Positions 1 to 64,000 of a stretch of 64,000 nt of DNA are shown here, piece by piece. The notes beneath the pieces were generated by a model that did not search any database, was not told the origin of the DNA, and was given only the letters and a program-made list of their open reading frames with translations. The DNA comes from Polaribacter sp. Q13. GTDB lineage: Bacteria > Bacteroidota > Bacteroidia > Flavobacteriales > Flavobacteriaceae. Within the stretch, counting starts at the first letter, position 1. Every line of letters starts with the position of its first letter. Location of the stretch: NCBI RefSeq assembly GCF_016858305.2, contig NZ_CP074436.1:4298001-4362000 (forward strand). The letters run 5' to 3'. Both the position numbers and the translations under genes were made by a program.

Positions 1-1517
1 TTATTGCTGCTTCTGTGCATTTTAGATTAACTGGGCAAAGCAACTTTTTAAATATTGCTGTTAAAATGGCAGATTTATTACATGCTTATTTTATGCCAGA
101 TACCAAGCATTACCAACGTTTTGGATTCAATCAAACTCAAATTATGGGCTTGGTAGAATTGTATAGAACAACAAGAGATAAAAAGTATTTAAAATTAGCA
201 GAGAAATTTATCAACCGAAGAGGAACGTACGAAATTAAACACGATGATACTACAATTGGTTACCCTATTGGAGACATGGTGCAAGAAAGAACTCCTTTCA
301 GAGAATCTGAAGAAGCGGTTGGTCACGCCGTTTTAGCCTTGTATTATTATGCAGGTGCAGCAGATGTATATGCAGAAACTGGTGAAAAAGCATTATTAAC
401 TTCTTTAGATAAATTATGGGAAAACGTTACAGGCAAAAAAATGTATGTAACCGGAGCTGTTGGGCAAGCGCATTATGGAGCTTCTACTAGTTTAGACATG
501 ATTGAAGAAGGGTTTATAGATGCCTACATGATGCCAAATATGACGGCTTATAACGAAACTTGCGCAAATTTATGTAATGCAATGTTTAGTCATAGAATGA
601 TGGGGATTAATGGTGAATCTAGATATGCAGATATTATAGAATTGGTATTATATAACTCTGGTTTATCAGGAATTAGTATTGAAGGGAAAGATTATTTTTA
701 TTCGAATCCTTTAAGAATGGTAAACAATTCTAGAAATTATGATTCGCATGATGATGTAACAGAAAGTCCGGTAAGACAACCGTATTTAGAATGTTTCTGT
801 TGTCCTCCAAACTTGGTAAGAACAATTTGTAAAACTTCTGGATGGGCGTATAACTTATCTGATAATGGTGTTTCTGTTGTTTTATTTGGTGGAAACAATT
901 TAGAGACAAAAATGTTAGATGGTGCTCCTTTAAAATTATCTCAAGATACAGAATACCCTTGGAAAGGTTTGGTAAAAATAACTATTGATGAATGTAAAAG
1001 TGAAGCTTTTGATATTCAGGTTAGAATACCTAAATGGGCAGTTGGCAGTACTTTAAAAGTAAATGGAGAAGATGCAGGTGTTGCTGTAAATCCAGGGAAT
1101 TTTGCAAACATCAATAGAACTTGGATAGCAGGAGATGTGATTGTTTTAGACATGCCAATGGAACCAACTTTTATTGAAGGTCATAATAGAATTGAAGAAG
1201 TAAGAAATCAATTAGCAGTAAAAAGAGGGCCGATTGTGTATACAATTGAAACTCCAGATTTACCAAAAGATACAGCTATTTTAGATGTGTATTTAAAAGG
1301 TGATGCTCCTTTAACAGCAGTTCATAAACCAGATTTTTTAGGTGGAGTTACGGTAATAGAAACAGAACTTTTACTAAGAGAAGGTAAAACGGATGAAATG
1401 TATCAAACAGTTACAAAACCCGTATTTAAGCCTTATAAAACGCAATTAGTGCCTTATTACGCTTGGAGTAATAGAGGGCAGGCAGAAATGACCGTGTTTA
1501 TGCCTGTTGTTTGGTAA
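1..1517 (+). CDS. GH127-type (DUF1680) glycosidase, 5' end cut by window
   Basis: The reading frame is open from the first bases (codons from base 3), so the start lies upstream of the window. The protein is a close paralogue of the complete one at 8496-10592. GH127 enzymes release beta-L-arabinofuranose or related sugars using a cysteine nucleophile held on zinc by one Glu and three Cys. Those positions are visible here: E-T-C (bases 555-563) and C-F-C-C-P-P-N (from base 792), matching the E-x-C and C-C pairs of the family. The C-terminal half is the usual beta-sandwich. A strong terminator follows and the next genes are sulfatase-locus genes, so it belongs to the polysaccharide locus. Family assignment is secure; the exact sugar is not, since GH127 also includes an aceric acid hydrolase. 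Confidence 0.88.
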   Translation, partial: IAASVHFRLTGQSNFLNIAVKMADLLHAYFMPDTKHYQRFGFNQTQIMGLVELYRTTRDKKYLKLAEKFINRRGTYEIKHDDTTIGYPIGDMVQERTPFRESEEAVGHAVLALYYYAGAADVYAETGEKALLTSLDKLWENVTGKKMYVTGAVGQAHYGASTSLDMIEEGFIDAYMMPNMTAYNETCANLCNAMFSHRMMGINGESRYADIIELVLYNSGLSGISIEGKDYFYSNPLRMVNNSRNYDSHDDVTESPVRQPYLECFCCPPNLVRTICKTSGWAYNLSDNGVSVVLFGGNNLETKMLDGAPLKLSQDTEYPWKGLVKITIDECKSEAFDIQVRIPKWAVGSTLKVNGEDAGVAVNPGNFANINRTWIAGDVIVLDMPMEPTFIEGHNRIEEVRNQLAVKRGPIVYTIETPDLPKDTAILDVYLKGDAPLTAVHKPDFLGGVTVIETELLLREGKTDEMYQTVTKPVFKPYKTQLVPYYAWSNRGQAEMTVFMPVVW

Positions 1518-1540
1518 AATAACGTTCATTTAAATAAGTA

Positions 1541-1591
1541 AAGGAGCTTATTCATTTCAGTAAACTGAAAAGAATAAGCTCCTTTTTTTTT
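1541..1591 (+). terminator. Rho-independent terminator after GH127 gene
   Basis: A perfect 13-bp stem (1541-1553 with 1572-1584) encloses a second 6-bp stem (TTTCAG/CTGAAA) and runs into nine T residues. It sits 24 bases after the GH127 stop codon. Confidence 0.9.
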
Positions 1592-1706
1592 GTCAAAAAT
1601 TATGGTAATATTGGTACATGATGAGGTATAATAAAGTAATTACTTTTCTTTTTTTATTCGGTTATTGAAGCCTGTAAACGGAATATAATTTGATTTTAAA
1701 AACCAC

Positions 1707-3593
1707 ATGAAATACAAAACTATGAGTAACATTAATTTCAGCATTAAAAATCTTTGGATACTTGGAGCAATAGCCTCTTTTATTGGTGTAAATTCTATAA
1801 ATGCACAAAGCGATTCTTTTAAAGAAGTCTTTAAAGAATTTCCAAGACAAGAAAAGAATTTAAGGAAATGGGATTCGCCTGTGGTCGCAGATTTAGACAA
1901 AGATGGGTATCCAGATTTGTTGATAAATGACCATGGTTATGCAATTCAGGTACAATGGAATAATAAAGGAAAGTTTGCAAAACCTTTTGATATCATCATG
2001 GGAGATTTACACGGAATTTCTGTGGGAGATTTTGATAAAGATGGAAATTTAGAAATAATTATGTCTCGAGGAGGAGGTTCTGGAAGTAACGCTAGAAATT
2101 CTAAAATATATAAAGTAAAAGGGAGAGAATTTATTCCGATGGCAGATTTTACAGAACCATTAGCTTTAATGCGCGGTAGAACAGTGAAATTTGTAGATTT
2201 AGATAATGATGGCGATTTAGATTTGTTAAATTTTGCGTTTCCTGATGGCGCAAAAAAAGGGGCAAGTGAAAACTATATTTATGAAAATAATGGTGCAGGA
2301 GAATTAATCATGCATTCAACTTTACCTGCAAGTAAAGTAAACGGACAAAAAACGTTGATTACAGATATTAATAATGATAACATTATTGATATTATTTTAT
2401 ATGGCGATAAAAACGTAATTGTATATCAAGGAAATGGTGATTTAACTTTTAAAGATGTTACTAAAAAAGTATTGTCTTACGATATTGATGAAGTAACTGC
2501 AATTGCAGAAATTGATTACGACAATGATGGTGATATGGATTTATATTTCACTAGAGGATTAGAATTTAAAAAAGGAGAATCATTTTATAATAAAGCAACG
2601 AAAGATTTAGGTTTTTATACAAAAAGGGGCGAATTAAAATTAGACGATTTTGTTTCTGGTGAAGTTTTACATATGGAAAATTTTCAGTCTCAATGGCCAA
2701 ATAATGATACGTATTATATTGGTGAGGCTTCTTATGATTATGTTTTTTATGGAGAAACACATTCTGGAAAAGATATTAATTTAGTGATGAGTGATGCTTT
2801 AGGTTTTCCAGATAATCCTAATTACCAAGAGAAAAAAGGGTGGTATATTGGATATGTAGGTAATCAAAAATGGAGAATTGGTGGTTTTCTTTGGGCGCCA
2901 GCAACGGGTGTGGTGCATAACGTAAAAAACTATACAGAATCTAAACATCCAAAAGCAATCAATGATATTTTATTAGAAAACAAAGGATCTAAGTTTGTAG
3001 ATGTTACTAAAAAAGCAAATGTGTTTTTAGAAGCACAAACAATGGCGGTTACTGTCGCAGATTATGACAACAATGGTTTTGATGATTTATTAGTAATTAG
3101 AAGAGGAGATTTGGTCTATGAAAACGAATCGATTTTGTATTTAAATAATGGTAAATCTGCTTTTAAAGCTAAAGAAGGACATCATATTATAACGAAAGAT
3201 TTAGGAGGAATTGGAATGGCCGTAGAAAGTATCGACTATAATAAAGATGGAAAAGTAGATGTTGTAATTGGAGAAGAAAGAGGAAAATGGCATTTGTTTA
3301 AAAATGAAATGGCAGATAGTAATAAGTCATTAACTGTTGAGGTTAGAAACTCTAAAAAAGGAAATATTCCACCTTTAGGTGCTTTGGTAACAATTTCTTC
3401 TTGTGGAAATACGCAACAACAAAGAGTTGGTACTTCATCTTCTCAATATTCATTAAACCACAACACTTTTGTTCATTTTGGATTGGGAGATTGTAGCAAA
3501 AGCATTAAAGTAAAAGTGATGTATTCTAATGGTGAGGTTTTAGAACAAACCGTAAAAGCAAGCAATAAGGAGATTGTAATAGGGAAAAAATAA
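1707..3593 (+). CDS. Secreted FG-GAP/VCBS repeat protein with ASPIC/UnbV domain
   Basis: The 628-residue protein has an N-terminal signal peptide ending near A-Q (about residue 34). At least seven Asp-rich FG-GAP/VCBS calcium-loop repeats follow, for example DLDKDGYPDLL, DFDKDGNLEI, DLDNDGDLDLL, DYDNDGDMDLY, DYDNNGFDDLL and DYNKDGKVDVV. The last ~90 residues match an ASPIC/UnbV domain (LTVEVR...G at the start, a glycine-rich strand, FGLGD near the end). This makes a secreted beta-propeller, probably binding a ligand or carbohydrate rather than cleaving it. Such proteins are common beside sulfatases in marine Bacteroidota, with no firm biochemical role. Translation may start at the second ATG (1722). 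A sulfatase gene follows 71 bases downstream. Confidence 0.8.
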   Translation: MKYKTMSNINFSIKNLWILGAIASFIGVNSINAQSDSFKEVFKEFPRQEKNLRKWDSPVVADLDKDGYPDLLINDHGYAIQVQWNNKGKFAKPFDIIMGDLHGISVGDFDKDGNLEIIMSRGGGSGSNARNSKIYKVKGREFIPMADFTEPLALMRGRTVKFVDLDNDGDLDLLNFAFPDGAKKGASENYIYENNGAGELIMHSTLPASKVNGQKTLITDINNDNIIDIILYGDKNVIVYQGNGDLTFKDVTKKVLSYDIDEVTAIAEIDYDNDGDMDLYFTRGLEFKKGESFYNKATKDLGFYTKRGELKLDDFVSGEVLHMENFQSQWPNNDTYYIGEASYDYVFYGETHSGKDINLVMSDALGFPDNPNYQEKKGWYIGYVGNQKWRIGGFLWAPATGVVHNVKNYTESKHPKAINDILLENKGSKFVDVTKKANVFLEAQTMAVTVADYDNNGFDDLLVIRRGDLVYENESILYLNNGKSAFKAKEGHHIITKDLGGIGMAVESIDYNKDGKVDVVIGEERGKWHLFKNEMADSNKSLTVEVRNSKKGNIPPLGALVTISSCGNTQQQRVGTSSSQYSLNHNTFVHFGLGDCSKSIKVKVMYSNGEVLEQTVKASNKEIVIGKK

Positions 3594-3664
3594 TTTTTTT
3601 ATTATATAGCAAAAGTTAAAATAAATAAGAATTCGTTAAATATCATTTTAAATTATTAGTAATT

Positions 3665-5143
3665 ATGAAACAGATTTCAAATCAACTAAAATTATTATTC
3701 TTCGGAACTTTTATATCCATAATGGGCTGTACAGCACAAGAAGAAAGGCCTAATATTTTGTTCGTCTTGTGTGATGATCTTGGTTATAATGATGTTGGAT
3801 TCAATGGATCTACAGATATTATTACACCAGAATTAGATAAATTAGCTAATGAAGGCATTACGTTTACTTCTGCTTATGTAGCACATCCTTTTTGTGGTCC
3901 GAGTAGAGCTTCTATATTAACAGGACGCTATCCTCAAGAAATGGGAACTGCTTTTAATTTGCATAGTAATTCTAGTATGAATGATGCTGACAATATGGGG
4001 ATTCCTTTAAATGAAACCTATATGTCTAAAGTATTACAAGATGCTGGTTATTATACTAGTGCTTTTGGAAAATGGCATCTAGGAAGTGCTCCAAAATACC
4101 AACCTAACAAAAGGGGATTCGATAATTATTATGGATTCCTTGGAGGAGGGCATAATTATTTCCCAGAGAAATATCAGAAGGAATATCAGAAACAGTTAAA
4201 AGCAGGCAAAAAAGAAATTCGCGATTATATTCTTCCGCTAGACCATAACGGCAAAGAAGTTAAGGAAACAGAATATATTACCGATGCTTTAACTAGAGAG
4301 GCTATGAACGATATTCAATTAGCTTCCACTAAAAAAGATCCTTTCTTTATTTATTTAGCCTATAATGCGCCACATGTTCCTTTAGAAGCAAAAGCAGAAG
4401 ATTTAAAGGTTTTTGCAAATATTAAAGATAAAGACAGAAGAACGTATGCGGCTATGGTGTATGCTGTTGATAGAGGAGTTGGGAAGATTGTGAAAAAGTT
4501 AAAAGAAACAAATCAGTACGACAATACGTTAATTGTATTTTTGAGTGATAATGGTGGTAATTTTGATCACGGAGCTAATAATTATCCACTTAAAGGTTCT
4601 AAGGGTGATGCTTGGGAAGGCGGTTATAGAGTGCCAATGTTTATGCATTATCCTAAAAAATTAGGAAAAGGTTTAAAGTTTGATTTCCCTGTTTCTTCGT
4701 TAGATTTATATCCTACGTTTGTAAATTTAGCAAAAGGTAAAATTCCTAAAGACAAAATATTAGATGGTAAGGATATTATGGAAGCTGTAAAAAATAATAC
4801 AGAACCACATAAAGAAGACATGATTTACTGTTTAAGATATCGTCATGGTTATAGTGATGTTGGGGCAAGATTAGGCGATTGGAAAATTACACGAATGGGT
4901 AATGAACCTTGGAGATTAACAAATATTACTAAAGATATTGGAGAGAAGAAAAATTTAGGAGGTAGATATCCAGAACGTCTTAAAAAAATGGTAGCAGAAA
5001 CTCAAAAATGGACAGAAGGTTTTGTGCAACCTTTATGGTATTATTCTGCAAAAGATGAAGAGTTATGGAAAGATGGTAGAATGCCACAATACAACGAAAC
5101 TTTTGAGGTAGATATGTTAACTGATTTACCTACTAAAAAGTAG
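3665..5143 (+). CDS. S1-family sulfatase (arylsulfatase-like), secreted
   Basis: A 492-residue alkaline-phosphatase-fold sulfatase with a signal peptide whose end (IMGCTAQ) could be a lipobox. The formylglycine signature C-G-P-S-R-A-S is at Cys77, followed by LTGRYP. The first metal-binding aspartates are in LFVLCDDLGYND, and the later D-N-G-G (SDNGGN) supplies more ligands. Activity needs conversion of Cys77 to formylglycine by an anSME-type maturase, which is not in this window. It removes sulfate ester groups from glycan chains in the periplasm or at the cell surface. It lies 71 bases after the VCBS protein gene and converges on the regulator gene with a 13-base gap. The S1 subfamily and substrate position cannot be fixed by eye. 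Confidence 0.92.
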   Translation: MKQISNQLKLLFFGTFISIMGCTAQEERPNILFVLCDDLGYNDVGFNGSTDIITPELDKLANEGITFTSAYVAHPFCGPSRASILTGRYPQEMGTAFNLHSNSSMNDADNMGIPLNETYMSKVLQDAGYYTSAFGKWHLGSAPKYQPNKRGFDNYYGFLGGGHNYFPEKYQKEYQKQLKAGKKEIRDYILPLDHNGKEVKETEYITDALTREAMNDIQLASTKKDPFFIYLAYNAPHVPLEAKAEDLKVFANIKDKDRRTYAAMVYAVDRGVGKIVKKLKETNQYDNTLIVFLSDNGGNFDHGANNYPLKGSKGDAWEGGYRVPMFMHYPKKLGKGLKFDFPVSSLDLYPTFVNLAKGKIPKDKILDGKDIMEAVKNNTEPHKEDMIYCLRYRHGYSDVGARLGDWKITRMGNEPWRLTNITKDIGEKKNLGGRYPERLKKMVAETQKWTEGFVQPLWYYSAKDEELWKDGRMPQYNETFEVDMLTDLPTKK

Positions 5144-5156
5144 TATACATATTAGA

Positions 5157-6764
5157 TTATATAGAAGTAATGAAACTGGTTAGATTTTGATGTCTTTCCA
5201 GTTTCATTTTTTTACGTAATCGGTGTCTTGCAACATGTACACTTCCTAAAGAAATACCTAGTAAATACGCCATTTCTTTGCCCGAAAAATTAAGTTTTAT
5301 TAGTGCGCAAAGCTTTCTGTCTGCTCTACTTAAATCTGGTACTTTCTCTTGTAACCTCTCATAAAAACCTTTATTCAGTTCGTTGAATCTTCTGTTAAAA
5401 GAGTCCCATAAACTAGTTGAACTTCTTTCTATCGTTTTTAAAATTATTTTTGATTTATTTCCTGGATTTGCTTCTTTAATATAATCGCTTAATTGTTTAA
5501 TGACTTGTTCTTTTTCTATTAATTGAAGCGTATTAGTGGTGAGTTCCTTGTTCTTAACATCTAATAGTTCTCTAGAGTTTTGCTGCTTTTTTTCAAACTT
5601 TAAATTTTTAATTCTTTGCCTAACAACTAAGGTTAAAAGAATTACTAAAAAAAGGATAATAAAAAGTGATATTCTAAAATTTAGAAGGGCTTTTTTCTTT
5701 TTAGTTAGTTCTAAATTTTTAATATTTAATTGCTCTCTTTTCTTAATAAGTTCTTCTTTGTAATAGTTTTTAATGGTTAAAAAACCTCTGTTTTTTTCGT
5801 TTCTAGGGTTTAATAAAGAGTTGCTAATGTCATTAGCTTCTTTTTCATATTCATAGGCTTGTGCAAATAAATTTAGTTCTTTTAAAACTTCAGCATAACG
5901 AGAGTATAAAAACGATCTATAAAAAGTTGTTTCTCCTAAAACTCCTTTGATTTTAGTGAATTTTTCAAAATAAAATTTAGCTTCATTTAGGTTTTTCTTT
6001 TTATGATAAATGATTGCAATTCTGCCGTAAATAATTAGTAAAAACGTTTTGTCTTTATTCTTTAAACCAGAATTTAACGTTTCATTTTCTAATTGATATG
6101 CTGCCTTTTTTAATAGTTGTAATGCTTCATCTGGTGCATTATTCCACTCGCTAATACTTGCTTTTTTTTCGTCAAGAAAAATAGAATATATAGGGGGGAG
6201 TTTCGTCTTTTTTGAAAAAATAATGCAACTATCAATATAAGATTGTAGGTTTTCTTTATCTGTAATGCGTTGATAATGTAAAACTAAATTGTAATAAGAT
6301 TTATAAATTTGAGAGACATCAATTTTGTTCTGCTTATATAGCTTTTTATATAGTTGATGTGCTTTTTTTAAATAGTTTTCAGATTCTTCGTTTTGCTTGT
6401 ATAAATAGGTTAAAACACCTAATTCTTCATTGGCTTTTGCTATTAAAAGTTGGTTCTTATATTCTTCGGATATAAAAAGAGCTTCACCTGCAAAACTAAA
6501 TGCTTTTAAGTAATTTAGTTTAAACCTATTAAATCTACTTTGAGTAATAAGGGTGTTAATTAATAAGGTACTATCCTTTTTTATTATCGCTTGTTCTTTT
6601 GTTTTGGTTAAAAAAATAGAAATAGAATCGGTTGGTGTATTTAAAGGAATTAAATTCTCTTCAAAATGAGTTTTTAATTGTTGACTCTGTAAATATTGAA
6701 AAACAAAAATGTTAAGTATAATTATAAAAATATATCGTTTTAATATGTTTTTTAAATTTATCAT
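5157..6764 (-). CDS. Membrane-bound TPR sensor/regulator with C-terminal LuxR-type HTH
   Basis: The 535-residue protein has an N-terminal hydrophobic segment (residues 10-25) and helical TPR-like repeats (about 60-320). A transmembrane helix follows (364-383), then a coiled coil (385-430) and a C-terminal helix-turn-helix of the LuxR/GerE type (about 470-535, DRKLCALIKLNFSGKEMAYL). This periplasmic-sensor, cytoplasmic-DNA-binding layout is typical of flavobacterial one-component regulators. It is divergent from the sulfatase at 6916 and is the likely local regulator. A decayed second copy lies at 17850-18545. Candidate -7 box TATATTTG is at 6791-6798 on this strand. Confidence 0.82.
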   Translation of the reverse strand: MINLKNILKRYIFIIILNIFVFQYLQSQQLKTHFEENLIPLNTPTDSISIFLTKTKEQAIIKKDSTLLINTLITQSRFNRFKLNYLKAFSFAGEALFISEEYKNQLLIAKANEELGVLTYLYKQNEESENYLKKAHQLYKKLYKQNKIDVSQIYKSYYNLVLHYQRITDKENLQSYIDSCIIFSKKTKLPPIYSIFLDEKKASISEWNNAPDEALQLLKKAAYQLENETLNSGLKNKDKTFLLIIYGRIAIIYHKKKNLNEAKFYFEKFTKIKGVLGETTFYRSFLYSRYAEVLKELNLFAQAYEYEKEANDISNSLLNPRNEKNRGFLTIKNYYKEELIKKREQLNIKNLELTKKKKALLNFRISLFIILFLVILLTLVVRQRIKNLKFEKKQQNSRELLDVKNKELTTNTLQLIEKEQVIKQLSDYIKEANPGNKSKIILKTIERSSTSLWDSFNRRFNELNKGFYERLQEKVPDLSRADRKLCALIKLNFSGKEMAYLLGISLGSVHVARHRLRKKMKLERHQNLTSFITSI

Positions 6765-6790
6765 ATACAGTATAATAGGTGTTTTTTATT

Positions 6791-6798
6791 CAAATATA
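6791..6798 (-). promoter_or_regulatory. Candidate -7 promoter box of the TPR/LuxR regulator
   Basis: TATATTTG on the minus strand fits the Bacteroidota sigma consensus TAnnTTTG. It lies 26 bases before the regulator start codon. No clear -33 TTG element at the usual distance was found, so this is a motif match only. Confidence 0.45.
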
Positions 6799-6809
6799 AA
6801 CAATTATTT

Positions 6810-6858
6810 ATGTTAAGTGAAATAAATAATTATTTTTATAAATGTTAAGTTTATGTAA
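6810..6858 (+). promoter_or_regulatory. Direct repeat ATGTTAAGT, candidate operator between regulator and sulfatase
   Basis: The nonamer ATGTTAAGT occurs at 6810-6818 and again at 6842-6850, spaced 32 bp apart (about three helical turns). The second copy is part of an 18-bp sequence (6841-6858) that recurs with one mismatch at 18729-18746, in front of another sulfatase. It lies in the 150-bp divergent region between the regulator and sulfatase genes. Binding by the adjacent regulator is inference. Confidence 0.45.
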
Positions 6859-6892
6859 GAAGTTTTAGGAGGGTATTTTAGATTTAATTCCC

Positions 6893-6900
6893 TAGTTTTG
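6893..6900 (+). promoter_or_regulatory. Candidate -7 promoter box of sulfatase gene
   Basis: TAGTTTTG matches TAnnTTTG exactly and lies 15 bases before the ATG at 6916, implying a very short 5' leader. No convincing -33 element is seen. Confidence 0.45.
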
Positions 6901-6915
6901 AGAGTAAATAAACTC

Positions 6916-8490
6916 ATGATGAATTATAAATTTTTGAAAACTTTTTGTAGTGTATTTTTGCTAAGTATTTTTTTAAACGGTTATGCTCAAGAGAAAAAAC
7001 CAAATATTCTTTTAATTGTAGTAGACGATTTAAATGATTATACAGGTTTTTTAGGAGGACATCCCCAAGTAAAAACTCCAAATATGGATGCCTTAGCAAA
7101 AGAAGGAACCGTGTTTACAAATGCACATACAAATACACCTATTTGCGCCCCTTCTCGAGCAAGTTTTTTAACAGGTATTTATCCGCATGTTTCACATAAT
7201 TTCTGGTTTACAGATTGGACAATCAATAAGGTATTAAGTAACAGTAAATCCATCGCCCAATTTATGGGAGATAATGGATATAAAACGTATGCTACTGGAA
7301 AACTAATGCATCACAGGGTTAAATCTGAATGGAATGAATATGGAATAGAAAATGATTTTGGACCTTATGCTTACGATGGTAAAAAGGTAGCCAAACATCC
7401 TAACATGCCAGCGGCGTATACTGATAATAAAAACGATGGTTTATTTATGTCTTTAGCAAAAGTGCCAAATGTGAAAGTAACTGATAAAGCACCCGGTTAT
7501 AAAGGATGGTATGATGTGAAAAATAAAAAGCCATTTAAGTATGTAAATGATGATGATCGTGATTTAATGAATGATGAATTAAGTGCAGAATGGGCAGTTG
7601 ATAAATTAAAAGGATTGGATAAATTTAATAATGATAAACCGTTTTTTATGGCAGTTGGGTTTGTGAGACCTCATACTCCTTTGGTAGCTCCTCAGAAATA
7701 TTTTGATATGTATCCTTTAGAAACGTTAAAAGTACCGGTGATAAAAAAGAATGATAATAAAGATACGTATTACCGTACTACTTTTAAATGGGCAATGCCT
7801 TGGACGCAACATTATCAAGAATTAGAAGCTTCTTACAAAAATATAGATGATGGTTTAAAAACATATGTACAAGCTTATTTAGCTTGTGTTTCTTTTACAG
7901 ATGATCAAATTGGGAAGGTTTTAAAAACGTTAAAAGAAAGTCGTTTTGATAAAAATACCGTAGTTATTTTAGTAAGTGATCATGGGTATAATATGGGCGA
8001 AAAAGATTTTTTATATAAAAATAACCTTTGGGAAGAAAGTACAAGAATTCCAATGATTATAAAAGATCCTAGCATTAAAGGAAGCAAAGGACAACGTATA
8101 AAACACCCAGTATCATTAATTGATTTGTATCCAACAATTGCAGATTTTGCCAATATTAAAGCAAGCAATACTAAAAACGAATTAGGAAAAACGTTAAGTG
8201 GATTCAGTTTAAAACCATTTTTAGAAAACCCTAAAAATCCACAATGGAAAGGACCAGATGTTGCTTTAACCGCTGTAAGAGGGCTTTTAAAAAGTGATGA
8301 GACTAAAAAGCAAAGTTATTCAGTAAGATCAGAAAAATACAGATACATCTTATATGTAAACGGTAAAGAAGAATTATACGACCATACTAAAGATGCGTAT
8401 GAGTGGATAAATTTAGCCAACAATAAAAAGTATCGTCAAATTAAGGCAGATTTAAAAAATCAACTACAAGAAATTTTAACTAAACAATAA
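6916..8490 (+). CDS. S1-family sulfatase (iduronate-2-sulfatase-like), secreted
   Basis: A sulfatase of about 524 residues. An upstream in-frame TTG (6898) exists, but ATG 6916 (or 6919) opens directly on a normal signal peptide ending N-G-Y-A-Q. The signature C-A-P-S-R-A-S lies at Cys77 and LTGIYP follows; metal ligands are in IVVDDLND and SDHGYNMGE. The VVDDL/SDHG pattern resembles iduronate-2-sulfatase-like enzymes of family S1 rather than the arylsulfatase type at 3665. It is divergent from the regulator, with a candidate promoter and repeat operator between them. It is followed 5 bases later by a GH127 gene, so the two are almost certainly cotranscribed. Formylglycine maturation is required. 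The sulfated residue it acts on is unknown. Confidence 0.9.
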   Translation: MMNYKFLKTFCSVFLLSIFLNGYAQEKKPNILLIVVDDLNDYTGFLGGHPQVKTPNMDALAKEGTVFTNAHTNTPICAPSRASFLTGIYPHVSHNFWFTDWTINKVLSNSKSIAQFMGDNGYKTYATGKLMHHRVKSEWNEYGIENDFGPYAYDGKKVAKHPNMPAAYTDNKNDGLFMSLAKVPNVKVTDKAPGYKGWYDVKNKKPFKYVNDDDRDLMNDELSAEWAVDKLKGLDKFNNDKPFFMAVGFVRPHTPLVAPQKYFDMYPLETLKVPVIKKNDNKDTYYRTTFKWAMPWTQHYQELEASYKNIDDGLKTYVQAYLACVSFTDDQIGKVLKTLKESRFDKNTVVILVSDHGYNMGEKDFLYKNNLWEESTRIPMIIKDPSIKGSKGQRIKHPVSLIDLYPTIADFANIKASNTKNELGKTLSGFSLKPFLENPKNPQWKGPDVALTAVRGLLKSDETKKQSYSVRSEKYRYILYVNGKEELYDHTKDAYEWINLANNKKYRQIKADLKNQLQEILTKQ

Positions 8491-8495
8491 TAACA

Positions 8496-10592
8496 ATGAT
8501 TCTAAAAACAATGAAATACCTGATAATTGCAGTATTTGGTTTTCTACTGATAATTTCTTGCAAACAAGAGGTAGAAAAAGATAAAGCTTTAGCAGTTAAA
8601 ACCAGAACTAGTAAAGATTTTAAGTTAAATACACATAAGGGTATTATTAATAATACAAATAGTAAGTATGTAAAATTAAAAAGCATCGATATTGGAGATT
8701 GTACCTGGACAGATGGTTTTTGGGCAGATAAATTTGAAGTTGCCGAAAAAGTGATGGTACCTTACATGGGAAAACTTTTAACAGGAGATGTTGGTCATGC
8801 TTTAAATAACTTTAAAATTGCTGCTGGCTTAAAAGAAGGAAAGCATCAAGGAATGAAATGGCACGATGGTGATTTCTATAAATGGATGGAAGCATCAATG
8901 TACATTTATGCTCAAAATAAAGATGAGAAAATTATAAAAGATCTTGATGAGTATATTGAAATAATTAAAAAAGCACAAGCAGAAGATGGTTACATACATA
9001 CGCAAGTTCAAACTGAAGCAGACATGGATCGTTTTGGTAACAGACAGCATCATGAAATGTATAATTTTGGACATCTTTATACAAGTGCATGTATTCATTA
9101 CCGTATTACAGGGAAAACGAACTTTTTAGATTTAGCAATTAAGAATGCAGATTTTCTTTATAATAAATTTATGCCAGAACCAAAAGGAGATTTAAAACGT
9201 TTTGGTTTTAATCAAACTCAAATTATGGGGTTGGTAGAATTGTATAGAACAACAAATGATAAGAAATATTTAGAATTAGCTGAGTTATTTATCAATTTAA
9301 GAGGGCAATCTAAAGTAGAACCTACAGCTGTTTCAAATTATAAGTTTATTGGAGATATGGTGCAAGAGCGCACACCAATTCGTAAGGCAAAAACAGCAGA
9401 AGGTCATGCTGTATTAGCATTATACTTTTATGCTGGAGCTGCAGATGTTGCTGCAGAAACAGGTGAGCAAGCTTTAATTGATGCTTTAGATAGACTTTGG
9501 GGTAATGTAGTGAATAAGAAAATGTATGTTACTGGTGCAGTCGGACAAACACATCATGGGGTGTCATCTCATGTAGATATGGTTCATGAAGGGTTTATTA
9601 ATGAATATATGATGCCAAATTTATCAGCATATAATGAAACCTGTGCCAATATTTGTAACTCTATGTTTAGTTATAGAATGTTAGGGTTAAACGGAGAATC
9701 TAAATATGCAGATATTATGGAATTGGTGCTTTTTAATAGTGCTTTGTCCGGTATTAGTGTTGAAGGGAAAGATTATTTTTATGCAAACCCACTTCGTGTA
9801 AGTCATGATGGTTATGATCCAGGGAATGATACAGAATTTGATGTTCGTCAGCCATATATCCCATGTTTTTGTTGTCCGCCAAACTTAGTACGTACCATCG
9901 CAAAAGTTTCAGGATGGGCGTATAGTTTATCGGAAAACGGAATAGCCGTAAACTTATACGGAGGAAATAAATTATCGACTAAATTATTAGATGGATCTTC
10001 AATAAAATTAACGCAAGTTACCCAATACCCTTGGGAAGGAAAAGTAGATATTACTGTTGAAGAGAGTAAAAAAGAAGCATTTGATATTATGTTAAGAATT
10101 CCGGATTGGGCAAGAGGATCAAAAATTTTAATTAATGGAAAACCGTCTGGTATTGCACCTAAAAGTGGAAACTTCGCTATCGTGAATCGTAAATGGATTA
10201 AAGGCGATGTATTAACTTTAGATATGCCAATGAATGTTACGTTATTAGAAGGACATCCATTAATTGAAGAAGTTAGAAATCAAGCAGCTATTAAAAGAGG
10301 GCCGGTTGTATACTGTATTGAATCTCCAGATTTACCTAAAGGAACTGATATTTTAGATGTGTATCTTCCTGTAAAATCGAAATTAACGGCAACTTACAAA
10401 CCAGACCTTTTAGGAGGTATATCTACAATTAACGGTAATGTAAAATTACGTAAGGATGATAAAAAAGGAATGTATAGAAAAATGACTGACATCAAATGGG
10501 ATACTTATAAAGCTCAATTTGTGCCTTATTTTGCATGGGCTAATAGAGGTCAGGCAGAAATGAGTGTTTGGGTTCCTATACTAATGGAATAA
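8496..10592 (+). CDS. GH127-type beta-L-arabinofuranosidase-like lipoprotein
   Basis: The complete 698-residue paralogue of the truncated gene at the window start. A hydrophobic leader ends I-I-S-C-K, a lipoprotein signal; ATG 8511 (MKYLII) is an equally good start. The (alpha/alpha) barrel occupies about residues 60-480 and beta-sandwich domains follow. Zinc/nucleophile residues of GH127 are present: Glu381, Cys383, Cys459 and Cys460 (numbering from 8496), in E-T-C and C-F-C-C-P-P-N. It follows the sulfatase by 5 bases, suggesting that desulfation and side-chain removal are coupled. The family is clear; whether it takes arabinofuranose or another furanosidic or acidic sugar is open. Confidence 0.9.
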   Translation: MILKTMKYLIIAVFGFLLIISCKQEVEKDKALAVKTRTSKDFKLNTHKGIINNTNSKYVKLKSIDIGDCTWTDGFWADKFEVAEKVMVPYMGKLLTGDVGHALNNFKIAAGLKEGKHQGMKWHDGDFYKWMEASMYIYAQNKDEKIIKDLDEYIEIIKKAQAEDGYIHTQVQTEADMDRFGNRQHHEMYNFGHLYTSACIHYRITGKTNFLDLAIKNADFLYNKFMPEPKGDLKRFGFNQTQIMGLVELYRTTNDKKYLELAELFINLRGQSKVEPTAVSNYKFIGDMVQERTPIRKAKTAEGHAVLALYFYAGAADVAAETGEQALIDALDRLWGNVVNKKMYVTGAVGQTHHGVSSHVDMVHEGFINEYMMPNLSAYNETCANICNSMFSYRMLGLNGESKYADIMELVLFNSALSGISVEGKDYFYANPLRVSHDGYDPGNDTEFDVRQPYIPCFCCPPNLVRTIAKVSGWAYSLSENGIAVNLYGGNKLSTKLLDGSSIKLTQVTQYPWEGKVDITVEESKKEAFDIMLRIPDWARGSKILINGKPSGIAPKSGNFAIVNRKWIKGDVLTLDMPMNVTLLEGHPLIEEVRNQAAIKRGPVVYCIESPDLPKGTDILDVYLPVKSKLTATYKPDLLGGISTINGNVKLRKDDKKGMYRKMTDIKWDTYKAQFVPYFAWANRGQAEMSVWVPILME

Positions 10593-10725
10593 AATAAATT
10601 TTGCTCAATATATTTATTGATGAAATAAGACATTGGGCGAAGTTTAAATATCCGAATAGGATGGGTTCCTCTTTTATTATTACAAATATGTTTACCAATT
10701 ATTAAATAACAAAAAAAATAAAATT

Positions 10726-11046
10726 ATGAATTACAAATTTAGTCACATCGGAATACCTACAACAGAAGAAAAAGAATGGGATGGTTTTTATGAACCAGGA
10801 AAAATTCACTTTACAGAATTTGACAAAGATGAATATAAAATTGAATGGGTAAAATTTGATGACGATAGCCCAATGCCAGAAATGATGAGGACTTTACCTC
10901 ACGTTGCTTATTATGTTGATAATATGGAGGAAGCTATAGAAGGGAAAGAAATTTTAGTACCTACGTTTTCACCTGGAGAAGGTGTAAGAGTTACTTTTAT
11001 TGTGCACAATGGAGCTCCTATAGAATTTATGGAAATCAAAGAATAA
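10726..11046 (+). CDS. Small VOC/glyoxalase-fold-like protein
   Basis: A 106-residue cytoplasmic protein with no signal peptide. It starts FSHIGIP and later has LPHVAYYVDNMEEAIEGKE, the beta-alpha-beta pattern with paired His positions seen in the vicinal oxygen chelate superfamily, and ends in IEFMEI. One VOC module spans the whole protein, so a dimer is expected. The neighbour upstream is GH127 and downstream is RhaT, so a role in handling a sugar or sugar acid inside the cell is plausible, but no reaction can be assigned. A degenerate copy of its first ~17 codons sits at 15144-15197. Confidence 0.6.
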   Translation: MNYKFSHIGIPTTEEKEWDGFYEPGKIHFTEFDKDEYKIEWVKFDDDSPMPEMMRTLPHVAYYVDNMEEAIEGKEILVPTFSPGEGVRVTFIVHNGAPIEFMEIKE

Positions 11047-11059
11047 TTAATAAGCATTC

Positions 11060-11222
11060 AAAGTGGTTTAAGTATTTCTTATTTGACTATAGAATGTTGC
11101 TTTTTACTCATTTTTTGTCTTTTTATTGCTCCATAGCGATGATGCTATTCAGCAGAAAAAAGCCTTCAACTGAGTTAAAGGAGTCTATTTCCTGCGTCAA
11201 ATAAAAAAGTTTAAACCATTTT
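11060..11222. repeat. Imperfect foldback (MITE-like) element between VOC and rhaT genes
   Basis: The outer arms 11060-11086 and 11196-11222 are near-perfect inverted repeats (AAAGTGGTTTAA against TTAAACCATTTT, then TTATTTGAC against GTCAAATAA). An inner hairpin ATAGC/GCTAT (11133-11148) is centred on the same axis, about 11140.5, and the arms between still pair loosely. The whole 163 bp can therefore fold into one long hairpin. It has no coding potential. It could be a miniature inverted-repeat transposon or a structured RNA leader of the transporter gene that starts 30 bases later. Confidence 0.55.
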
Positions 11223-11251
11223 AATTTTATAAATAAAACTTAATTATAATT

Positions 11252-12259
11252 ATGGAATTTTTACCACTTTTACTAGTAATTTTTGCAAGTGTATTTCAGG
11301 GCTCATTTGGACTTGGAATGAAATTTATGCCACCTCTTAAATGGGAGGCTTGGTGGCTGGTACATTCAGTTTTTGCATTAATTCTTGTGCCCACAATATG
11401 GGGACTTCTTGTAGTGCCAGATTTATTTACGGTACTTTCAAACGCGTCTCTTAATACTACATTATTAGCAATGACATTTGGTGCACTTTGGGGTGTTGGT
11501 GGTATTATGTTTGGAAAAAGTGTGCCTTATATTGGTATGTCTTTAACCTACGGAATTGTAATGGGAGTTTGTGCTGCTGCAGGTAGTTTAATTCCTTTCT
11601 TTGGCTTAGATAATTTTAAGGGATTGGCTTCTTTTCCATACATTATTACAGGAGTTATTGTAATGCTAATTGGAGTTGCTATAACGGCTTATGCAGGTAT
11701 CTTAAAAGATAGATTGCAGAAGGTTGATAATAAGGATGAGAAAGTTAATTTAAAAGTAGGAATTATTATTGCTGTTTTAAGTGGACTTTTATCAGCTGCA
11801 TTAGCTATTGGTTTTGATAAAGGTGGTGAAATTGGTTCTTTGGCTATTTCGTCTGGCGCAATACCTAGAAATAGTAGTTTAGCTATTTGGGTTGTTGTTT
11901 TATGGGGTGGTTTTATTGTGAATGCAGGGTATGCTATCTTTTTATTGATGAAGAACAAAACATGGAATTCCTTCTCTACACCTAATGCAGGGAAAGCTTA
12001 TATGTGGGCTATTGTTGCTGCTTTATTATGGTTTGGTGCTTTGGGAGTTTATGGACAAGGAGCAACTTTAATGGGAGATTTAGGAGCTGTAGTAGGATGG
12101 CCAATATTATTAGGCTTGTCACTTATAGTGGGTAATTTTTGGGCATATCTTAATAAAGAATGGAAAGATGCTAAAAAGCCTTTTAACATTATGCTATTTG
12201 GTCTTTTAGTGTTGATTATTGCTGTGGTAATTATCGGTTATGCAAATGGTGTTTCATAA
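11252..12259 (+). CDS. rhaT: L-rhamnose/H+ symporter family transporter (RhaT-like)
   Basis: A 335-residue protein with about ten transmembrane helices, close to the 344 residues of E. coli RhaT. The N-terminus (SVFQGSFGLGMKFMPPLKW followed by E-x-x-W) and the internal GxxWGxGGIMFGKSV segment fit the RhaT family of the drug/metabolite transporter superfamily. It would import L-rhamnose, or another deoxy-sugar, across the inner membrane by proton symport. That supports a 6-deoxyhexose as one product of this polysaccharide locus and links it to the oxidative sugar genes at 35-44 kb. The SGNH gene starts 8 bases after its stop (or overlaps it, if an earlier start is used), so the two form one unit. 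Confidence 0.82.
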   Translation: MEFLPLLLVIFASVFQGSFGLGMKFMPPLKWEAWWLVHSVFALILVPTIWGLLVVPDLFTVLSNASLNTTLLAMTFGALWGVGGIMFGKSVPYIGMSLTYGIVMGVCAAAGSLIPFFGLDNFKGLASFPYIITGVIVMLIGVAITAYAGILKDRLQKVDNKDEKVNLKVGIIIAVLSGLLSAALAIGFDKGGEIGSLAISSGAIPRNSSLAIWVVVLWGGFIVNAGYAIFLLMKNKTWNSFSTPNAGKAYMWAIVAALLWFGALGVYGQGATLMGDLGAVVGWPILLGLSLIVGNFWAYLNKEWKDAKKPFNIMLFGLLVLIIAVVIIGYANGVS

Positions 12260-12266
12260 AATAAAA

Positions 12267-13169
12267 ATGTTTAGAGTATTATTCATAATTTTTTTGTGCC
12301 TTAGTAGTAGTATTTCGTCGCAAGAAAAAACGAAGCTTAGTGATGTTCAGTTTGTAGATTTTCTTCAGAATTGTTTGAAAAATGAGACGGTAACTGATGC
12401 GGTTAAATATTCTTTTTATAAAGAATCTAGAACGTATTGGAAGGATCATAAATTAGATTATAATTTACATCCAGAAAAGTATAAAAAGGCGATGTCTTTG
12501 TTTCATCAAAATCAAGATAAATATAAAAAAACTCCCAAAACTATTAGTGTAACAAGAAGTGATAGAATGGAAAAAGCAGTTGCTAATTTCCAGAATTTTG
12601 ATGATAAGAATTCATTTTCAAAAAATTCAATTTTATTTGTTGGAAGTTCAAGTATTGCTGGTTGGAAAACGTCTATTTCATTTCCAGATTTCTCTGTTAT
12701 TAACAGAGGGATTGGAGGAATGAATATGCATGAAATTATATTTCATTACAACTCACTTATAAAAAAATACAGTCCTTCAATTATCGCCATTTATTGTGAT
12801 ATTGATATTGAGCAAGGAAAAGCGCCAGAAGAAGCTGTAGATGTGTTTAAAAAACTGGTAGAGAAGATTAAAACAGATTTTCCTAAAACATCCATTTTAC
12901 TACTTTCTATGAAACCTGTTATGGTAGATGATTTTATAGGAAAAGATATCCGCAAGAACAAAGCAATTACTAATACAGAGCTTTTAAATTTTAGTAAAAA
13001 AGAAAAAAATGTTCATTTTATTGATTTAGCCACTCCGATGTTGCATGCAGATGGAACATTGAAAACGGATATTTTTATTCAGGATGGGATGCATTTAAAT
13101 AAATTGGGATATGAAATCTGGAATCCAATAATGAGAAAAAAGATTTTAGAGTTAACAAATAAAGAGTAG
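12267..13169 (+). CDS. Secreted SGNH/GDSL-type esterase-like protein
   Basis: About 300 residues. An upstream in-frame ATG at 12240 overlaps rhaT, but ATG 12267 starts directly on a signal peptide (MFRVLFIIFLCLSSSISSQ). The C-terminal ~180 residues have the SGNH pattern: block I FVGSSSIAGW (nucleophile Ser), block II NRGIGG, block V DGMHLNKLGY (Asp and His of the catalytic dyad). Block III is unusual: the usual G-x-N-D is replaced by Y-C-D-I-D, so the oxyanion Asn appears missing. It could deacetylate a glycan as other periplasmic SGNH enzymes in such loci do, or be catalytically weakened. It lies 29 bases before the GH43-like gene. Confidence 0.75.
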   Translation: MFRVLFIIFLCLSSSISSQEKTKLSDVQFVDFLQNCLKNETVTDAVKYSFYKESRTYWKDHKLDYNLHPEKYKKAMSLFHQNQDKYKKTPKTISVTRSDRMEKAVANFQNFDDKNSFSKNSILFVGSSSIAGWKTSISFPDFSVINRGIGGMNMHEIIFHYNSLIKKYSPSIIAIYCDIDIEQGKAPEEAVDVFKKLVEKIKTDFPKTSILLLSMKPVMVDDFIGKDIRKNKAITNTELLNFSKKEKNVHFIDLATPMLHADGTLKTDIFIQDGMHLNKLGYEIWNPIMRKKILELTNKE

Positions 13170-13198
13170 AAGTACAAATATAAATAATCTTATAAAAC

Positions 13199-14653
13199 AT
13201 GAAACTAGTTCAATTTGTTTTGATTTTAACACTTGCTTTTGGTTGTACATCTAAGTCAGAAAAAGAAAAAGCAAATAAAAAAATGTTTTTTGAGAAAGCA
13301 CCAGAAATTCGTGCTGAACTGCTTCGAAAAGCAAAAGCTGCAATTCCTCCTAGCTATACTGAAAACAATGTAACTAAACCTATTTTAAACCTAAACCTAT
13401 TTCCAGAAGAGGGATTAACAGATCCTCATGTTTTGGTAGATAATAATAGAGTTTATCTTTTTGGAGGTCATGATGAAAGTTGGGATACAGAAGATACTTG
13501 GAGAATGGATCGTTGGGAGATCCGTTCAACAAATAATTTAATTAATTGGAGAAAGGAAGGCGAAATTCTACCCATACAAACTTACATTGGCGATTTGCCA
13601 AATTGTTGGGCTGGAGATATTGTAAAAGTAGGGTTTAACTATTATTGGTACTTTTCTAATCGTAATATTAGTACGGGAGTTATGATTGCTAATTCACCAA
13701 AAGGTCCTTGGCATGATGCTCTGGGAAAACCACTACTTCCCGAAGGGATAATTGGCAACAGACCTCCTTATGATCCCGCAGTTTATGAAGAAAATGGTGT
13801 TTATACAATGTTTTTTGGAGCAGGACATTATTATGCGGTCACACTTGGAAAGGATATGATTACCCTAGCAGATGAGCCTAAAGCTGTTATTGTAACTGAT
13901 AAAAAAGGTAACGACAAATGGACTGCTGATAAATCTACTGTGTTTAAAAGAGGTGCGTTTTATTATCTCGTTTGGGGAGGACAATATGCAATGTCTGAAA
14001 AATTAAAAGGGCCTTATGTTTATGTTGGTAAATTTCTTGAGGGTGGGCATAATGATGTTTTTCAGTGGAAAGGACAGTATTATGTTGTAATGGAAAATAA
14101 AGACATTAGTTTATTTTACCGCGGAATTTCATTAAAACCACTTTACTTTAATGAAGATGGTACCGTGAATGTTCCTAAAGATGATGTAGGTTTTCCAAAT
14201 AATGGAAGAGAGTGGAATTTTAAAACTACAGCAATGGGATGGAAAGGAGTGCAAGGTACTAGCGTAAATTGGGATAGTTCAGCAAAAATAAAAGGTGATA
14301 TTAATGAAAAAACAATAATTGAAAGTGCTCTTTGGCCAACAGTAGATGTCAAAAAAAATGGAATAATTGTTCTATGCTTAAAAAATAAAAGTAATGCGAC
14401 GAAAGCTTCGATTAGTATTGCAACACATGAAGCGAAAAATGCATTTTGGAATGATACTCAAAATATAAATTGGGATAAAGAATTAAAAATTGAATTCTGC
14501 ATTTCTTCAAATGATACTGAATTTAAAGAATACAGCTTCAAAATTAGTGACTATGGTAAACCAAAAGAATTATTAAAACGATTACGAATTGAACCTTCTC
14601 TGAATGCAAATAAAGGAAGTTGGGAAATTCAATCAATTATTATAAAAAAATAA
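13199..14653 (+). CDS. GH43-like five-bladed beta-propeller lipoprotein
   Basis: 484 residues with a lipoprotein signal (LAFGC). Residues ~60-330 show the repeated propeller blades of GH43/GH117-type enzymes: GLTDPHVLVDNNRVYLFGGH (candidate base Asp in T-D-P-H), YDPAVYEENGVYTMFFG (second Asp), and LEGGHNDVFQWKGQYYVV (candidate acid Glu in E-G-G-H-N). The C-terminal ~140 residues look like a beta-sandwich. It probably removes a terminal sugar, arabinofuranose or similar, from the locus substrate. GH43 and GH117 cannot be told apart safely here, and the activity is unproven. Its stop codon lies just in front of a decayed FAD-oxidoreductase fragment. Confidence 0.7.
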   Translation: MKLVQFVLILTLAFGCTSKSEKEKANKKMFFEKAPEIRAELLRKAKAAIPPSYTENNVTKPILNLNLFPEEGLTDPHVLVDNNRVYLFGGHDESWDTEDTWRMDRWEIRSTNNLINWRKEGEILPIQTYIGDLPNCWAGDIVKVGFNYYWYFSNRNISTGVMIANSPKGPWHDALGKPLLPEGIIGNRPPYDPAVYEENGVYTMFFGAGHYYAVTLGKDMITLADEPKAVIVTDKKGNDKWTADKSTVFKRGAFYYLVWGGQYAMSEKLKGPYVYVGKFLEGGHNDVFQWKGQYYVVMENKDISLFYRGISLKPLYFNEDGTVNVPKDDVGFPNNGREWNFKTTAMGWKGVQGTSVNWDSSAKIKGDINEKTIIESALWPTVDVKKNGIIVLCLKNKSNATKASISIATHEAKNAFWNDTQNINWDKELKIEFCISSNDTEFKEYSFKISDYGKPKELLKRLRIEPSLNANKGSWEIQSIIIKK

Positions 14654-14655
14654 GT

Positions 14656-14902
14656 GATTTTAATATTGCTATAATTTGTGGAAATGCTTCTAGTGAAATG
14701 CGTGTGTGTTTAAACAAAGTAAATAATATTAAAGGAAAAAGAGAAAGAGAAATTTTATTGCTCGTTCGTTTTAAAAAGAAGCAAGAACCTTTTCCTGTTT
14801 TCGATTCTGTTTTATATGATTTTGTGGTGAGAGAATCTAACTTAATATTGATGTTAAATACCTAGGCAGTAGATGAGTTGTTTTAGGGAGATAAATAAAT
14901 TT
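14656..14902 (+). pseudogene. Decayed fragment of FAD-dependent oxidoreductase gene
   Basis: The translation contains GNASSEMRVCLNKVNNIKGK and PFPVFDSVLYDFVVRES. It parallels GNASSEMRVHLNGVNNIKGK and SFPVFDHVLYDFVVREP of the intact gene at 20629, with DNA similarity that is still high. The N-terminal Rossmann motif is deleted: DFNIAII joins directly onto CGNASSE. A short stretch after NNIKGK is lost, and stops appear after MLNT and in the following AVDELF segment. This is a dead internal fragment of about 80 codons out of 640. Bases 14905-14990 may carry a scrap of its C-terminal domain (LPDIANVSGTASAEK). Confidence 0.85.
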
Positions 14903-14907
14903 AAAGC

Positions 14908-14934
14908 TACCAGACATTGCAAATGTGTCTGGTA
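14908..14934. repeat. 9-bp perfect inverted repeat in decayed region
   Basis: TACCAGACA (14908-14916) and TGTCTGGTA (14926-14934) are perfect inverted repeats with a 9-base loop and no T-run. It lies inside the pseudogene zone; function is doubtful. Confidence 0.3.
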
Positions 14935-15143
14935 CTGCTTCAGCTGAAAAAAATGACAACTTATCCAAGAAAAGATAATGTTAAAGGCTTTTCGCTTATA
15001 ATTCCGAAATAAGAAGAAAGCAACAAAAACAAGAGTAAAAAGAAAAAGATTAAAGGGTGATTTTTCTTAATCCAAAACTAGATAGCAATCATCTATTTAA
15101 GAGTATATATTTCTTAAATCCAAATTAATTAAAAACTAGAAAT

Positions 15144-15197
15144 TATGAATTACATTTTTAAGCACATCAGAATCCCAATAAAAGAATCAAAAAAATA
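15144..15197 (+). pseudogene. Decayed 5' fragment of the VOC-like gene
   Basis: The 17-codon reading frame MNYIFKHIRIPIKESKK then stop corresponds to MNYKFSHIGIPTTEEKEW at the start of the intact gene at 10726. The downstream ~115 bases (to 15316) have no convincing match, although IMRPKKISHYY may echo MMRTLPHVAYY of the parent. Together with the fragment at 14656 it shows that a second copy of this part of the locus once existed here. Confidence 0.65.
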
Positions 15198-15316
15198 ATG
15201 AGACCAAAAAAAATAAGTCATTATTATTTAACTTCAAGAATAAATAAAATTGATGTTGCCATTAGGTGGTTGAATCGTAAATTATCTAATTTAGAAGCTA
15301 AAGGATGTGCTTATTA

Positions 15317-17383
15317 TCAAACACACTCCAGTATTTTACTTTTGTCAAGTATTTCTTTCCAAACTTTTAAAGCCAAACTTTCTGGTATATCTATATCATC
15401 AAAAGTAATTTTTTCACCTTCTTTTACCTCTTTTATAATAGTAGCATTAGCAATCAGTCCTATAGGAACATGAGACAGATTATTAACAATTTCAACAGCG
15501 GTGCCTCTTACATCAAAACTTCCGATGCCTTTTTGTATTTTATCTCCAACCTTTAAATCGCGTTTTGCAACAGCCGCTACACTAAATTTAGGTTTTTTAC
15601 TATTGTTTAATAATACACCACCGCCTGTTAATACACGTTTAATTGTCTTAATTATTTCAAAATGACAAAGATGGTAGGTACGTTCTAAAACATAGTATGG
15701 CCCATCACCAAGTTTATAATATTTTAAAGAACCTTTTTGATCTTCATCATGTTCTACCATAAGAAAAACTCCTGCCGGTAATTTTGATGAAAGTAAGTAA
15801 TCACTGACAGGGTACCCTAGTTCTTTTGCCTTATCGGCAAGTATAGAGCCTCCTTCAAGCATATTATCATTAGAAAGTTTTACTAATCCTTCTTGTATTA
15901 TTCCTGCACCTAAGCCATTGGCAACTAAAACCTGCTCAATTTCTACCTTTGTACCATCTGTAAATGATGTTACCATTTCAAGACTGAGGTTAGATTTATT
16001 TCCCCAATAGATCATATCTTTAAGTGTAGGTTTTTCATTTAAATAGCCTTTAATATTGGCATAAACCAATGGCTTGAATCCCATTTCAAGAGCCTCTTCA
16101 TGAAGGATAGCTTGAACACCTGGTTGATCTCCCTCTGCTTCAGTCACTAATCCTTTATCAACAAAGTATGATCCTGTTGTTACGTGAAACTCAGAGTTCA
16201 TAGTAACTACGGGTATAGAAGCTTTTAAAATCTTATCGATACTTTCAGTGGCATAAATAGCATCTCCACTACATTCAACAATTAAGTCTGAAGATTCTAT
16301 GAGGTCTTCTAACGAATTTGTAAGAAAGCTATGTTGTGCAAAATCATTACGTTTACGGGCATCTGAACGTGTTAAAATACCAGAAATATCATAGTTTTTA
16401 TTTTCTGCTAATAACTTTGCCAAACCACTTCCAATAAAGCCAGAACCAATAATACCTATTTTATGTTTTTTATTTAAACCAATATTTATAATTTTAAGAT
16501 ACTCTTTAAGAGACTCTCTCCAATAGGGTATTTGTATGTTAAAGTCTTTTTTAATTTTTTCTTTACTTAATACACTGTAATATGGACGTATTGCCGCATT
16601 AGGATATTGTTCTGCACTAATAGGATTGACTTTACATTTAATATTACTAAGTTCAAATATTGCTTTAACAAAATCATATTTAGAACAACTTCCTTCATTA
16701 CTATAATTGTATATCGTTAAAGATTTAGAGGGTTTTATATTTTGATTTAGTATAGTTAAGATGGCTATTGCTAGATCTCTTGCGTAAGTGGGAGTATTAA
16801 ACTGATCACATACAATATCTAAAACTTTTTTGTTTTCCCCAAGCTTTAAAATTGTATTAACAAAGTTATTGCCAAAGCGATTATATAAACCGGAGGTACG
16901 TATAATGATTGAGTTTGCAGGGTTAATGCGTTTAATCTCATTTTCGCCAGCTAGTTTAGATTTGGCATATATATTTTTAGGACCAGTAGTATCTTCTTCA
17001 TTAATAGGTCTAAATTTATTGTCTTCAAAAACAAAATCAGTAGAAAGGTGAATAAGTCTAATCCCTTTTTGCAATGACAATTCTGCCATATTTTTCACTG
17101 CTTCAGTATTGATTAAGTATGCAAGTTCAGGATTTTTTTCGGCATCATCAACAGCGGTATACGCTGCGCAATTGATAATAGTATCAATACTCTTAGATTC
17201 AATGTATTCTCTAAGTTCTTTTAAATTAGTGATATCTAGAGAATTTCTATTTGTAAAGTGGAAATTTGATTTAGTATAGTTACTTTCCTGTTTAGTTACA
17301 ATTTCTTGTAATTCTTGGCCTAACCGCCCATCACTTCCTGTAATAAGAATGTTTTTAATTTTTCCCTCCTTCATTTTTTTCAA
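15317..17383 (-). CDS. Fusion of RmlD-like dehydrorhamnose reductase and SAF-domain NAD(P) oxidoreductase
   Basis: One uninterrupted 688-residue frame. Residues ~8-300 are an extended SDR of the RmlD type: LITGSDGRLGQEL (nucleotide binding), NCAAYTAVDDAEKNPELAY, and Y-A-K-S-K (YxxxK catalytic pair). Residues ~305-688 begin a second Rossmann fold (KIGIIGSGFIGSGLAKLL) and continue as a homoserine-dehydrogenase-like protein with a C-terminal SAF domain (VAAVAKRDLKVGDKIQKG), as in COG4091. RmlD reduces dTDP-4-keto-L-rhamnose; the SAF-type protein has no settled reaction. The fusion implies two redox steps on one sugar. It is monocistronic on the minus strand, flanked by pseudogenes. It could be biosynthetic rather than catabolic. 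Confidence 0.75.
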   Translation of the reverse strand: MKKMKEGKIKNILITGSDGRLGQELQEIVTKQESNYTKSNFHFTNRNSLDITNLKELREYIESKSIDTIINCAAYTAVDDAEKNPELAYLINTEAVKNMAELSLQKGIRLIHLSTDFVFEDNKFRPINEEDTTGPKNIYAKSKLAGENEIKRINPANSIIIRTSGLYNRFGNNFVNTILKLGENKKVLDIVCDQFNTPTYARDLAIAILTILNQNIKPSKSLTIYNYSNEGSCSKYDFVKAIFELSNIKCKVNPISAEQYPNAAIRPYYSVLSKEKIKKDFNIQIPYWRESLKEYLKIINIGLNKKHKIGIIGSGFIGSGLAKLLAENKNYDISGILTRSDARKRNDFAQHSFLTNSLEDLIESSDLIVECSGDAIYATESIDKILKASIPVVTMNSEFHVTTGSYFVDKGLVTEAEGDQPGVQAILHEEALEMGFKPLVYANIKGYLNEKPTLKDMIYWGNKSNLSLEMVTSFTDGTKVEIEQVLVANGLGAGIIQEGLVKLSNDNMLEGGSILADKAKELGYPVSDYLLSSKLPAGVFLMVEHDEDQKGSLKYYKLGDGPYYVLERTYHLCHFEIIKTIKRVLTGGGVLLNNSKKPKFSVAAVAKRDLKVGDKIQKGIGSFDVRGTAVEIVNNLSHVPIGLIANATIIKEVKEGEKITFDDIDIPESLALKVWKEILDKSKILECV

Positions 17384-17849
17384 TTTTAATTTAATAACAT
17401 TTTTCTATTTCACTCACTTTAATAAATCTTACATTAATCGACGAGGGAAACGATTAAAAAAGTATTTAAGAGATGAAGTGTTTTTTGTAAACTTAAAAAT
17501 TTAGCAATATTTTTAAGTACACTTTGTTGATGTTGTGGGTAAAATATTCTAAGTATGTCAGAAGATAAATAAACATTGGGGAAATGATTATAATAGTATT
17601 TATGTTTGTACGAAGTATTTCATCTAAACATAAAAATCAGCAACTTTTTTACTTAAATTGTATTAATTCTACTAGCACATTTTTTCCAAATATAATAAAA
17701 GTTGGTTAATAATCAACTTTTTGTGAAATTAATTCAATTTTAAGAGATTTTATAGCTCTGAAAAATACCTTAAACATGCAGTTTGTAAATTAATTTAACA
17801 AATTAAATAGCATTTATATAATTGGTTAAATCTACCTCTATGATTAAGC
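17384..17849. other. Non-coding stretch upstream of the RmlD fusion
   Basis: 466 bases without a usable reading frame. It contains an 8-bp stem (AAAAGTTG 17697-17704 with CAACTTTT 17714-17721) resembling a weak terminator on the plus strand, and otherwise AT-rich sequence with nothing recognisable. The promoter of the minus-strand fusion gene must lie near its left part but no clear TAnnTTTG box was found. Confidence 0.4.
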
Positions 17850-18545
17850 TCATTTGTTTTTTAGGCGATGTCCTAGAATATGAACACTTCTAAAAGAAAC
17901 CCCTAAAAGACGTACCATTTCTTTACCGTAAAAGTTAGGTTTTATCAACGCACAAACCTTTAAGTTGCCAGAAGTTAAATTGGGTGTTTTTCCCTGTAAA
18001 CGTTTGTGAAAACCTATATTGAAAGAGGGGGAAAGGCTGTTAAAGGAGTTTCATAAACTTATAGAACGATTATTTCCTGCTTTTAAAAGGACTTTTGTTC
18101 CAATATCTAAATTCGTTTTTAAGAAGATCCTTTAAAGTTTATATAATTTTTTTTAATTATTTGAAGTGTACTCATCGTAAGTTCTTTGTTTTTAACGATT
18201 AATAAATCTTGAGATTTTGTGTCGCTTTTTTTTGTTTTAAAGGTGTAGTTCGACTTCTAATCATAAACCCAATAAAGGTAATTGGTAGTAAGGCTATCAC
18301 AAAAAATATTTAAAAACGAAAAAGCTCCGATGTTTTCTCTGATATTTCTAGGTTTTTAGCATTTAATAAGGCTTTACCAACGGTATTAAAAGCATCTCCA
18401 TATTAAAGATTTTTTCTATTGAGTGGACTTATAATAGTTAAACTTTCTAGCTCCTTAACAGTGTTTTTCTGTTTATAGAAGTGTCATCTTCTATTTTAAG
18501 AAGCGAAAAATTAATACTAAAGTTACTTTTAATAATTTGTGAAGT
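17850..18545 (-). pseudogene. Decayed copy of the TPR/LuxR membrane regulator
   Basis: Reading the minus strand at 17870-17990 gives CALIKPNFYGKEMVRLLGV and SVHILGHRLKNK then stop. These match CALIKLNFSGKEMAYLLGI and SVHVARHRLRKKMK in the HTH of the intact regulator (5157-6764). Further upstream, bases 18150-18240 still align with the coiled-coil region of the parent, but with many stops and frame changes; most of the TPR part is missing. Like the intact copy, it lies divergently next to a sulfatase gene (18814), so regulator plus promoter were probably duplicated as a unit. Confidence 0.85.
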
Positions 18546-18728
18546 ACTATTGTTAAGAAATGTAAATTGTTACGCCTGTAAAATAGTTAAAAATAAAAGT
18601 TAAGTTATAAATAAGGAAAATAATAAGTGTTTATGGTTTTTAAAACACTGTTAAACAAGTGTTTATTTTATTTTTTTTAGATACTTTTTTTTATTTAAAA
18701 TTAAGTTAATTATAATGATAAATACTAC

Positions 18729-18746
18729 AATGTTAAGTTTTTGTAA
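18729..18746 (+). promoter_or_regulatory. Second copy of the 18-bp regulator/sulfatase upstream motif
   Basis: AATGTTAAGTTTTTGTAA differs at one base from 6841-6858. It lies 67 bases before the start codon of the sulfatase at 18814 and next to the decayed regulator. It could be a retained operator read by the surviving regulator, or simply leftover sequence from the duplication. Confidence 0.45.
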
Positions 18747-18813
18747 TCCTTTAAACTACTATTATCTCAAAAATGATATTTAAATTGCAGTACTAATTTA
18801 TAATTTTATAATA

Positions 18814-20460
18814 ATGAGAATCTATTTTTTAGCAGCTTTTAGCTTGCTCTTTTTTAGTTGCAATTCTTCACAAAAAGAATTGAATCAGAAAATTAAGAAA
18901 AGACCTAATATCCTATTTATCGGTATTGATGATTTACGTCCAGAATTGGGCTGTTACGGATCCGATATTGCTGTAAGTCCTAATTTAGATAAACTTGCTG
19001 GTGAAGGATTGTTGTTTGAAAATGCGTATTGTCAGCAAGCTATTTGCGGGCCATCAAGAGCTAGTTTGTTAACAGGGATTAGACCAGAAACAAGTGGGGT
19101 TTTTCATAATTACATCAAATTTAGAGACGTAAATCCAGATGTGGTTACCCTGCCGCAACATTTTAAAAATAACGGTTATGAAACGGTGTACATGGGGAAG
19201 ATTTTTCATCATGGAGATTTAGATGATGAGAAATCATGGAGTAGATTACCAGCTTTAGATAGTATGCAAGGCATAAAAAAACCAGTAGGTTTTGCTTTAG
19301 AAAAGAACAATTTAGATCGTGTAAAAACACGAAAAGAAATGAATGCAAAATATGGTGCTGTAGCTAAATTTGGTTTGGCTTCTGGAGTTGCTTATGAATC
19401 TGCAGATGTTTCAGACAATACCTATGTAGATGGCTATAATACAGAATTAGCCATTGCAACCATGAAAGAAATGGCGGCTAAAAATGACAAACCTTTTTTC
19501 TTAGGATTAGGTTTTAATAAACCACATTTAAATTGGGTTTCACCAAAAAAGTATTGGGATTTATACGATAGAGAAAAAATAAAACTAGCTACCCAAACTG
19601 AAGGCCCAGAAAATGGAGCAACAATGGGGTTACATCCTTCTTTTGAATTACGTGTAAGAAGCGGAATTCCGAAGCAAGGACCTATTGATAAAGAATTAGC
19701 AATTACCTTAAAACATGCATATTTAGCATGTGTAAGTTATGTTGATGCTCAGATTGGTAAAATGATTGCGGCTTTAGAAAAAGAAGGCTTAAGAGAAAAT
19801 ACCATAATTATTGTTTGGAGTGATCATGGTTGGCATTTAGGTGATATGGGTATTTGGGGAAAAGCAACGAATTATGAAATAGCAACACGCGTTCCGTTAT
19901 TAATTTGGACACCAGATATGCCAAAAGGAAGTCAAGGAAAAACCACAGATGCTTTGGTAGAATTGGTAGATATGTATCCTACGTTAGCAGAATTAGCAGG
20001 TTTAGAAATTCCAAAACATGTAGAAGGAACAAGTTTTACTCCATTAATAGAAAACCCTAAAAAACCTTGGAAAGATGCTGCGTTTAGTCAGTTTCCTTCA
20101 CCAGCATTAAGAGAATGGGGTGGCTTTCCAATACGACCAGCAATGAGAGAGACTTATTTTGGTCCGTTATTGAAAGAGGTTGAAGGGGAAATTAAAAATC
20201 AACAAAAAGAAAAATGGGACAGAGATTTGTTTGAAAACAACTTAATGGGCTATGCCATGAGAACAGCTCAATACAGATTTATTGTTTGGAAAGATAGAAC
20301 AAACAAAGAGAAGGAGCCTGTTTTTGTAGAGTTGTATGACCATCAAACAGATCCAACGGAAACAAAGAATATCGCTAATGAAAATACAGCTTTAGTTGAA
20401 AAATTAATGATTCAATTTATTAAAGGTTGGCAAGGAAATATTCCAAAGAAATCTATTTAA
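18814..20460 (+). CDS. S1-family sulfatase (iduronate-2-sulfatase-like), lipoprotein
   Basis: A 548-residue sulfatase with a lipoprotein signal (LLFFSC). The signature C-G-P-S-R-A-S-L-L-T-G is at Cys78. The surrounding GIDDLRPELGCYG and TGIRPETSG, and the later SDHGWHLGDMG, are typical of iduronate-2-sulfatase-like S1 enzymes, which attack 2-sulfated uronic or hexose residues. It needs formylglycine maturation. It is anchored to the membrane, unlike the sulfatase at 6916. It is followed by the Tat-exported FAD oxidoreductase gene (168-base gap with a dispersed repeat). The upstream motif shared with 6841-6858 suggests common control with the other sulfatase unit. Confidence 0.92.
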   Translation: MRIYFLAAFSLLFFSCNSSQKELNQKIKKRPNILFIGIDDLRPELGCYGSDIAVSPNLDKLAGEGLLFENAYCQQAICGPSRASLLTGIRPETSGVFHNYIKFRDVNPDVVTLPQHFKNNGYETVYMGKIFHHGDLDDEKSWSRLPALDSMQGIKKPVGFALEKNNLDRVKTRKEMNAKYGAVAKFGLASGVAYESADVSDNTYVDGYNTELAIATMKEMAAKNDKPFFLGLGFNKPHLNWVSPKKYWDLYDREKIKLATQTEGPENGATMGLHPSFELRVRSGIPKQGPIDKELAITLKHAYLACVSYVDAQIGKMIAALEKEGLRENTIIIVWSDHGWHLGDMGIWGKATNYEIATRVPLLIWTPDMPKGSQGKTTDALVELVDMYPTLAELAGLEIPKHVEGTSFTPLIENPKKPWKDAAFSQFPSPALREWGGFPIRPAMRETYFGPLLKEVEGEIKNQQKEKWDRDLFENNLMGYAMRTAQYRFIVWKDRTNKEKEPVFVELYDHQTDPTETKNIANENTALVEKLMIQFIKGWQGNIPKKSI

Positions 20461-20498
20461 TATTTTAGAGGTGATGAAGATTTTCAAAGAAGACTAAA

Positions 20499-20528
20499 AA
20501 TCTGCGCTAATCAGCGAAATCTGCGGGA
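20499..20528. repeat. Short dispersed repeat of the 'CTGCG-aatcagCG' type
   Basis: The intergenic sequence AATCTGCGCTAATCAGCG followed by AAATCTGCGGGA is self-similar (three CTGCG/CAGCG units). It resembles a short interspersed repeat often seen between genes in Flavobacteriia. Only one copy is in this window, so its repetitive nature is from general knowledge. Confidence 0.4.
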
Positions 20529-20628
20529 GATATAATATTTGTATAAAAATTGTCCCTTGGATTTCATTGAATTATGCTGAAAAGCAAAAAATATATTGGT
20601 AAGAAATAATCCATAAAACAACATTAAA

Positions 20629-22551
20629 ATGAAAAGAAGAGATTTTTTCAAAAAAGGAGCAACAGCTGCCATTGCAGTCGGAGCAATACCTATGATTGCA
20701 TCGTCATGTGCAAGTACAAATGATATGGTGTATGATAGAGAAAATGATAAATGGTTTCATTTAGGAACGGGGAAAACAGGAGCGAATTCAAGAAAAAAAA
20801 CAAACGGATATGATGTTGCTGTTATTGGTGGTGGAGCAGCGGGAATCTGTGCTGCAGTTGCTGCTGCAAGAAATGGTTCTAAAACGGTTTTAATTCAAGA
20901 TAGACCTGTTTTAGGAGGAAATGCTTCCAGTGAAATGCGTGTGCATTTAAACGGAGTAAATAATATTAAGGGAAAAGCAGAAAGAGAAACAGGAATTATA
21001 GAAGAAATTTTATTGCACAATCGTTTTGAAAATGAGCAAGAATCTTTTCCTGTTTTCGATCATGTTTTATATGATTTTGTGGTGAGGGAGCCTAACATTA
21101 CATTGATGTTAAATACCCAAGCGGTAGATGCGGTGATGGATGGAAATAAAATAAAATCTGCAATGTGTTGGCAAGCAACAACCGAAACCATGTTTACAAT
21201 TAATGCACCCATTTTTATTGATTGTTCTGGTGATGGATTGTTAGCTGCAACTTCTGGTGCAGAATACAGAACAGGTAGAGAAGGGAAAGCAGAATTTAAT
21301 GAAAAATATGCACCAGATGAGCCAGATGGATGGCAAATGGGCGCAACTTTATTAATGTCTTCTAAAGATATGGGGAAACCTATGAAGTATTCTCCTCCTT
21401 CTTATGCTATTAAATACACGCATGAAGGTGCAAATAAAAGAAGAAAATTTGCTGGATTTAGAGATGGTGTTTGGTGGATAGAAGTTGGGAGTGAAGATGA
21501 TATTATTGCAGAAGCAGAAGTGAATAGACATAAATTAATGGGCTATTTACATGGTGTTTGGGATTATATTAAAAACTCTGGTAAGTTTCCTGAAGCAGAA
21601 AATTTAGCCTTAGATTGGGTAGGTTCTTTACCCGGAAGAAGAGAGTCTCGTCGTTTTGTTGGAGATTATATTCTGTCGGAAAAGGACATGACAGAACACA
21701 AGCATTTTGAAGATGCGATTGGTTTTGGGGGTTGGTCTTTAGATGAGCACAATCCTGGAGGGATAGAGAATATTTCTGAACCACCAAGTTATTTTCATTA
21801 TCATTTTAAAGAAGTCTATCAATTTCCGTTTAGAAGTTTGTATTCTAAAAATGTGTCTAATTTACTATTTGCTGGTAGAAATGTGAGTCAGACGCATATT
21901 GCACTTTCATCGAGTAGAATTATGGCAACATGTGCTTTAGAAGGTCAGGCAGTTGGTACCGCAGCTACTATTTGTAATAAATACAATATAAACCCTAGAG
22001 AAGTCGCTAAGAAACATATAAAGGAATTACAGGAACAATTATTACGTGATGATGTTTTTATTCCGAAGAGAAATGCCAACGACCCAAAAGATTTGGCTAA
22101 AAAGGCAAGTACCATTTTTGGTTCATCTACTTCTTCTGGTGATGCTAAAAATTTAACAAACGGAATTTCGAGAGATATTTACGGAGAAATAAATCATTGG
22201 CAATCGGATGGACTTTCAGCAGAAATTCAAGCAGAATGGGAAGCTCCAGTTACATTATCAGCCATAGAAATTAAATGCGATACCAATGTGAATCGTAATA
22301 TTATGATGCGTAAAGACAGTAAAAATGACGATTTGTATGGGAATTCTGTACCTAAAGAAATGTTGAAAGCAGTAAGTTTTGAAGCAAGAGTGAATGGAAG
22401 TTGGATAGCCTTAGGTGCTATAACAGACAACAGAACACGTTTGATTAAAATGAAGTTTAGCAGCGTAAAAACGACAGCTATTAGAGTAAAAATGACAGAA
22501 ACTTATGGCGCTGAGAATGTAAAACTTTTTGAGTTGCGTTGTTATGCATAA
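20629..22551 (+). CDS. Tat-exported FAD-dependent oxidoreductase with C-terminal discoidin-like domain
   Basis: 640 residues. The N-terminus has a twin-arginine signal (KRRDFFKKGATAA) followed by a possible lipobox (IASSC), so it is exported folded with its cofactor. The FAD Rossmann motif DVAVIGGGAAGICAAVAAA is at about residues 64-82. GGNASSEMR follows, then FIDCSGDGLLAATSGAEYR, as in the FAD_oxidored (PF12831) family. The last ~140 residues look like a beta-sandwich that may bind carbohydrate. It probably oxidises a sugar or glycan fragment in the periplasm, but the substrate is unknown. A decayed fragment of a paralogue is at 14656. The hypothetical gene at 22644 follows after a hairpin. 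Confidence 0.82.
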   Translation: MKRRDFFKKGATAAIAVGAIPMIASSCASTNDMVYDRENDKWFHLGTGKTGANSRKKTNGYDVAVIGGGAAGICAAVAAARNGSKTVLIQDRPVLGGNASSEMRVHLNGVNNIKGKAERETGIIEEILLHNRFENEQESFPVFDHVLYDFVVREPNITLMLNTQAVDAVMDGNKIKSAMCWQATTETMFTINAPIFIDCSGDGLLAATSGAEYRTGREGKAEFNEKYAPDEPDGWQMGATLLMSSKDMGKPMKYSPPSYAIKYTHEGANKRRKFAGFRDGVWWIEVGSEDDIIAEAEVNRHKLMGYLHGVWDYIKNSGKFPEAENLALDWVGSLPGRRESRRFVGDYILSEKDMTEHKHFEDAIGFGGWSLDEHNPGGIENISEPPSYFHYHFKEVYQFPFRSLYSKNVSNLLFAGRNVSQTHIALSSSRIMATCALEGQAVGTAATICNKYNINPREVAKKHIKELQEQLLRDDVFIPKRNANDPKDLAKKASTIFGSSTSSGDAKNLTNGISRDIYGEINHWQSDGLSAEIQAEWEAPVTLSAIEIKCDTNVNRNIMMRKDSKNDDLYGNSVPKEMLKAVSFEARVNGSWIALGAITDNRTRLIKMKFSSVKTTAIRVKMTETYGAENVKLFELRCYA

Positions 22552-22601
22552 TAGACTGATAACTACTTTTGATTTACAGAAAATTACATAAATTAAAGAA
22601 T

Positions 22602-22635
22602 ATGAATCTATATTGATCTCCTAATATAGATTCAT
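22602..22635 (+). promoter_or_regulatory. 13-bp perfect hairpin just before the 22644 start codon
   Basis: ATGAATCTATATT (22602-22614) pairs perfectly with AATATAGATTCAT (22623-22635) around an 8-base loop. There is no T-run, and the start codon of the next gene lies only 8 bases later. It could mask the ribosome entry region or act as an mRNA processing barrier between the FAD oxidoreductase and the downstream gene. Confidence 0.5.
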
Positions 22636-22643
22636 CCACATAA

Positions 22644-23771
22644 ATGATACATTTTATAAAAATATATTTTTGGATACTCGTTCCACTTCTTTTGATAAGT
22701 GGTGTGGATATTCCTGTAGATCCCTATAAAACAATTCAACATAAAATAGAGATAACGCATCCGGGAGAAAAGGAGGCTGTAACTATTATTTTGATTCAAA
22801 ATATAGATGAAAATGGACTTCCTATTTCCTATTATATGGATGTTCAATCTGTAATTTGTTTAGAAAAAGTTTGTAAAATTATTCCTGTTCGTATCTTTTG
22901 GAATGACATTGGCGAATATCAGAAATATGAGTTGGAAGAAGGAGCAACTTTAGAAAAGTATGAAGATGCTGTATTTGAATCTCAAGATTATCTAAAATTA
23001 CAAACAATTTTAGCGAATGTAAACTCTCCTTTTAAAGATGTTTTTATAGATGAAATTTTAACTGTAGTTGATAAACATAGTGATGAGGATACAGATGCTG
23101 TTTCTGGAGCAACAGCTTTAGAGTTAGATGAAAAAGATACAGTTCCTGGTGCGGCTTTAACTTGTTTTACTTTATGGCATTGGGCAAATGGAGATATTGT
23201 GCAGAAAATTAAAGAAATTACAGGAGAATCCGTTTCAGAGCAACAATTAAAAGTTTTTTTGGTTGATGAAAATCAAGCTTATTTTAAGATTGCTTTGCAT
23301 GATTTAGAACGAAGAAAAAATTACACAACGCCTTTTATTAAGGTCATAACCAAAAGAGTTTTAGAAGAAGAAATTTTATTAAAATCGACCTTTGCTTATA
23401 TAGAGAAAGCGCCTGCAAATATTTATTTTTCAGCAACAGAAGAGGTTTTTGTAAAGGGAAAAACGGCACAGAAGTTAGCGGCAATTCGGTCTTTGAAATT
23501 AATAAATTACAAGGTGTCAAGTTCTTATTTAGATCGCTTAAGCAATCAAATCCCGAAGTTAAGTTCTTATCAAGAGGTTTCTTTTTTTCTAGATGTAATA
23601 CAGGCTAAAAATCCCATTTCTAAAAAAGTGGTAGAAAATGTATTACCACTTTTAAAATCAGATTTTATAACGGCAAGAAGAGCGTATTGGTTTTTAAAAA
23701 ATCAGCAATTATCAGCAACTCAAAAGGAGCTTCTACAAAATTTTGAAAAAGAAAACAAATCTTCATTATAA
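22644..23771 (+). CDS. Uncharacterized exported protein with SGAT motif
   Basis: 375 residues; the N-terminal hydrophobic segment (FWILVPLLLISG) is a signal peptide or membrane anchor. The centre carries DTDAVSGATALE, which resembles the D-x-x-S-G-A-T motif where FMN is covalently attached to Thr in FMN_bind proteins, but the rest of that domain is not evident. The last ~140 residues are helical and may form HEAT-like repeats. It lies between the FAD oxidoreductase and the GH42-like gene, so electron transfer from the periplasmic oxidoreductase is an attractive but unproven idea. I do not recognise the family. Confidence 0.6.
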   Translation: MIHFIKIYFWILVPLLLISGVDIPVDPYKTIQHKIEITHPGEKEAVTIILIQNIDENGLPISYYMDVQSVICLEKVCKIIPVRIFWNDIGEYQKYELEEGATLEKYEDAVFESQDYLKLQTILANVNSPFKDVFIDEILTVVDKHSDEDTDAVSGATALELDEKDTVPGAALTCFTLWHWANGDIVQKIKEITGESVSEQQLKVFLVDENQAYFKIALHDLERRKNYTTPFIKVITKRVLEEEILLKSTFAYIEKAPANIYFSATEEVFVKGKTAQKLAAIRSLKLINYKVSSSYLDRLSNQIPKLSSYQEVSFFLDVIQAKNPISKKVVENVLPLLKSDFITARRAYWFLKNQQLSATQKELLQNFEKENKSSL

Positions 23772-24163
23772 TATCATTTTTGCTTTTAAATTGTATCACT
23801 CAAACTTCTTAAGTATGGTAATTTTGAGGGGGTAAAAGGTACTATTTAGCAATTTTTCGTATCAATATTATGATAAATTGCCGATATGTATTAATTGATG
23901 TATCAAAAATTGCAATTACACCAAATATTAATGCTTTAGTAAGGAAGGTATTTGTTGTTTAATAGTGCATCTTGTTTATAGGTGATTTAGAGTCCTTCTA
24001 GGTTAGATTTAATAAAAGAAACAAGATTAGAAACTAAAAAATATTTTTAAAAATAATCTTGAAATTGTAAAACTATTACTAGAACAATTTAATCAGTTTT
24101 GGTAAAGAAATAGTATTAAACATTAAAAAATAAAAGACTTCATTTATTAAATAAAAATAGATT
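23772..24163. other. 392-base intergenic region
   Basis: No credible gene. It contains an imperfect inverted repeat, GCAATTTTT (23849-23857) with AAAAATTGC (23905-23913), flanked by TATCAA-type half sites. The short frame reading RYVLIDVSKIAITPNINALV then stop has no start context and may be debris. The promoter of the GH42-like gene should be in the right part; no clear -7 box was found. Confidence 0.4.
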
Positions 24164-26443
24164 ATGATTCAAAAAAGTATCTTGGTGATTTTTCTTTTTC
24201 TTGGTGTAAGCCTTTTTTCTCAATCTTTAGAAAAACAAATAAAATCTAAAGTATCAGTTTTAGAAAATCTAGTGGAAAAATTAGAATTAAAAAAAATTGA
24301 TAATTATAAAGAAAAATTGGCTTTAAATACAGTAGATATATTTAGAAAATTTGCAAAATGGGATGAAAATAATATTGATGAGAACACAAAACTTTATAAA
24401 AAAGTAGCTATTTATAAAAAGAAAGCGGCAGAAATGGCAACTAATTTGCCTGATTTTGAAAAAAAGGACATGTTACTTCTTTTAGATGAAAGTATACAAA
24501 ATGCCAATGAATTATTGACAGGTGAAATTTTTAGAAAAAAATATATAAGACCAAATTGGCATAAAATAGCTATCAAAGAAAACACTTTAGTAAATGGAAA
24601 TAGACCTGTTTTTCTGTCTGATTATACATGGAAACCAGGTACAAATCAATTAGATAAATATTTTGGAGAATTAGATGTTTTTTTAATAAGTCCTTCTCAA
24701 GTAAAGAATAAAAAAGGTGAAATTACTCCTCAAACAATTAAAAAAATTAAGGAAAGTTATAGCCAAAAAGCAGGTTTTGTGTTTGTTTCTCAAAAAAATA
24801 TTCCAAAATGGACTTTAACAGAGTTTGGAGAAGAGTTTGGTGAAATTCAAGGAAAACCATTTACAAAGTATGACATAGATAATCCTGGAGCAAGAATTTT
24901 AATGTCAAATTTATTTAAAGGAACTGTGCCTTTTTTAAAAGATAAAAAATTTACGCAATTAGGTTATATGTTAACGAATGAACCACGTTGGGCAAATTAC
25001 ACAGATGGAAAAAAGAAAGTGTGGTTTAGACAGGATGTTTCTAATTATACAATTAAAAAATTTGAAATATGGCTTCAAAAAAGACACAAAACAATTGCGC
25101 AATTAAATTCTCTTTGGAAAACGAACCTTGTTAATTTTAGTGAAATAGAAAAATTATTGCCTGTAGATTTATCAGAAAGAGGTACTCCTAAATGGTATGA
25201 TTGGACTACTTTTAATGAAGAAAGAGTGATAGATTGGTTTCAATTTTTAAAAGCAGAATTATTAAAGAATGATCCGAAGGCAAAAGTACATTTAAAAATA
25301 ATGCCATCAATTTTTACCGATAATAATGCAGATGCAGGTATAGATTTAGAAGCTTTAACAGAATTATCTGATATTAATGGAAACGATATTGCCGCACATT
25401 ATAATAATATAAAACCCAAAAAAATACATTCTGATTGGGATAAGAAATATGTGTTTGGTTGGAGAGAACTTTTTATGGGTTATGATTTCTTAAAATCGAT
25501 AAAACCAAATCAAATTAATTTTAATTCAGAAAGTCATTTGTTAAGCGGAAGCCATACAAGAGACTTAAATATGAATCCTAAATATGTTAGAGCAACTTAT
25601 TGGGCTGCTCATTTGTTAGGTTTAAATGCGTCTCAAACTTGGTATTGGCCAAGACAAAATGATGGCTCTTTGCGTAGAAATTTAACAGATGGTTATGCTG
25701 GTTCTAACAATCAGCAACCAAGAGTTACATTTGAATTAGAGAATACTTTAATCGATTTAAATACTTTTTCTGAAGAGGTTACAGCTTTTCAAAATCAAAG
25801 AAAACCAATTAGAATTTTTTATTCGAAGACCGCTGCAAAACAAAAAGGAGATTATATGGATGGTATTTTTGATGTATATGAACGTTTAAATTTTGAAGGA
25901 ATTTCTTTAGGGTTTGCGACTAAAAATATCATTAAAAAACAGGATAAAGCCAATTGGGATGTTATTTTAATTTACAATACGGAACACGTAACGGAAACAG
26001 AGTTTGAGGCTGTACAGCAGTATTTAGATGAAGGAGGTAGTGTTATTATGGATAAGAATAGTTTTAAAAGTAATGAATATGGCGAGCCATTAAAAAGCTT
26101 AGAATCAAAAAGTAATAATTTATTTATTTTAAATTCTTTGGAGGAAATGCAGTTAAAAGCATTTTCTTTTTTAAGAAGTAAAAAGGCGTTACCAGAAATA
26201 GTAGTTACAGAAAAAACAGATTCAGATTTTAAAACATGTACTTGGCGTTCTATAAAAACAGCTCATGGTAGAAACTTACTTTCAATTATTAATTTAGGTA
26301 AAAATAAAGTTCAATTAGAAGTTTCGTTTTCTAATAAAGAAAGTAAACCTGTTTGCAAAGATCTTATAAATGGAATTCCTGCTTCATCAACGCCGGTTCT
26401 TAAGCCTTATGAAGTCTATTTCGTAGAGGTTTCCGAGAAATAA
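24164..26443 (+). CDS. Secreted GH42-like (clan GH-A) glycosidase
   Basis: 759 residues with a signal peptide (ending LFSQ). About 110 helical residues precede a (beta/alpha)8 barrel (~150-510). The acid/base candidate is Glu in LTNEPRW (the N-E-P motif of clan GH-A), and a Glu in NSESHL is a candidate nucleophile. The segment IAQLNSLWKTNLVNF resembles the LN-x-x-W-x-T pattern of GH42 beta-galactosidases. Residues ~540-660 resemble the GH42 trimerisation/class I amidotransferase-like domain. It would cleave galactosidic or similar linkages in the periplasm, consistent with the DgoD gene at 40.7 kb. The helical N-terminal extension is not standard for GH42. It is followed 36 bases later by the DUF4380-like gene. 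Confidence 0.72.
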   Translation: MIQKSILVIFLFLGVSLFSQSLEKQIKSKVSVLENLVEKLELKKIDNYKEKLALNTVDIFRKFAKWDENNIDENTKLYKKVAIYKKKAAEMATNLPDFEKKDMLLLLDESIQNANELLTGEIFRKKYIRPNWHKIAIKENTLVNGNRPVFLSDYTWKPGTNQLDKYFGELDVFLISPSQVKNKKGEITPQTIKKIKESYSQKAGFVFVSQKNIPKWTLTEFGEEFGEIQGKPFTKYDIDNPGARILMSNLFKGTVPFLKDKKFTQLGYMLTNEPRWANYTDGKKKVWFRQDVSNYTIKKFEIWLQKRHKTIAQLNSLWKTNLVNFSEIEKLLPVDLSERGTPKWYDWTTFNEERVIDWFQFLKAELLKNDPKAKVHLKIMPSIFTDNNADAGIDLEALTELSDINGNDIAAHYNNIKPKKIHSDWDKKYVFGWRELFMGYDFLKSIKPNQINFNSESHLLSGSHTRDLNMNPKYVRATYWAAHLLGLNASQTWYWPRQNDGSLRRNLTDGYAGSNNQQPRVTFELENTLIDLNTFSEEVTAFQNQRKPIRIFYSKTAAKQKGDYMDGIFDVYERLNFEGISLGFATKNIIKKQDKANWDVILIYNTEHVTETEFEAVQQYLDEGGSVIMDKNSFKSNEYGEPLKSLESKSNNLFILNSLEEMQLKAFSFLRSKKALPEIVVTEKTDSDFKTCTWRSIKTAHGRNLLSIINLGKNKVQLEVSFSNKESKPVCKDLINGIPASSTPVLKPYEVYFVEVSEK

Positions 26444-26479
26444 AAACGATATACTTTTACTTTTATAAATAACTAAAAA

Positions 26480-27919
26480 ATGAAAAATTACTTCTTAATT
26501 TTATTCAGTATTTGTGCTTTTTCTCAAGAAAAAACAATTTCAGTAGAAAAAAACTACAACAACTGGGGGTGGAGTGATGTGTACGTCGCTAAAAATAAAT
26601 ATATCAGTTTGGCGGTTGTGCCGGAAGCCGCTGGTAGAATTTTAGAATATAATTTAGGTGATGTTCCTTCTTTATGGGTAAATCCAAAATTAAAGGGTAA
26701 GTCTTTTGGGTCTTCAGAGGAAGTAAAAATGAATGAATGGCGCAACTTTGGTGGTTATCGATTAGTGCCATTGCCAATTGAAAATTCATCCATAGATAAA
26801 AATGGAAACAAATCTAAACGTTGGCCGCCGCCAGTTGTAATTGGAGATTCACCTTATAAGGTATCTATTGGAGAAAATTCCGAAGGAAAGAAAACTATTG
26901 AAGTGCAATCTGGTGTGCAAGAATTACCGGTTCCTTTTTTCTTCGGAAAAGAAAAGAAATTTTTATATCCAGATAAAATTGATGAGAAAATTCAATATGG
27001 TAGAAGTTTGTATATAGAATCCAATTCTAGCTTGGTTTACATCTACCATACATTAAAAAATGTTGGAGACAAAACAATTAAAAAAGGATTGATGATTTCT
27101 AGCCAACATGTTTCTTGGAGTGATTCAAAATTACAAGACGGACATAATTTTAGTGCTTTTATTCCTTTTTCGGAAGAATTGAAATTACCAAGCGGAGCAC
27201 AATTCGAAATTTCTGCAACGCCAAAACAACGTTGGAATTTTATCAATAGAAATCGTTTTAAGATTGATAAAAATAACACAGAAGATGTAAAAAAATATTT
27301 TAATAAAGGAACCAATTGGAAAGGCGAAGTTGCACCCGGAATTTATGAAGTTGAATATGATTACAATGCAATGGCTGGTTTACATATTATATCATCCAAA
27401 TCTTGGATTTGTTATGTAAATAAAATTACAAACACTGCATTTGTAAAAATTATGGAACCTTATGATGCTTCTAAAGAATATGACCATGGCATAAATATGG
27501 CTATTTTTTGTAGTGGATTAGAAACCGGATATTTAGAAACGGAAGTAAAAACACCTTTATATACGTTACAGCCAAAAGAGAGTTTTACCTATAAAGAAAT
27601 TCATGGAGCTGCAAAAATTGAAACTTCGCCAGTTTTAGATGTAAATCTAGCAGGTATTATTACAGGTAAATTACAGTTAAAAAAAGATACTCAAACTTTA
27701 AAGGGGTCTTATGGGGTTTTTATGGAAGGACAAGCTTTTCTATATTTAAAAAATAAGAGAGGTAAAATAATAAAAGAGATAAAATTAGAAAAAGTGAATC
27801 CATTAAAAGTATTTATACTTCAGACTAAAATATCGATAGATAAATCAATTACTTCCATAGATTTGATAGTAAGAGTTTTAAAATCAGAGGATCATGTTTT
27901 AGATTCTTTAAAAATATAG
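26480..27919 (+). CDS. Secreted DUF4380-like protein (aldose-epimerase-type beta fold)
   Basis: 479 residues with a short signal peptide (ICAFSQ). The body resembles DUF4380 proteins: LAVVPEAAGRILEYNLG, then N-E-W-R-N-F-G-G-Y-R-L-V-P, then KRWPPPVVIGDSPY. These proteins are expected to have a galactose-mutarotase-like beta-sandwich. A mutarotase, carbohydrate-binding or lyase role is possible; none is shown. It is directly downstream of the GH42-like gene and upstream of susC, so it acts with this locus. Confidence 0.62.
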   Translation: MKNYFLILFSICAFSQEKTISVEKNYNNWGWSDVYVAKNKYISLAVVPEAAGRILEYNLGDVPSLWVNPKLKGKSFGSSEEVKMNEWRNFGGYRLVPLPIENSSIDKNGNKSKRWPPPVVIGDSPYKVSIGENSEGKKTIEVQSGVQELPVPFFFGKEKKFLYPDKIDEKIQYGRSLYIESNSSLVYIYHTLKNVGDKTIKKGLMISSQHVSWSDSKLQDGHNFSAFIPFSEELKLPSGAQFEISATPKQRWNFINRNRFKIDKNNTEDVKKYFNKGTNWKGEVAPGIYEVEYDYNAMAGLHIISSKSWICYVNKITNTAFVKIMEPYDASKEYDHGINMAIFCSGLETGYLETEVKTPLYTLQPKESFTYKEIHGAAKIETSPVLDVNLAGIITGKLQLKKDTQTLKGSYGVFMEGQAFLYLKNKRGKIIKEIKLEKVNPLKVFILQTKISIDKSITSIDLIVRVLKSEDHVLDSLKI

Positions 27920-28156
27920 TTTTCCAACGTTTCTAAAGTTAGACTGATATTACCTTAAAGAAGTAAAATAACATATAATAAGGATAAAATACAGTAATAA
28001 AGAGATAAATGACATATATCTAAAATTGAGATTATGCTGTTACTTTGTAATCGTAATTTTATGTTAAAAAATGTAGACTATATAATTAATAGTTGGTTTT
28101 TTTATCATAAGAGTTTACAAAAGCAAACAAATTCAATCAAATTCAAAATTAAATAC

Positions 28157-31100
28157 ATGAAAATTTTAAATTTATTATTGAGTAAAGCCAAGGCAGGTAG
28201 TTTCTTGCTTTTACTCTTTGCGCTGTTGTGTCAGTTTAGCTCCAATGCGCAGTCAATTAAGGTATCCGGAACCGTAACAAGTTCTGAAGATCAGGGGCCA
28301 ATACCAGGAGTAAGTGTTGTTGTAAAAGGTACAAAAAATGGTGTTTCAACCGATTTTGATGGACTTTTCTCTATTAAAGCCAATGTTGGAGATCTTTTAG
28401 AGTTTAGTTACATTGGTATGACGCAGAAAGTTTTAAAGGTTAAAAATGCAACGATGAATGTTGTTTTAGATCCGTCTGTAGAAAGCCTACAAGAAATAGT
28501 CGTAATTGGGTATGGAGCCGTTAAAAAGAAAGAAATAACGGGTGCGGTAGTTCAAGTAAAAGCAGAAGACATACAGAGTGTTGTTAGTTCTGATTTAGGA
28601 TCGGCTTTACAGGGACAAGTATCTGGTGTAAATATTGTTTCTTCTTCAGAACCAGGAGGAACATCAGAAATATTAATTAGAGGTGTTACTTCTTTGTCTG
28701 GAGATAATACTCCTTTATATGTTGTAGATGGCGTTATACAAGATGGAGATCCAGGAATTCCACCTTCAGATGTAGAAACTATTAACGTATTAAAAGATGC
28801 TGCATCAACTGCTATTTATGGAGTTCGTGGAGCTACAGGTGTAATTTTAATTACAACTAAACAAGGTAAACCAGGTTCTTTACAAGTTAGAGTAAATGCT
28901 AGTTATGCAATACAACATAGAAGAGCAGCAGTGCCTTTAATGAATTCTGTAGAGCAAACTTATTTTGATGTTGTTCAAAATAGAAATGTAAATGGAGGTT
29001 ATGATGATCAAGTTAGTTTACAGATTTTACAACAACCAAGAACTTTTTTAAATGAAACTAACTTAAGTGATTTAATTTTTACTAATGATGTACCAACACA
29101 AGATTATAATGTAAATGTTTCTGGAGGTACAGAAGATATCACTTATAATGTTTCTGCAGGGTTTTTTAGTCAAGATGGACTACAGATTAATTCGGGATAT
29201 AATCGTTTTAATATTAGAGCAAGTACAGTTTATGAAAAAAATAAGCTAAGAATTCAATCTAGTGTTTCTATGAATACAGATAGTAGAGATATTCCTCAAG
29301 GAAATCTTTTATCACAATCTATTGTGTATAGACCTACTCAAAATGGTGTAAATTTAGATAATTTAGATGAATTGTCTCAAGGTGGAGATGATGTAAATAG
29401 ATTAGGTTGGGTTATTGAAAGTTTAAGAACTACTAATAATTATAAAACTACAAGATCTGCAGCAACACTTAATTTAAAGTATCAGGCAACAGAACATTTA
29501 AATCTTTCTAGTAATTTAGGTATTACTTCTATTAATAGTATTGGTAAAATTTACAGACCGTATCAAGAAATTTATAATAATCAAAATCCACCAGTATTAC
29601 AAAGTCAGCCAGAAGATAGTTTTGTATCTAATAGAACTAGGTTTACTACCAATTTAGTAGCAGAATTTGGTGCAATCTATAATAAAGTGTTTGCCGAAGA
29701 TCATGATCTTACACTTACCGCTTTTATTTCTGGAGCAAAAAACACAAGTGAAGCCTTTACTGCAACTAGAAATGGTGCTACTAATGATGATGTACAAGTG
29801 TTAAATGGAGCAACAGGAACTCAGTTTGTTTCTTCAGGAAATGATTATACTCAAACTAGAATTGGTTTAATAGGTAGACTTCAATACAGTTATAAAGGGA
29901 AATATATTTTAAGTTCTAGTTTACGTAGAGATGGATCTTCTAAATTTCCGGTAGATAATAGATGGGGTACATTTCCATCAATCGCATTAGCTTGGAATGT
30001 TTCTGATGAACCTTTTTGGGATAAATATAAAGGAACTGTAAATAACTTTAGACTTAGATTAAGTCAAGGTACAGTTGGTGTAGATAGAATTGGAGATTAT
30101 TTATATTCTGCAGGGATTTCTCAAGATATTAATTACGCATCTTCTACAGGAGCAGTTAGTTTAGGAGCTACTCAAGAAAACTTTGTAAATAGAGTTTTAA
30201 AATGGGAAGAAACAACGCAGCAGAATATTGGATTCGATTTTGGATTCTTAAGAAATAGATTAACACTTTCGGCAGAATATTATCATTCAGATAAATCAAA
30301 CATGTTGTTTCCTGTTTTTATTCCTAATTCAGCGGGTGGAGGTAACAATGCAACCGTAGTTTTAAATGTTGGAGATATGGTTAATTCTGGTTTAGAATTA
30401 GCATTAGGATTTAGAGGAAAAGTAGGAAATGTTAGATATAGAATGAATGGTACTTTTTCTACAAACCAAAATGAAGTTACAAAAATTAGTGGAGATACTA
30501 AATTTCAGTTAACTACAGATAATGGTCTAGTGGGTAGAGCACCACAACAATCTAGAGTTACAGCATTGGCCGTAGGGCGTGAAGCAGCAGCTTTTTTCCT
30601 ATGGAGAACAGATGGTATTTTAGATACAGAAGTAAAATTAGCAGAATACCAAAGCAATATTGATAGAAATGCTAGAATGGGAGATACTAAATTTATAGAC
30701 CAAAACAATGATGGCGTTTTAGATGAATCAGACAGAGTTTATAGCGGTAGTGGTTTACCTGAATATGAATTAGGATATACGTTTAATGCAAACTATAAAA
30801 ATTGGGATTTCTCAATGAATTGGTATGCTGCATTAGGGCAAGAGATAATGAATGGTTTTGATGCTTGGGCATATGGTTTTGGTAGACATAAAGATCAAAT
30901 TTATCAATGGTCTCCACAAAATCAAAACTCTACAGTACCTACTTACAGAAATGATGTAACAAGACATAACAACTTTTTAGGATATAGTGATCTTTGGTTA
31001 GAAGATGGTTCTTACTTAAGATTAAGACAAGTTTCTATGGGGTATAGTTTTCCTAAAAAGACTTTAGAAAAAATGGGACTTAGTAGATTACGTTTTTACG

Positions 31101-31243
31101 TAAGAGCTCAAAACCCATTAACCATAACTAAATATTCTGGTTATAACCCAGAAGTAGGCGGTGGTATACAAGCAAGAGGTTTAGATAAAAATACTGGACC
31201 AATATCCTCACAATATATGTTAGGGGTAAACATTAATTTTTAA
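28157..31243 (+). CDS. SusC/RagA-family TonB-dependent outer membrane receptor
   Basis: About 1028 residues. An in-frame ATG at 28034 gives an atypical N-terminus, whereas ATG 28157 opens a proper signal peptide (MKILNLLL... ending SSNAQ), so 28157 is chosen. A carboxypeptidase-like regulatory domain (VSGTVTSSEDQGPIPGVSVV) comes first. A plug domain follows (VVIGYGAVKKKEITGAV), then the TonB box region and a large beta-barrel ending in aromatic GVNINF. It imports oligosaccharides released by surface enzymes. It is paired with SusD 21 bases downstream, the hallmark of a polysaccharide utilization locus. Confidence 0.95.
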   Translation: MKILNLLLSKAKAGSFLLLLFALLCQFSSNAQSIKVSGTVTSSEDQGPIPGVSVVVKGTKNGVSTDFDGLFSIKANVGDLLEFSYIGMTQKVLKVKNATMNVVLDPSVESLQEIVVIGYGAVKKKEITGAVVQVKAEDIQSVVSSDLGSALQGQVSGVNIVSSSEPGGTSEILIRGVTSLSGDNTPLYVVDGVIQDGDPGIPPSDVETINVLKDAASTAIYGVRGATGVILITTKQGKPGSLQVRVNASYAIQHRRAAVPLMNSVEQTYFDVVQNRNVNGGYDDQVSLQILQQPRTFLNETNLSDLIFTNDVPTQDYNVNVSGGTEDITYNVSAGFFSQDGLQINSGYNRFNIRASTVYEKNKLRIQSSVSMNTDSRDIPQGNLLSQSIVYRPTQNGVNLDNLDELSQGGDDVNRLGWVIESLRTTNNYKTTRSAATLNLKYQATEHLNLSSNLGITSINSIGKIYRPYQEIYNNQNPPVLQSQPEDSFVSNRTRFTTNLVAEFGAIYNKVFAEDHDLTLTAFISGAKNTSEAFTATRNGATNDDVQVLNGATGTQFVSSGNDYTQTRIGLIGRLQYSYKGKYILSSSLRRDGSSKFPVDNRWGTFPSIALAWNVSDEPFWDKYKGTVNNFRLRLSQGTVGVDRIGDYLYSAGISQDINYASSTGAVSLGATQENFVNRVLKWEETTQQNIGFDFGFLRNRLTLSAEYYHSDKSNMLFPVFIPNSAGGGNNATVVLNVGDMVNSGLELALGFRGKVGNVRYRMNGTFSTNQNEVTKISGDTKFQLTTDNGLVGRAPQQSRVTALAVGREAAAFFLWRTDGILDTEVKLAEYQSNIDRNARMGDTKFIDQNNDGVLDESDRVYSGSGLPEYELGYTFNANYKNWDFSMNWYAALGQEIMNGFDAWAYGFGRHKDQIYQWSPQNQNSTVPTYRNDVTRHNNFLGYSDLWLEDGSYLRLRQVSMGYSFPKKTLEKMGLSRLRFYVRAQNPLTITKYSGYNPEVGGGIQARGLDKNTGPISSQYMLGVNINF

Positions 31244-31264
31244 TTTAATATAAATTTATTTGTG

Positions 31265-33049
31265 ATGAAACAATTAATTTTTAAATATTTCATATTCATT
31301 TTTACCTTAGGTATTTTAACCTCATGTAATTCAGATGAATTCTTAGAAGAAAAGAATCCAAACTTAATCTCTACAGATAGTTATTGGAGAAACTTAGCGG
31401 AAACAAAAACAGGGTTAAGTGCTGTTTATCAAACATTACATAAACCAGCTATTTTAAATAAGTTTGAAGAAATGTTACGTTCAGATATGGGATATCCTGG
31501 TTATGGTCGCCCAAATCCAAACAATACAGAAGATTTCTACTTACACTTATATAATGGAAGTACTTTGGCAATTTTAAATAAATGGCAAGATACTTATTTG
31601 GGTATTTTTAGAGCAAACCAAGTAATTGAAGCTTTAAATAATATAAAAGAGACAGCAACAGATCAAGCTGAATGGACTTCTCAAATGGCGCAAGCTCGTT
31701 TCTTTAGAGGATTATTTCACTTTTATTTATACACTACTTTTAATAATGGAAGTATTATAATAAGAGATGCAGTTCCTGCTACAAATGAAGATTTTTCAAA
31801 AGCATTATCTCCAGCTTCAGATGTAATTAGTTTTGTTAGAGAAGATTTAGAATATGCGTATGCAAACTTGTATAAAAGAGGAGAATACCCAGATAATGAT
31901 TTGGCAAAAGTAACTTCTGGTGCAGCTGCAACAATTTTAGGAACCAGTTATTTATACGAATTAGACTACAGTAAAGCAATGGTTTATTTTGATGATGTAA
32001 TTAATAATCATGGATATTCTTTAGAAACAGATTTAACAAAAATGTTTACAACCGCTGGTGAGTTTAATAGCGAATCAATTTTAGAAATTAATTTTTCTGA
32101 AGAAAATGCAAGATTAGACTTAGCTCCTTGGGATGGAGATTCTGGTACAAACTGGGTAAATGTTCGTACAGCACAAACGCGTTCTGCAGTTGGTCCAGCT
32201 TGGATTGTTAATGCGTATAAATCAGAACCTATGGATCCTTTAGATTCTAGAAACTATTATACGGACCCTAACACATCTTTAGTTAGTTTAAGAAGCGTAC
32301 CATTAAGAAACTCTTCTATGATGGCGGTTGTTGATGATAATGAAACAACGTATTATTTAACAGGAACTACCAGTGAATACGGTAGATTTGGAGGAACCAA
32401 TTGGGGTTTCGGTTGGTGGAAAAAATATACCAATAGTGATATTGTATCTAGTGAAAGTCTAATTCCTGGAGGACAAGCATATTCTACTAAAAACATTACG
32501 CTTAATAGATTGGCAGATGTTTTGTTGATGCAAGCAGAATGTAAAATTAAAACAGGAGATGTAGATGGAGCTATAAAATTAATAAATCAGATAAGAAAAA
32601 GATGGGGATTGGTACTTTTAGGAAGACCAAACGGAGATACCACTCGTACTTATGATAAAGACCAATCAGATCCAGAATATACGGCAGATGAACTAATGCA
32701 GCGTTTAATGAGAGTTGAAAAGCCTCTAGAAATGGGAGCAGAAGGGCATGATATTCGATTTTTAGATTTCCAGAGATGGAAAAAATCTGATAATTATGGT
32801 TTTAAAGACAGATTAAAAGAATTGTCTAATGAAGTATACTATGGTGTAGATTATACGTATACAAAAAGAAGTAATAACCAAACGGTTACAAGAGGTAATT
32901 TTCCTTCATTAGTAAACGAATTACCAACAGTAAATTCTACTGCTGTAGATTATGAATATGATACACCATATTTAAATTATGATGAAGCTAAAAATGGTAC
33001 GTATCCTATTCCTTTTGCAGAGGTTAACTCAAACCCAAACATAAATTAA
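31265..33049 (+). CDS. SusD/RagB-family glycan-binding lipoprotein
   Basis: 594 residues from ATG 31265 (a GTG three bases earlier is less likely). The lipobox is ILTSC. The protein has the TPR-like helical SusD fold: FRANQVIEALNNIKETA and QARFFRGLFHFYLY near the N-terminus, LADVLLMQAECKIKTGDVDGA in the middle, and EGHDIRFLDFQRWK near the end. It closes over SusC at the cell surface and captures glycan for import. It is 11 bases from the next lipoprotein gene. Confidence 0.95.
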   Translation: MKQLIFKYFIFIFTLGILTSCNSDEFLEEKNPNLISTDSYWRNLAETKTGLSAVYQTLHKPAILNKFEEMLRSDMGYPGYGRPNPNNTEDFYLHLYNGSTLAILNKWQDTYLGIFRANQVIEALNNIKETATDQAEWTSQMAQARFFRGLFHFYLYTTFNNGSIIIRDAVPATNEDFSKALSPASDVISFVREDLEYAYANLYKRGEYPDNDLAKVTSGAAATILGTSYLYELDYSKAMVYFDDVINNHGYSLETDLTKMFTTAGEFNSESILEINFSEENARLDLAPWDGDSGTNWVNVRTAQTRSAVGPAWIVNAYKSEPMDPLDSRNYYTDPNTSLVSLRSVPLRNSSMMAVVDDNETTYYLTGTTSEYGRFGGTNWGFGWWKKYTNSDIVSSESLIPGGQAYSTKNITLNRLADVLLMQAECKIKTGDVDGAIKLINQIRKRWGLVLLGRPNGDTTRTYDKDQSDPEYTADELMQRLMRVEKPLEMGAEGHDIRFLDFQRWKKSDNYGFKDRLKELSNEVYYGVDYTYTKRSNNQTVTRGNFPSLVNELPTVNSTAVDYEYDTPYLNYDEAKNGTYPIPFAEVNSNPNIN

Positions 33050-33059
33050 AATATATATC

Positions 33060-34841
33060 ATGAAAAACATAAAAAAATATATACTTTTCTTCAGTTTACT
33101 GGCTTTACTAAGTTGTGAAGAAGATTCTTATAAAGGTTATACGGCACCAGATGATTTATCTGATGTTTCATGGCTTATTGGTTTAGATCCAAACAGACCT
33201 AATATAGATGCAAAGTTTAAAGTAAATGTAGATACCTATATTTCTTTCTTCGATTTATCTCAAGGAACAACTAGTCACGAATGGATTTTAGAAGAAGGAG
33301 ATAACTTCTTAAAAGAAGGATTTACTTCAAGCGACACTTTATCAAAGTTTATTAATGAAAGTGTTAGTTTATCTAGTTCAGCAAGTAAAGCACATGTTTT
33401 ATTTGGTAAAAGTGGTCTAACTAAAATTAGATTAAGAAATAAATTTGCTGAAAAAGTAACTCCTAATGTTTCGGAGGATAGAGCAGCATATGTTGTTGTA
33501 AATTCATCAACAGAAGGAGATGAACATGTAATGGATGTCGAATTCTTGTTTGACGTATATGGAAATATTTTACCTGCTTTTTCAGTTTTAAAAGACGGTG
33601 CAGAAGTATTAAATGTTACAGAAACAGATATTCCTGATATTAAAGATGAAAGTACTTGGCCAGTTATAGAAGTAGAAGCGGCAACAGGGTTAACTTTTGT
33701 AGATAAATCTACTACTGGTAGACCTAATAGAGTAACGTGGTTAATTCCAGACGGAGTACCTAATCAATCAGGTACCTTAGCGCAATTATCTCAAGAGGTT
33801 AAGTTTTACAAATTAGGTACCTATAATGCAGGTACTATAAGATCTTTAAGACAAGTACAAACTGTAAATGGTGTTGTAGATAATGCACCAGTTGCTTCTG
33901 TAGAAAAAATTATTCCATTAAAGGTAAAAGTAATACAATCTTCACAACCTTTTGTTTTTGACAATGCCTTAACAGAAAATGAAAATGAGGTAATACAGTT
34001 TAGAGTTACTGGAGAGTTAAAAGCATTTTCTGGTGAAGAATCTAATTTTACAGTAAATGTAAAAAATGCAGCAAAAGGGTTTGATCAAGATATTGCTGTA
34101 CAATCTGCAAGAGTAAAAGATGGTAATGCTACTTTTATTGAGTTAATATTATCTGCTCCAATTTATAATTCGGATGTAATTACTGTTTCATATAATGGAT
34201 CAACTATTCTTTCTGCAGACGAAAGAAAGCTTGCTCCTTTTGCAAATCAAAAAGTACAAATGCATTTTGATAATAACATTTTACCAGCTAATTCTTGGGG
34301 AAGTTTTGAGCCAGAAGGAGGTGGTATAAATAATGCCTTTGCAACAGGTAAGTTTTTTATACCTGGAGCAAACGGAAATGGTCAGTTTGGTGCTGGAGAA
34401 GAAATTTGGGCACGTAGCACAGATAAGTCTTATGCAGGTGGCGCTAGTATGAGATATAAGCTACCTAATGTTGCAATACCATTGGTAAACCTATTTGGTT
34501 TTGGTTTAGCAGATGGCCCAGATGGAATGCCAGCAGGATCTTATCAAGTATCTTATTGGGTTTATGTAGAGCCAGGTACAACTTTAACTACTTTTAGAAT
34601 GGAATTTGGTAATCCTGTTTTAGATTATTTACATTTTGATATATCAAGTATCGCAAAAGGTAAATGGGTGCGTGTTTTTGCAGATGCGCCAGCTGTTATT
34701 CCAGTAGATTTAACAAGTAGCGATAAAGAAAGAAGAACTACACTAAGAGTTTTAGCAGAAGATAATGTTGGAATTACTACAGCAGAACAGCTAATGTATT
34801 TAGATGAGTTAACGCTTATTAAGTTAGAAGATAGACCATAA
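33060..34841 (+). CDS. Multidomain surface glycan-binding lipoprotein (SGBP-like)
   Basis: 593 residues, lipobox LALLSC. It appears to hold an N-terminal PKD/Ig-like region (SHEWILEEG, about residues 60-130) and a second Ig-like unit (VIEVEAATGLTFVDKSTTG). A cadherin-like strand-rich domain (~290-390) and a C-terminal jelly-roll with an ARSTDKSYAGGASMRYKLP segment typical of carbohydrate-binding modules follow. The place directly after susD is that of SusE/SusF-type binding proteins. No catalytic residues are apparent. Binding of the locus glycan is inferred from position. Confidence 0.75.
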   Translation: MKNIKKYILFFSLLALLSCEEDSYKGYTAPDDLSDVSWLIGLDPNRPNIDAKFKVNVDTYISFFDLSQGTTSHEWILEEGDNFLKEGFTSSDTLSKFINESVSLSSSASKAHVLFGKSGLTKIRLRNKFAEKVTPNVSEDRAAYVVVNSSTEGDEHVMDVEFLFDVYGNILPAFSVLKDGAEVLNVTETDIPDIKDESTWPVIEVEAATGLTFVDKSTTGRPNRVTWLIPDGVPNQSGTLAQLSQEVKFYKLGTYNAGTIRSLRQVQTVNGVVDNAPVASVEKIIPLKVKVIQSSQPFVFDNALTENENEVIQFRVTGELKAFSGEESNFTVNVKNAAKGFDQDIAVQSARVKDGNATFIELILSAPIYNSDVITVSYNGSTILSADERKLAPFANQKVQMHFDNNILPANSWGSFEPEGGGINNAFATGKFFIPGANGNGQFGAGEEIWARSTDKSYAGGASMRYKLPNVAIPLVNLFGFGLADGPDGMPAGSYQVSYWVYVEPGTTLTTFRMEFGNPVLDYLHFDISSIAKGKWVRVFADAPAVIPVDLTSSDKERRTTLRVLAEDNVGITTAEQLMYLDELTLIKLEDRP

Positions 34842-34859
34842 TTTAAATTAGAAAAAATA

Positions 34860-35261
34860 ATGAAAAATATAATAAAATATATAGCGGTATTTGCAATTGT
34901 TATTGCATTTGTTTCATGTGATGAAGAAAGTAATTTTGAAGAATCTACTATTGCTTTGACACCTGTATATACTATTTCAGATATTACTGGAACCAATGCA
35001 GCTTTTAAAATTAATATTTATAAAGAGAAAAGTGTAATAGTAGAATATTCTTCAAGTGTAAATCTAGAAAGTTATGCATCAACTGGTTTTACAGATGCTT
35101 CAACAGATACAAATTATGAAGTAACTGTAAATAAGTTAGATGATGAAACAACTATAAATTATGTTTTATCTGCTGATAAAACAACAGGAGATGGAACCTT
35201 AACTGTAGATGGAACTACCATTTTTAATGTAAAAGTTTCTGAAGAAGAAGTTTATAATTAA
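34860..35261 (+). CDS. Small lipoprotein of the susCD operon
   Basis: 133 residues with a lipoprotein signal (IAFVSCDEES) and an all-beta remainder. It lies 18 bases after the SGBP-like gene and is followed by a strong terminator, so it ends the susCD operon. I do not recognise the family; an accessory glycan-binding role is possible. Confidence 0.65.
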   Translation: MKNIIKYIAVFAIVIAFVSCDEESNFEESTIALTPVYTISDITGTNAAFKINIYKEKSVIVEYSSSVNLESYASTGFTDASTDTNYEVTVNKLDDETTINYVLSADKTTGDGTLTVDGTTIFNVKVSEEEVYN

Positions 35262-35280
35262 CACTCTAATTCAATACTAA

Positions 35281-35314
35281 AAAAGAGGTTGCATCTAGGT
35301 GTAGCCTCTTTTTT
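35281..35314 (+). terminator. Terminator of the susCD operon
   Basis: AAAAGAGG (35281-35288) pairs with CCTCTTTT (35305-35312), extended by TTGCA/TGTAG pairs, and runs into a T-rich tail. It lies 20 bases after the small lipoprotein gene. Confidence 0.85.
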
Positions 35315-35484
35315 GTTTTAAGGAGTTTAATTAATTTTTACTTCATAATTAAAAAGGTAATATATGATTTGTTTTAGATAAAAATGGAGACGGTAAAAAA
35401 CAACTTAAGAATTACTTTTATACTTTAGCATGGTTACAGTCTTGTAATTTACAATTGCTAAATAGTCAACTAAATAACTAAACA

Positions 35485-36639
35485 ATGACAATAGAAAAAA
35501 TAGAAGCGTTCGTTCTTAAAGATACTTTATCTAAAAGTTTTTTCTTTTCACAATGGGAATATGCAGAGCGTTGTATCTGTATTGTTAAAGTAACAGCATC
35601 TAACGGTCAACACGGTTGGGGAGAAGCTTATGGTCCTGCTACAATGGTAGAAGCAGGTATAAAATTATTAGAACCAACTGTTCTTGGAGAAAATCCTTTA
35701 GAAAATGAAGTAATTTGGAACAAAATGTACCGAAAGACTTTAGATTTCTCTAGAAGAGGTGTCTATATGGCTTCAGTTAGTGCTATAGATATTGCTATTT
35801 GGGATTTAAAAGGAAAAATTTTAGGATTACCAGTTTCAACTTTATTAGGTGGTGCTCATAGAAAAAAAATTCAACCCTATGCAACAGGTTTATACTTTAC
35901 AAATCACAATAATTTTTCTGATGGTTTTGTAGAAGAAGCTAAATTATACGTTTCTCAAGGTTTTAAAGCCATGAAAATGAAAGTAGGTTTAGGTATTAAA
36001 GAAGATGTTGCTAACGTAAAACTTATTAGAGAAACTATTGGACCGGATATAGATTTAATGGTAGATTCTAATCATGCGTATACTTTTAGAGAAGCTGTAG
36101 AGTTATCAAAAAAAATAGAGAAATACGATATCAAATGGTTTGAAGAACCTATCTCACCTGAGTTTTATGAACAATATAGCGAGTTAAGAGAAAAAACTAC
36201 GATTCCTATTTCTGGTGGAGAATGTGAGTATTTACGGTTTGGATTTAATGAATTGATCAAAAATAAATCTGTAGATATTCTACAACCAGATATTTGTGCA
36301 AGTGGAGGTTTAACAGAAGCAAAAAGAATTGCTGCCTTAGCAAGTACAAATGGTATCGATTTAATACCTCATACTTGGGGAACTTCTATTGGTTTACATG
36401 TTGGTTTGCATTTTATAGCGAACTTAGAGGCGATTCCTGGTAGAATGTATCAAGCAAATTACCTAATGGAGTTTGATCAAACAGAAAACGGACTTAGAGA
36501 TAACTTAACATTTCCAAAATTAGAAATGAAAGATGGTATGTTAGAAGTACCAAATAGACCAGGCTTAGGTATTGACGTAGATGAAGATATGTTACGTAAG
36601 TATTGTATCAGTTCTACGACCAATGAAATAGAAGTTTAA
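35485..36639 (+). CDS. Enolase-superfamily sugar-acid dehydratase or cycloisomerase
   Basis: 384 residues of the mandelate racemase/muconate lactonizing group. The Lys-x-Lys base is in AMKMKVG. Metal ligands are Asp in MVDSNH, Glu in WFEEP and Glu in GGECEY. The Asp-His dyad is LQPDICASGG and LIPHTWGTS. Such enzymes dehydrate aldonates such as L-rhamnonate or L-fuconate to 2-keto-3-deoxy acids; the PHTWGT...GLHF region also resembles galactarolactone and 3,6-anhydrogalactonate cycloisomerases. The gene forms an operon with an aldehyde dehydrogenase and a HpcH aldolase, so its product is most likely a 2-keto-3-deoxy acid. The choice between the two activities is open. Confidence 0.82.
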   Translation: MTIEKIEAFVLKDTLSKSFFFSQWEYAERCICIVKVTASNGQHGWGEAYGPATMVEAGIKLLEPTVLGENPLENEVIWNKMYRKTLDFSRRGVYMASVSAIDIAIWDLKGKILGLPVSTLLGGAHRKKIQPYATGLYFTNHNNFSDGFVEEAKLYVSQGFKAMKMKVGLGIKEDVANVKLIRETIGPDIDLMVDSNHAYTFREAVELSKKIEKYDIKWFEEPISPEFYEQYSELREKTTIPISGGECEYLRFGFNELIKNKSVDILQPDICASGGLTEAKRIAALASTNGIDLIPHTWGTSIGLHVGLHFIANLEAIPGRMYQANYLMEFDQTENGLRDNLTFPKLEMKDGMLEVPNRPGLGIDVDEDMLRKYCISSTTNEIEV

Positions 36640-36665
36640 AAAATATAAAATAAATAAACAAGCAT

Positions 36666-38120
36666 ATGAAGACTAGAAACTTCGGATATAAAAAGTTATA
36701 CATCGACGGTAAATTAGTTGATGCAGAAAGTGGAGAAAGAGAAGATGTTATTTGTCCTGCAACAGGAGAGGTAATTGCTCAAGTTGCAAAAGCGGGTAAA
36801 GCAGATGCAGAAAAAGCATTGATATCTTCACAAAAAGGATTTAAATATTGGTCTAAATTATCTTTATCAGAAAGAACAGTTTGGATGCTAAAATTGCGTG
36901 ATGCAATTTTAGAAAAATCGGATGAACTTAGAGATGCCATGGTGCATGAAATGGGGAAAACCTATGCAGGTTCTGAAGAAGATATTGATAGACTTACAGA
37001 AGCATTAGAATGGTATCCTAATGCAATGAAAAATTTAAGAGAAGAGCAAATTCCAGATTATGAAGGAACGCACACTCATAAAATGATTTCTAAACCAGCA
37101 GGTGTTGCTTTAGCATACTTAGCATGGAATTTTCCATTATTAAATGTTGGGTATAAAATTGGGCCAGCATTAGCTTCTGGATGCTCCTTAATCATTAAAC
37201 CATCAACATTATCGCCTTTATCTGCATATATGGTTGGTGAAATTTTAGAAAGCATTAATTTCCCTGCAGGAGTGGTTACAATTTTAGCAGGTTCTAGTAG
37301 AGAGGTGGCAACACCAATGACTACAAGTACAATACCAGCTGTAATTACCATGATTGGTTCTACACAAACGGGTCAAAGAATTATTGCAGATAGTACAACA
37401 TCTATCAAAAAATTAGGAATGGAATTAGGAGGAAATGCTCCTTTCATTGTTTTTGAAGATGCAGATATAGAAACAGCTTTAAACTTAGCAATTATCTTAA
37501 GGTTCCATAATACAGGTCAAATTTGTGTAGCTGCCAACAGAATATTTGTTCATAAAAATATTTATGATAAATTCTTAAAAGAATACGTAAAAAGAGCATC
37601 AGAATTAAAAATTGGTTTTGGAGTTAAAGAAAACGAAGGTGTTTTTATGGGGCCATTGGCTTCTAGTGATGCTAGAGATAGAATGTTTGAATTAGTTGAA
37701 GATGCTGTTAGTAAAGGAGCAACTTTAGAATATGGAGGTAAAATTCCTGAAGATTTACCTAAAGGTGGATATTGGATGCAACCAACCGTAGTTTCTGGTA
37801 TTACAACTGAGATGAAATTGTTTAGAGAAGAGACTTTTGGGCCTGTTGCAGGTATTATGTCTTTTGATACTGACGATGAAGTTTTAGAATTAGCAAACGA
37901 TACAGAATTTGGTTTAGCGTCTTATATTTTTACAAATAATAACAAAAGAATAGAAAGATTTACAGAAGACTTAGAATTTGGAGAAATTCATATAAATGGT
38001 GTAAAATATGCCATATATTTGCCACACGGAGGATTTAAGAATAGTGGAATAGGTCACGATTGTTCTCACCTTGCATTAGATGATTATTTAGTTAAAAAAC
38101 GTATTACATCAGCATTATAA
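36666..38120 (+). CDS. NAD(P)-dependent aldehyde dehydrogenase
   Basis: 484 residues, normal length for the family. The cofactor loop is GSTQTGQ, the general-base Glu lies in LGMELGGNAP, and the nucleophile Cys is in NTGQICVAANR. The substrate is set by context. After KDR-type aldolase cleavage it would oxidise L-lactaldehyde to L-lactate. Alternatively it could oxidise an anhydro-sugar to its acid before the enolase-type step. It is 26 bases after the enolase-family gene and 3 bases before the aldolase gene, clearly one operon. Confidence 0.88.
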   Translation: MKTRNFGYKKLYIDGKLVDAESGEREDVICPATGEVIAQVAKAGKADAEKALISSQKGFKYWSKLSLSERTVWMLKLRDAILEKSDELRDAMVHEMGKTYAGSEEDIDRLTEALEWYPNAMKNLREEQIPDYEGTHTHKMISKPAGVALAYLAWNFPLLNVGYKIGPALASGCSLIIKPSTLSPLSAYMVGEILESINFPAGVVTILAGSSREVATPMTTSTIPAVITMIGSTQTGQRIIADSTTSIKKLGMELGGNAPFIVFEDADIETALNLAIILRFHNTGQICVAANRIFVHKNIYDKFLKEYVKRASELKIGFGVKENEGVFMGPLASSDARDRMFELVEDAVSKGATLEYGGKIPEDLPKGGYWMQPTVVSGITTEMKLFREETFGPVAGIMSFDTDDEVLELANDTEFGLASYIFTNNNKRIERFTEDLEFGEIHINGVKYAIYLPHGGFKNSGIGHDCSHLALDDYLVKKRITSAL

Positions 38121-38123
38121 ATT

Positions 38124-38888
38124 ATGGCGAAAAATTTATTACAAAACAGTTTAAAAGAAGGAGAAACTTTATATGGTCCCTTCTGTAAAATACAAGATCC
38201 AGCAATTGTAGAAATTGCGGCTTTAAGTGGTTTCGATTTTGTGATCATAGATATGGAACATGGTCCTTATAGTATAGAATCTGCTCAGAATATGATTAGA
38301 GCAGCCGAAGCTAGAGGAATTACACCTGTGGTTAGAGTTACGGAAAATTCTGAAACTTTAATTTTAAGAACTTTAGATATTGGCGCAAAATGTATTCAAG
38401 TACCTCAAATATGCACAAAAGCAGACGCTGATAGATTAGTGAAATCTACTAAGTTTTATCCGAAAGGAGAAAGAGGGATGTGTCGTTATGTAAGAGCTGC
38501 AGAATATACAAATATTAGCGGTGCAGATCATTTTGGAAAAGCAAATGATAACATTACAACAATTATCCATATCGAAGGAATGGAAGGTATTAATAACCTA
38601 GAAGAAATTGTACAAGTAGATGGTATTGATGTGATCTTTTTAGGTCCTTATGATTTATCTCAATCTTGTGGAGTTCCTGGTGATGTTAATAACCCTAAAG
38701 TAGTAGATGCTATGAAAGGTGCTGTAGAAACTGCTAAAAAGTACGGTAAGTTTGTAGGTACTTTTACAGAGACTCCAGAAAAAGCAAAAATGTGGAAAGA
38801 AATAGGTGTACAATATATTTCTTATGCTGTAGATGTTGGTTTAGTAATGAATACTTTTAAAGATATTACAAAACAATTAAAAGGATAA
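38124..38888 (+). CDS. HpcH/HpaI-family 2-keto-3-deoxy sugar-acid aldolase
   Basis: 254 residues, the usual size of class II pyruvate aldolases (HpaI, GarL, RhmA/YfaU). Visible features are FVIIDMEHGPYS (catalytic His region), RVTENSE, and metal-binding Glu and Asp in HIEGMEG and FLGPYDLSQS. It cleaves a 2-keto-3-deoxy acid to pyruvate and an aldehyde; with L-rhamnonate-derived substrate the products are pyruvate and lactaldehyde. It starts 3 bases after the aldehyde dehydrogenase stop. Its terminator has been displaced by an IS256 insertion (38952-40286). Confidence 0.88.
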   Translation: MAKNLLQNSLKEGETLYGPFCKIQDPAIVEIAALSGFDFVIIDMEHGPYSIESAQNMIRAAEARGITPVVRVTENSETLILRTLDIGAKCIQVPQICTKADADRLVKSTKFYPKGERGMCRYVRAAEYTNISGADHFGKANDNITTIIHIEGMEGINNLEEIVQVDGIDVIFLGPYDLSQSCGVPGDVNNPKVVDAMKGAVETAKKYGKFVGTFTETPEKAKMWKEIGVQYISYAVDVGLVMNTFKDITKQLKG

Positions 38889-38951
38889 CAGTAAAACGTA
38901 TCTTTTTATGAAACGATAGTTATTGTTAAAAATAATATTTAGTAAAAAAAC

Positions 38952-40286
38952 GACACTATCCTAAAATCTGTGTAAGTTGAAAAACTCAGGGTTAAATTAT
39001 TTATAGTTTAATCCTGTTTTCAAATATAGCTAAAAATTGATTAAGTATAATTCCCCAATTTCTAATTGGCATTGTCCACTTTTTAGTACTTTCTCTCAGT
39101 GCTAAAAAAACAGATTTCATGACAGCTTCATCGGTTGGGAACGAGAGTTTGTTTTTAGTATATTTTCTAATTTTCCCGTTGAGATTTTCTATAAGATTTG
39201 TGGTATAAATTATAGTTCTTATTTCTATAGGGAAATCAAAGAAAACGGTAAGTTCATCCCAGTTATTTTCCCAACTTTTAATCGCATAAGAATATTTAGA
39301 ATCCCATTTATCTTTAAAATCTTTTAAGGATGCCTTTGCAGCTTCTTTTGTAGGTGCAGTATAGATTTGTTTCATGTCTCTGGTAAACTCTTTTTTGTCT
39401 TTCCAAACAACGTAACGACAAGAGTTTCTAATCTGATGCACTACACATATTTGAGTAACAGAATTAGGGAAAACAGTTTTAATTGTATCTGTAAATCCGT
39501 TTAAATTGTCGGTTGCTGTGATTAAGATATCTTGTGTTCCTCTAGCTCTAATATCTGTTAAAACACTCATCCAAAAAGCAGAAGATTCATTCTTCCCTAA
39601 CCATAAACCAAGTACTTCTTTTTTACCATCGGTTCTCAAACCTACAGCAATGTAAATGGTTTTGTTGATGACTTTAGAGTTTTCTCTAACTTTAAAAACG
39701 ATTCCATCCATCCAAACGATAAGATATGTTGCTTCTAAAGGTCTATTCTTCCAAGCTATAATATCATTGGTGATACTATCGGTAATTCTTGATATAGTAC
39801 TTGTGGAGATGTTAAAATCGTAAAGTTCTCGTATTTGTTCTTCTATATCACTATTGCTCATCCCTTTTGCATAAAGGGAAATTATAATGTTTTCTATACC
39901 TTCTGTAGTACTTTCTCTTTTTTTAACAATCATTGGGTTAAAAGAACTTTCACGGTCTCTTGGAACGTTTATTTCTGTCTCCCCTAAAGTTGTTTTTAGT
40001 TTCTTTTTGGTATACCCATTTCGAAGATTAGTTGATTTACTTTTTTGATGTCGATCATAATCTAGGTGAGCATCTAATTCTCCCTCAAGGATCTTTTCTA
40101 TGCCTCGTTTATGAAGCTGTTCTAAAAAATTAGTAAGTTCTGATCCGCTTTTAAATTGCTTTAAAAAATCTTCGTTTAAAATGTCTTCTGGTTTCATAAG
40201 TATGTAAAATTTAAAATTAATAAAAAAATCTCAGTTAATTAATTAACCTGAGATTTTAAAACTTACACACTTTATGAGACAGTGCC
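38952..40286 (-). mobile_element. IS256-family insertion sequence, complete
   Basis: A 1335-bp element with one transposase gene. The imperfect terminal inverted repeats start GACACTATCC on the left and, read inward from the right, GGCACTGTCTC; both continue to a shared GTGTAAGTT. It is bounded by an exact 8-bp duplication, AAAAAAAC, at 38944-38951 and 40287-40294, the size expected for IS256. An intact transposase, intact ends and an exact duplication suggest a recent insertion. Confidence 0.92.
39001..40197 (-). CDS. IS256-family transposase
   Basis: 398 residues with the mutator-type DDE layout: [15 protein letters not shown] near the N-terminus, catalytic Asp in [10 protein letters not shown], a second Asp in [21 protein letters not shown], and the acidic residue in the [14 protein letters not shown] segment. 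Full length and uninterrupted, so probably active. It is the only gene of the element. Confidence 0.93.
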
Positions 40287-40290
40287 AAAA

Positions 40291-40324
40291 AAACCTTTTA
40301 GAGTTATCTAAAAGGTTTTTTTTT
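40291..40324 (+). terminator. Original terminator of the aldolase operon, now beyond the IS
   Basis: AAACCTTTTAGA (40291-40302) pairs with TCTAAAAGGTTT (40307-40318) and runs into a long T tract. The IS256 target duplication overlaps the left edge of this stem. The hairpin therefore once lay about 55-60 bases after the aldolase stop codon and is now 1.4 kb away. Confidence 0.85.
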
Positions 40325-40466
40325 GTTTAATTTTTTTTTATCTCACTGATAGAATTGAATATTTTACATAATTATTTTTTTATATTCATCTAACTATTTT
40401 AAGTTGCTTTAAAATACTTTTTTAGTTTTTGACTTTTCTAATTTTAAAAAAGACATGTCTTTCCGT

Positions 40467-40506
40467 GCTTGTCGAAGACTTTATTTCTCCTTCGACAAGC
40501 TCAGGA
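40467..40506. repeat. Dispersed inverted repeat of the CTTCGACAAGC type
   Basis: GCTTGTCGAAG (40467-40477) and CTTCGACAAGC (40490-40500), followed by TCAGGA, form a perfect 11-bp hairpin. This CGACAAGCTCAGG sequence is a widespread intergenic repeat in Bacteroidota; a related form is at 59963-59992. Confidence 0.5.
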
Positions 40507-40592
40507 AAACATTTGGGTTTTTAATTGTTTTAGCGACATCATAAAATTCATTTGGATAAATGTAAAAGTCAATAGAACGTTTCTCAAAAAAA

Positions 40593-40646
40593 AAATGAGT
40601 AAAACACAACACTAAGATTATTCTTAGCAATGCATTTTACTCATTT
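40593..40646 (-). terminator. Terminator of the galactonate dehydratase gene
   Basis: AAATGAGTAAAA (40593-40604) and TTTTACTCATTT (40635-40646) pair, with an inner CTAAGA/TCTTAG stem. On the minus strand the hairpin ends in a T-run (the A tract at 40586-40595). Confidence 0.75.
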
Positions 40647-40689
40647 TATAAAATTCTTTCTTAAAAAAGAAAGTTAAATCATTAACGGT

Positions 40690-41847
40690 TTACCATTCAG
40701 CAAAACTTCCGTCTTCATGTCTCCAAATAGGGTTAGACCAATCATGTCCTATTTTTTGAGCTTCACGTAATTTATCTTCATCAATATCTACTCCTAAACC
40801 TGGTTTTTTAAGTAAATCGATATAACCATCTTTTACATCAAATACTTCTGGATTAGACATATAATCTAAGATGTCATATCCTTTATTATAATGTATACCA
40901 ATACTGCTTTCTTGAATAATTGCGTTAGAAGACACAAAATCTACATGTAAACAAGATGCTAAGGCTACAGGTCCAAGCGGACAGTGAGGGGCTAAAGTAA
41001 TATCATAAGCTTCTGCCATAGTAGCAATTCGTCTTACTTCAGAAATACCACCTGCATGACTTAAATCTGGTTGAATAATATCTACAACACCTTGGTGTAA
41101 TATTTCTTTAAAATCCCATCTAGAAAACATACGTTCTCCAGTAGCAATAGGAATACTTGTATATCCGTATATATGCTTTAAGGCATCATTGTTTTCTGTT
41201 AATACAGGTTCTTCAATAAACAATGGTTCATAAGGAGCCAATTCGTCTATCAATCGTTTTACCATTGGTTTGTGAACTCTACCATGAAAATCTAAACCGA
41301 TATCTAAATCATATCCGAATTCTTCTCTTAAAAGTTTAATGTTATGAGCTACTTTTTTAACATCCTTCATAGAAGATACCCATTCCATTGCCCCAGTAGC
41401 ATTCATTTTTACGGCTTTAAAGCCATCTTTTACTTTTTGATGTGCTTGTTCTAATACAACATCCGGATTGTCTCCACCGATCCAACAATACATTTTCATT
41501 TTATCACGAACAGCACCTCCTAAAAGTTCGTGCACTGGTACACCTAAGTGTTTTCCTTTTATATCCCATAAAGCTTGGTCTATACCAGAAATAGCACTCA
41601 TTAAGATTGCACCTCCTCTATAGAATCCACCTCTATATAGAATTTGCCATATATCCTCTATTTTACTTGCGTCTTTACCAATTAAAAATTTTTCTAATTC
41701 TTTTACGCATGCAGCAACAGAATCGGCCTTACCTTCTATAACAGGTTCTCCCCAACCAATAATACCAGATTGGGTAGTTATTTTAAGAAATAACCAACGT
41801 GGTGGCACTTTAAATAATTCTATTTTAACAATTTTTAAATCGTTCAT
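40690..41847 (-). CDS. dgoD: D-galactonate dehydratase (DgoD)
   Basis: 385 residues from ATG at 41847; an upstream in-frame ATG (41886) adds 13 atypical residues. Similarity to E. coli DgoD runs end to end: PPRWLFLKI near the start, GWGEPVIEGKA, RGGFYRGGAILMSAISGIDQ, GLDFHGRVHKPM, LFIEEPVL, ATGERMFSRW, IIQPDLSHAGGI, APHCPLGPVALASCLHVDFV, and WRHEDGSFAEW at the end. Metal ligands (Asp in LDFHGR, Glu in EEP, Glu in GERM) and the His of PHCPLG are conserved. It converts D-galactonate to 2-keto-3-deoxy-D-galactonate. It is divergent from the SDR/lactonase pair that could make galactonate. No KDGal kinase or aldolase of the Dgo type is in the window. Confidence 0.92.
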   Translation of the reverse strand: MNDLKIVKIELFKVPPRWLFLKITTQSGIIGWGEPVIEGKADSVAACVKELEKFLIGKDASKIEDIWQILYRGGFYRGGAILMSAISGIDQALWDIKGKHLGVPVHELLGGAVRDKMKMYCWIGGDNPDVVLEQAHQKVKDGFKAVKMNATGAMEWVSSMKDVKKVAHNIKLLREEFGYDLDIGLDFHGRVHKPMVKRLIDELAPYEPLFIEEPVLTENNDALKHIYGYTSIPIATGERMFSRWDFKEILHQGVVDIIQPDLSHAGGISEVRRIATMAEAYDITLAPHCPLGPVALASCLHVDFVSSNAIIQESSIGIHYNKGYDILDYMSNPEVFDVKDGYIDLLKKPGLGVDIDEDKLREAQKIGHDWSNPIWRHEDGSFAEW

Positions 41848-41957
41848 AAATTCTATTTTTAAGTTATTAAGATGTAACACTTTCAAATTTTGTTAGTGTT
41901 TACATTAGGCTAATATTTTTTTTTCTAAAATAATCCAAGACAACAAAGGTCATATAT

Positions 41958-41965
41958 CAAAGGTA
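41958..41965 (-). promoter_or_regulatory. Candidate -7 promoter box for dgoD
   Basis: TACCTTTG on the minus strand matches TAnnTTTG and lies 110 bases before the dgoD start, within the 368-base divergent region 41848-42215. The rest of that region is AT-rich with no further recognised site; no clear box was found for the plus-strand SDR gene. Confidence 0.4.
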
Positions 41966-42215
41966 AAAAGAAGTTCTTAAGGGTTCTATTTTTGTATCTG
42001 TAAGTAAATGAAAACTTTTATTGCTTTAATCTAAATGTTTACTGTATTTATTAATTTCTGTTTTTTTAAACATTAAAAATCAATGTTTTATGATGTGATT
42101 TGATGTGGTTGTTAAAAATAGTTTTACTGAGAATAACATATAAATGACTCTTAAAGACTTTTTCTAAATAGAATATTTAGAGTTTTACGCAACAAATATA
42201 AAATTATATTTATTT

Positions 42216-42965
42216 ATGAAAACAGTAATGATTGTTGGTGGGAATAGAGGAGTTGGTAAAGAGATTCTAAAAGCATCTTTAGATAAAGGTTATAATGTTG
42301 CCTTTTGTAGCCGCAAAGAAGAAGAAGCTAAAGAAATTATCAAATCTTTAAAGGCTGAAGATAAACTCTATTTTCATAGAATTGATTTAAATTCTATAGA
42401 TGAACTTGAGAACTTTGTTATTCAAACAAAAAAGAAATTTGGTAGTATTGATGCTTTGGTTATATATTCTGGAATTACACCTGTGGCTTCATTAACCGAT
42501 ACAGAAGAGGATGTTTATGATAGCGTTTTTAATGTGAATCTTAAAGCTCCTTATTTTTTAATAAAACATGTTATAAAAGTAATGAAAGAACAAGGTACTG
42601 GTGGTTCTATTGTCTTTTTTGGTTCTGCTCATATGGATTATGGTCAAATTGATAGAACAGCTTATGCTCTTACTAAAGGGACGCTTTATACTCTTTCTAG
42701 ACATATTGCACGTCATTATGCAGGATTTGGAATTCGATCTAATTATGTAGTAATGGGTTGGACACATACAGAAGGAGAGTTAGAGTTAAGAAAAGAAGAA
42801 GGAATAAGTGCTGAAGAATTAAAAAATAAAGCAGCAGCTATACTTCCTATGGGGCGTATGTTAACTCCTAAGGATCCTGTACCTGCAGTAATGTATCTTA
42901 TTTCTGATGATTCTGCGATGACAACCGGATCTAAGATAAGAATAACAGCAGGAGAATATATATAA
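42216..42965 (+). CDS. Short-chain dehydrogenase/reductase, likely sugar dehydrogenase
   Basis: 249 residues of the classical SDR family. The cofactor loop is GGNRGVG (residues 8-14), with catalytic Ser137, Tyr150 and Lys154 (Y-A-L-T-K) and the structural Asn in NVNLK. The C-terminus is GEYI. The first loop Gly replaces the usual Thr. It is followed 23 bases later by an SMP-30-type lactonase. That pair would oxidise an aldose to its lactone and open it, feeding DgoD and/or the enolase-type enzyme. Alternatively it could be a 2-keto-3-deoxy-acid 4-dehydrogenase, as in other rhamnose and fucose pathways. Confidence 0.8.
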   Translation: MKTVMIVGGNRGVGKEILKASLDKGYNVAFCSRKEEEAKEIIKSLKAEDKLYFHRIDLNSIDELENFVIQTKKKFGSIDALVIYSGITPVASLTDTEEDVYDSVFNVNLKAPYFLIKHVIKVMKEQGTGGSIVFFGSAHMDYGQIDRTAYALTKGTLYTLSRHIARHYAGFGIRSNYVVMGWTHTEGELELRKEEGISAEELKNKAAAILPMGRMLTPKDPVPAVMYLISDDSAMTTGSKIRITAGEYI

Positions 42966-42988
42966 CAAATAAAACAAAAAAATATTTT

Positions 42989-43807
42989 ATGATTTCATCT
43001 TTAATTTTTCACTCTAATTCAGAACTTTTAGAAGGTCCTGTTTTTGATAAAGGAAATAATTTATTATACTTTGTTTCCATTTTAGATTGTTTGGTTTATT
43101 GCTATAACCCGGCAACTAAAGAGATTCTGAGCATGAAACTAGATTCACCTGTAAGTTGTATTTATTTTATAGAAAAAAAAGTAATTTTAGTTTCGTCTAA
43201 AGACGGATTTTTTAAAGTAGACTTTAATACAATAGAAAAGGAATTTGCTTTTCAAATTGATATTGACAAACTTGTTAGATATAACGATGGAATTTCTGAT
43301 CCAATTGGTAGAATTATCATTGGTACAATGGGATATCCAGAAGTAAAAGAAGGTGTAGGAAATGTTTATTCTTATTATAAAGGAGAATCTAAAACCATTA
43401 TAAAAAACACTACTATTTCTAATGGTTTAGCTTTTTCTACAGATAATAAGTTTTTGTACTTTATTGATACACCAACAAAGAAGGTTGCAAAATACTCTTA
43501 TGATATAGAAACTGGAGAAGTAGATTTTATGTCTTTTGTAATAGAATTAAAAGAGGATAGTTTTCCTGACGGAATGTGTATTGATAAAAACGGAATGTTA
43601 TGGATTGCCGAATGGGGAGGAGCATGTATCTCTAAATGGAATCCTTTAAACGGAGAAAGATTAGAAGAAGTAAAATTACCTTGTACAAACGTTACATCGT
43701 GTTGTTTTGATAATGATAATAACTTGTATATATCTACTGCCAAAGAAGAAGAAAAAGAAGATGTTTTGGGAGGTGGATTGTATTTTGTTAAATTAAATTC
43801 TTTTTAA
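42989..43807 (+). CDS. SMP-30/gluconolactonase-family lactonase
   Basis: 272 residues, six-bladed propeller of the SMP-30 family. Metal-site residues are visible as LLEGPVFDKGNNLLYFV (first Glu), the Asn in TISNGLAFSTDNKFLYF, and the Asp in FPDGMCIDKNGMLWIAEWGG. No signal peptide, so cytoplasmic. It hydrolyses aldonolactones such as rhamnono-, fucono- or galactono-lactone. It follows the SDR gene in the same operon and ends at a bidirectional terminator. Confidence 0.88.
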   Translation: MISSLIFHSNSELLEGPVFDKGNNLLYFVSILDCLVYCYNPATKEILSMKLDSPVSCIYFIEKKVILVSSKDGFFKVDFNTIEKEFAFQIDIDKLVRYNDGISDPIGRIIIGTMGYPEVKEGVGNVYSYYKGESKTIIKNTTISNGLAFSTDNKFLYFIDTPTKKVAKYSYDIETGEVDFMSFVIELKEDSFPDGMCIDKNGMLWIAEWGGACISKWNPLNGERLEEVKLPCTNVTSCCFDNDNNLYISTAKEEEKEDVLGGGLYFVKLNSF

Positions 43808-43837
43808 ATAAAGTTAAGTAGAGAATAAATATAAAAA

Positions 43838-43870
43838 AAAAGGCTAACAATTTTAAATTGTTAGCCTTTT
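43838..43870. terminator. Bidirectional terminator between convergent genes
   Basis: A perfect 16-bp palindromic stem, AAAAGGCTAACAATTT with AAATTGTTAGCCTTTT, with A and T tracts on both sides. It serves both the lactonase gene (plus) and the T9SS protein gene (minus). Confidence 0.9.
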
Positions 43871-43894
43871 TAAAGTATGTAATTGGGGGGATAT

Positions 43895-45289
43895 TTAGTT
43901 TTTAACTAATTTCTTTGTAGAAATTCCTTTGTCTGAAGATATTTTAACTAAATAAACAGACTTGCTTAAAGAAGAAACATCAATAGATTTTGTATTTGTT
44001 GTAGAAAGTACTTTTTTACCTAATAAGTTAAATATTTCAACTTTATTAAGCGTTTCTTTAGAATTAATAAATAATTTATTTTCTACAGGGTTTGGATACA
44101 TGTTTACATTTTCTAATTGTTGAGAACTCACACCTGCTGTTGCAGCATCTTCTATAACAGCAGTCATTTGGTCAAAGTAAACAACGTCTCCAGCTACACC
44201 GTTTAAAGCTACATTTTCTTCGTTATTTATATAACCTAGCCACATTTCTATATTACGTATTTCTGAAGCTGGATCTGTATGGTCTTGAGGAAGAGGAATT
44301 GTAAAAGTTAATTCTTCCCAAGTATCTGCTGTTCCACTAGTACTTGCAGATGCAGTTGGCCAACCACCACCAGATAACTGAGAATTTCCTCCAGCAGCAT
44401 TGGTAGTTTTTAATCTTACTGAAATACTTATAGGTGTTGTTCTAGTAGATCTTACCCACATTTTTACTTTGGCTTGTTTTCCATCGGTTATAACGCCTGC
44501 AGCATAAGGCTGAGAAAAATTATTAAAATACCAAAATTGAGCATCTTGATTTTTAGCAAAAGTACTTTTAAAACTTCTATCTCCATCTTTTGCGTAATCA
44601 TATGATAATTCTCTACCTAATTGACCTGTATTACCTTTAAAGGTATAACCACCTACAGCATCATCGAAACTAGGGTTTTTAATAAATTCTGAATAGGTAG
44701 ATACAGGTACATCAGTTAAAAACTCGATTTCATCAATATATAATTTAGCTCCTGTTGGATCTGTTAAAGCACTACCAGCTCTAAATAATAAATCTAACGT
44801 GGTAATTTCACCTGTTAGTGCAGATATATCTAAGTAAGCTGTTTGAAAACCACCCGCTTCTTTTGCTATTAAGACACCATTATTATTTTGAGCATCAAAT
44901 TTAGCAGGAGTATCTGTAGTTCCTGCAGCTCTAGACTCACCTTGAACTTGAATATTTATCGCCTCTGTTTGGTTAAATACCCTTACTTTAATGTAGTTGT
45001 AAACATCTGCATCTAAAACAATAAAAGTATCATCTCCACCTTGTCCTCTTCTAATATTAGCATTGTTATTCGTTACACCAGCTTCTGTTCTGTCTAGAGT
45101 TAATGCTCCGTCAGAAGCAGGTGTAGAGGTACCATTATCCCAACCTACGATTCCTGGACCATAACCTTTAACCCAAGATTGAGCATCGGCTGTAAATTGG
45201 TAAAGTGTAGGTCCTTGCTGTGCAGTTATTTTGATTGATGTAAAAAGCACAACAAACATCAATAAAATTTTAAAGTAATTTTTTTTCAT
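43895..45289 (-). CDS. Secreted T9SS cargo protein with carbohydrate-binding-like beta-sandwiches
   Basis: 464 residues, signal peptide ending ITAQQ. Two beta-sandwich regions (about 25-190 and 200-385) contain TLYQFTADAQSW and FIKNPSFDDAVGGYTF, the latter like the start of a CBM of the galactose-binding type. The C-terminal ~70 residues are a type A sorting domain (MYPNPVENKLFI ... VYLVKISSDKG ... KKLVKN) for the type IX secretion system. No catalytic motif is seen. It is probably a surface-exposed glycan-binding protein serving this locus. Confidence 0.82.
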   Translation of the reverse strand: MKKNYFKILLMFVVLFTSIKITAQQGPTLYQFTADAQSWVKGYGPGIVGWDNGTSTPASDGALTLDRTEAGVTNNNANIRRGQGGDDTFIVLDADVYNYIKVRVFNQTEAINIQVQGESRAAGTTDTPAKFDAQNNNGVLIAKEAGGFQTAYLDISALTGEITTLDLLFRAGSALTDPTGAKLYIDEIEFLTDVPVSTYSEFIKNPSFDDAVGGYTFKGNTGQLGRELSYDYAKDGDRSFKSTFAKNQDAQFWYFNNFSQPYAAGVITDGKQAKVKMWVRSTRTTPISISVRLKTTNAAGGNSQLSGGGWPTASASTSGTADTWEELTFTIPLPQDHTDPASEIRNIEMWLGYINNEENVALNGVAGDVVYFDQMTAVIEDAATAGVSSQQLENVNMYPNPVENKLFINSKETLNKVEIFNLLGKKVLSTTNTKSIDVSSLSKSVYLVKISSDKGISTKKLVKN

Positions 45290-45469
45290 AATAAAAGATT
45301 TATATATATATTATAATATTTGTTAATTATGATTATAAAATTAAATTATATGCTAGGTTAGTTCTTACTCAATATTACCTTTTAACTACACTAGTTTACC
45401 TAAAATAGAGCGTAAAATGTTTATTTTCTTTTAATTATCTTTTTTTATCTAATATATTTAAAGGTAAAA

Positions 45470-48065
<2,596 letters not shown>

Positions 48066-48162
48066 ATAAATGTTAAAGTAGATTGAGTAGATCGATTAAA
48101 ACAAGTTTTTTTCAATATTTGCATATAATTATAATAATTATAATAATTATGAAATATTATTT

Positions 48163-48750
48163 ATGAAAAATCTATTATTAGTTGCGATGTTGTTAGTAAG
48201 TGTTCAATTTAGTGCTCAACATTCAGGAGGAAGAAGAGGAGGAGCATCAGGACAGGGACAAGGACAAAGCCCAGAATTGAATCAAACAAAAGAGGTTAAA
48301 AAACTGAGTGCAAAAGAAATTGCGGGTATTTTTTATTATGATGTTGATGAGGTGATAAAGAAAGTTAAGATTAAAGGTGATGACAAAAAATATTCAGTAA
48401 CCAAAGCATTAAGAAATTATAATTTTAAAGTAAAAGAAATTTTATTCTTAAATGCTACCAAATTTACAGACTTAGATCTTTTAATGAACGCAATGTCTAA
48501 AGAAAGAGATAGTGAAAGTAGTAAAAACATAAGAGAAAAGGTAAGAGAAGTCACTGGACCTATTAAAGAGAATGTTCATGAACATGAAAAAGAACTCAAT
48601 GAAATTTTAGAAGGTCTTTTATCAGAAAAACAAAATAAGAAGTGGTTAAAATATCAAAAGAAAAAAGTTGAAAGCCTACAACCTAAAAAACCACAAAATA
48701 ATAATGAAGGTTCTAGACCAAGCAGAAGTGGCGGAATGAGCAGACAATAA
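48163..48750 (+). CDS. Periplasmic Spy/CpxP-like hypothetical protein
   Basis: 195 residues, signal peptide ending FSAQ, a Gly/Gln-rich linker (residues 20-40), a helical middle and a low-complexity basic tail. The segment LEGLLSEKQNKKWLKYQKKK resembles the L-x-x-x-Q-x-x-x-W/Y pattern at the end of Spy/LTXXQ-type periplasmic helical proteins. A chaperone or stress role is conceivable; the family is not certain. A terminator follows immediately. Confidence 0.55.
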   Translation: MKNLLLVAMLLVSVQFSAQHSGGRRGGASGQGQGQSPELNQTKEVKKLSAKEIAGIFYYDVDEVIKKVKIKGDDKKYSVTKALRNYNFKVKEILFLNATKFTDLDLLMNAMSKERDSESSKNIREKVREVTGPIKENVHEHEKELNEILEGLLSEKQNKKWLKYQKKKVESLQPKKPQNNNEGSRPSRSGGMSRQ

Positions 48751-48757
48751 GTTTAAA

Positions 48758-48783
48758 AAAATCCTATGTTATCATAGGATTTT
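48758..48783 (+). terminator. Terminator after the Spy-like gene
   Basis: AAAATCCTATG (48758-48768) and CATAGGATTTT (48773-48783) form a perfect 11-bp stem with a TTAT loop, directly after the stop codon. Confidence 0.85.
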
Positions 48784-48833
48784 CTTGTTTTAACAATTAT
48801 TATAGTACATTTAGAAAAAATTTAAAATTATCT

Positions 48834-49826
48834 ATGAAATCATTCTCTGTTGAAGAAATAACATCACTTGTAAAAGGTGAACAAATTGGAAATTGTAAAG
48901 ATAGTATTCACGCTCCAGAGCAAATAGAGAATGCTATAAAAGGGAATGTTACTTTTATAGGGAATTCTAAATATGCACGTTTGTGGGAAAACTCAAACGC
49001 CAGTATTGCTATTGTGTATGAAGGAATAAAAATACAACCAGAAGAAGGAAAAGCATTTATAAAAGTGAAGAGTCCAGATTTGGCAATGGCCATTTTATTA
49101 GAAGCTTTTGAACCAGAATCTCCTTATTTTGAAACAGATATTCATCCAACGGCGGTGATAGATAAAACGGTAAAATTAGGAAAAGGTTGTAAAATAGGAG
49201 CCAATTCTTATGTTGGTAAAAATGTAGTATTGGGAGATAATGTAACCATTTATCCTAATGTTTCAATTTTTGATGATACCACAATTGGCAACGAGACTGT
49301 AATTTGGTCTGGAACCGTTATAAGAGAGCGCAGTAAAATAGGTAGTCATTGTATTTTTCATATAAATGTGAGTATTGGAGCAGACGGCTTTGGTTATAGA
49401 CCAAGTCCGGATGGTAGAGGTTTGGTGAAAATTATACATATTGGAAATGTTGTAATTGGAAACGCAGTAGAAATTGGTGCGAACTCTTGTGTAGATCGTG
49501 GTAAATTTAGTTCTACTATTTTAGGTGATGGTTGTAAGATTGATAACTTAGTTCAAATAGGTCATAATTCTATTTTAGGAAGATGTTGTATCATGGCAGG
49601 ACACAGTGGTTTAGCGGGCTCTGTAACTTTAGGAGATGGTGTAATTATTGGTGGAAGTGCTTCTATAAAAGATCATGTTACCATACATTCTGGCGCAAAA
49701 GTAGGTGCTGGTTCTGGTGTTATTGCAGATGTTCCTGCTGGTAAATCAGTTGTTGGTTATCCTGCATGTGATTCTAGAGAAAAAATGAAACAATGGGTAG
49801 CAGTGCGTAAACTTGGAAGAAACTAA
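48834..49826 (+). CDS. lpxD: LpxD-type UDP-3-O-acylglucosamine N-acyltransferase
   Basis: 330 residues, close to the usual ~340. The N-terminal LpxD substrate-binding domain (~1-100) precedes a left-handed beta-helix with hexapeptide repeats from about residue 105. LVQIGHNSILG carries the catalytic His region, and the C-terminal VVGYPA is typical. It would N-acylate the lipid A precursor. Bacteroidota often have this shorter paralogue in addition to the lpxD of the main lipid A cluster, so it may act on another sugar nucleotide. Confidence 0.8.
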   Translation: MKSFSVEEITSLVKGEQIGNCKDSIHAPEQIENAIKGNVTFIGNSKYARLWENSNASIAIVYEGIKIQPEEGKAFIKVKSPDLAMAILLEAFEPESPYFETDIHPTAVIDKTVKLGKGCKIGANSYVGKNVVLGDNVTIYPNVSIFDDTTIGNETVIWSGTVIRERSKIGSHCIFHINVSIGADGFGYRPSPDGRGLVKIIHIGNVVIGNAVEIGANSCVDRGKFSSTILGDGCKIDNLVQIGHNSILGRCCIMAGHSGLAGSVTLGDGVIIGGSASIKDHVTIHSGAKVGAGSGVIADVPAGKSVVGYPACDSREKMKQWVAVRKLGRN

Positions 49827-49944
49827 GTCTTTATTAGGAATTACTTTATTACTTACTAATTTTAAAGGTTTTTACTAAAGCCTTTAATTGGGCAATATCA
49901 AATAAATACCGATATTTGCCAATCAAACTAATGAATTACGAATT

Positions 49945-50127
49945 ATGGGAATGAATAAAAATACGGTATTAGGATGGGCAACCATGTTAATGCTATTGAT
50001 GGGGATTATTCTAATTTTAATGGGAGCTTATAGATACGAGGATGTAGCAGGATGGGGTTTTGCCACTGTAGGTATTGGTTTCTTTTGTATTGCATGGGTT
50101 TTTAATGCCTTAAAAGGAAGAGTATAA
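49945..50127 (+). CDS. Small two-helix membrane protein
   Basis: 60 residues with two transmembrane helices (about 10-28 and 36-55) and a positively charged C-terminus. It looks like the short flavobacterial membrane protein family often named after CAL67264; function unknown. It lies just upstream of ettA, separated by a 22-bp palindrome. Confidence 0.7.
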   Translation: MGMNKNTVLGWATMLMLLMGIILILMGAYRYEDVAGWGFATVGIGFFCIAWVFNALKGRV

Positions 50128-50164
50128 AAAAGTAAACAGTCTTAGTTTACAATAGTAGTTTTAG

Positions 50165-50186
50165 TTTTTAGGCAATTGCCTAAAAA
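50165..50186. repeat. 22-bp perfect palindrome upstream of ettA
   Basis: TTTTTAGGCAATTGCCTAAA plus AA is self-complementary around its centre at 50175/50176. It could be a bidirectional terminator of the small membrane protein gene or a binding site in the ettA leader, 34 bases before the ettA start. Confidence 0.5.
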
Positions 50187-50220
50187 CCTTTAATTTTCAA
50201 TTTTTTAATATATTATACAA

Positions 50221-51912
50221 ATGAGCGACGATAAGAAAGTAATCTTTTCGATGAATAAGTTGTCTAAAACTTATAAATCAACAGGTAAACAAGTTTTAAA
50301 AGATATTTATTTAAGCTTCTTCTATGGAGCAAAAATTGGTATTCTAGGTTTAAATGGATCAGGAAAATCAACTTTATTAAAAATTATTGCAGGTGTAGAA
50401 AAGAATTTTCAAGGTGAAGTTACTTTTGCACCAGGTTATAAGGTTGGGTACTTAGAGCAAGAGCCACAATTAGATCCAGAGAAAACAGTTTTAGAAGTTG
50501 TAAAAGAAGGAGTTGCAGAAACGGTTGCAATTTTAGATGAATACAATAAAATAAACGACATGTTTGGTTTAGAAGAAGTCTATTCTGATGCAGATAAGAT
50601 GGATAAACTAATGGCACAACAAGCAGTTTTGCAAGATAAAATTGATGCAGCAAATGCTTGGGAGTTAGATACCAAATTAGAAATAGCAATGGATGCGTTA
50701 AGAACTCCAGATTCTGATAAGAAAATTGGAGTACTTTCTGGTGGTGAAAAAAGACGTGTTGCCTTATGTAGATTGTTATTACAAGAACCAGAAATTTTGT
50801 TATTAGATGAGCCTACCAACCACTTGGATGCTGAATCTGTACACTGGTTAGAGCACCATTTAGCACAATATAAAGGAACTGTAATTGCGGTAACGCACGA
50901 TAGATATTTCTTAGATAATGTTGCTGGTTGGATTCTTGAATTAGATAGAGGAGAAGGAATTCCTTGGAAAGGAAATTATGCTGAGTGGTTAGATCAAAAA
51001 TCTAAGCGAATGGCACAAGAGAGCAAAACTGCTTCTAAACATCAAAAAACATTAGAACGAGAATTAGATTGGGTTCGTCAAGGAGCAAAAGGTCGTCAAA
51101 CAAAGCAAAAAGCACGTTTGAAAAATTATGACAAATTAATGAGTCAAGACCAAAAACAAACGGACGAAAAATTAGAAATCTACATTCCTAATGGACCACG
51201 TTTAGGAACCAATGTTATTGAAGCAACAGGTGTTTCTAAAGCATTTGGAGATAAGTTGTTATATGATAATTTAGAGTTTAATCTTCCGCAAGCAGGAATT
51301 GTAGGTATTATTGGTCCCAATGGAGCAGGTAAGACTACTATTTTTAAAATGATAATGGGAGAAGAAACTCCGGATGCAGGAAGCTTTAATGTAGGTGAAA
51401 CTGCTAAAATAGCTTATGTAGATCAAGCACATTCAGACATCGACCCAGAAAAAACAATTTGGGAAAACTTTTCTGACGGTCAAGATTTAGTAATGATGGG
51501 AGGTAAGCAAGTAAATTCTCGTGCTTATTTAAGTCGTTTTAATTTTTCTGGTAGTGAGCAAAATAAAAAAGTAAGTGCGCTTTCTGGTGGAGAGCGTAAC
51601 CGTTTGCATTTAGCTATGACTTTAAAAGAAGAAGGAAACGTTTTACTGTTAGATGAGCCAACAAACGACTTGGATGTAAATACACTAAGAGCATTAGAAG
51701 AAGGTCTAGAAAATTTTGCTGGTTGTGGTGTAGTTATTAGTCACGATAGATGGTTTTTAGATAGAGTTTGTACACATATTTTAGCTTTTGAAGGGAATAG
51801 TGAAGTCTATTTCTTTGAAGGTGGTTTCTCTGAATATGAAGAAAACAAAAAGAAACGTTTAGGTGGAGATTTAATGCCAAAACGAATTAAATATAGAAAG
51901 TTAATTCGATAA
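50221..51912 (+). CDS. ettA: Energy-dependent translational throttle protein EttA (ABC-F)
   Basis: 563 residues, family length. Two ATPase domains: Walker A GLNGSGKST and GPNGAGKTT, signatures VLSGGEKRR and ALSGGERNR, Walker B LLLDEPTNHLD and LLLDEPTNDLD. The linker (~245-320) is helical and charged. EttA binds the ribosomal E site and gates entry into elongation according to ATP/ADP. A strong terminator follows. Not related to the sugar locus. Confidence 0.95.
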   Translation: MSDDKKVIFSMNKLSKTYKSTGKQVLKDIYLSFFYGAKIGILGLNGSGKSTLLKIIAGVEKNFQGEVTFAPGYKVGYLEQEPQLDPEKTVLEVVKEGVAETVAILDEYNKINDMFGLEEVYSDADKMDKLMAQQAVLQDKIDAANAWELDTKLEIAMDALRTPDSDKKIGVLSGGEKRRVALCRLLLQEPEILLLDEPTNHLDAESVHWLEHHLAQYKGTVIAVTHDRYFLDNVAGWILELDRGEGIPWKGNYAEWLDQKSKRMAQESKTASKHQKTLERELDWVRQGAKGRQTKQKARLKNYDKLMSQDQKQTDEKLEIYIPNGPRLGTNVIEATGVSKAFGDKLLYDNLEFNLPQAGIVGIIGPNGAGKTTIFKMIMGEETPDAGSFNVGETAKIAYVDQAHSDIDPEKTIWENFSDGQDLVMMGGKQVNSRAYLSRFNFSGSEQNKKVSALSGGERNRLHLAMTLKEEGNVLLLDEPTNDLDVNTLRALEEGLENFAGCGVVISHDRWFLDRVCTHILAFEGNSEVYFFEGGFSEYEENKKKRLGGDLMPKRIKYRKLIR

Positions 51913-51936
51913 TTTTTCGAAATTATATTTTACATA

Positions 51937-51967
51937 AAGCAGCTAATTTTATTAGCTGCTTTTTTTT
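51937..51967 (+). terminator. Terminator of ettA
   Basis: AAGCAGCTAAT (51937-51947) and ATTAGCTGCTT (51951-51961) form a perfect 11-bp stem followed by a T-run to 51967. Confidence 0.92.
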
Positions 51968-52014
51968 GTCAACCTAATTTTTTTTAGGTTCTAATAGTAC
52001 TTGATTATCATTGT

Positions 52015-52048
52015 GTTGAGATGCTGAAACAAGTTCAGTATGACAAGG
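52015..52048. repeat. Dispersed repeat, 'TGCTGAAACAAGTTCAG' type
   Basis: GATGCTGAAACAAGTTCAGT followed by ATGACAAGG contains a CTGAA/TTCAG hairpin and resembles an intergenic repeat common in Flavobacteriaceae. It lies in the gap between ettA and the interrupted gene. One copy only in this window. Confidence 0.4.
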
Positions 52049-52074
52049 TTTATTGCTTTTTAGACGCCCTCTTT

Positions 52075-52821
52075 CTAGTTTGTAATCGTTTTATTACTTT
52101 TTTCAGTGAGAACATATTTATCGATAATATATTTTGTAATAGGATCTAATTCTTTCAAAGTCTCTGGATGAATACCTCTTTGTGTAAAATACTCCATTTT
52201 TCTGTTGGATGATTTTCCATACCAAATTAATGGCTTTCCATTTTTAAAAAACGGCGTTTTATTGGTGACTTTAATTTTTTTAAAATTTTCGATATTGATA
52301 TTATAAAAAGAATTATCTATGGTGTTTTTTAGTCTGCAATTACTCTTTTCAAAATGAGTTTCATTCCACATAATACACATTTCAGTATTGTTTGTATTGT
52401 ACTTATTAAAAATAAATAATACAGGAAAAAGGATTAAAATAGAACTTCCAATAATTTTTTTCTTGTGTTTTTTTAGCACTGATTCCTTTTTAATGACTTT
52501 AGAAATAATATTTCCATTTTCTTCAGTAATCTCAGTTGGTGATTATTTTTTAGATTGATATGTTTCAAAGTCTGTCCAACCTAAATACTGAGCCATAAAG
52601 TCTAAAATGTATTTATTTGGCTCTTTAACAATTACCTGCTCTCTTTCTTCAATGTACTTATTATATAATCGTGTAGCTTTTCTTACACTGATATAATTTT
52701 TATCATTAGAACCAACCTCTTGTAGTTCTTCTACCCAAAAAGTGGCCTGTGCATTTTTATTTTTCTTTAGTTCTTTTTTTTCAATTTCATTGAAAAATTC
52801 AGTCACAAGAGCTTTAATCAT
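52075..52821 (-). pseudogene. Membrane protein gene interrupted by one in-frame TAA
   Basis: Two frames that would normally be called separately (52821-52543 and 52479-52075) are in the same frame. Between the TAA at 52543-52545 and the second part, the 21 intervening codons are open (SPTEITEENGNIISKVIKKE). The restored protein would be about 248 residues. It has an N-terminal soluble domain of ~92 residues (FWVEELQEV, YISVRKATRLYNKYIEERE, DFMAQYLGWTDFETYQ), a charged linker, one transmembrane helix (IIGSSILILFPVLFIF) and a ~90-residue C-terminal domain. The N-terminal domain resembles a short flavobacterial protein of unknown function. Readthrough, a true nonsense mutation or a sequencing error are all possible. 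Confidence 0.78.
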
Positions 52822-52836
52822 CGTTGGTTATTTGGT

Positions 52837-52892
52837 TGTCCAAAAATAGACATTTTAGACAGAATATGATTAAAACTGTCTAAAAATGGACA
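52837..52892 (-). promoter_or_regulatory. Paired TGTC-N8-GACA palindromes upstream of the interrupted gene
   Basis: TGTCCAAAAATAGACA (52837-52852) and TGTCTAAAAATGGACA (52877-52892) are two near-identical 16-bp palindromes whose centres are 40 bp apart. A third inverted pair, TTTTAGACAG with CTGTCTAAAA, links them. They lie 16-71 bases upstream of the start codon at 52821, so they look like operators for a dimeric repressor or activator. Confidence 0.6.
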
Positions 52893-53081
52893 ATTTTGGA
52901 CTGGTTATAAATTATCTAAACCTTGGTTATAACAAGCTTTAAAACACTTCAGATATTTGCAGTAGTAATAGTTTTTTTAAAGATGAAAGAAAATTATTAC
53001 TAAAAATAAGAATGACATAGTGGTGTTTTTTTGATTGGGAAAACAAAATTATAACGCTATTTCATGCTACAACTTCCCGCT

Positions 53082-53162
53082 AAAGAGGCGCGCGACTCTT
53101 TTAAATTTTAATGTGTTGTGAATAACAAATAAGCCGAACTCTAAAAATTCGGAGAGCAACAC
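53082..53162 (+). ncRNA. Structured leader before the small lipoprotein
   Basis: Three stems in 80 bases: AAAGAG/CTCTTT around GCGCGCGA (53082-53101), then GTGTTG (53113-53118) with CAACAC (53157-53162) enclosing CCGAA (53134-53138) with TTCGG (53148-53152). The GC-rich loop stands out in an AT-rich chromosome. It ends 28 bases before the start codon at 53191. A cis-regulatory RNA or small RNA is a reasonable reading but unproven. The rest of 52893-53081 shows nothing. Confidence 0.45.
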
Positions 53163-53190
53163 TATTGTTTAATTTTTAAAAGAAAGTAAC

Positions 53191-53343
53191 ATGAAAAAAG
53201 TGTTTTTAGTAGTTGTAATAATATTTGCAAACAGTGTATTTACATCTTGTACAGATTTAGATGAAAACATAGAAAAGCAACCTTTAAAGGTAGAGGTTTC
53301 TGCCACAGGAGGTGAAGAAGATCAACTACCTGCAGGAGAATAA
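53191..53343 (+). CDS. 50-residue lipoprotein peptide
   Basis: ATG 53191 to TAA 53341-53343. The peptide starts MKKVFLVVVIIFANSVFTSC, a lipoprotein signal with Cys20. A short acidic tail of 30 residues follows (ends GGEEDQLPAGE). It is too short for most gene callers. It lies between a structured leader and a TPR histidine kinase gene 72 bases downstream, so it could be a ligand or accessory of that signalling pair. Family not recognised. Confidence 0.6.
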   Translation: MKKVFLVVVIIFANSVFTSCTDLDENIEKQPLKVEVSATGGEEDQLPAGE

Positions 53344-53415
53344 AATGAGGGAAATTCGTTAATTAAATTCCTATTTTATAATTAAAAAAGTATAGAATAG
53401 TATTATTTTAGAGGA

Positions 53416-55216
53416 ATGAAATTAAAAATTTTATTCCTCTTATTTTTTATCTTTTTTTTAAATAATAACTTGTTTTGTTTTCAAGAAAAATCTAATAATA
53501 GTACGTATGATAGCTTATCTAAAAAAGCAAGTGAGTTAGGAAGGTTAAAGGAAAATAAAAAAGCAGTTTTACTTGTTAAAAAATTGCTTCATTTAGCAAA
53601 ATTAAATAATAATAACACTCAAATAGCTACATCACATTATAGGTTAGGGCTGTATTATGGCAGAAGTAATTTAAAAGATAGCTCTTATTATAGCTATAAT
53701 AATGCTATAAAATTTTATTTATTAGAAAAAGATAGTATTGGCTTAGCAAAAGCTTTATTAAACAAAGCGATATTGGAATCTGATTTTGGAGATTATACAA
53801 ATAGTGATATAAGTGGTATTAAAGGTTTAAAATATCTAAATGGTACGAGCAAATTATTAATGACTTCTATATATAATTGTTTGGCCATAAATTCTAAAAA
53901 ACAAAAACTATTTACAGAGGCAATATATAATTATAAAAAAGCTTTATTTTATAATACTTCTCATCGATTTGAAATATCAATAAAAAATAATATTTCTATT
54001 GTATATAAAGAACTAAAGGACTATTCTAAGTCAATTTTAATGCTAGAAAATTTATTAAAAGACTCCATAACAAATCAAAAAACCAAAGCCAAAGTTATTG
54101 ATAATTTAGCATATTCTAAATGGTTATATAATTCTAATGGATACTGTTTTAAAAGATTTTTTATTAGCAGAATCCATTAGAAATAAAGAAAAAGATAGTT
54201 ATGGATTGATAGCAAGTTACAGTCATTTGTCGGAATTCTATTTTGAAAAGAATAAAGTTAAGTCATTATTTTATGCGAATAAGATGTACAAAATGTCTAA
54301 AACAGAAAAAAACCCACAAGATCAAATAGAAGCTATAGATATAATTACAACACTTCAAACTCCTCAAAAATCTATTAAGTACTATAAAGAAAGTATTCGG
54401 TTAAGAGATAGTTTAAAAGAAGTAGAAACCCAAAAAAAATATAAATTTGCTAAAATTAAATACAATTATGAAGAAGAGGAAAAGGAAAAACTGAAATTTA
54501 AAACACTTGCCATAGAAAATAAGTTAGTTGCAGAAAAAGAAGAAAGTCAGAAAAAAAACATTTTAATTTCTGGAGTATTTTTAACTTCTGGTTTATTGTT
54601 TTTAATTTACAGAAGAAAAGAACAACATAAAAAACGAATTTTACAAGAAAGTTATAATACAGAAATAAGGATCGCAAAAAAATTACATGATGAATTAGGG
54701 AACGATATTTATAATACACTTACAAAAGTTCAAAATCCTGAAATTAATTCCGAAGAAATTATAAATGATTTAGATAAAATATATCTTCAAACTCGGGCAA
54801 TTTCTCATGAAAATGACTCTATTGAAACGGGGGCTAATTTTGAAAAATATTTTAGAAATCTAGTAGCAAGTTATAATTCTGATAGTTGTAAAATTATATT
54901 AAAAGACTTGTCTTGTTTAGATTTAAATAATTTAAAGAAAGGCAAACAGATTGTTATGTATCGAGTTTTTAATGAGCTTTTTGTAAACATGAAAAAGCAT
55001 AGCAAAGCAAGTTTAGTAGTTTTGGCTTGCAAGAAAACAAACCATAATGTAGAAATTAGCTATGCAGATAATGGAGTAGGATTTAAAGAAGATGTAATTA
55101 TTTTTAAAAATGGACTTAAAAATATGGAAACCCGTATAAAATCTATTAATGGAATCATTAACTTTGAAAATAAGCCTAACAAAGGTTTAAAAGTAAATAT
55201 TCATTTTAAAAATTAA
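53416..55216 (+). pseudogene. TPR-containing HisKA_3-type sensor histidine kinase, frameshifted
   Basis: The N-terminal part (53416-54180) has a signal peptide and TPR repeats, and the C-terminal part (54137-55216) continues the last TPR in the next frame. The break is near 54125-54140, where DNLAYSKWLYNSN should join DTVLKDFLLAESIR. The C-terminal part has a transmembrane helix (ILISGVFLTSGLLFLIY), the phosphoacceptor His in AKKLHDELGND, an N box NELFVNMKKHS, and G boxes DNGVGF and GLKNMETRI. This is a NarL-partner type kinase with periplasmic TPR sensor. One base is extra (or missing) in this sequence. The response regulator gene starts 2 bases after its stop codon. Confidence 0.8.
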
Positions 55217-55218
55217 GA

Positions 55219-55887
55219 ATGTTTAAAAAAGTTTTAGTTGTAGAAGATTTTGATGTTATTAATAGCGGAATTAAAATGGCGTTAGAAGGGCTTAACATAA
55301 AAGAGGTAGATTATATCTCTTATTGCGATGAAGCTTTTTTAAAAATTAAAAATGCTTTTTTAATGGGTACTCCTTACCAATTAATTATTTCTGATTTATC
55401 TTTTGAGAATGATGGAACTCCTCAAGAATTAAAATCGGGCGATGAACTTATAGAAAAAATAAGACAAGAATTTCCTAAATTAAAAATCATTGTTTTTTCT
55501 GTGGAAGACAAATCATATCGAATTCAGAATTTATATAAGAATTTAAAAATTCAAGCCTATATTTGGAAGAATCGTAATGGATTAAAAGAATTAAAAAAAG
55601 CGATAGACTTCGTTTCTAGCTCAGATCAATTTTATATTTCTCCCGAATTAAATACAACTATTCACCCTAAAAAAACCATTGAAATTACTGATGTTGATAT
55701 TTTTTTAATAGATTTTTTATCTAAAGGTTTGCTTCAAGAAGCTATCAGTAAAAAATTAAAAGAAAAAGGAATTAAACCCTCTAGCATTAGTGCTATTGAA
55801 AAAAGGTTAAAGCTTTTAAAAGAACATTTTAATGCTAATAACCCAGCGCATTTAGTAGCTATTGCCAAAGACCTTGGGCTTATTTAG
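55219..55887 (+). CDS. Response regulator with REC domain and atypical LuxR-like HTH
   Basis: 222 residues. The receiver domain (1-125) has acidic residues VVEDFD, phospho-acceptor Asp in IISDLSF and the Lys in YIWKNRNG. The C-terminal part (~150-222) is helical (FLIDFLSKGLLQEAISKKLKE, then SAIEKRLKLLKEHF) and looks like a divergent LuxR-type output. It is the partner of the frameshifted kinase just upstream (2-base spacing). If the kinase is dead the regulator may be orphaned. Confidence 0.85.
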   Translation: MFKKVLVVEDFDVINSGIKMALEGLNIKEVDYISYCDEAFLKIKNAFLMGTPYQLIISDLSFENDGTPQELKSGDELIEKIRQEFPKLKIIVFSVEDKSYRIQNLYKNLKIQAYIWKNRNGLKELKKAIDFVSSSDQFYISPELNTTIHPKKTIEITDVDIFLIDFLSKGLLQEAISKKLKEKGIKPSSISAIEKRLKLLKEHFNANNPAHLVAIAKDLGLI

Positions 55888-55961
55888 ACCAAAAGGGCTT
55901 AAGTTTTTACAACGTTTTTTGTTAAATAATGCTATTCAATCTAAAAATATAAATACAATAA

Positions 55962-55993
55962 AAAACCTCATTTCTGTTTGGAAATGAGGTTTT
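55962..55993. terminator. Terminator between convergent genes
   Basis: AAAACCTCATTTC (55962-55974) with GAAATGAGGTTTT (55981-55993), perfect 13-bp stem flanked by A and T tracts; usable from both strands. Confidence 0.88.
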
Positions 55994-56091
55994 AATTACA
56001 GCTTTTTCTTATTCAATATGTTGATATTTAAATAATTAAATTACAATTTTATAAAAATATTCGGAATGTAATTTACGCGTAAATACCAGAT

Positions 56092-57000
56092 TTAATTTCT
56101 TCTACTACTAGCGGTTCTTTCCGTGTTTTTTGTGCTTCTTTTAACGGTAGTAGGTTTTCTACTAGTGCTGGTGCTATTTCGTTTTTCGGATGCTGTATTT
56201 CCTCTAGTTACGTTAGTAGGTCTTTTAGAGGTACTTGTACTACTTCTTCTGTCTATACTTTTTTTCGTATTTACAGTAGAGGGTCTTCTGGTGGTAGTAT
56301 TAGTACTTCTTCTTGCGTCTATTGTACTAGGTTTTCTATAAGTAGTATTACTTCTTCTAGTAATGGTATTTGGCCTTTTATTTGATATTGATGAAGCTGG
56401 TTTTCTTCGTCTTAAAATTTGACTTCTGTTACCAATTTTAGCATTTGTATTTGCTCTGTAATAAAAGTAGTGATTGTCTTCTCTTATTCTAGAATAATTT
56501 CTAGAAAAATCTCTGTGATAAAAATAAGAATTGTTGTAATCAAATATGTCTCCAATACTCAAGTTAAATCTTACACCATTATAGTAATTATCCTTTACGT
56601 TTCCGTAAAACCTAGGGGTTCCCCAATGGTCATATTTCACTTTTAAATTACCAACATCGGTTAGTTTTCCTCTATAATACCTCATAAAAACGTTTCCTAT
56701 TCTGGTTACATTTCCATAGCTATCATAGTTTATAAAAGAGTTTCCAATTCTTTCAATTCTTCCTCTGTAATCTCTAGTTATTTGTATACCCCTTTGGTTT
56801 TCATAAGAATTATAGTGTGTATTAAAATCAAATTCACCATTGGTAAAGATGAAGAATTCAACACCTCGTTCTTCAAAATTTACAGAATTGTTATATGAGT
56901 AATTAAACCCAATTGTGTTAGGTATTTCTTTGTTGTTTTCCGCTTTAATAGTTGTAACAATTAAGAACATTCCTATTAATATAAGTACACCTTTTTTCAT
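56092..57000 (-). CDS. Secreted hypothetical protein with YD-like repeats and a basic Ser/Thr-rich tail
   Basis: 302 residues, signal peptide ending IKAEN. Residues ~70-140 have short repeats of the kind RIGNSFINYDSYGNVTRIGN and GNLKVKYDHWGTPRFYGN, like the strand units of YD/MORN-type repeats. Residues ~190-302 are low-complexity R/S/T/N (TTRRPSTVN, SSTSTSKRPTNVTR). It is probably periplasmic or envelope-associated, with unknown function. The plus-strand frames across the tail are shadows. Confidence 0.65.
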   Translation of the reverse strand: MKKGVLILIGMFLIVTTIKAENNKEIPNTIGFNYSYNNSVNFEERGVEFFIFTNGEFDFNTHYNSYENQRGIQITRDYRGRIERIGNSFINYDSYGNVTRIGNVFMRYYRGKLTDVGNLKVKYDHWGTPRFYGNVKDNYYNGVRFNLSIGDIFDYNNSYFYHRDFSRNYSRIREDNHYFYYRANTNAKIGNRSQILRRRKPASSISNKRPNTITRRSNTTYRKPSTIDARRSTNTTTRRPSTVNTKKSIDRRSSTSTSKRPTNVTRGNTASEKRNSTSTSRKPTTVKRSTKNTERTASSRRN

Positions 57001-57191
57001 AATGTATGGTTTTAGGGTTTTGCTTACTCTAATATACTTTTCAGCATCCGTATTTGATTATAATATATTCAAACAACGTGCCATAAAATTATAGTACTAT
57101 TATAATTATTTGTAATTTGGTGAATAATTAATTTTATAAAGTTGATATATAGGGGTTTATGATTATTTTAGTAATAATATTTTAGAACGCG

Positions 57192-57199
57192 TAAATTTG
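57192..57199 (+). promoter_or_regulatory. Candidate -7 promoter box of the DinB-like gene
   Basis: TAAATTTG matches TAnnTTTG and lies 39 bases before the start codon at 57239; no -33 TTG was identified. Confidence 0.4.
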
Positions 57200-57238
57200 G
57201 TGTTATTTTAACGACTTAAAACACTTAACAAGTAATTT

Positions 57239-57730
57239 ATGATTAAAGCGATTGAGCAAAATTTACAAAAAGGGATTCAATTATTAAAAAATATTTCAGA
57301 CGAACAATATTCAAACAACTCTGTGGCTCCCTATAATGCTAGTATTGGTTGCCATATGCGTCATATTTTAGATGTTTTTTCTTGTCTAATAAAAGGGTTA
57401 GATGCTAAGTTTATAGATTTGTCTGTGAGAGAACGAAATGGATGTGCAGAAAAAGAAACCAGTTTAGGAATCGAATATTTTGAAACTGTAATTCATCAAC
57501 TTAAAAAAATATCAGAAGAAGATTATAATACTGTAATTAAGGTTTCTGATGATATGGGCTTGGGCAAAGTAACTGCTAATTATACAATTGCAGCAATGTT
57601 AATGCAGGCACAAAGCCATACAACTCATCATTTTGCAAGTATTGGTTATATCGTTTACCAATTAGGAATTGAGTTGCCAAACACAGATTTTGGTTACAAC
57701 CCTACAACACCTAAAAAGGTACATGCATAA
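57239..57730 (+). CDS. DinB-like four-helix metal-dependent protein
   Basis: 163 residues, all-helical. Metal-ligand candidates are His in IGCHMRHILDVFSC and His in SHTTHHFASIGYIVYQLG, the spacing typical of DinB/YfiT proteins. These proteins are often thiol transferases or unknown. It converges on the following minus-strand gene with a 4-base gap. Confidence 0.75.
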   Translation: MIKAIEQNLQKGIQLLKNISDEQYSNNSVAPYNASIGCHMRHILDVFSCLIKGLDAKFIDLSVRERNGCAEKETSLGIEYFETVIHQLKKISEEDYNTVIKVSDDMGLGKVTANYTIAAMLMQAQSHTTHHFASIGYIVYQLGIELPNTDFGYNPTTPKKVHA

Positions 57731-57734
57731 AGAG

Positions 57735-58736
57735 TTAAATATTTTTTTTAAAATAGTACTTTTTATCTTTTTGTTGAATAAAAACCTCTTTACAATTGGT
57801 AGGATGCATAAAATTATGAGCAATTGATGGGTTAAAACAGGTTTTGTTTATAGAAAATAAAGCCTCAAAATCTTTCTTTCCTTCGGCTGTATATCTGGCT
57901 ATTTTATATATTTCAAGATTTACTTGTTGTTCAATTTTAAACCATGCACCACTTCCAATTCCACCTAGCCAAGTTCCTTTTTTTAATTCAAAAACTTTTA
58001 TATTCGGGTGTTCTGTGCCAATTAAATTAGGTTCATTATTAAATTTCTTAAAAAAAGAAGCTTTGTATTCTTTTAGAATGGATCTATTTTTATAAACCTT
58101 AATTTCTTGTTTATAAATGGTATAAATTATGTTGTTTGTATTTCCTTTAATAACATTTCCAATAGGACTCGGTGTTAATAGATTCGACTTTTTTAGTTGT
58201 TTACCAATTTTTTTATTTGAAGAAGAAGTAATAATAGCATCCGTTACAAATCTGGCACAATTGGTTCCTTTTTTTATAAAAGCACCATAAGGAATTTCTT
58301 TTTCATCAATTAATTGATGAATAAATTGATGCGCTTTGCTAAAGTCAATTTCATTATGAACACTAGCTACTAATCTGCCGTCACCATGCGTTTTTTCTGG
58401 ATGCTTTTCTATCCAAAGTAAAATATCTTTTAAGTTGGTTAAGGTTCCATTTTTAAATTTAGCATTTATAGAAACTTCAAGTTCCGGATCTGTTTTTTTA
58501 CATCTAACCCGTCCGTTACTATAAGTGGTAATATATCTACCAAAATCGAAATAACTGATTTCAGGTTCTTCTTTTTTAATCAATAATAAGGCTGCATGTC
58601 CAGCCTGTACAGCATGTTTGCCTCCAATACCAATTAGAGGCCAAATTTTACTTGAAGGCTCCCAATAAGCAGGTCTCACAACCGTATCAGGATAAGAGAG
58701 AATTATTATAATTCCGTCAGTCTTTTGATTGCTCAT
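57735..58736 (-). CDS. Hypothetical protein linked to murQ (DUF6695-like)
   Basis: 333 residues, no signal peptide. Distinct segments: DGIIIILSYPDTVVRPAYWE at the start, GIGGKHAVQAGHAALLLI, GTNCARFVTDAIITSS with a Cys that could be part of a papain-like or NlpC-like site together with upstream His, and GIGSGAWFKIE. It resembles a flavobacterial DUF6695-type protein. Translation start overlaps the stop of the next gene by one base, so it is in the murQ operon; a role near peptidoglycan turnover is plausible. Confidence 0.6.
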   Translation of the reverse strand: MSNQKTDGIIIILSYPDTVVRPAYWEPSSKIWPLIGIGGKHAVQAGHAALLLIKKEEPEISYFDFGRYITTYSNGRVRCKKTDPELEVSINAKFKNGTLTNLKDILLWIEKHPEKTHGDGRLVASVHNEIDFSKAHQFIHQLIDEKEIPYGAFIKKGTNCARFVTDAIITSSSNKKIGKQLKKSNLLTPSPIGNVIKGNTNNIIYTIYKQEIKVYKNRSILKEYKASFFKKFNNEPNLIGTEHPNIKVFELKKGTWLGGIGSGAWFKIEQQVNLEIYKIARYTAEGKKDFEALFSINKTCFNPSIAHNFMHPTNCKEVFIQQKDKKYYFKKNI

Positions 58737-58978
58737 TAATTATTAAAAATGGCTTTAAGTAGAATATTAAACGTTTTAAAAGCAAAGTAAATAGTAAAAA
58801 CAACTAAGATAGCTGCTGCCAATAAAATAAGATAAGCAAGATATTCTTTAGGTGTATTATCAAACTTTTTTAAAGCTTTAAACCCCATAGTAAGTGTTAT
58901 GGGAGAAGCTATAAAAAGGAAAAGTAAAATACTTAAATACTTTAAACCTTTTCCTAATAAGTCATAGTTAGTACTCAT
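58736..58978 (-). CDS. Small two-helix membrane protein (DUF6095-like)
   Basis: 80 residues with two transmembrane helices (about 15-32 and 46-66). It overlaps the flanking genes by one and four bases, giving a three-gene murQ operon. Matches my recollection of the DUF6095 family that accompanies murQ in Flavobacteriia; function unknown. Confidence 0.65.
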   Translation of the reverse strand: MSTNYDLLGKGLKYLSILLFLFIASPITLTMGFKALKKFDNTPKEYLAYLILLAAAILVVFTIYFAFKTFNILLKAIFNN

Positions 58979-59787
58979 TTTTTATAATTTTTAATAGCGT
59001 TTCTAACATTACCAAATTTAATTAACAACTCACTTGCTTTCTTTTGGTCGATATTTAATTCTTTAGCTAACATTATTTGGCCTCTTTCTACCAGTTTATT
59101 GTTAGAAAGCTGCATGTCTACCATTTTATTCCCTTTAATTTTTCCTAATTGAATCATGGTAACGGTAGACAACATGTTTAGAACTAATTTTTGTGCAGTT
59201 CCGGCTTTCATTCTAGAACTTCCAGTAACAAACTCTGGTCCCACAATAACTTCTATAGGAAACTGTGCAACTTGCCCTAAAGGACTATTTTTATTACAAG
59301 CAATACAACCCGTTATAATATTGTTTTTATTACATTCTTCTAAAGCAGAAATTACATAAGGCGTTGTACCCGAAGCCGCAATACCAACAACAGCATCTTT
59401 ATTAGTAATGTTGTGTGCTTGTAAATCTAACCAACCTTGGTTCGTAGAATCTTCGGCAAACTCAACTGCGTTTCTAATAGCAATATCTCCGCCGGCTATA
59501 ATACCAACAACTAATTGAGGAGAAACACCAAAAGTAGGTGGACATTCAGAGGCATCTACAACACCTAATCTACCAGAAGTACCTGCTCCTAAATAAAAAA
59601 GTCTCCCGCCGTTTTGTAATTTATTTACAATTTGTACGGTTAAAGCTTCAATTTGTGACAATGCTTTTTCTACAGCTAAAGGTACCGTTTTGTCTTCGTT
59701 ATTTATGTTGCTTAAAAGTTCTGTTACAGACATCTTTTCTAGATGATTGTACTTAGAATCTTGCTCGGTTGTTTTAATAAATGTCAT
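58975..59787 (-). CDS. murQ: N-acetylmuramic acid 6-phosphate etherase (MurQ)
   Basis: 270 residues (E. coli 298). SIS-fold motifs: FYLGAGTSGRLGVVDASECPPTFG, IAGGDIAIRNAVEFAEDS, GIAASGTTPYVISAL, GPEFVTGSSRMKAGTAQKLVLNM. It removes the lactyl group from MurNAc-6-P during peptidoglycan recycling. First gene of a three-gene operon. Confidence 0.95.
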   Translation of the reverse strand: MTFIKTTEQDSKYNHLEKMSVTELLSNINNEDKTVPLAVEKALSQIEALTVQIVNKLQNGGRLFYLGAGTSGRLGVVDASECPPTFGVSPQLVVGIIAGGDIAIRNAVEFAEDSTNQGWLDLQAHNITNKDAVVGIAASGTTPYVISALEECNKNNIITGCIACNKNSPLGQVAQFPIEVIVGPEFVTGSSRMKAGTAQKLVLNMLSTVTMIQLGKIKGNKMVDMQLSNNKLVERGQIMLAKELNIDQKKASELLIKFGNVRNAIKNYKK

Positions 59788-59791
59788 TGGC

Positions 59792-59799
59792 CAAAAATA
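59792..59799 (-). promoter_or_regulatory. Candidate -7 box touching the murQ start
   Basis: TATTTTTG (minus strand) fits TAnnTTTG and ends only four bases before the murQ ATG. If used, the transcript would be leaderless or nearly so. Confidence 0.4.
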
Positions 59800-59962
59800 C
59801 TGAATTCTTAGCTATATTTTTAATTATTTTTTGGGCGTTTTAACCGGCTTTCCTCTATATCTTTTTTTTGGGTTACATTTATTTTAACATTTCCCTAATC
59901 AATTTCTAGGTATTATTTATAGGAAATACAGAAATCTAAATAATAAAAAAAAAGGATAGAGC

Positions 59963-59992
59963 TTGTCTTGAGCGAAGTCGAAAGGTTTCAAT
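59963..59992. repeat. Dispersed repeat of the CTTGTCTTGAGCGAAGTCGAAAGG type
   Basis: GAGCTTGTCTTGAGCGAAGT followed by CGAAAGG is a form of the same intergenic repeat family as 40467-40506. It lies in the 269-base gap between murQ and the DUF4249 gene, where nothing else was found. Confidence 0.45.
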
Positions 59993-60056
59993 CCCTAACG
60001 CAAACGGACTTTGTGATATTTTAACAAGGGGGTTAAATCCCTTAATTTTTTAATAA

Positions 60057-60887
60057 CTATTCTTTATCTATTAAATTTATAGTAAAAGTATCTGTTTCAG
60101 AAATATGAAAATAGCCTAAAGGAAAATTAGTTTCGTTTGTGGTGTTAATTATGTTTCCTAACAAAGAGGTTGGAGCAGATTGAAACGGACCACCACCACT
60201 TTCTCCACTTTGATTTAATAAAATGGAAAAATAGGTGTTATATTCTTTAGATATTCCAGATAATTTGACCTCTATTTCTTTAGGTAATTCAATATTTTCG
60301 TCTTCATAAAAATAAGAAAAATTATATTTAGATCCATTAAAATAGGTGTCTTCAATATTAACAAAATTATAGGTATCAATATTAAAAAGATAGTAATTAT
60401 CTTCTTCTATATTGTCCGAAAATAAAATTTTCAACTCTATTTCGTCATCAGAAAAAAGGGTATCATCTCCTTGTGTAATAGTATTAATAACGGTAGATTT
60501 TATTTTTGTAGCTTTTCCTTTATAAGTTTCGTTTTCATAAATAACAGTCAATTCATACGTTATATCATCCGCAGGAATAAAAGGATTTATAGGTTTAAAA
60601 TTCCCATCAGCATTTGTGTCTACAAAAGGAATTATAGTATTATCAGATAAGTTAGTTAAAGTAACGGTTGCATTTGTAACAGGGGGAATTTCATCTTCAA
60701 AATAATCTGCAGATAAACTTAGTTTTACAGTGGTATTTGCTGTTACCGGGTTTTCATCAAAGAATACTTCAAAACTAGCATCAATTACTAATTTTGGTTC
60801 AATAGAAGGAACATCAACCTCTATTACTTTTTCACAATTAGAAAAAAGTAATATAAATAAAAAAGGAAGTATAAATTGTTTTTTCAT
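60057..60887 (-). CDS. DUF4249-type lipoprotein partner of a TonB receptor
   Basis: 276 residues, lipobox LLFSNC. The segment VIEVDVPSIEPKLVIDASFE at the start and the beta-rich rest are typical of DUF4249 proteins, which sit next to carboxypeptidase-regulatory-domain TonB receptors in Bacteroidota. It is 37 bases after the receptor gene at 60925-63306 and cotranscribed with it. It probably helps the receptor at the outer membrane; the ligand is unknown. Confidence 0.8.
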   Translation of the reverse strand: MKKQFILPFLFILLFSNCEKVIEVDVPSIEPKLVIDASFEVFFDENPVTANTTVKLSLSADYFEDEIPPVTNATVTLTNLSDNTIIPFVDTNADGNFKPINPFIPADDITYELTVIYENETYKGKATKIKSTVINTITQGDDTLFSDDEIELKILFSDNIEEDNYYLFNIDTYNFVNIEDTYFNGSKYNFSYFYEDENIELPKEIEVKLSGISKEYNTYFSILLNQSGESGGGPFQSAPTSLLGNIINTTNETNFPLGYFHISETDTFTINLIDKE

Positions 60888-60924
60888 TTTATATATTTTA
60901 TTTTCAAGGAGTTTAAACCCCTCG

Positions 60925-63306
60925 TTAGAATTTAAAATTATAGGTTACAGAAGGCACTAAACCAAAAATAGAAGTTTGTATCGCTTCGTTTCTGTAGGTT
61001 TCATCATTCTGTGTAAAGTTTATAGATGCTGCATTTTGACGGCCATATAAATTATAAATTCCAAAAACCCATTCTCCTTGCCACCTTCTGTTTTTATTCT
61101 TTTCAGGAGTTAAGGTTGCAGAAACATCTAATCGATGATAAGCAGGTAATCTATCTGCATTTCTTCTATTATCATCATAAATTGGTACATTTAAACTTTG
61201 TATTTCATATTGACCTACAGGGTAATTTGTAGGTTGTCCTGTTTGAAAAACAAAATTAGTATTGAATTTCCATTTCTCATTCAACTCGTAACTTGCATTT
61301 ATAGAGAAATCATGTGTTTTATCATACGGAGTATTATACCATTCTCCACTGTTAATTCCGGGTTCGGTGGCCGTTCTTCCTTGTGTTAATTGTTCTGACT
61401 TAGATAATGTATAAGCAAACCAACCTTTAAACTTTCCGGCGTTCTTTTTAAGTAAGAATTCTAAGCCATAAGCTCTTGCTTTTCCGTTTAAAATTACGGT
61501 TTCAATTTCATTATTAGCAATTAAATTGGCCCCATTTATGTAATCTATTCTATTTTGAATGTCTTTATAAAATACTTCTGTTTCTATGGAATAATCACCA
61601 TTTTTTAAGGATTTAAAATACCCAACGGCATATTGATCTAAAAGTTGAGGTTTTATATATTTTCCACTTGGCGTCCAAACATCTAATGGAGTAGGAGATG
61701 AGGTGTTAGATAATAAATGCAAATACTGTGCCATTCTATTGTAACTTGCTTTTATAGACGTATGATTATCTAAAATGTAAGACATAGAAATTCTAGGCTC
61801 AAAGTTGTTAAAACTTCTAATAACATTACTTCTATTAAAAGATTCTGTATCTATTGCCTCTGCAGATTCATATTTTTTAAATTCTTCATTATAAATTACA
61901 GCTTCATCATTGGCGTATACATTTAATTCATCTTGTCCTAATCTTGTAAAGTTGCTAAAACGAATTCCGTATTGCAATCTTAATTTGTCGCTAATTTTGT
62001 GTTCAGCATCTATATAGGCAGCAAATTCATTGGAGTATTTGTCAATTAATTTTTTAGGAACAATTCCAGAATCTTCTCTATTTGGCAAAATCTCTCCTGG
62101 ATTAAATTTTGTATAGATATTGTTTATTCCATAACTCAATTTAAATTTATTATTAATGTAATGATTAAAATCGTATTTCAGATTGTAATTTGTAATACCA
62201 GAATCCCACTCAAAACCAATAAAATCTAGCGTTAATCCATAGAAATAATCAGAATAAATTAAAGATAAGTTAGAGAATAATTTATCAGAAAAAAGATGAT
62301 TCCAACGCAGGTTTCCTACTTTATTTCCATATTCATTTACAAAGCTATCACTAATTCCAAAAATATCCTTTCCAAAATAACCAGAAAAGAAAATACTATT
62401 TCTGTCGTTTATTCGGTAGTTTACCTTTGTGTTTAAATCATAAAAATAAGCGGTGTTATCATTATCAAAAAGCGGTAAGAATAAATGAGCGTAAGAAGAT
62501 CTTCCGCCAACTAAGAAAGATACTTTTTCTTTTTTTATAGGACCTTCAATTAATAATCTAGATGAAACCAAACCAATTCCTCCGGTTGCTTTAAACTCTT
62601 TACTGTTTCCTTCTTTTTGATAAATATCTAAAACAGACGATAATCTTCCGCCATATTTTGCAGGAATTCCTCCTTTATATAGTTTAACATCTTTGATTAC
62701 ATCTGGATTAAAAACAGAGAAAAATCCAAATAAATGAGACGAATTAAAAACAATTGCTTCGTCTAATAAAATTAAATTCTGATCTGCAGCACCACCTCTT
62801 ACATTAAAACCAGAAGCGCCTTCTCCCGCACTTGTAACTCCAGGTAATAAGATTAAAGATTTAATAATATCTGCTTCTCCCAATACAACGGGTATTTGTT
62901 TTATAGTTGCAGATGTAAGTCTGTTAACACTCATTTGAGGTGTTCTCACATTCAAGTTTTCTACATTACCTTCTATAATAATTTCATCTAAATTTTCAGA
63001 TTCTTCTTTTAAGTAGAAGTTTTTAGATGTTTTTTCTTTTAGGTTGATCGTTTCCATTATAGTACTAAAACCAATATAACTTACCTGTATTTTGTATATT
63101 TCTTTTGGTAGGGTTATAGAAAAGAACCCATATTGATTGGTTGTGGTTCCAGAGTTTAATTCAGGAAAGTATATGGAAACTCCAATTAAAGTTTCATTAT
63201 TACTATCGTCATAAACAGTACCACTAATTGTATATCTTTCTTGAGAAAAAGCAGTAATGCTTAATAATAATAGTGTTACGAAAAGTAGTTTTTTCAAATA
63301 AAACAT
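60925..63306 (-). CDS. TonB-dependent outer membrane receptor with carboxypeptidase-like N-domain
   Basis: 793 residues from ATG 63306; an earlier in-frame ATG (63339) adds 11 residues before the signal peptide (MFYLKKLLFVTLLLLS...AFSQ). The order is: signal, carboxypeptidase-like domain (YTISGTVYDDSNNETLIGVS), plug (VVLGEADIIKSLILLPGVTS, FNVRGGAADQNLILLDEA), 22-strand barrel, final VTYNFKF. It imports an unknown ligand together with the DUF4249 lipoprotein. It is not part of the susC locus. Confidence 0.9.
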   Translation of the reverse strand: MFYLKKLLFVTLLLLSITAFSQERYTISGTVYDDSNNETLIGVSIYFPELNSGTTTNQYGFFSITLPKEIYKIQVSYIGFSTIMETINLKEKTSKNFYLKEESENLDEIIIEGNVENLNVRTPQMSVNRLTSATIKQIPVVLGEADIIKSLILLPGVTSAGEGASGFNVRGGAADQNLILLDEAIVFNSSHLFGFFSVFNPDVIKDVKLYKGGIPAKYGGRLSSVLDIYQKEGNSKEFKATGGIGLVSSRLLIEGPIKKEKVSFLVGGRSSYAHLFLPLFDNDNTAYFYDLNTKVNYRINDRNSIFFSGYFGKDIFGISDSFVNEYGNKVGNLRWNHLFSDKLFSNLSLIYSDYFYGLTLDFIGFEWDSGITNYNLKYDFNHYINNKFKLSYGINNIYTKFNPGEILPNREDSGIVPKKLIDKYSNEFAAYIDAEHKISDKLRLQYGIRFSNFTRLGQDELNVYANDEAVIYNEEFKKYESAEAIDTESFNRSNVIRSFNNFEPRISMSYILDNHTSIKASYNRMAQYLHLLSNTSSPTPLDVWTPSGKYIKPQLLDQYAVGYFKSLKNGDYSIETEVFYKDIQNRIDYINGANLIANNEIETVILNGKARAYGLEFLLKKNAGKFKGWFAYTLSKSEQLTQGRTATEPGINSGEWYNTPYDKTHDFSINASYELNEKWKFNTNFVFQTGQPTNYPVGQYEIQSLNVPIYDDNRRNADRLPAYHRLDVSATLTPEKNKNRRWQGEWVFGIYNLYGRQNAASINFTQNDETYRNEAIQTSIFGLVPSVTYNFKF

Positions 63307-63635
63307 TTTGTTTAATGATTTAAAATAAATAATAAACAAAAATACAATACTAATTTTTAATATAATGTAAAAAAATAAATATTTTATAGTTTTAGTGTCC
63401 GATTATTTTTTTTTAGATTATTAATCCCTTTTAAAATAAGGGGCTTCACGTATTTTATAAATGATACCCTTGCTTTTTTGAAATAATTTTATTGAGAAAA
63501 GGTAGACTAATTTTAGTTTAAGTTAGATTGGTTTTTCAGGTGGTTAGAGTAAAGTCTTGGTTCTTGATTCTAAAAGCGAAGAGGTCTTATATTTTTTATA
63601 GGACACTAATGATTTTATATAAGATTTATAAACAA
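63307..63635. other. Intergenic region between TonB receptor and icd
   Basis: No gene. It contains poly-T and AT-rich promoter-like sequence upstream of the receptor. It also has GTCTTGGTTCTTGATTCTAA followed by AAGCGAAGAGGTCT (63551-63584), which resembles a short interspersed repeat of marine Flavobacteriaceae; nothing firmer can be said. Confidence 0.35.
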
Positions 63636-63665
63636 CAAAAGCCGATGTTTATACATCGGCTTTTG
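63636..63665 (-). terminator. Terminator of icd
   Basis: CAAAAGCCGATGT (63636-63648) and ACATCGGCTTTTG (63653-63665), perfect 13-bp stem, 24 bases after the icd stop codon on the minus strand. Confidence 0.88.
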
Positions 63666-63689
63666 TTTAAAATATTTGTATTTAGAAAT

Positions 63690-64000
63690 CTAAATAGCGT
63701 TTAAAATAATATTTAAAGTAGAATTTGGTCTCATTGCAGCATCAGCTAAATTTTCGTTTGGTAAATAATAACCTCCCATATCTACAGCATTTCCTTGAAT
63801 TTCATTTAATTCAGCTACAATTTTAGCTTCGTTATTTTTTAATTCAGTTGCAACTTTAGAAAAAGCAGCTTTTAATTCTGCATCTTTATCTTGTGCAGCC
63901 AATCCTTCTGCCCAGTAGGTTGCTAAGTAGAAATGACTTCCTCTGTTATCTAATTCACCAACTTTTCTTGAAGGAGATTTATCATTTTCTAAGAATTTAT
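63690..64000 (-). CDS. icd: Monomeric NADP-dependent isocitrate dehydrogenase, 3' end only
   Basis: The minus-strand frame is open from the window edge to the TAG at 63690-63692. It reads [59 protein letters not shown] and [11 protein letters not shown]. These are C-terminal signatures of the ~740-residue monomeric isocitrate dehydrogenase. About 102 codons are inside the window. It makes 2-oxoglutarate and NADPH in the TCA cycle. Confidence 0.92.

What the first reader, a model, noticed from the sequence alone, without database searches (positions are those of the whole stretch)
35485..43807. Non-phosphorylative sugar-acid route next to a sulfated-glycan uptake locus
Enolase-superfamily dehydratase, aldehyde dehydrogenase and HpcH aldolase are in one tight operon, and an SDR plus SMP-30 lactonase lie 4 kb away beside DgoD. 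With RhaT at 11.3 kb this can form: L-rhamnose (or similar) to lactone to aldonate to 2-keto-3-deoxy acid to pyruvate and lactaldehyde to lactate. No kinase or isomerase for the classical route is present in the window. A complete oxidative deoxyhexose route inside a flavobacterial polysaccharide locus is unusual. The competing reading is anhydro-galactose catabolism (aldehyde dehydrogenase first, cycloisomerase second).
Basis: partly seen in the sequence, partly recalled or inferred. Interest (0 to 1): 0.75.

Follow-up and report, generated by a model that had tools for sequence, protein, structure and literature searches.

The report
Kinase-free carrageenan sugar pathway variant
These genes most likely let a marine flavobacterium burn the sugars of carrageenan (a red-seaweed polysaccharide), not rhamnose, and the usual kinase-plus-aldolase last step seems to be replaced by a single aldolase that needs no ATP.

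Summary
The stretch belongs to a carrageenan-type utilisation locus (GH167, two GH127, sulfatases, SusCD). The enolase-type enzyme is 56% identical to Zobellia DauB (3,6-anhydro-D-galactonate cycloisomerase) and shares its pocket motifs; the aldehyde dehydrogenase is closest to DauA. DgoD, SDR and lactonase fit a galactose branch; both arms would meet at 2-keto-3-deoxy-D-galactonate (KDGal). The unusual part is the end: kinase DauC is absent genome-wide, no DauD-type aldolase lies in the window, and an HpcH/HpaI aldolase sits 3 bp after dauA. HpcH follows dauA in 23 of 80 related loci, none with the kinase/KDPG-aldolase modules within 12 kb. Of 46 genomes, 14 lack an extra KDPG aldolase; all 14 carry HpcH. 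Exceptions: eight genomes carry both systems 17-43 kb apart, and tree-corrected tests are underpowered. I infer that HpcH cleaves KDGal to pyruvate and D-glyceraldehyde; untested, and the fate of glyceraldehyde is open. A new variant of a known pathway.

The parts
35485..36639 (+). dauB-type: 3,6-anhydro-D-galactonate cycloisomerase (enolase superfamily)
   Evidence: 5olc (ZgDauB) 500 bits against 289 for the next hit; 210/372 identical to ZgDauB, 132/371 to AtGCI, pocket segments match ZgDauB; K166, D194, E220, E246, H296, W298, D87 invariant in A1
36666..38120 (+). dauA-type: 3,6-anhydro-D-galactose dehydrogenase (ALDH)
   Evidence: 6pnu (DauA of P. fuliginea) 489 bits against 343 for the next hit; 222/470 identical; a homologue in 69 of 80 dauB loci
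38124..38888 (+). [quoted passage not shown]
   Evidence: Pfam HpcH_HpaI 130 bits; below the cut-off of all four NCBIfam models listed; directly after dauA in 23 of 80 loci; D43, E45, H46, R71, D85, E151, D177 kept (roles recalled)
38944..40294 (-). IS256-family element 38952-40286 with 8-bp direct repeat AAAAAAAC on both sides; transposase 39001-40197 (-)
   Evidence: NF033543 415 bits against 150; imperfect terminal repeats and direct repeat read by eye
40287..40322 (+). terminator-like hairpin, probably of the dauB-dauA-hpcH operon, now separated from it by the IS
   Evidence: 16-pair stem with T tail (pattern match only; 6 found, 3.2 expected in the stretch)
40690..41886 (-). dgoD: D-galactonate dehydratase (enolase superfamily)
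   Evidence: NF010624 641 bits, cut-off 311
42216..42965 (+). SDR, inferred D-galactose 1-dehydrogenase
42989..43807 (+). SMP-30/regucalcin-type lactonase, inferred galactonolactonase
   Evidence: SGL 199 bits; regucalcin 134 bits; no NCBIfam match; next to SDR and dgoD in the same two relatives
11252..12259 (+). RhaT-family DMT sugar symporter, of the kind that accompanies dauAB
   Evidence: Pfam RhaT 115 bits; below all five RhaT cut-offs of NCBIfam; homologue near dauB in 32 of 80 loci
24164..26443 (+). GH167, beta-neocarrabiose-releasing family
   Evidence: 9whd 897 bits, 6ptm 616 bits
8496..10592 (+). GH127 (family that includes the alpha-1,3-(3,6-anhydro)-D-galactosidases DagA); specificity not settled
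   Evidence: PF07944 332 bits; best curated model is aceric acid hydrolase, 752 bits, below its cut-off of 950
15..1517 (+). GH127, second copy; the frame matches the domain only from profile position 137, so the gene probably starts left of the window
   Evidence: PF07944 219 bits
3665..5143 (+). sulfatase
   Evidence: PF00884 225 bits
6898..8490 (+). sulfatase
   Evidence: PF00884 175 bits
18814..20460 (+). sulfatase
   Evidence: PF00884 177 bits
28034..33049 (+). SusC/SusD pair (28034-31243, 31262-33049)
   Evidence: Pfam TonB barrel and plug, SusD_RagB

Best explanation
The segment encodes the monosaccharide end of a carrageenan utilisation locus, with two arms that meet at 2-keto-3-deoxy-D-galactonate (KDGal). 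Arm 1: 3,6-anhydro-D-galactose is oxidised by the ALDH (DauA) to 3,6-anhydro-D-galactonate, which the enolase-type cycloisomerase (DauB) turns into KDGal. Arm 2: D-galactose is oxidised by the SDR to a lactone, opened by the SMP-30 lactonase to D-galactonate, and dehydrated by DgoD to KDGal. Instead of phosphorylating KDGal (DauC) and splitting the phosphate ester (DauD), the cell splits KDGal directly with the metal-dependent HpcH/HpaI aldolase encoded 3 bp behind dauA, giving pyruvate and D-glyceraldehyde without ATP. Supported here by sequence: identities of DauA, DauB and DgoD and the carrageenan context. Inferred: the SDR and lactonase specificities, the HpcH substrate, and that HpcH serves both arms. 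Not resolved: how D-glyceraldehyde enters central metabolism.
For: DauB/DauA assignment; activities of the Zobellia and Pseudoalteromonas enzymes from passages of PMC5698469 and PMC6923384. Carrageenan context: GH167, GH127s, sulfatases, SusCD; two GH16s left of the window whose best curated model is kappa-carrageenase, though far below its cut-off. DgoD. Kinase and aldolase: no DGOK in the own genome; the single KDPG aldolase lies at 1.237 Mb, more than 1.3 Mb away either way round, beside a PfkB kinase, a PFK and a LacI regulator. HpcH in place of the pair: within 12 kb of dauB, 0 of 23 HpcH loci carry KDPG aldolase, DGOK or PfkB, against 33 of 57 loci without HpcH. DGOK occurs in 15 of 46 genomes and HpcH (300 bits or more; the next match has 149) in 26 of 46 (25 of 45 searched plus the own), never together. 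All 14 of 46 genomes without an extra KDPG aldolase (130 bits or more) have HpcH (13 the dauA-linked form, one only HpcH2); all 20 genomes without HpcH have the extra aldolase. Link to galactonate: Flavicella marina has an HpcH2-DgoD / SDR-SMP30 cluster.
Confidence: 0.66

Rival explanations
1. Same carrageenan pathway, but KDGal is phosphorylated by the remote PfkB-type kinase and split by the remote KDPG aldolase; HpcH acts on another 2-keto acid or is a side activity.
For: A PfkB kinase and a KDPG aldolase lie together at about 1.237 Mb of this genome. PfkB + KDPG aldolase pairs do stand near dauB in 19 of 80 loci, so this kinase class can serve the pathway, and eight genomes carry both systems.
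Against: The own copy scores 107 bits, in the range of the one aldolase that nearly every genome examined has, whereas the dauB-linked ones score about 134-198 bits; it sits with PFK and LacI, far from the carrageenan locus. It does not explain why HpcH directly follows dauA in 23 of 80 loci.
Confidence: 0.2
2. Oxidative L-rhamnose (or L-fucose) route: SDR, lactonase, enolase-type dehydratase, KDR aldolase and lactaldehyde dehydrogenase.
For: Family-level make-up fits; a RhaT-family protein is present; no rhamnose isomerase in the genome.
Against: The models for the rhamnose steps that were listed fail; DauB and DauA are the nearest solved relatives by wide margins; GH167 points to carrageenan; RhaT-type transporters accompany dauB.
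Confidence: 0.03
3. 3,6-anhydro-L-galactose (agar) catabolism.
For: Same enzyme superfamilies act on the L-sugar in Vibrio sp. EJY3 (PMC5698469). Agar enzymes were not excluded gene by gene: 13199-14653 is a GH43-like protein that no model places, and GH16 also holds agarases (recalled).
Against: The Vibrio cycloisomerase (5xd7) scores 143 bits against 500 for ZgDauB; GH167 is a carrageenan family; the GH16s lean to kappa-carrageenase.
Confidence: 0.05
4. The dgoD/SDR/SMP-30 cassette is an unrelated neighbour that merely came to lie beside the carrageenan operon.
Against: The legend of Fig. 1 in PMC6262041 lists galactonate dehydratase, lactonase and SDR among genes of carrageenan loci; PMC6923384 proposes convergence of both arms at KDGal; in Flavicella marina the cassette has its own HpcH.
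Confidence: 0.3

Closest known systems
dauABCD pathway of Zobellia galactanivorans (Ficko-Blean et al. 2017, PMC5698469)
   Same: Oxidation of 3,6-anhydro-D-galactose and cycloisomerisation to KDGal by homologous enzymes within a carrageenan cluster with GH127 enzymes, sulfatases and a DMT sugar/H+ symporter
   Different: No DGOK-type DauC anywhere in this genome and no DauD in the window; an HpcH/HpaI aldolase stands in the operon. The paper suggested a non-phosphorylative variant for species without dauC but, in the sections I read, named no enzyme for it and kept dauD in the core
Carrageenan loci of Pseudoalteromonas (PMC6923384) and P. carrageenovora PUL 7 (PMC6262041)
   Same: Anhydrogalactose pathway plus De Ley-Doudoroff enzymes (galactonate dehydratase, lactonase), convergence at KDGal proposed; GH167-type enzyme
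   Different: P. carrageenovora carries DauC and DauD homologues, and PMC6923384 speaks of all enzymes for the anhydrogalactose steps; here a single unphosphorylated aldol cleavage is inferred
HpcH/HpaI aldolases (YfaU 2vws, GarL 1dxe, HpaI)
   Same: Family and catalytic-type residues
   Different: Below the four NCBIfam cut-offs listed; where YfaU and the HpaI enzymes have Gln and Ala, His149 and Tyr176 stand in all 24 HpcH1 and 7 HpcH2 rows
Non-phosphorylative Entner-Doudoroff variants (Picrophilus, cited in PMC5698469)
   Same: Cleavage of a 2-keto-3-deoxy acid without a kinase
   Different: That the archaeal aldolases belong to another family is recalled, not tested

Membership tests
[quoted passage not shown]
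   500 bits to 5olc against 289 to AtGCI and about 112-134 to the rhamnonate dehydratases among the best 60 of 187; 56% identity. Caveat: 5olc is a long branch (1.95) against the other 81 rows
[quoted passage not shown] base K166; acid H296; W298 and D87 | tested here: met
   Invariant in alignment A1 of 15 rows; list of residues from PMC5698469. These are shared with AtGCI, so they show the reaction type, not the substrate
[quoted passage not shown]
   -
[quoted passage not shown]
   489 bits to 6pnu against 343; 47% identity; 26 bp from dauB
Core carrageenan utilisation system as defined in PMC5698469 | dauA, dauB and a GH127 (dagA) | tested here: met
   GH127 specificity not settled
Core carrageenan utilisation system as defined in PMC5698469 | dauC (KDGal kinase) and dauD (KDPGal aldolase) | tested here: not met
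   No DGOK in the genome; no such kinase or aldolase in the window; one remote KDPG aldolase. So it is filed as a variant, not as a member of the core as defined
Core carrageenan utilisation system as defined in PMC5698469 | AraC-type regulator cgrA | tested here: inconclusive
   No match to one AraC from a related locus among window frames; other regulators not sought
De Ley-Doudoroff galactose route | D-galactonate dehydratase | tested here: met
   NF010624 641 bits, cut-off 311
De Ley-Doudoroff galactose route | Galactose dehydrogenase and lactonase | tested here: inconclusive
   SDR and SMP-30 present but no specific model passes among those listed
Non-phosphorylative L-rhamnose route | L-rhamnonate dehydratase, KDR aldolase, L-rhamnose dehydrogenase | tested here: not met
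   171 against 393, 142 against 441 and 114 against 400 bits
HpcH/HpaI class II aldolases | HpcH_HpaI domain with catalytic-type residues | tested here: met
   130 bits; D43, E45, H46, R71, D85, E151, D177 conserved with YfaU and HpaI; their roles are recalled
HpcH/HpaI class II aldolases | KDGal as substrate | not testable with these tools
   -

The most novel reading that the evidence does not exclude
A large group of marine Bacteroidota has a kinase-free end of carrageenan catabolism: two related subfamilies of HpcH/HpaI aldolase are dedicated KDGal aldolases, one fixed behind dauA (anhydrogalactose arm) and one able to stand beside dgoD (galactose arm), and this one-gene module has been swapped repeatedly with the two-gene kinase + phospho-aldolase modules while dauA and dauB stayed in place. 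It would be the missing enzyme for the non-phosphorylative variant suggested in 2017.
Probability: 0.53. Interest if true: 0.55.

Novelty: new variant of a known kind. Interest (0 to 1): 0.42.

Why it matters
Carrageenan is a major red-seaweed polysaccharide, and its unusual sugar 3,6-anhydro-D-galactose is known to be burned through a kinase and a phospho-aldolase. If an HpcH aldolase does both jobs, the cell spends no ATP at this step, the end product is glyceraldehyde rather than glyceraldehyde 3-phosphate, and carrageenan loci that look incomplete (no dauC, no dauD) would be complete. It gives a concrete candidate for the non-phosphorylative variant suggested in PMC5698469, testable with a few purified enzymes and one gene deletion. 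For the original claim, it removes a supposed rhamnose route and explains why a 'RhaT' stands in a carrageenan locus.

Tried and rejected
Rhamnose or fucose route: rejected on family cut-offs and nearest solved relatives. Agar (L-anhydrogalactose) route: put low on scores to 5xd7, not excluded gene by gene. Strict mutual exclusion of HpcH and the kinase route: first seen within 12 kb, then weakened by HpcH2 and by distant KDPG aldolases in two Lutibacter genomes; only HpcH against DGOK stays disjoint. Glycerate kinase as a partner of HpcH: predicted, tested, not borne out. Tree-corrected tests: too few independent contrasts; in the first test the two traits were complementary by construction, because loci with neither module were dropped, so it is no independent evidence. 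The 130-bit line for an 'extra' KDPG aldolase was set; the lowest counted has 132 bits and the next below 127 (in G007, which has a stronger one too). IS-driven joining of the two halves: the IS has an 8-bp direct repeat on both sides and sits before a terminator-like hairpin, so it more likely landed between genes already neighbours; among 80 dauB loci none had a close dgoD within 12 kb, so the age of the neighbourhood is unknown. Structure prediction and scans of viral or metagenome collections were not used. Literature: nine searches were answered; listings were capped at 20 (of 23 papers; of 47; of 172). None of the rows shown ties an HpcH aldolase to carrageenan catabolism; one search lists all 19 papers that hold both words, and no title among them concerns carrageenan breakdown by bacteria. 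A paper that calls the enzyme by another name could be missed. For PMC5698469 I read the abstract, sections 10 and 11 and passages; for PMC6923384, PMC6262041, PMC6952198, PMC10958521 and PMC13168452 passages only; all other papers as search listings. Supplements were not open to me.
Full report
What is there. The window is bases 4,298,001-4,362,000 of a one-contig 4.42-Mb genome. The enolase-type gene 35485-36639, the aldehyde dehydrogenase 36666-38120 and the HpcH/HpaI aldolase 38124-38888 form a tight operon. After an IS256-family element come dgoD (40690-41886, minus strand) and, divergently, an SDR and an SMP-30 lactonase.

What it is. The enolase-type protein scores 500 bits to 5olc, which PMC5698469 identifies as DauB, the 3,6-anhydro-D-galactonate cycloisomerase of Zobellia galactanivorans. 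The next solved relative, AtGCI, scores 289, the Vibrio anhydro-L-galactonate cycloisomerase 143 and the rhamnonate dehydratases listed about 112-134 (best 60 of 187 shown). Identity is 210/372 to ZgDauB and 132/371 to AtGCI; in segments around the active site (FSQW, TGLYFT, GGECEY, PHTWGT) it follows ZgDauB where AtGCI differs. The catalytic and metal residues named in PMC5698469 are invariant in 15 rows, but AtGCI shares them. A caution: 5olc stands on a long branch against the 60-94% group to which the window belongs, so function is carried over at 56% identity. The aldehyde dehydrogenase scores 489 bits to 6pnu, next 343, 222/470 identical. 6PNU is among the entries deposited with PMC6923384, where the aldehyde dehydrogenase structure in the passages I saw is DauA (the match of code to protein is my inference).

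The surroundings fit carrageenan: GH167 (897 bits to 9whd, 616 to 6ptm; PMC6923384 gives GH167 as beta-neocarrabiose-releasing), two GH127 genes, three sulfatases, a SusCD pair, and two GH16 genes left of the window whose best curated model is kappa-carrageenase, at 47 and 53 bits far below its cut-off of 350. Less clear: one GH127 (8496-10592) is nearest the aceric acid hydrolase model, below its cut-off, and the GH43-like protein 13199-14653 is placed by no model. PMC5698469 lists a DMT sugar/H+ symporter (ZGAL_3157) after dauB; a homologue of the window's 'RhaT' lies near dauB in 32 of 80 related loci, 14 of the 23 with HpcH, and it fails the RhaT cut-offs. So RhaT is no sign of rhamnose. 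The rhamnose models listed for the enzymes fail.

The unusual part. In the published route KDGal is phosphorylated by DauC and split by DauD. Here DGOK is absent from the genome, no DGOK, PfkB or KDPG-aldolase homologue lies in the window, and the single KDPG aldolase lies at 1.237 Mb, more than 1.3 Mb away either way round, with PfkB, PFK and LacI genes. I fetched 80 dauB loci (60-94% identity, the best 80 of 282 stretches). HpcH follows dauA in 23, always on the same strand, with gaps of -8 to 22 bp. Within 12 kb of dauB none of these 23 has KDPG aldolase, DGOK or PfkB; 33 of the other 57 have at least one (19 PfkB + aldolase, 11 DGOK + aldolase, 2 aldolase alone, 1 DGOK alone), and 24 have none, 12 of them on loci of 21 kb or more. 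On the dauB tree (82 rows, quick method; 27 rows without a label not counted) the HpcH label needs at least 7 changes, 3 forced by well supported branches; for instance Seonamhaeicola (HpcH) and Tamlana (PfkB + aldolase) stand in one group with 99% SH-aLRT. Carrageenan hallmark genes (GH127, GH167 or GH16) are in the flanks of 10 of the 23 HpcH loci and 34 of all 80, sulfatases of 21 and 65.

Whole genomes temper this. In 45 genomes behind the loci plus the own one, HpcH at 300 bits or more occurs in 26 and DGOK in 15, never both (Fisher p 4.5e-8 on the 45, blind to relatedness). But six genomes with PfkB + KDPG aldolase near dauB carry a second HpcH (57-59%) 17-43 kb from that aldolase, and two Lutibacter genomes with HpcH1 carry the PfkB-type aldolase 34-37 kb away. 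Every one of the 46 genomes has some KDPG aldolase. Counting those over 130 bits as 'extra', 14 of 46 genomes have none, and all 14 have HpcH (13 the dauA-linked form, Flavivirga rizhaonensis only HpcH2), while all 20 genomes without HpcH have one (p 4.9e-5, blind to relatedness). Two of the 14 are small genomes (1.6 and 1.9 Mb), where absence means less. On the tree only 3 independent contrasts remain, which cannot reach significance. So HpcH looks able to stand in for the kinase and phospho-aldolase, but the two are not strict alternatives. In G022 and G024, which have HpcH1, a KDPG-type aldolase stands beside dgoD, so the galactose arm may differ from species to species.

Mechanism. HpcH/HpaI enzymes are metal-dependent aldolases of 2-keto-3-deoxy acids (family knowledge). 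The residues usually named for catalysis and metal binding (D43, E45, H46, R71, D85, E151, D177 here; roles recalled) are kept in all 24 HpcH1 and 7 HpcH2 rows, with His149 and Tyr176 where YfaU and the HpaI enzymes have Gln and Ala. The simplest reading is KDGal to pyruvate + D-glyceraldehyde. What becomes of D-glyceraldehyde is open: a glycerate kinase (PF02595) is present here, but beside an MGH1-like hydrolase, a TonB receptor and a symporter, and it does not track HpcH (36 of 46 genomes; 6 of 26 HpcH genomes lack it); the other glycerate-kinase family tried (PF13660) is absent.

The IS. The element 38952-40286 has imperfect terminal repeats and an 8-bp direct repeat AAAAAAAC at both ends (read by eye). 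It lies between the hpcH stop and a terminator-like hairpin at 40287-40322, so hpcH and dgoD were probably already neighbours when it landed.

Novelty. The carrageenan locus, DauA/DauB and convergence with the De Ley-Doudoroff route are published. A non-phosphorylative variant was suggested in PMC5698469 for species without dauC. In the rows shown by nine searches of the held library (three listings capped) I found no paper that names an HpcH/HpaI aldolase for this step; most subscription papers are not held. I rate it a new variant of a known kind.

Noticed in passing
38944-40294: IS256-family insertion with an 8-bp direct repeat AAAAAAAC on both sides, between the HpcH operon and its likely terminator.
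   Followed up: partly
L083 8678-9448, L084 9091-9843, L085 8875-9621, L086 9020-9766, L088 8552-9322, L089 8248-8994: A second HpcH subfamily (57-59% identical) inside carrageenan-type loci of the genomes behind Mariniflexile, Tamlana, Hyunsoonleella, Flavivirga and Algibacter loci; all of these but L086 also carry PfkB + KDPG aldolase.
   Followed up: partly
L087 9082-13086: Flavicella marina: a compact cluster HpcH2-DgoD / SDR-SMP30 away from its dauBA-hpcH; looks like a portable galactose-to-pyruvate module.
   Followed up: partly
L046-L048, L050, L052-L056: Single-cell and metagenome genomes (uncultured Bacteroidetes AG- and AH- series, MED-G20, MED-G14 and others) carry dauB with an AraC gene and, in most, dauA, sulfatase and DMT genes, without GH127, GH167 or GH16 hits in the flanks held; where such cells would find anhydrogalactose is unclear.
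   Followed up: no
L108 8319-16372 (own genome, about 3.675-3.683 Mb): Glycerate kinase, sodium symporter, MGH1-like hydrolase, TonB receptor and a LacI regulator in a row; looks like mannosyl- or glucosylglycerate use.
   Followed up: partly
8496-10592: GH127 protein that scores 752 bits to the aceric acid hydrolase model (cut-off 950) inside a carrageenan-type locus; its real substrate is open.
   Followed up: no
57735-58736 (-): Protein with a TseH-like domain (type VI effector-like, PF25218) and a DUF6695 C-terminal domain.
   Followed up: no
45966-48065: Old-yellow-enzyme type NADH:flavin oxidoreductase with a pyridine-nucleotide domain, right of the T9SS-tagged protein; no NCBI model among the 25 shown reaches its cut-off.
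   Followed up: no
1707-3593: FG-GAP / UnbV-ASPIC protein whose homologues recur in the related loci (for example L003, L005, L018, L083); function in the locus unknown.
   Followed up: no
22644-23771 and 26480-27919: Two proteins without a Pfam match over its cut-off that recur in related loci (L020, L065, L106 and L001-L004, L030).
   Followed up: no
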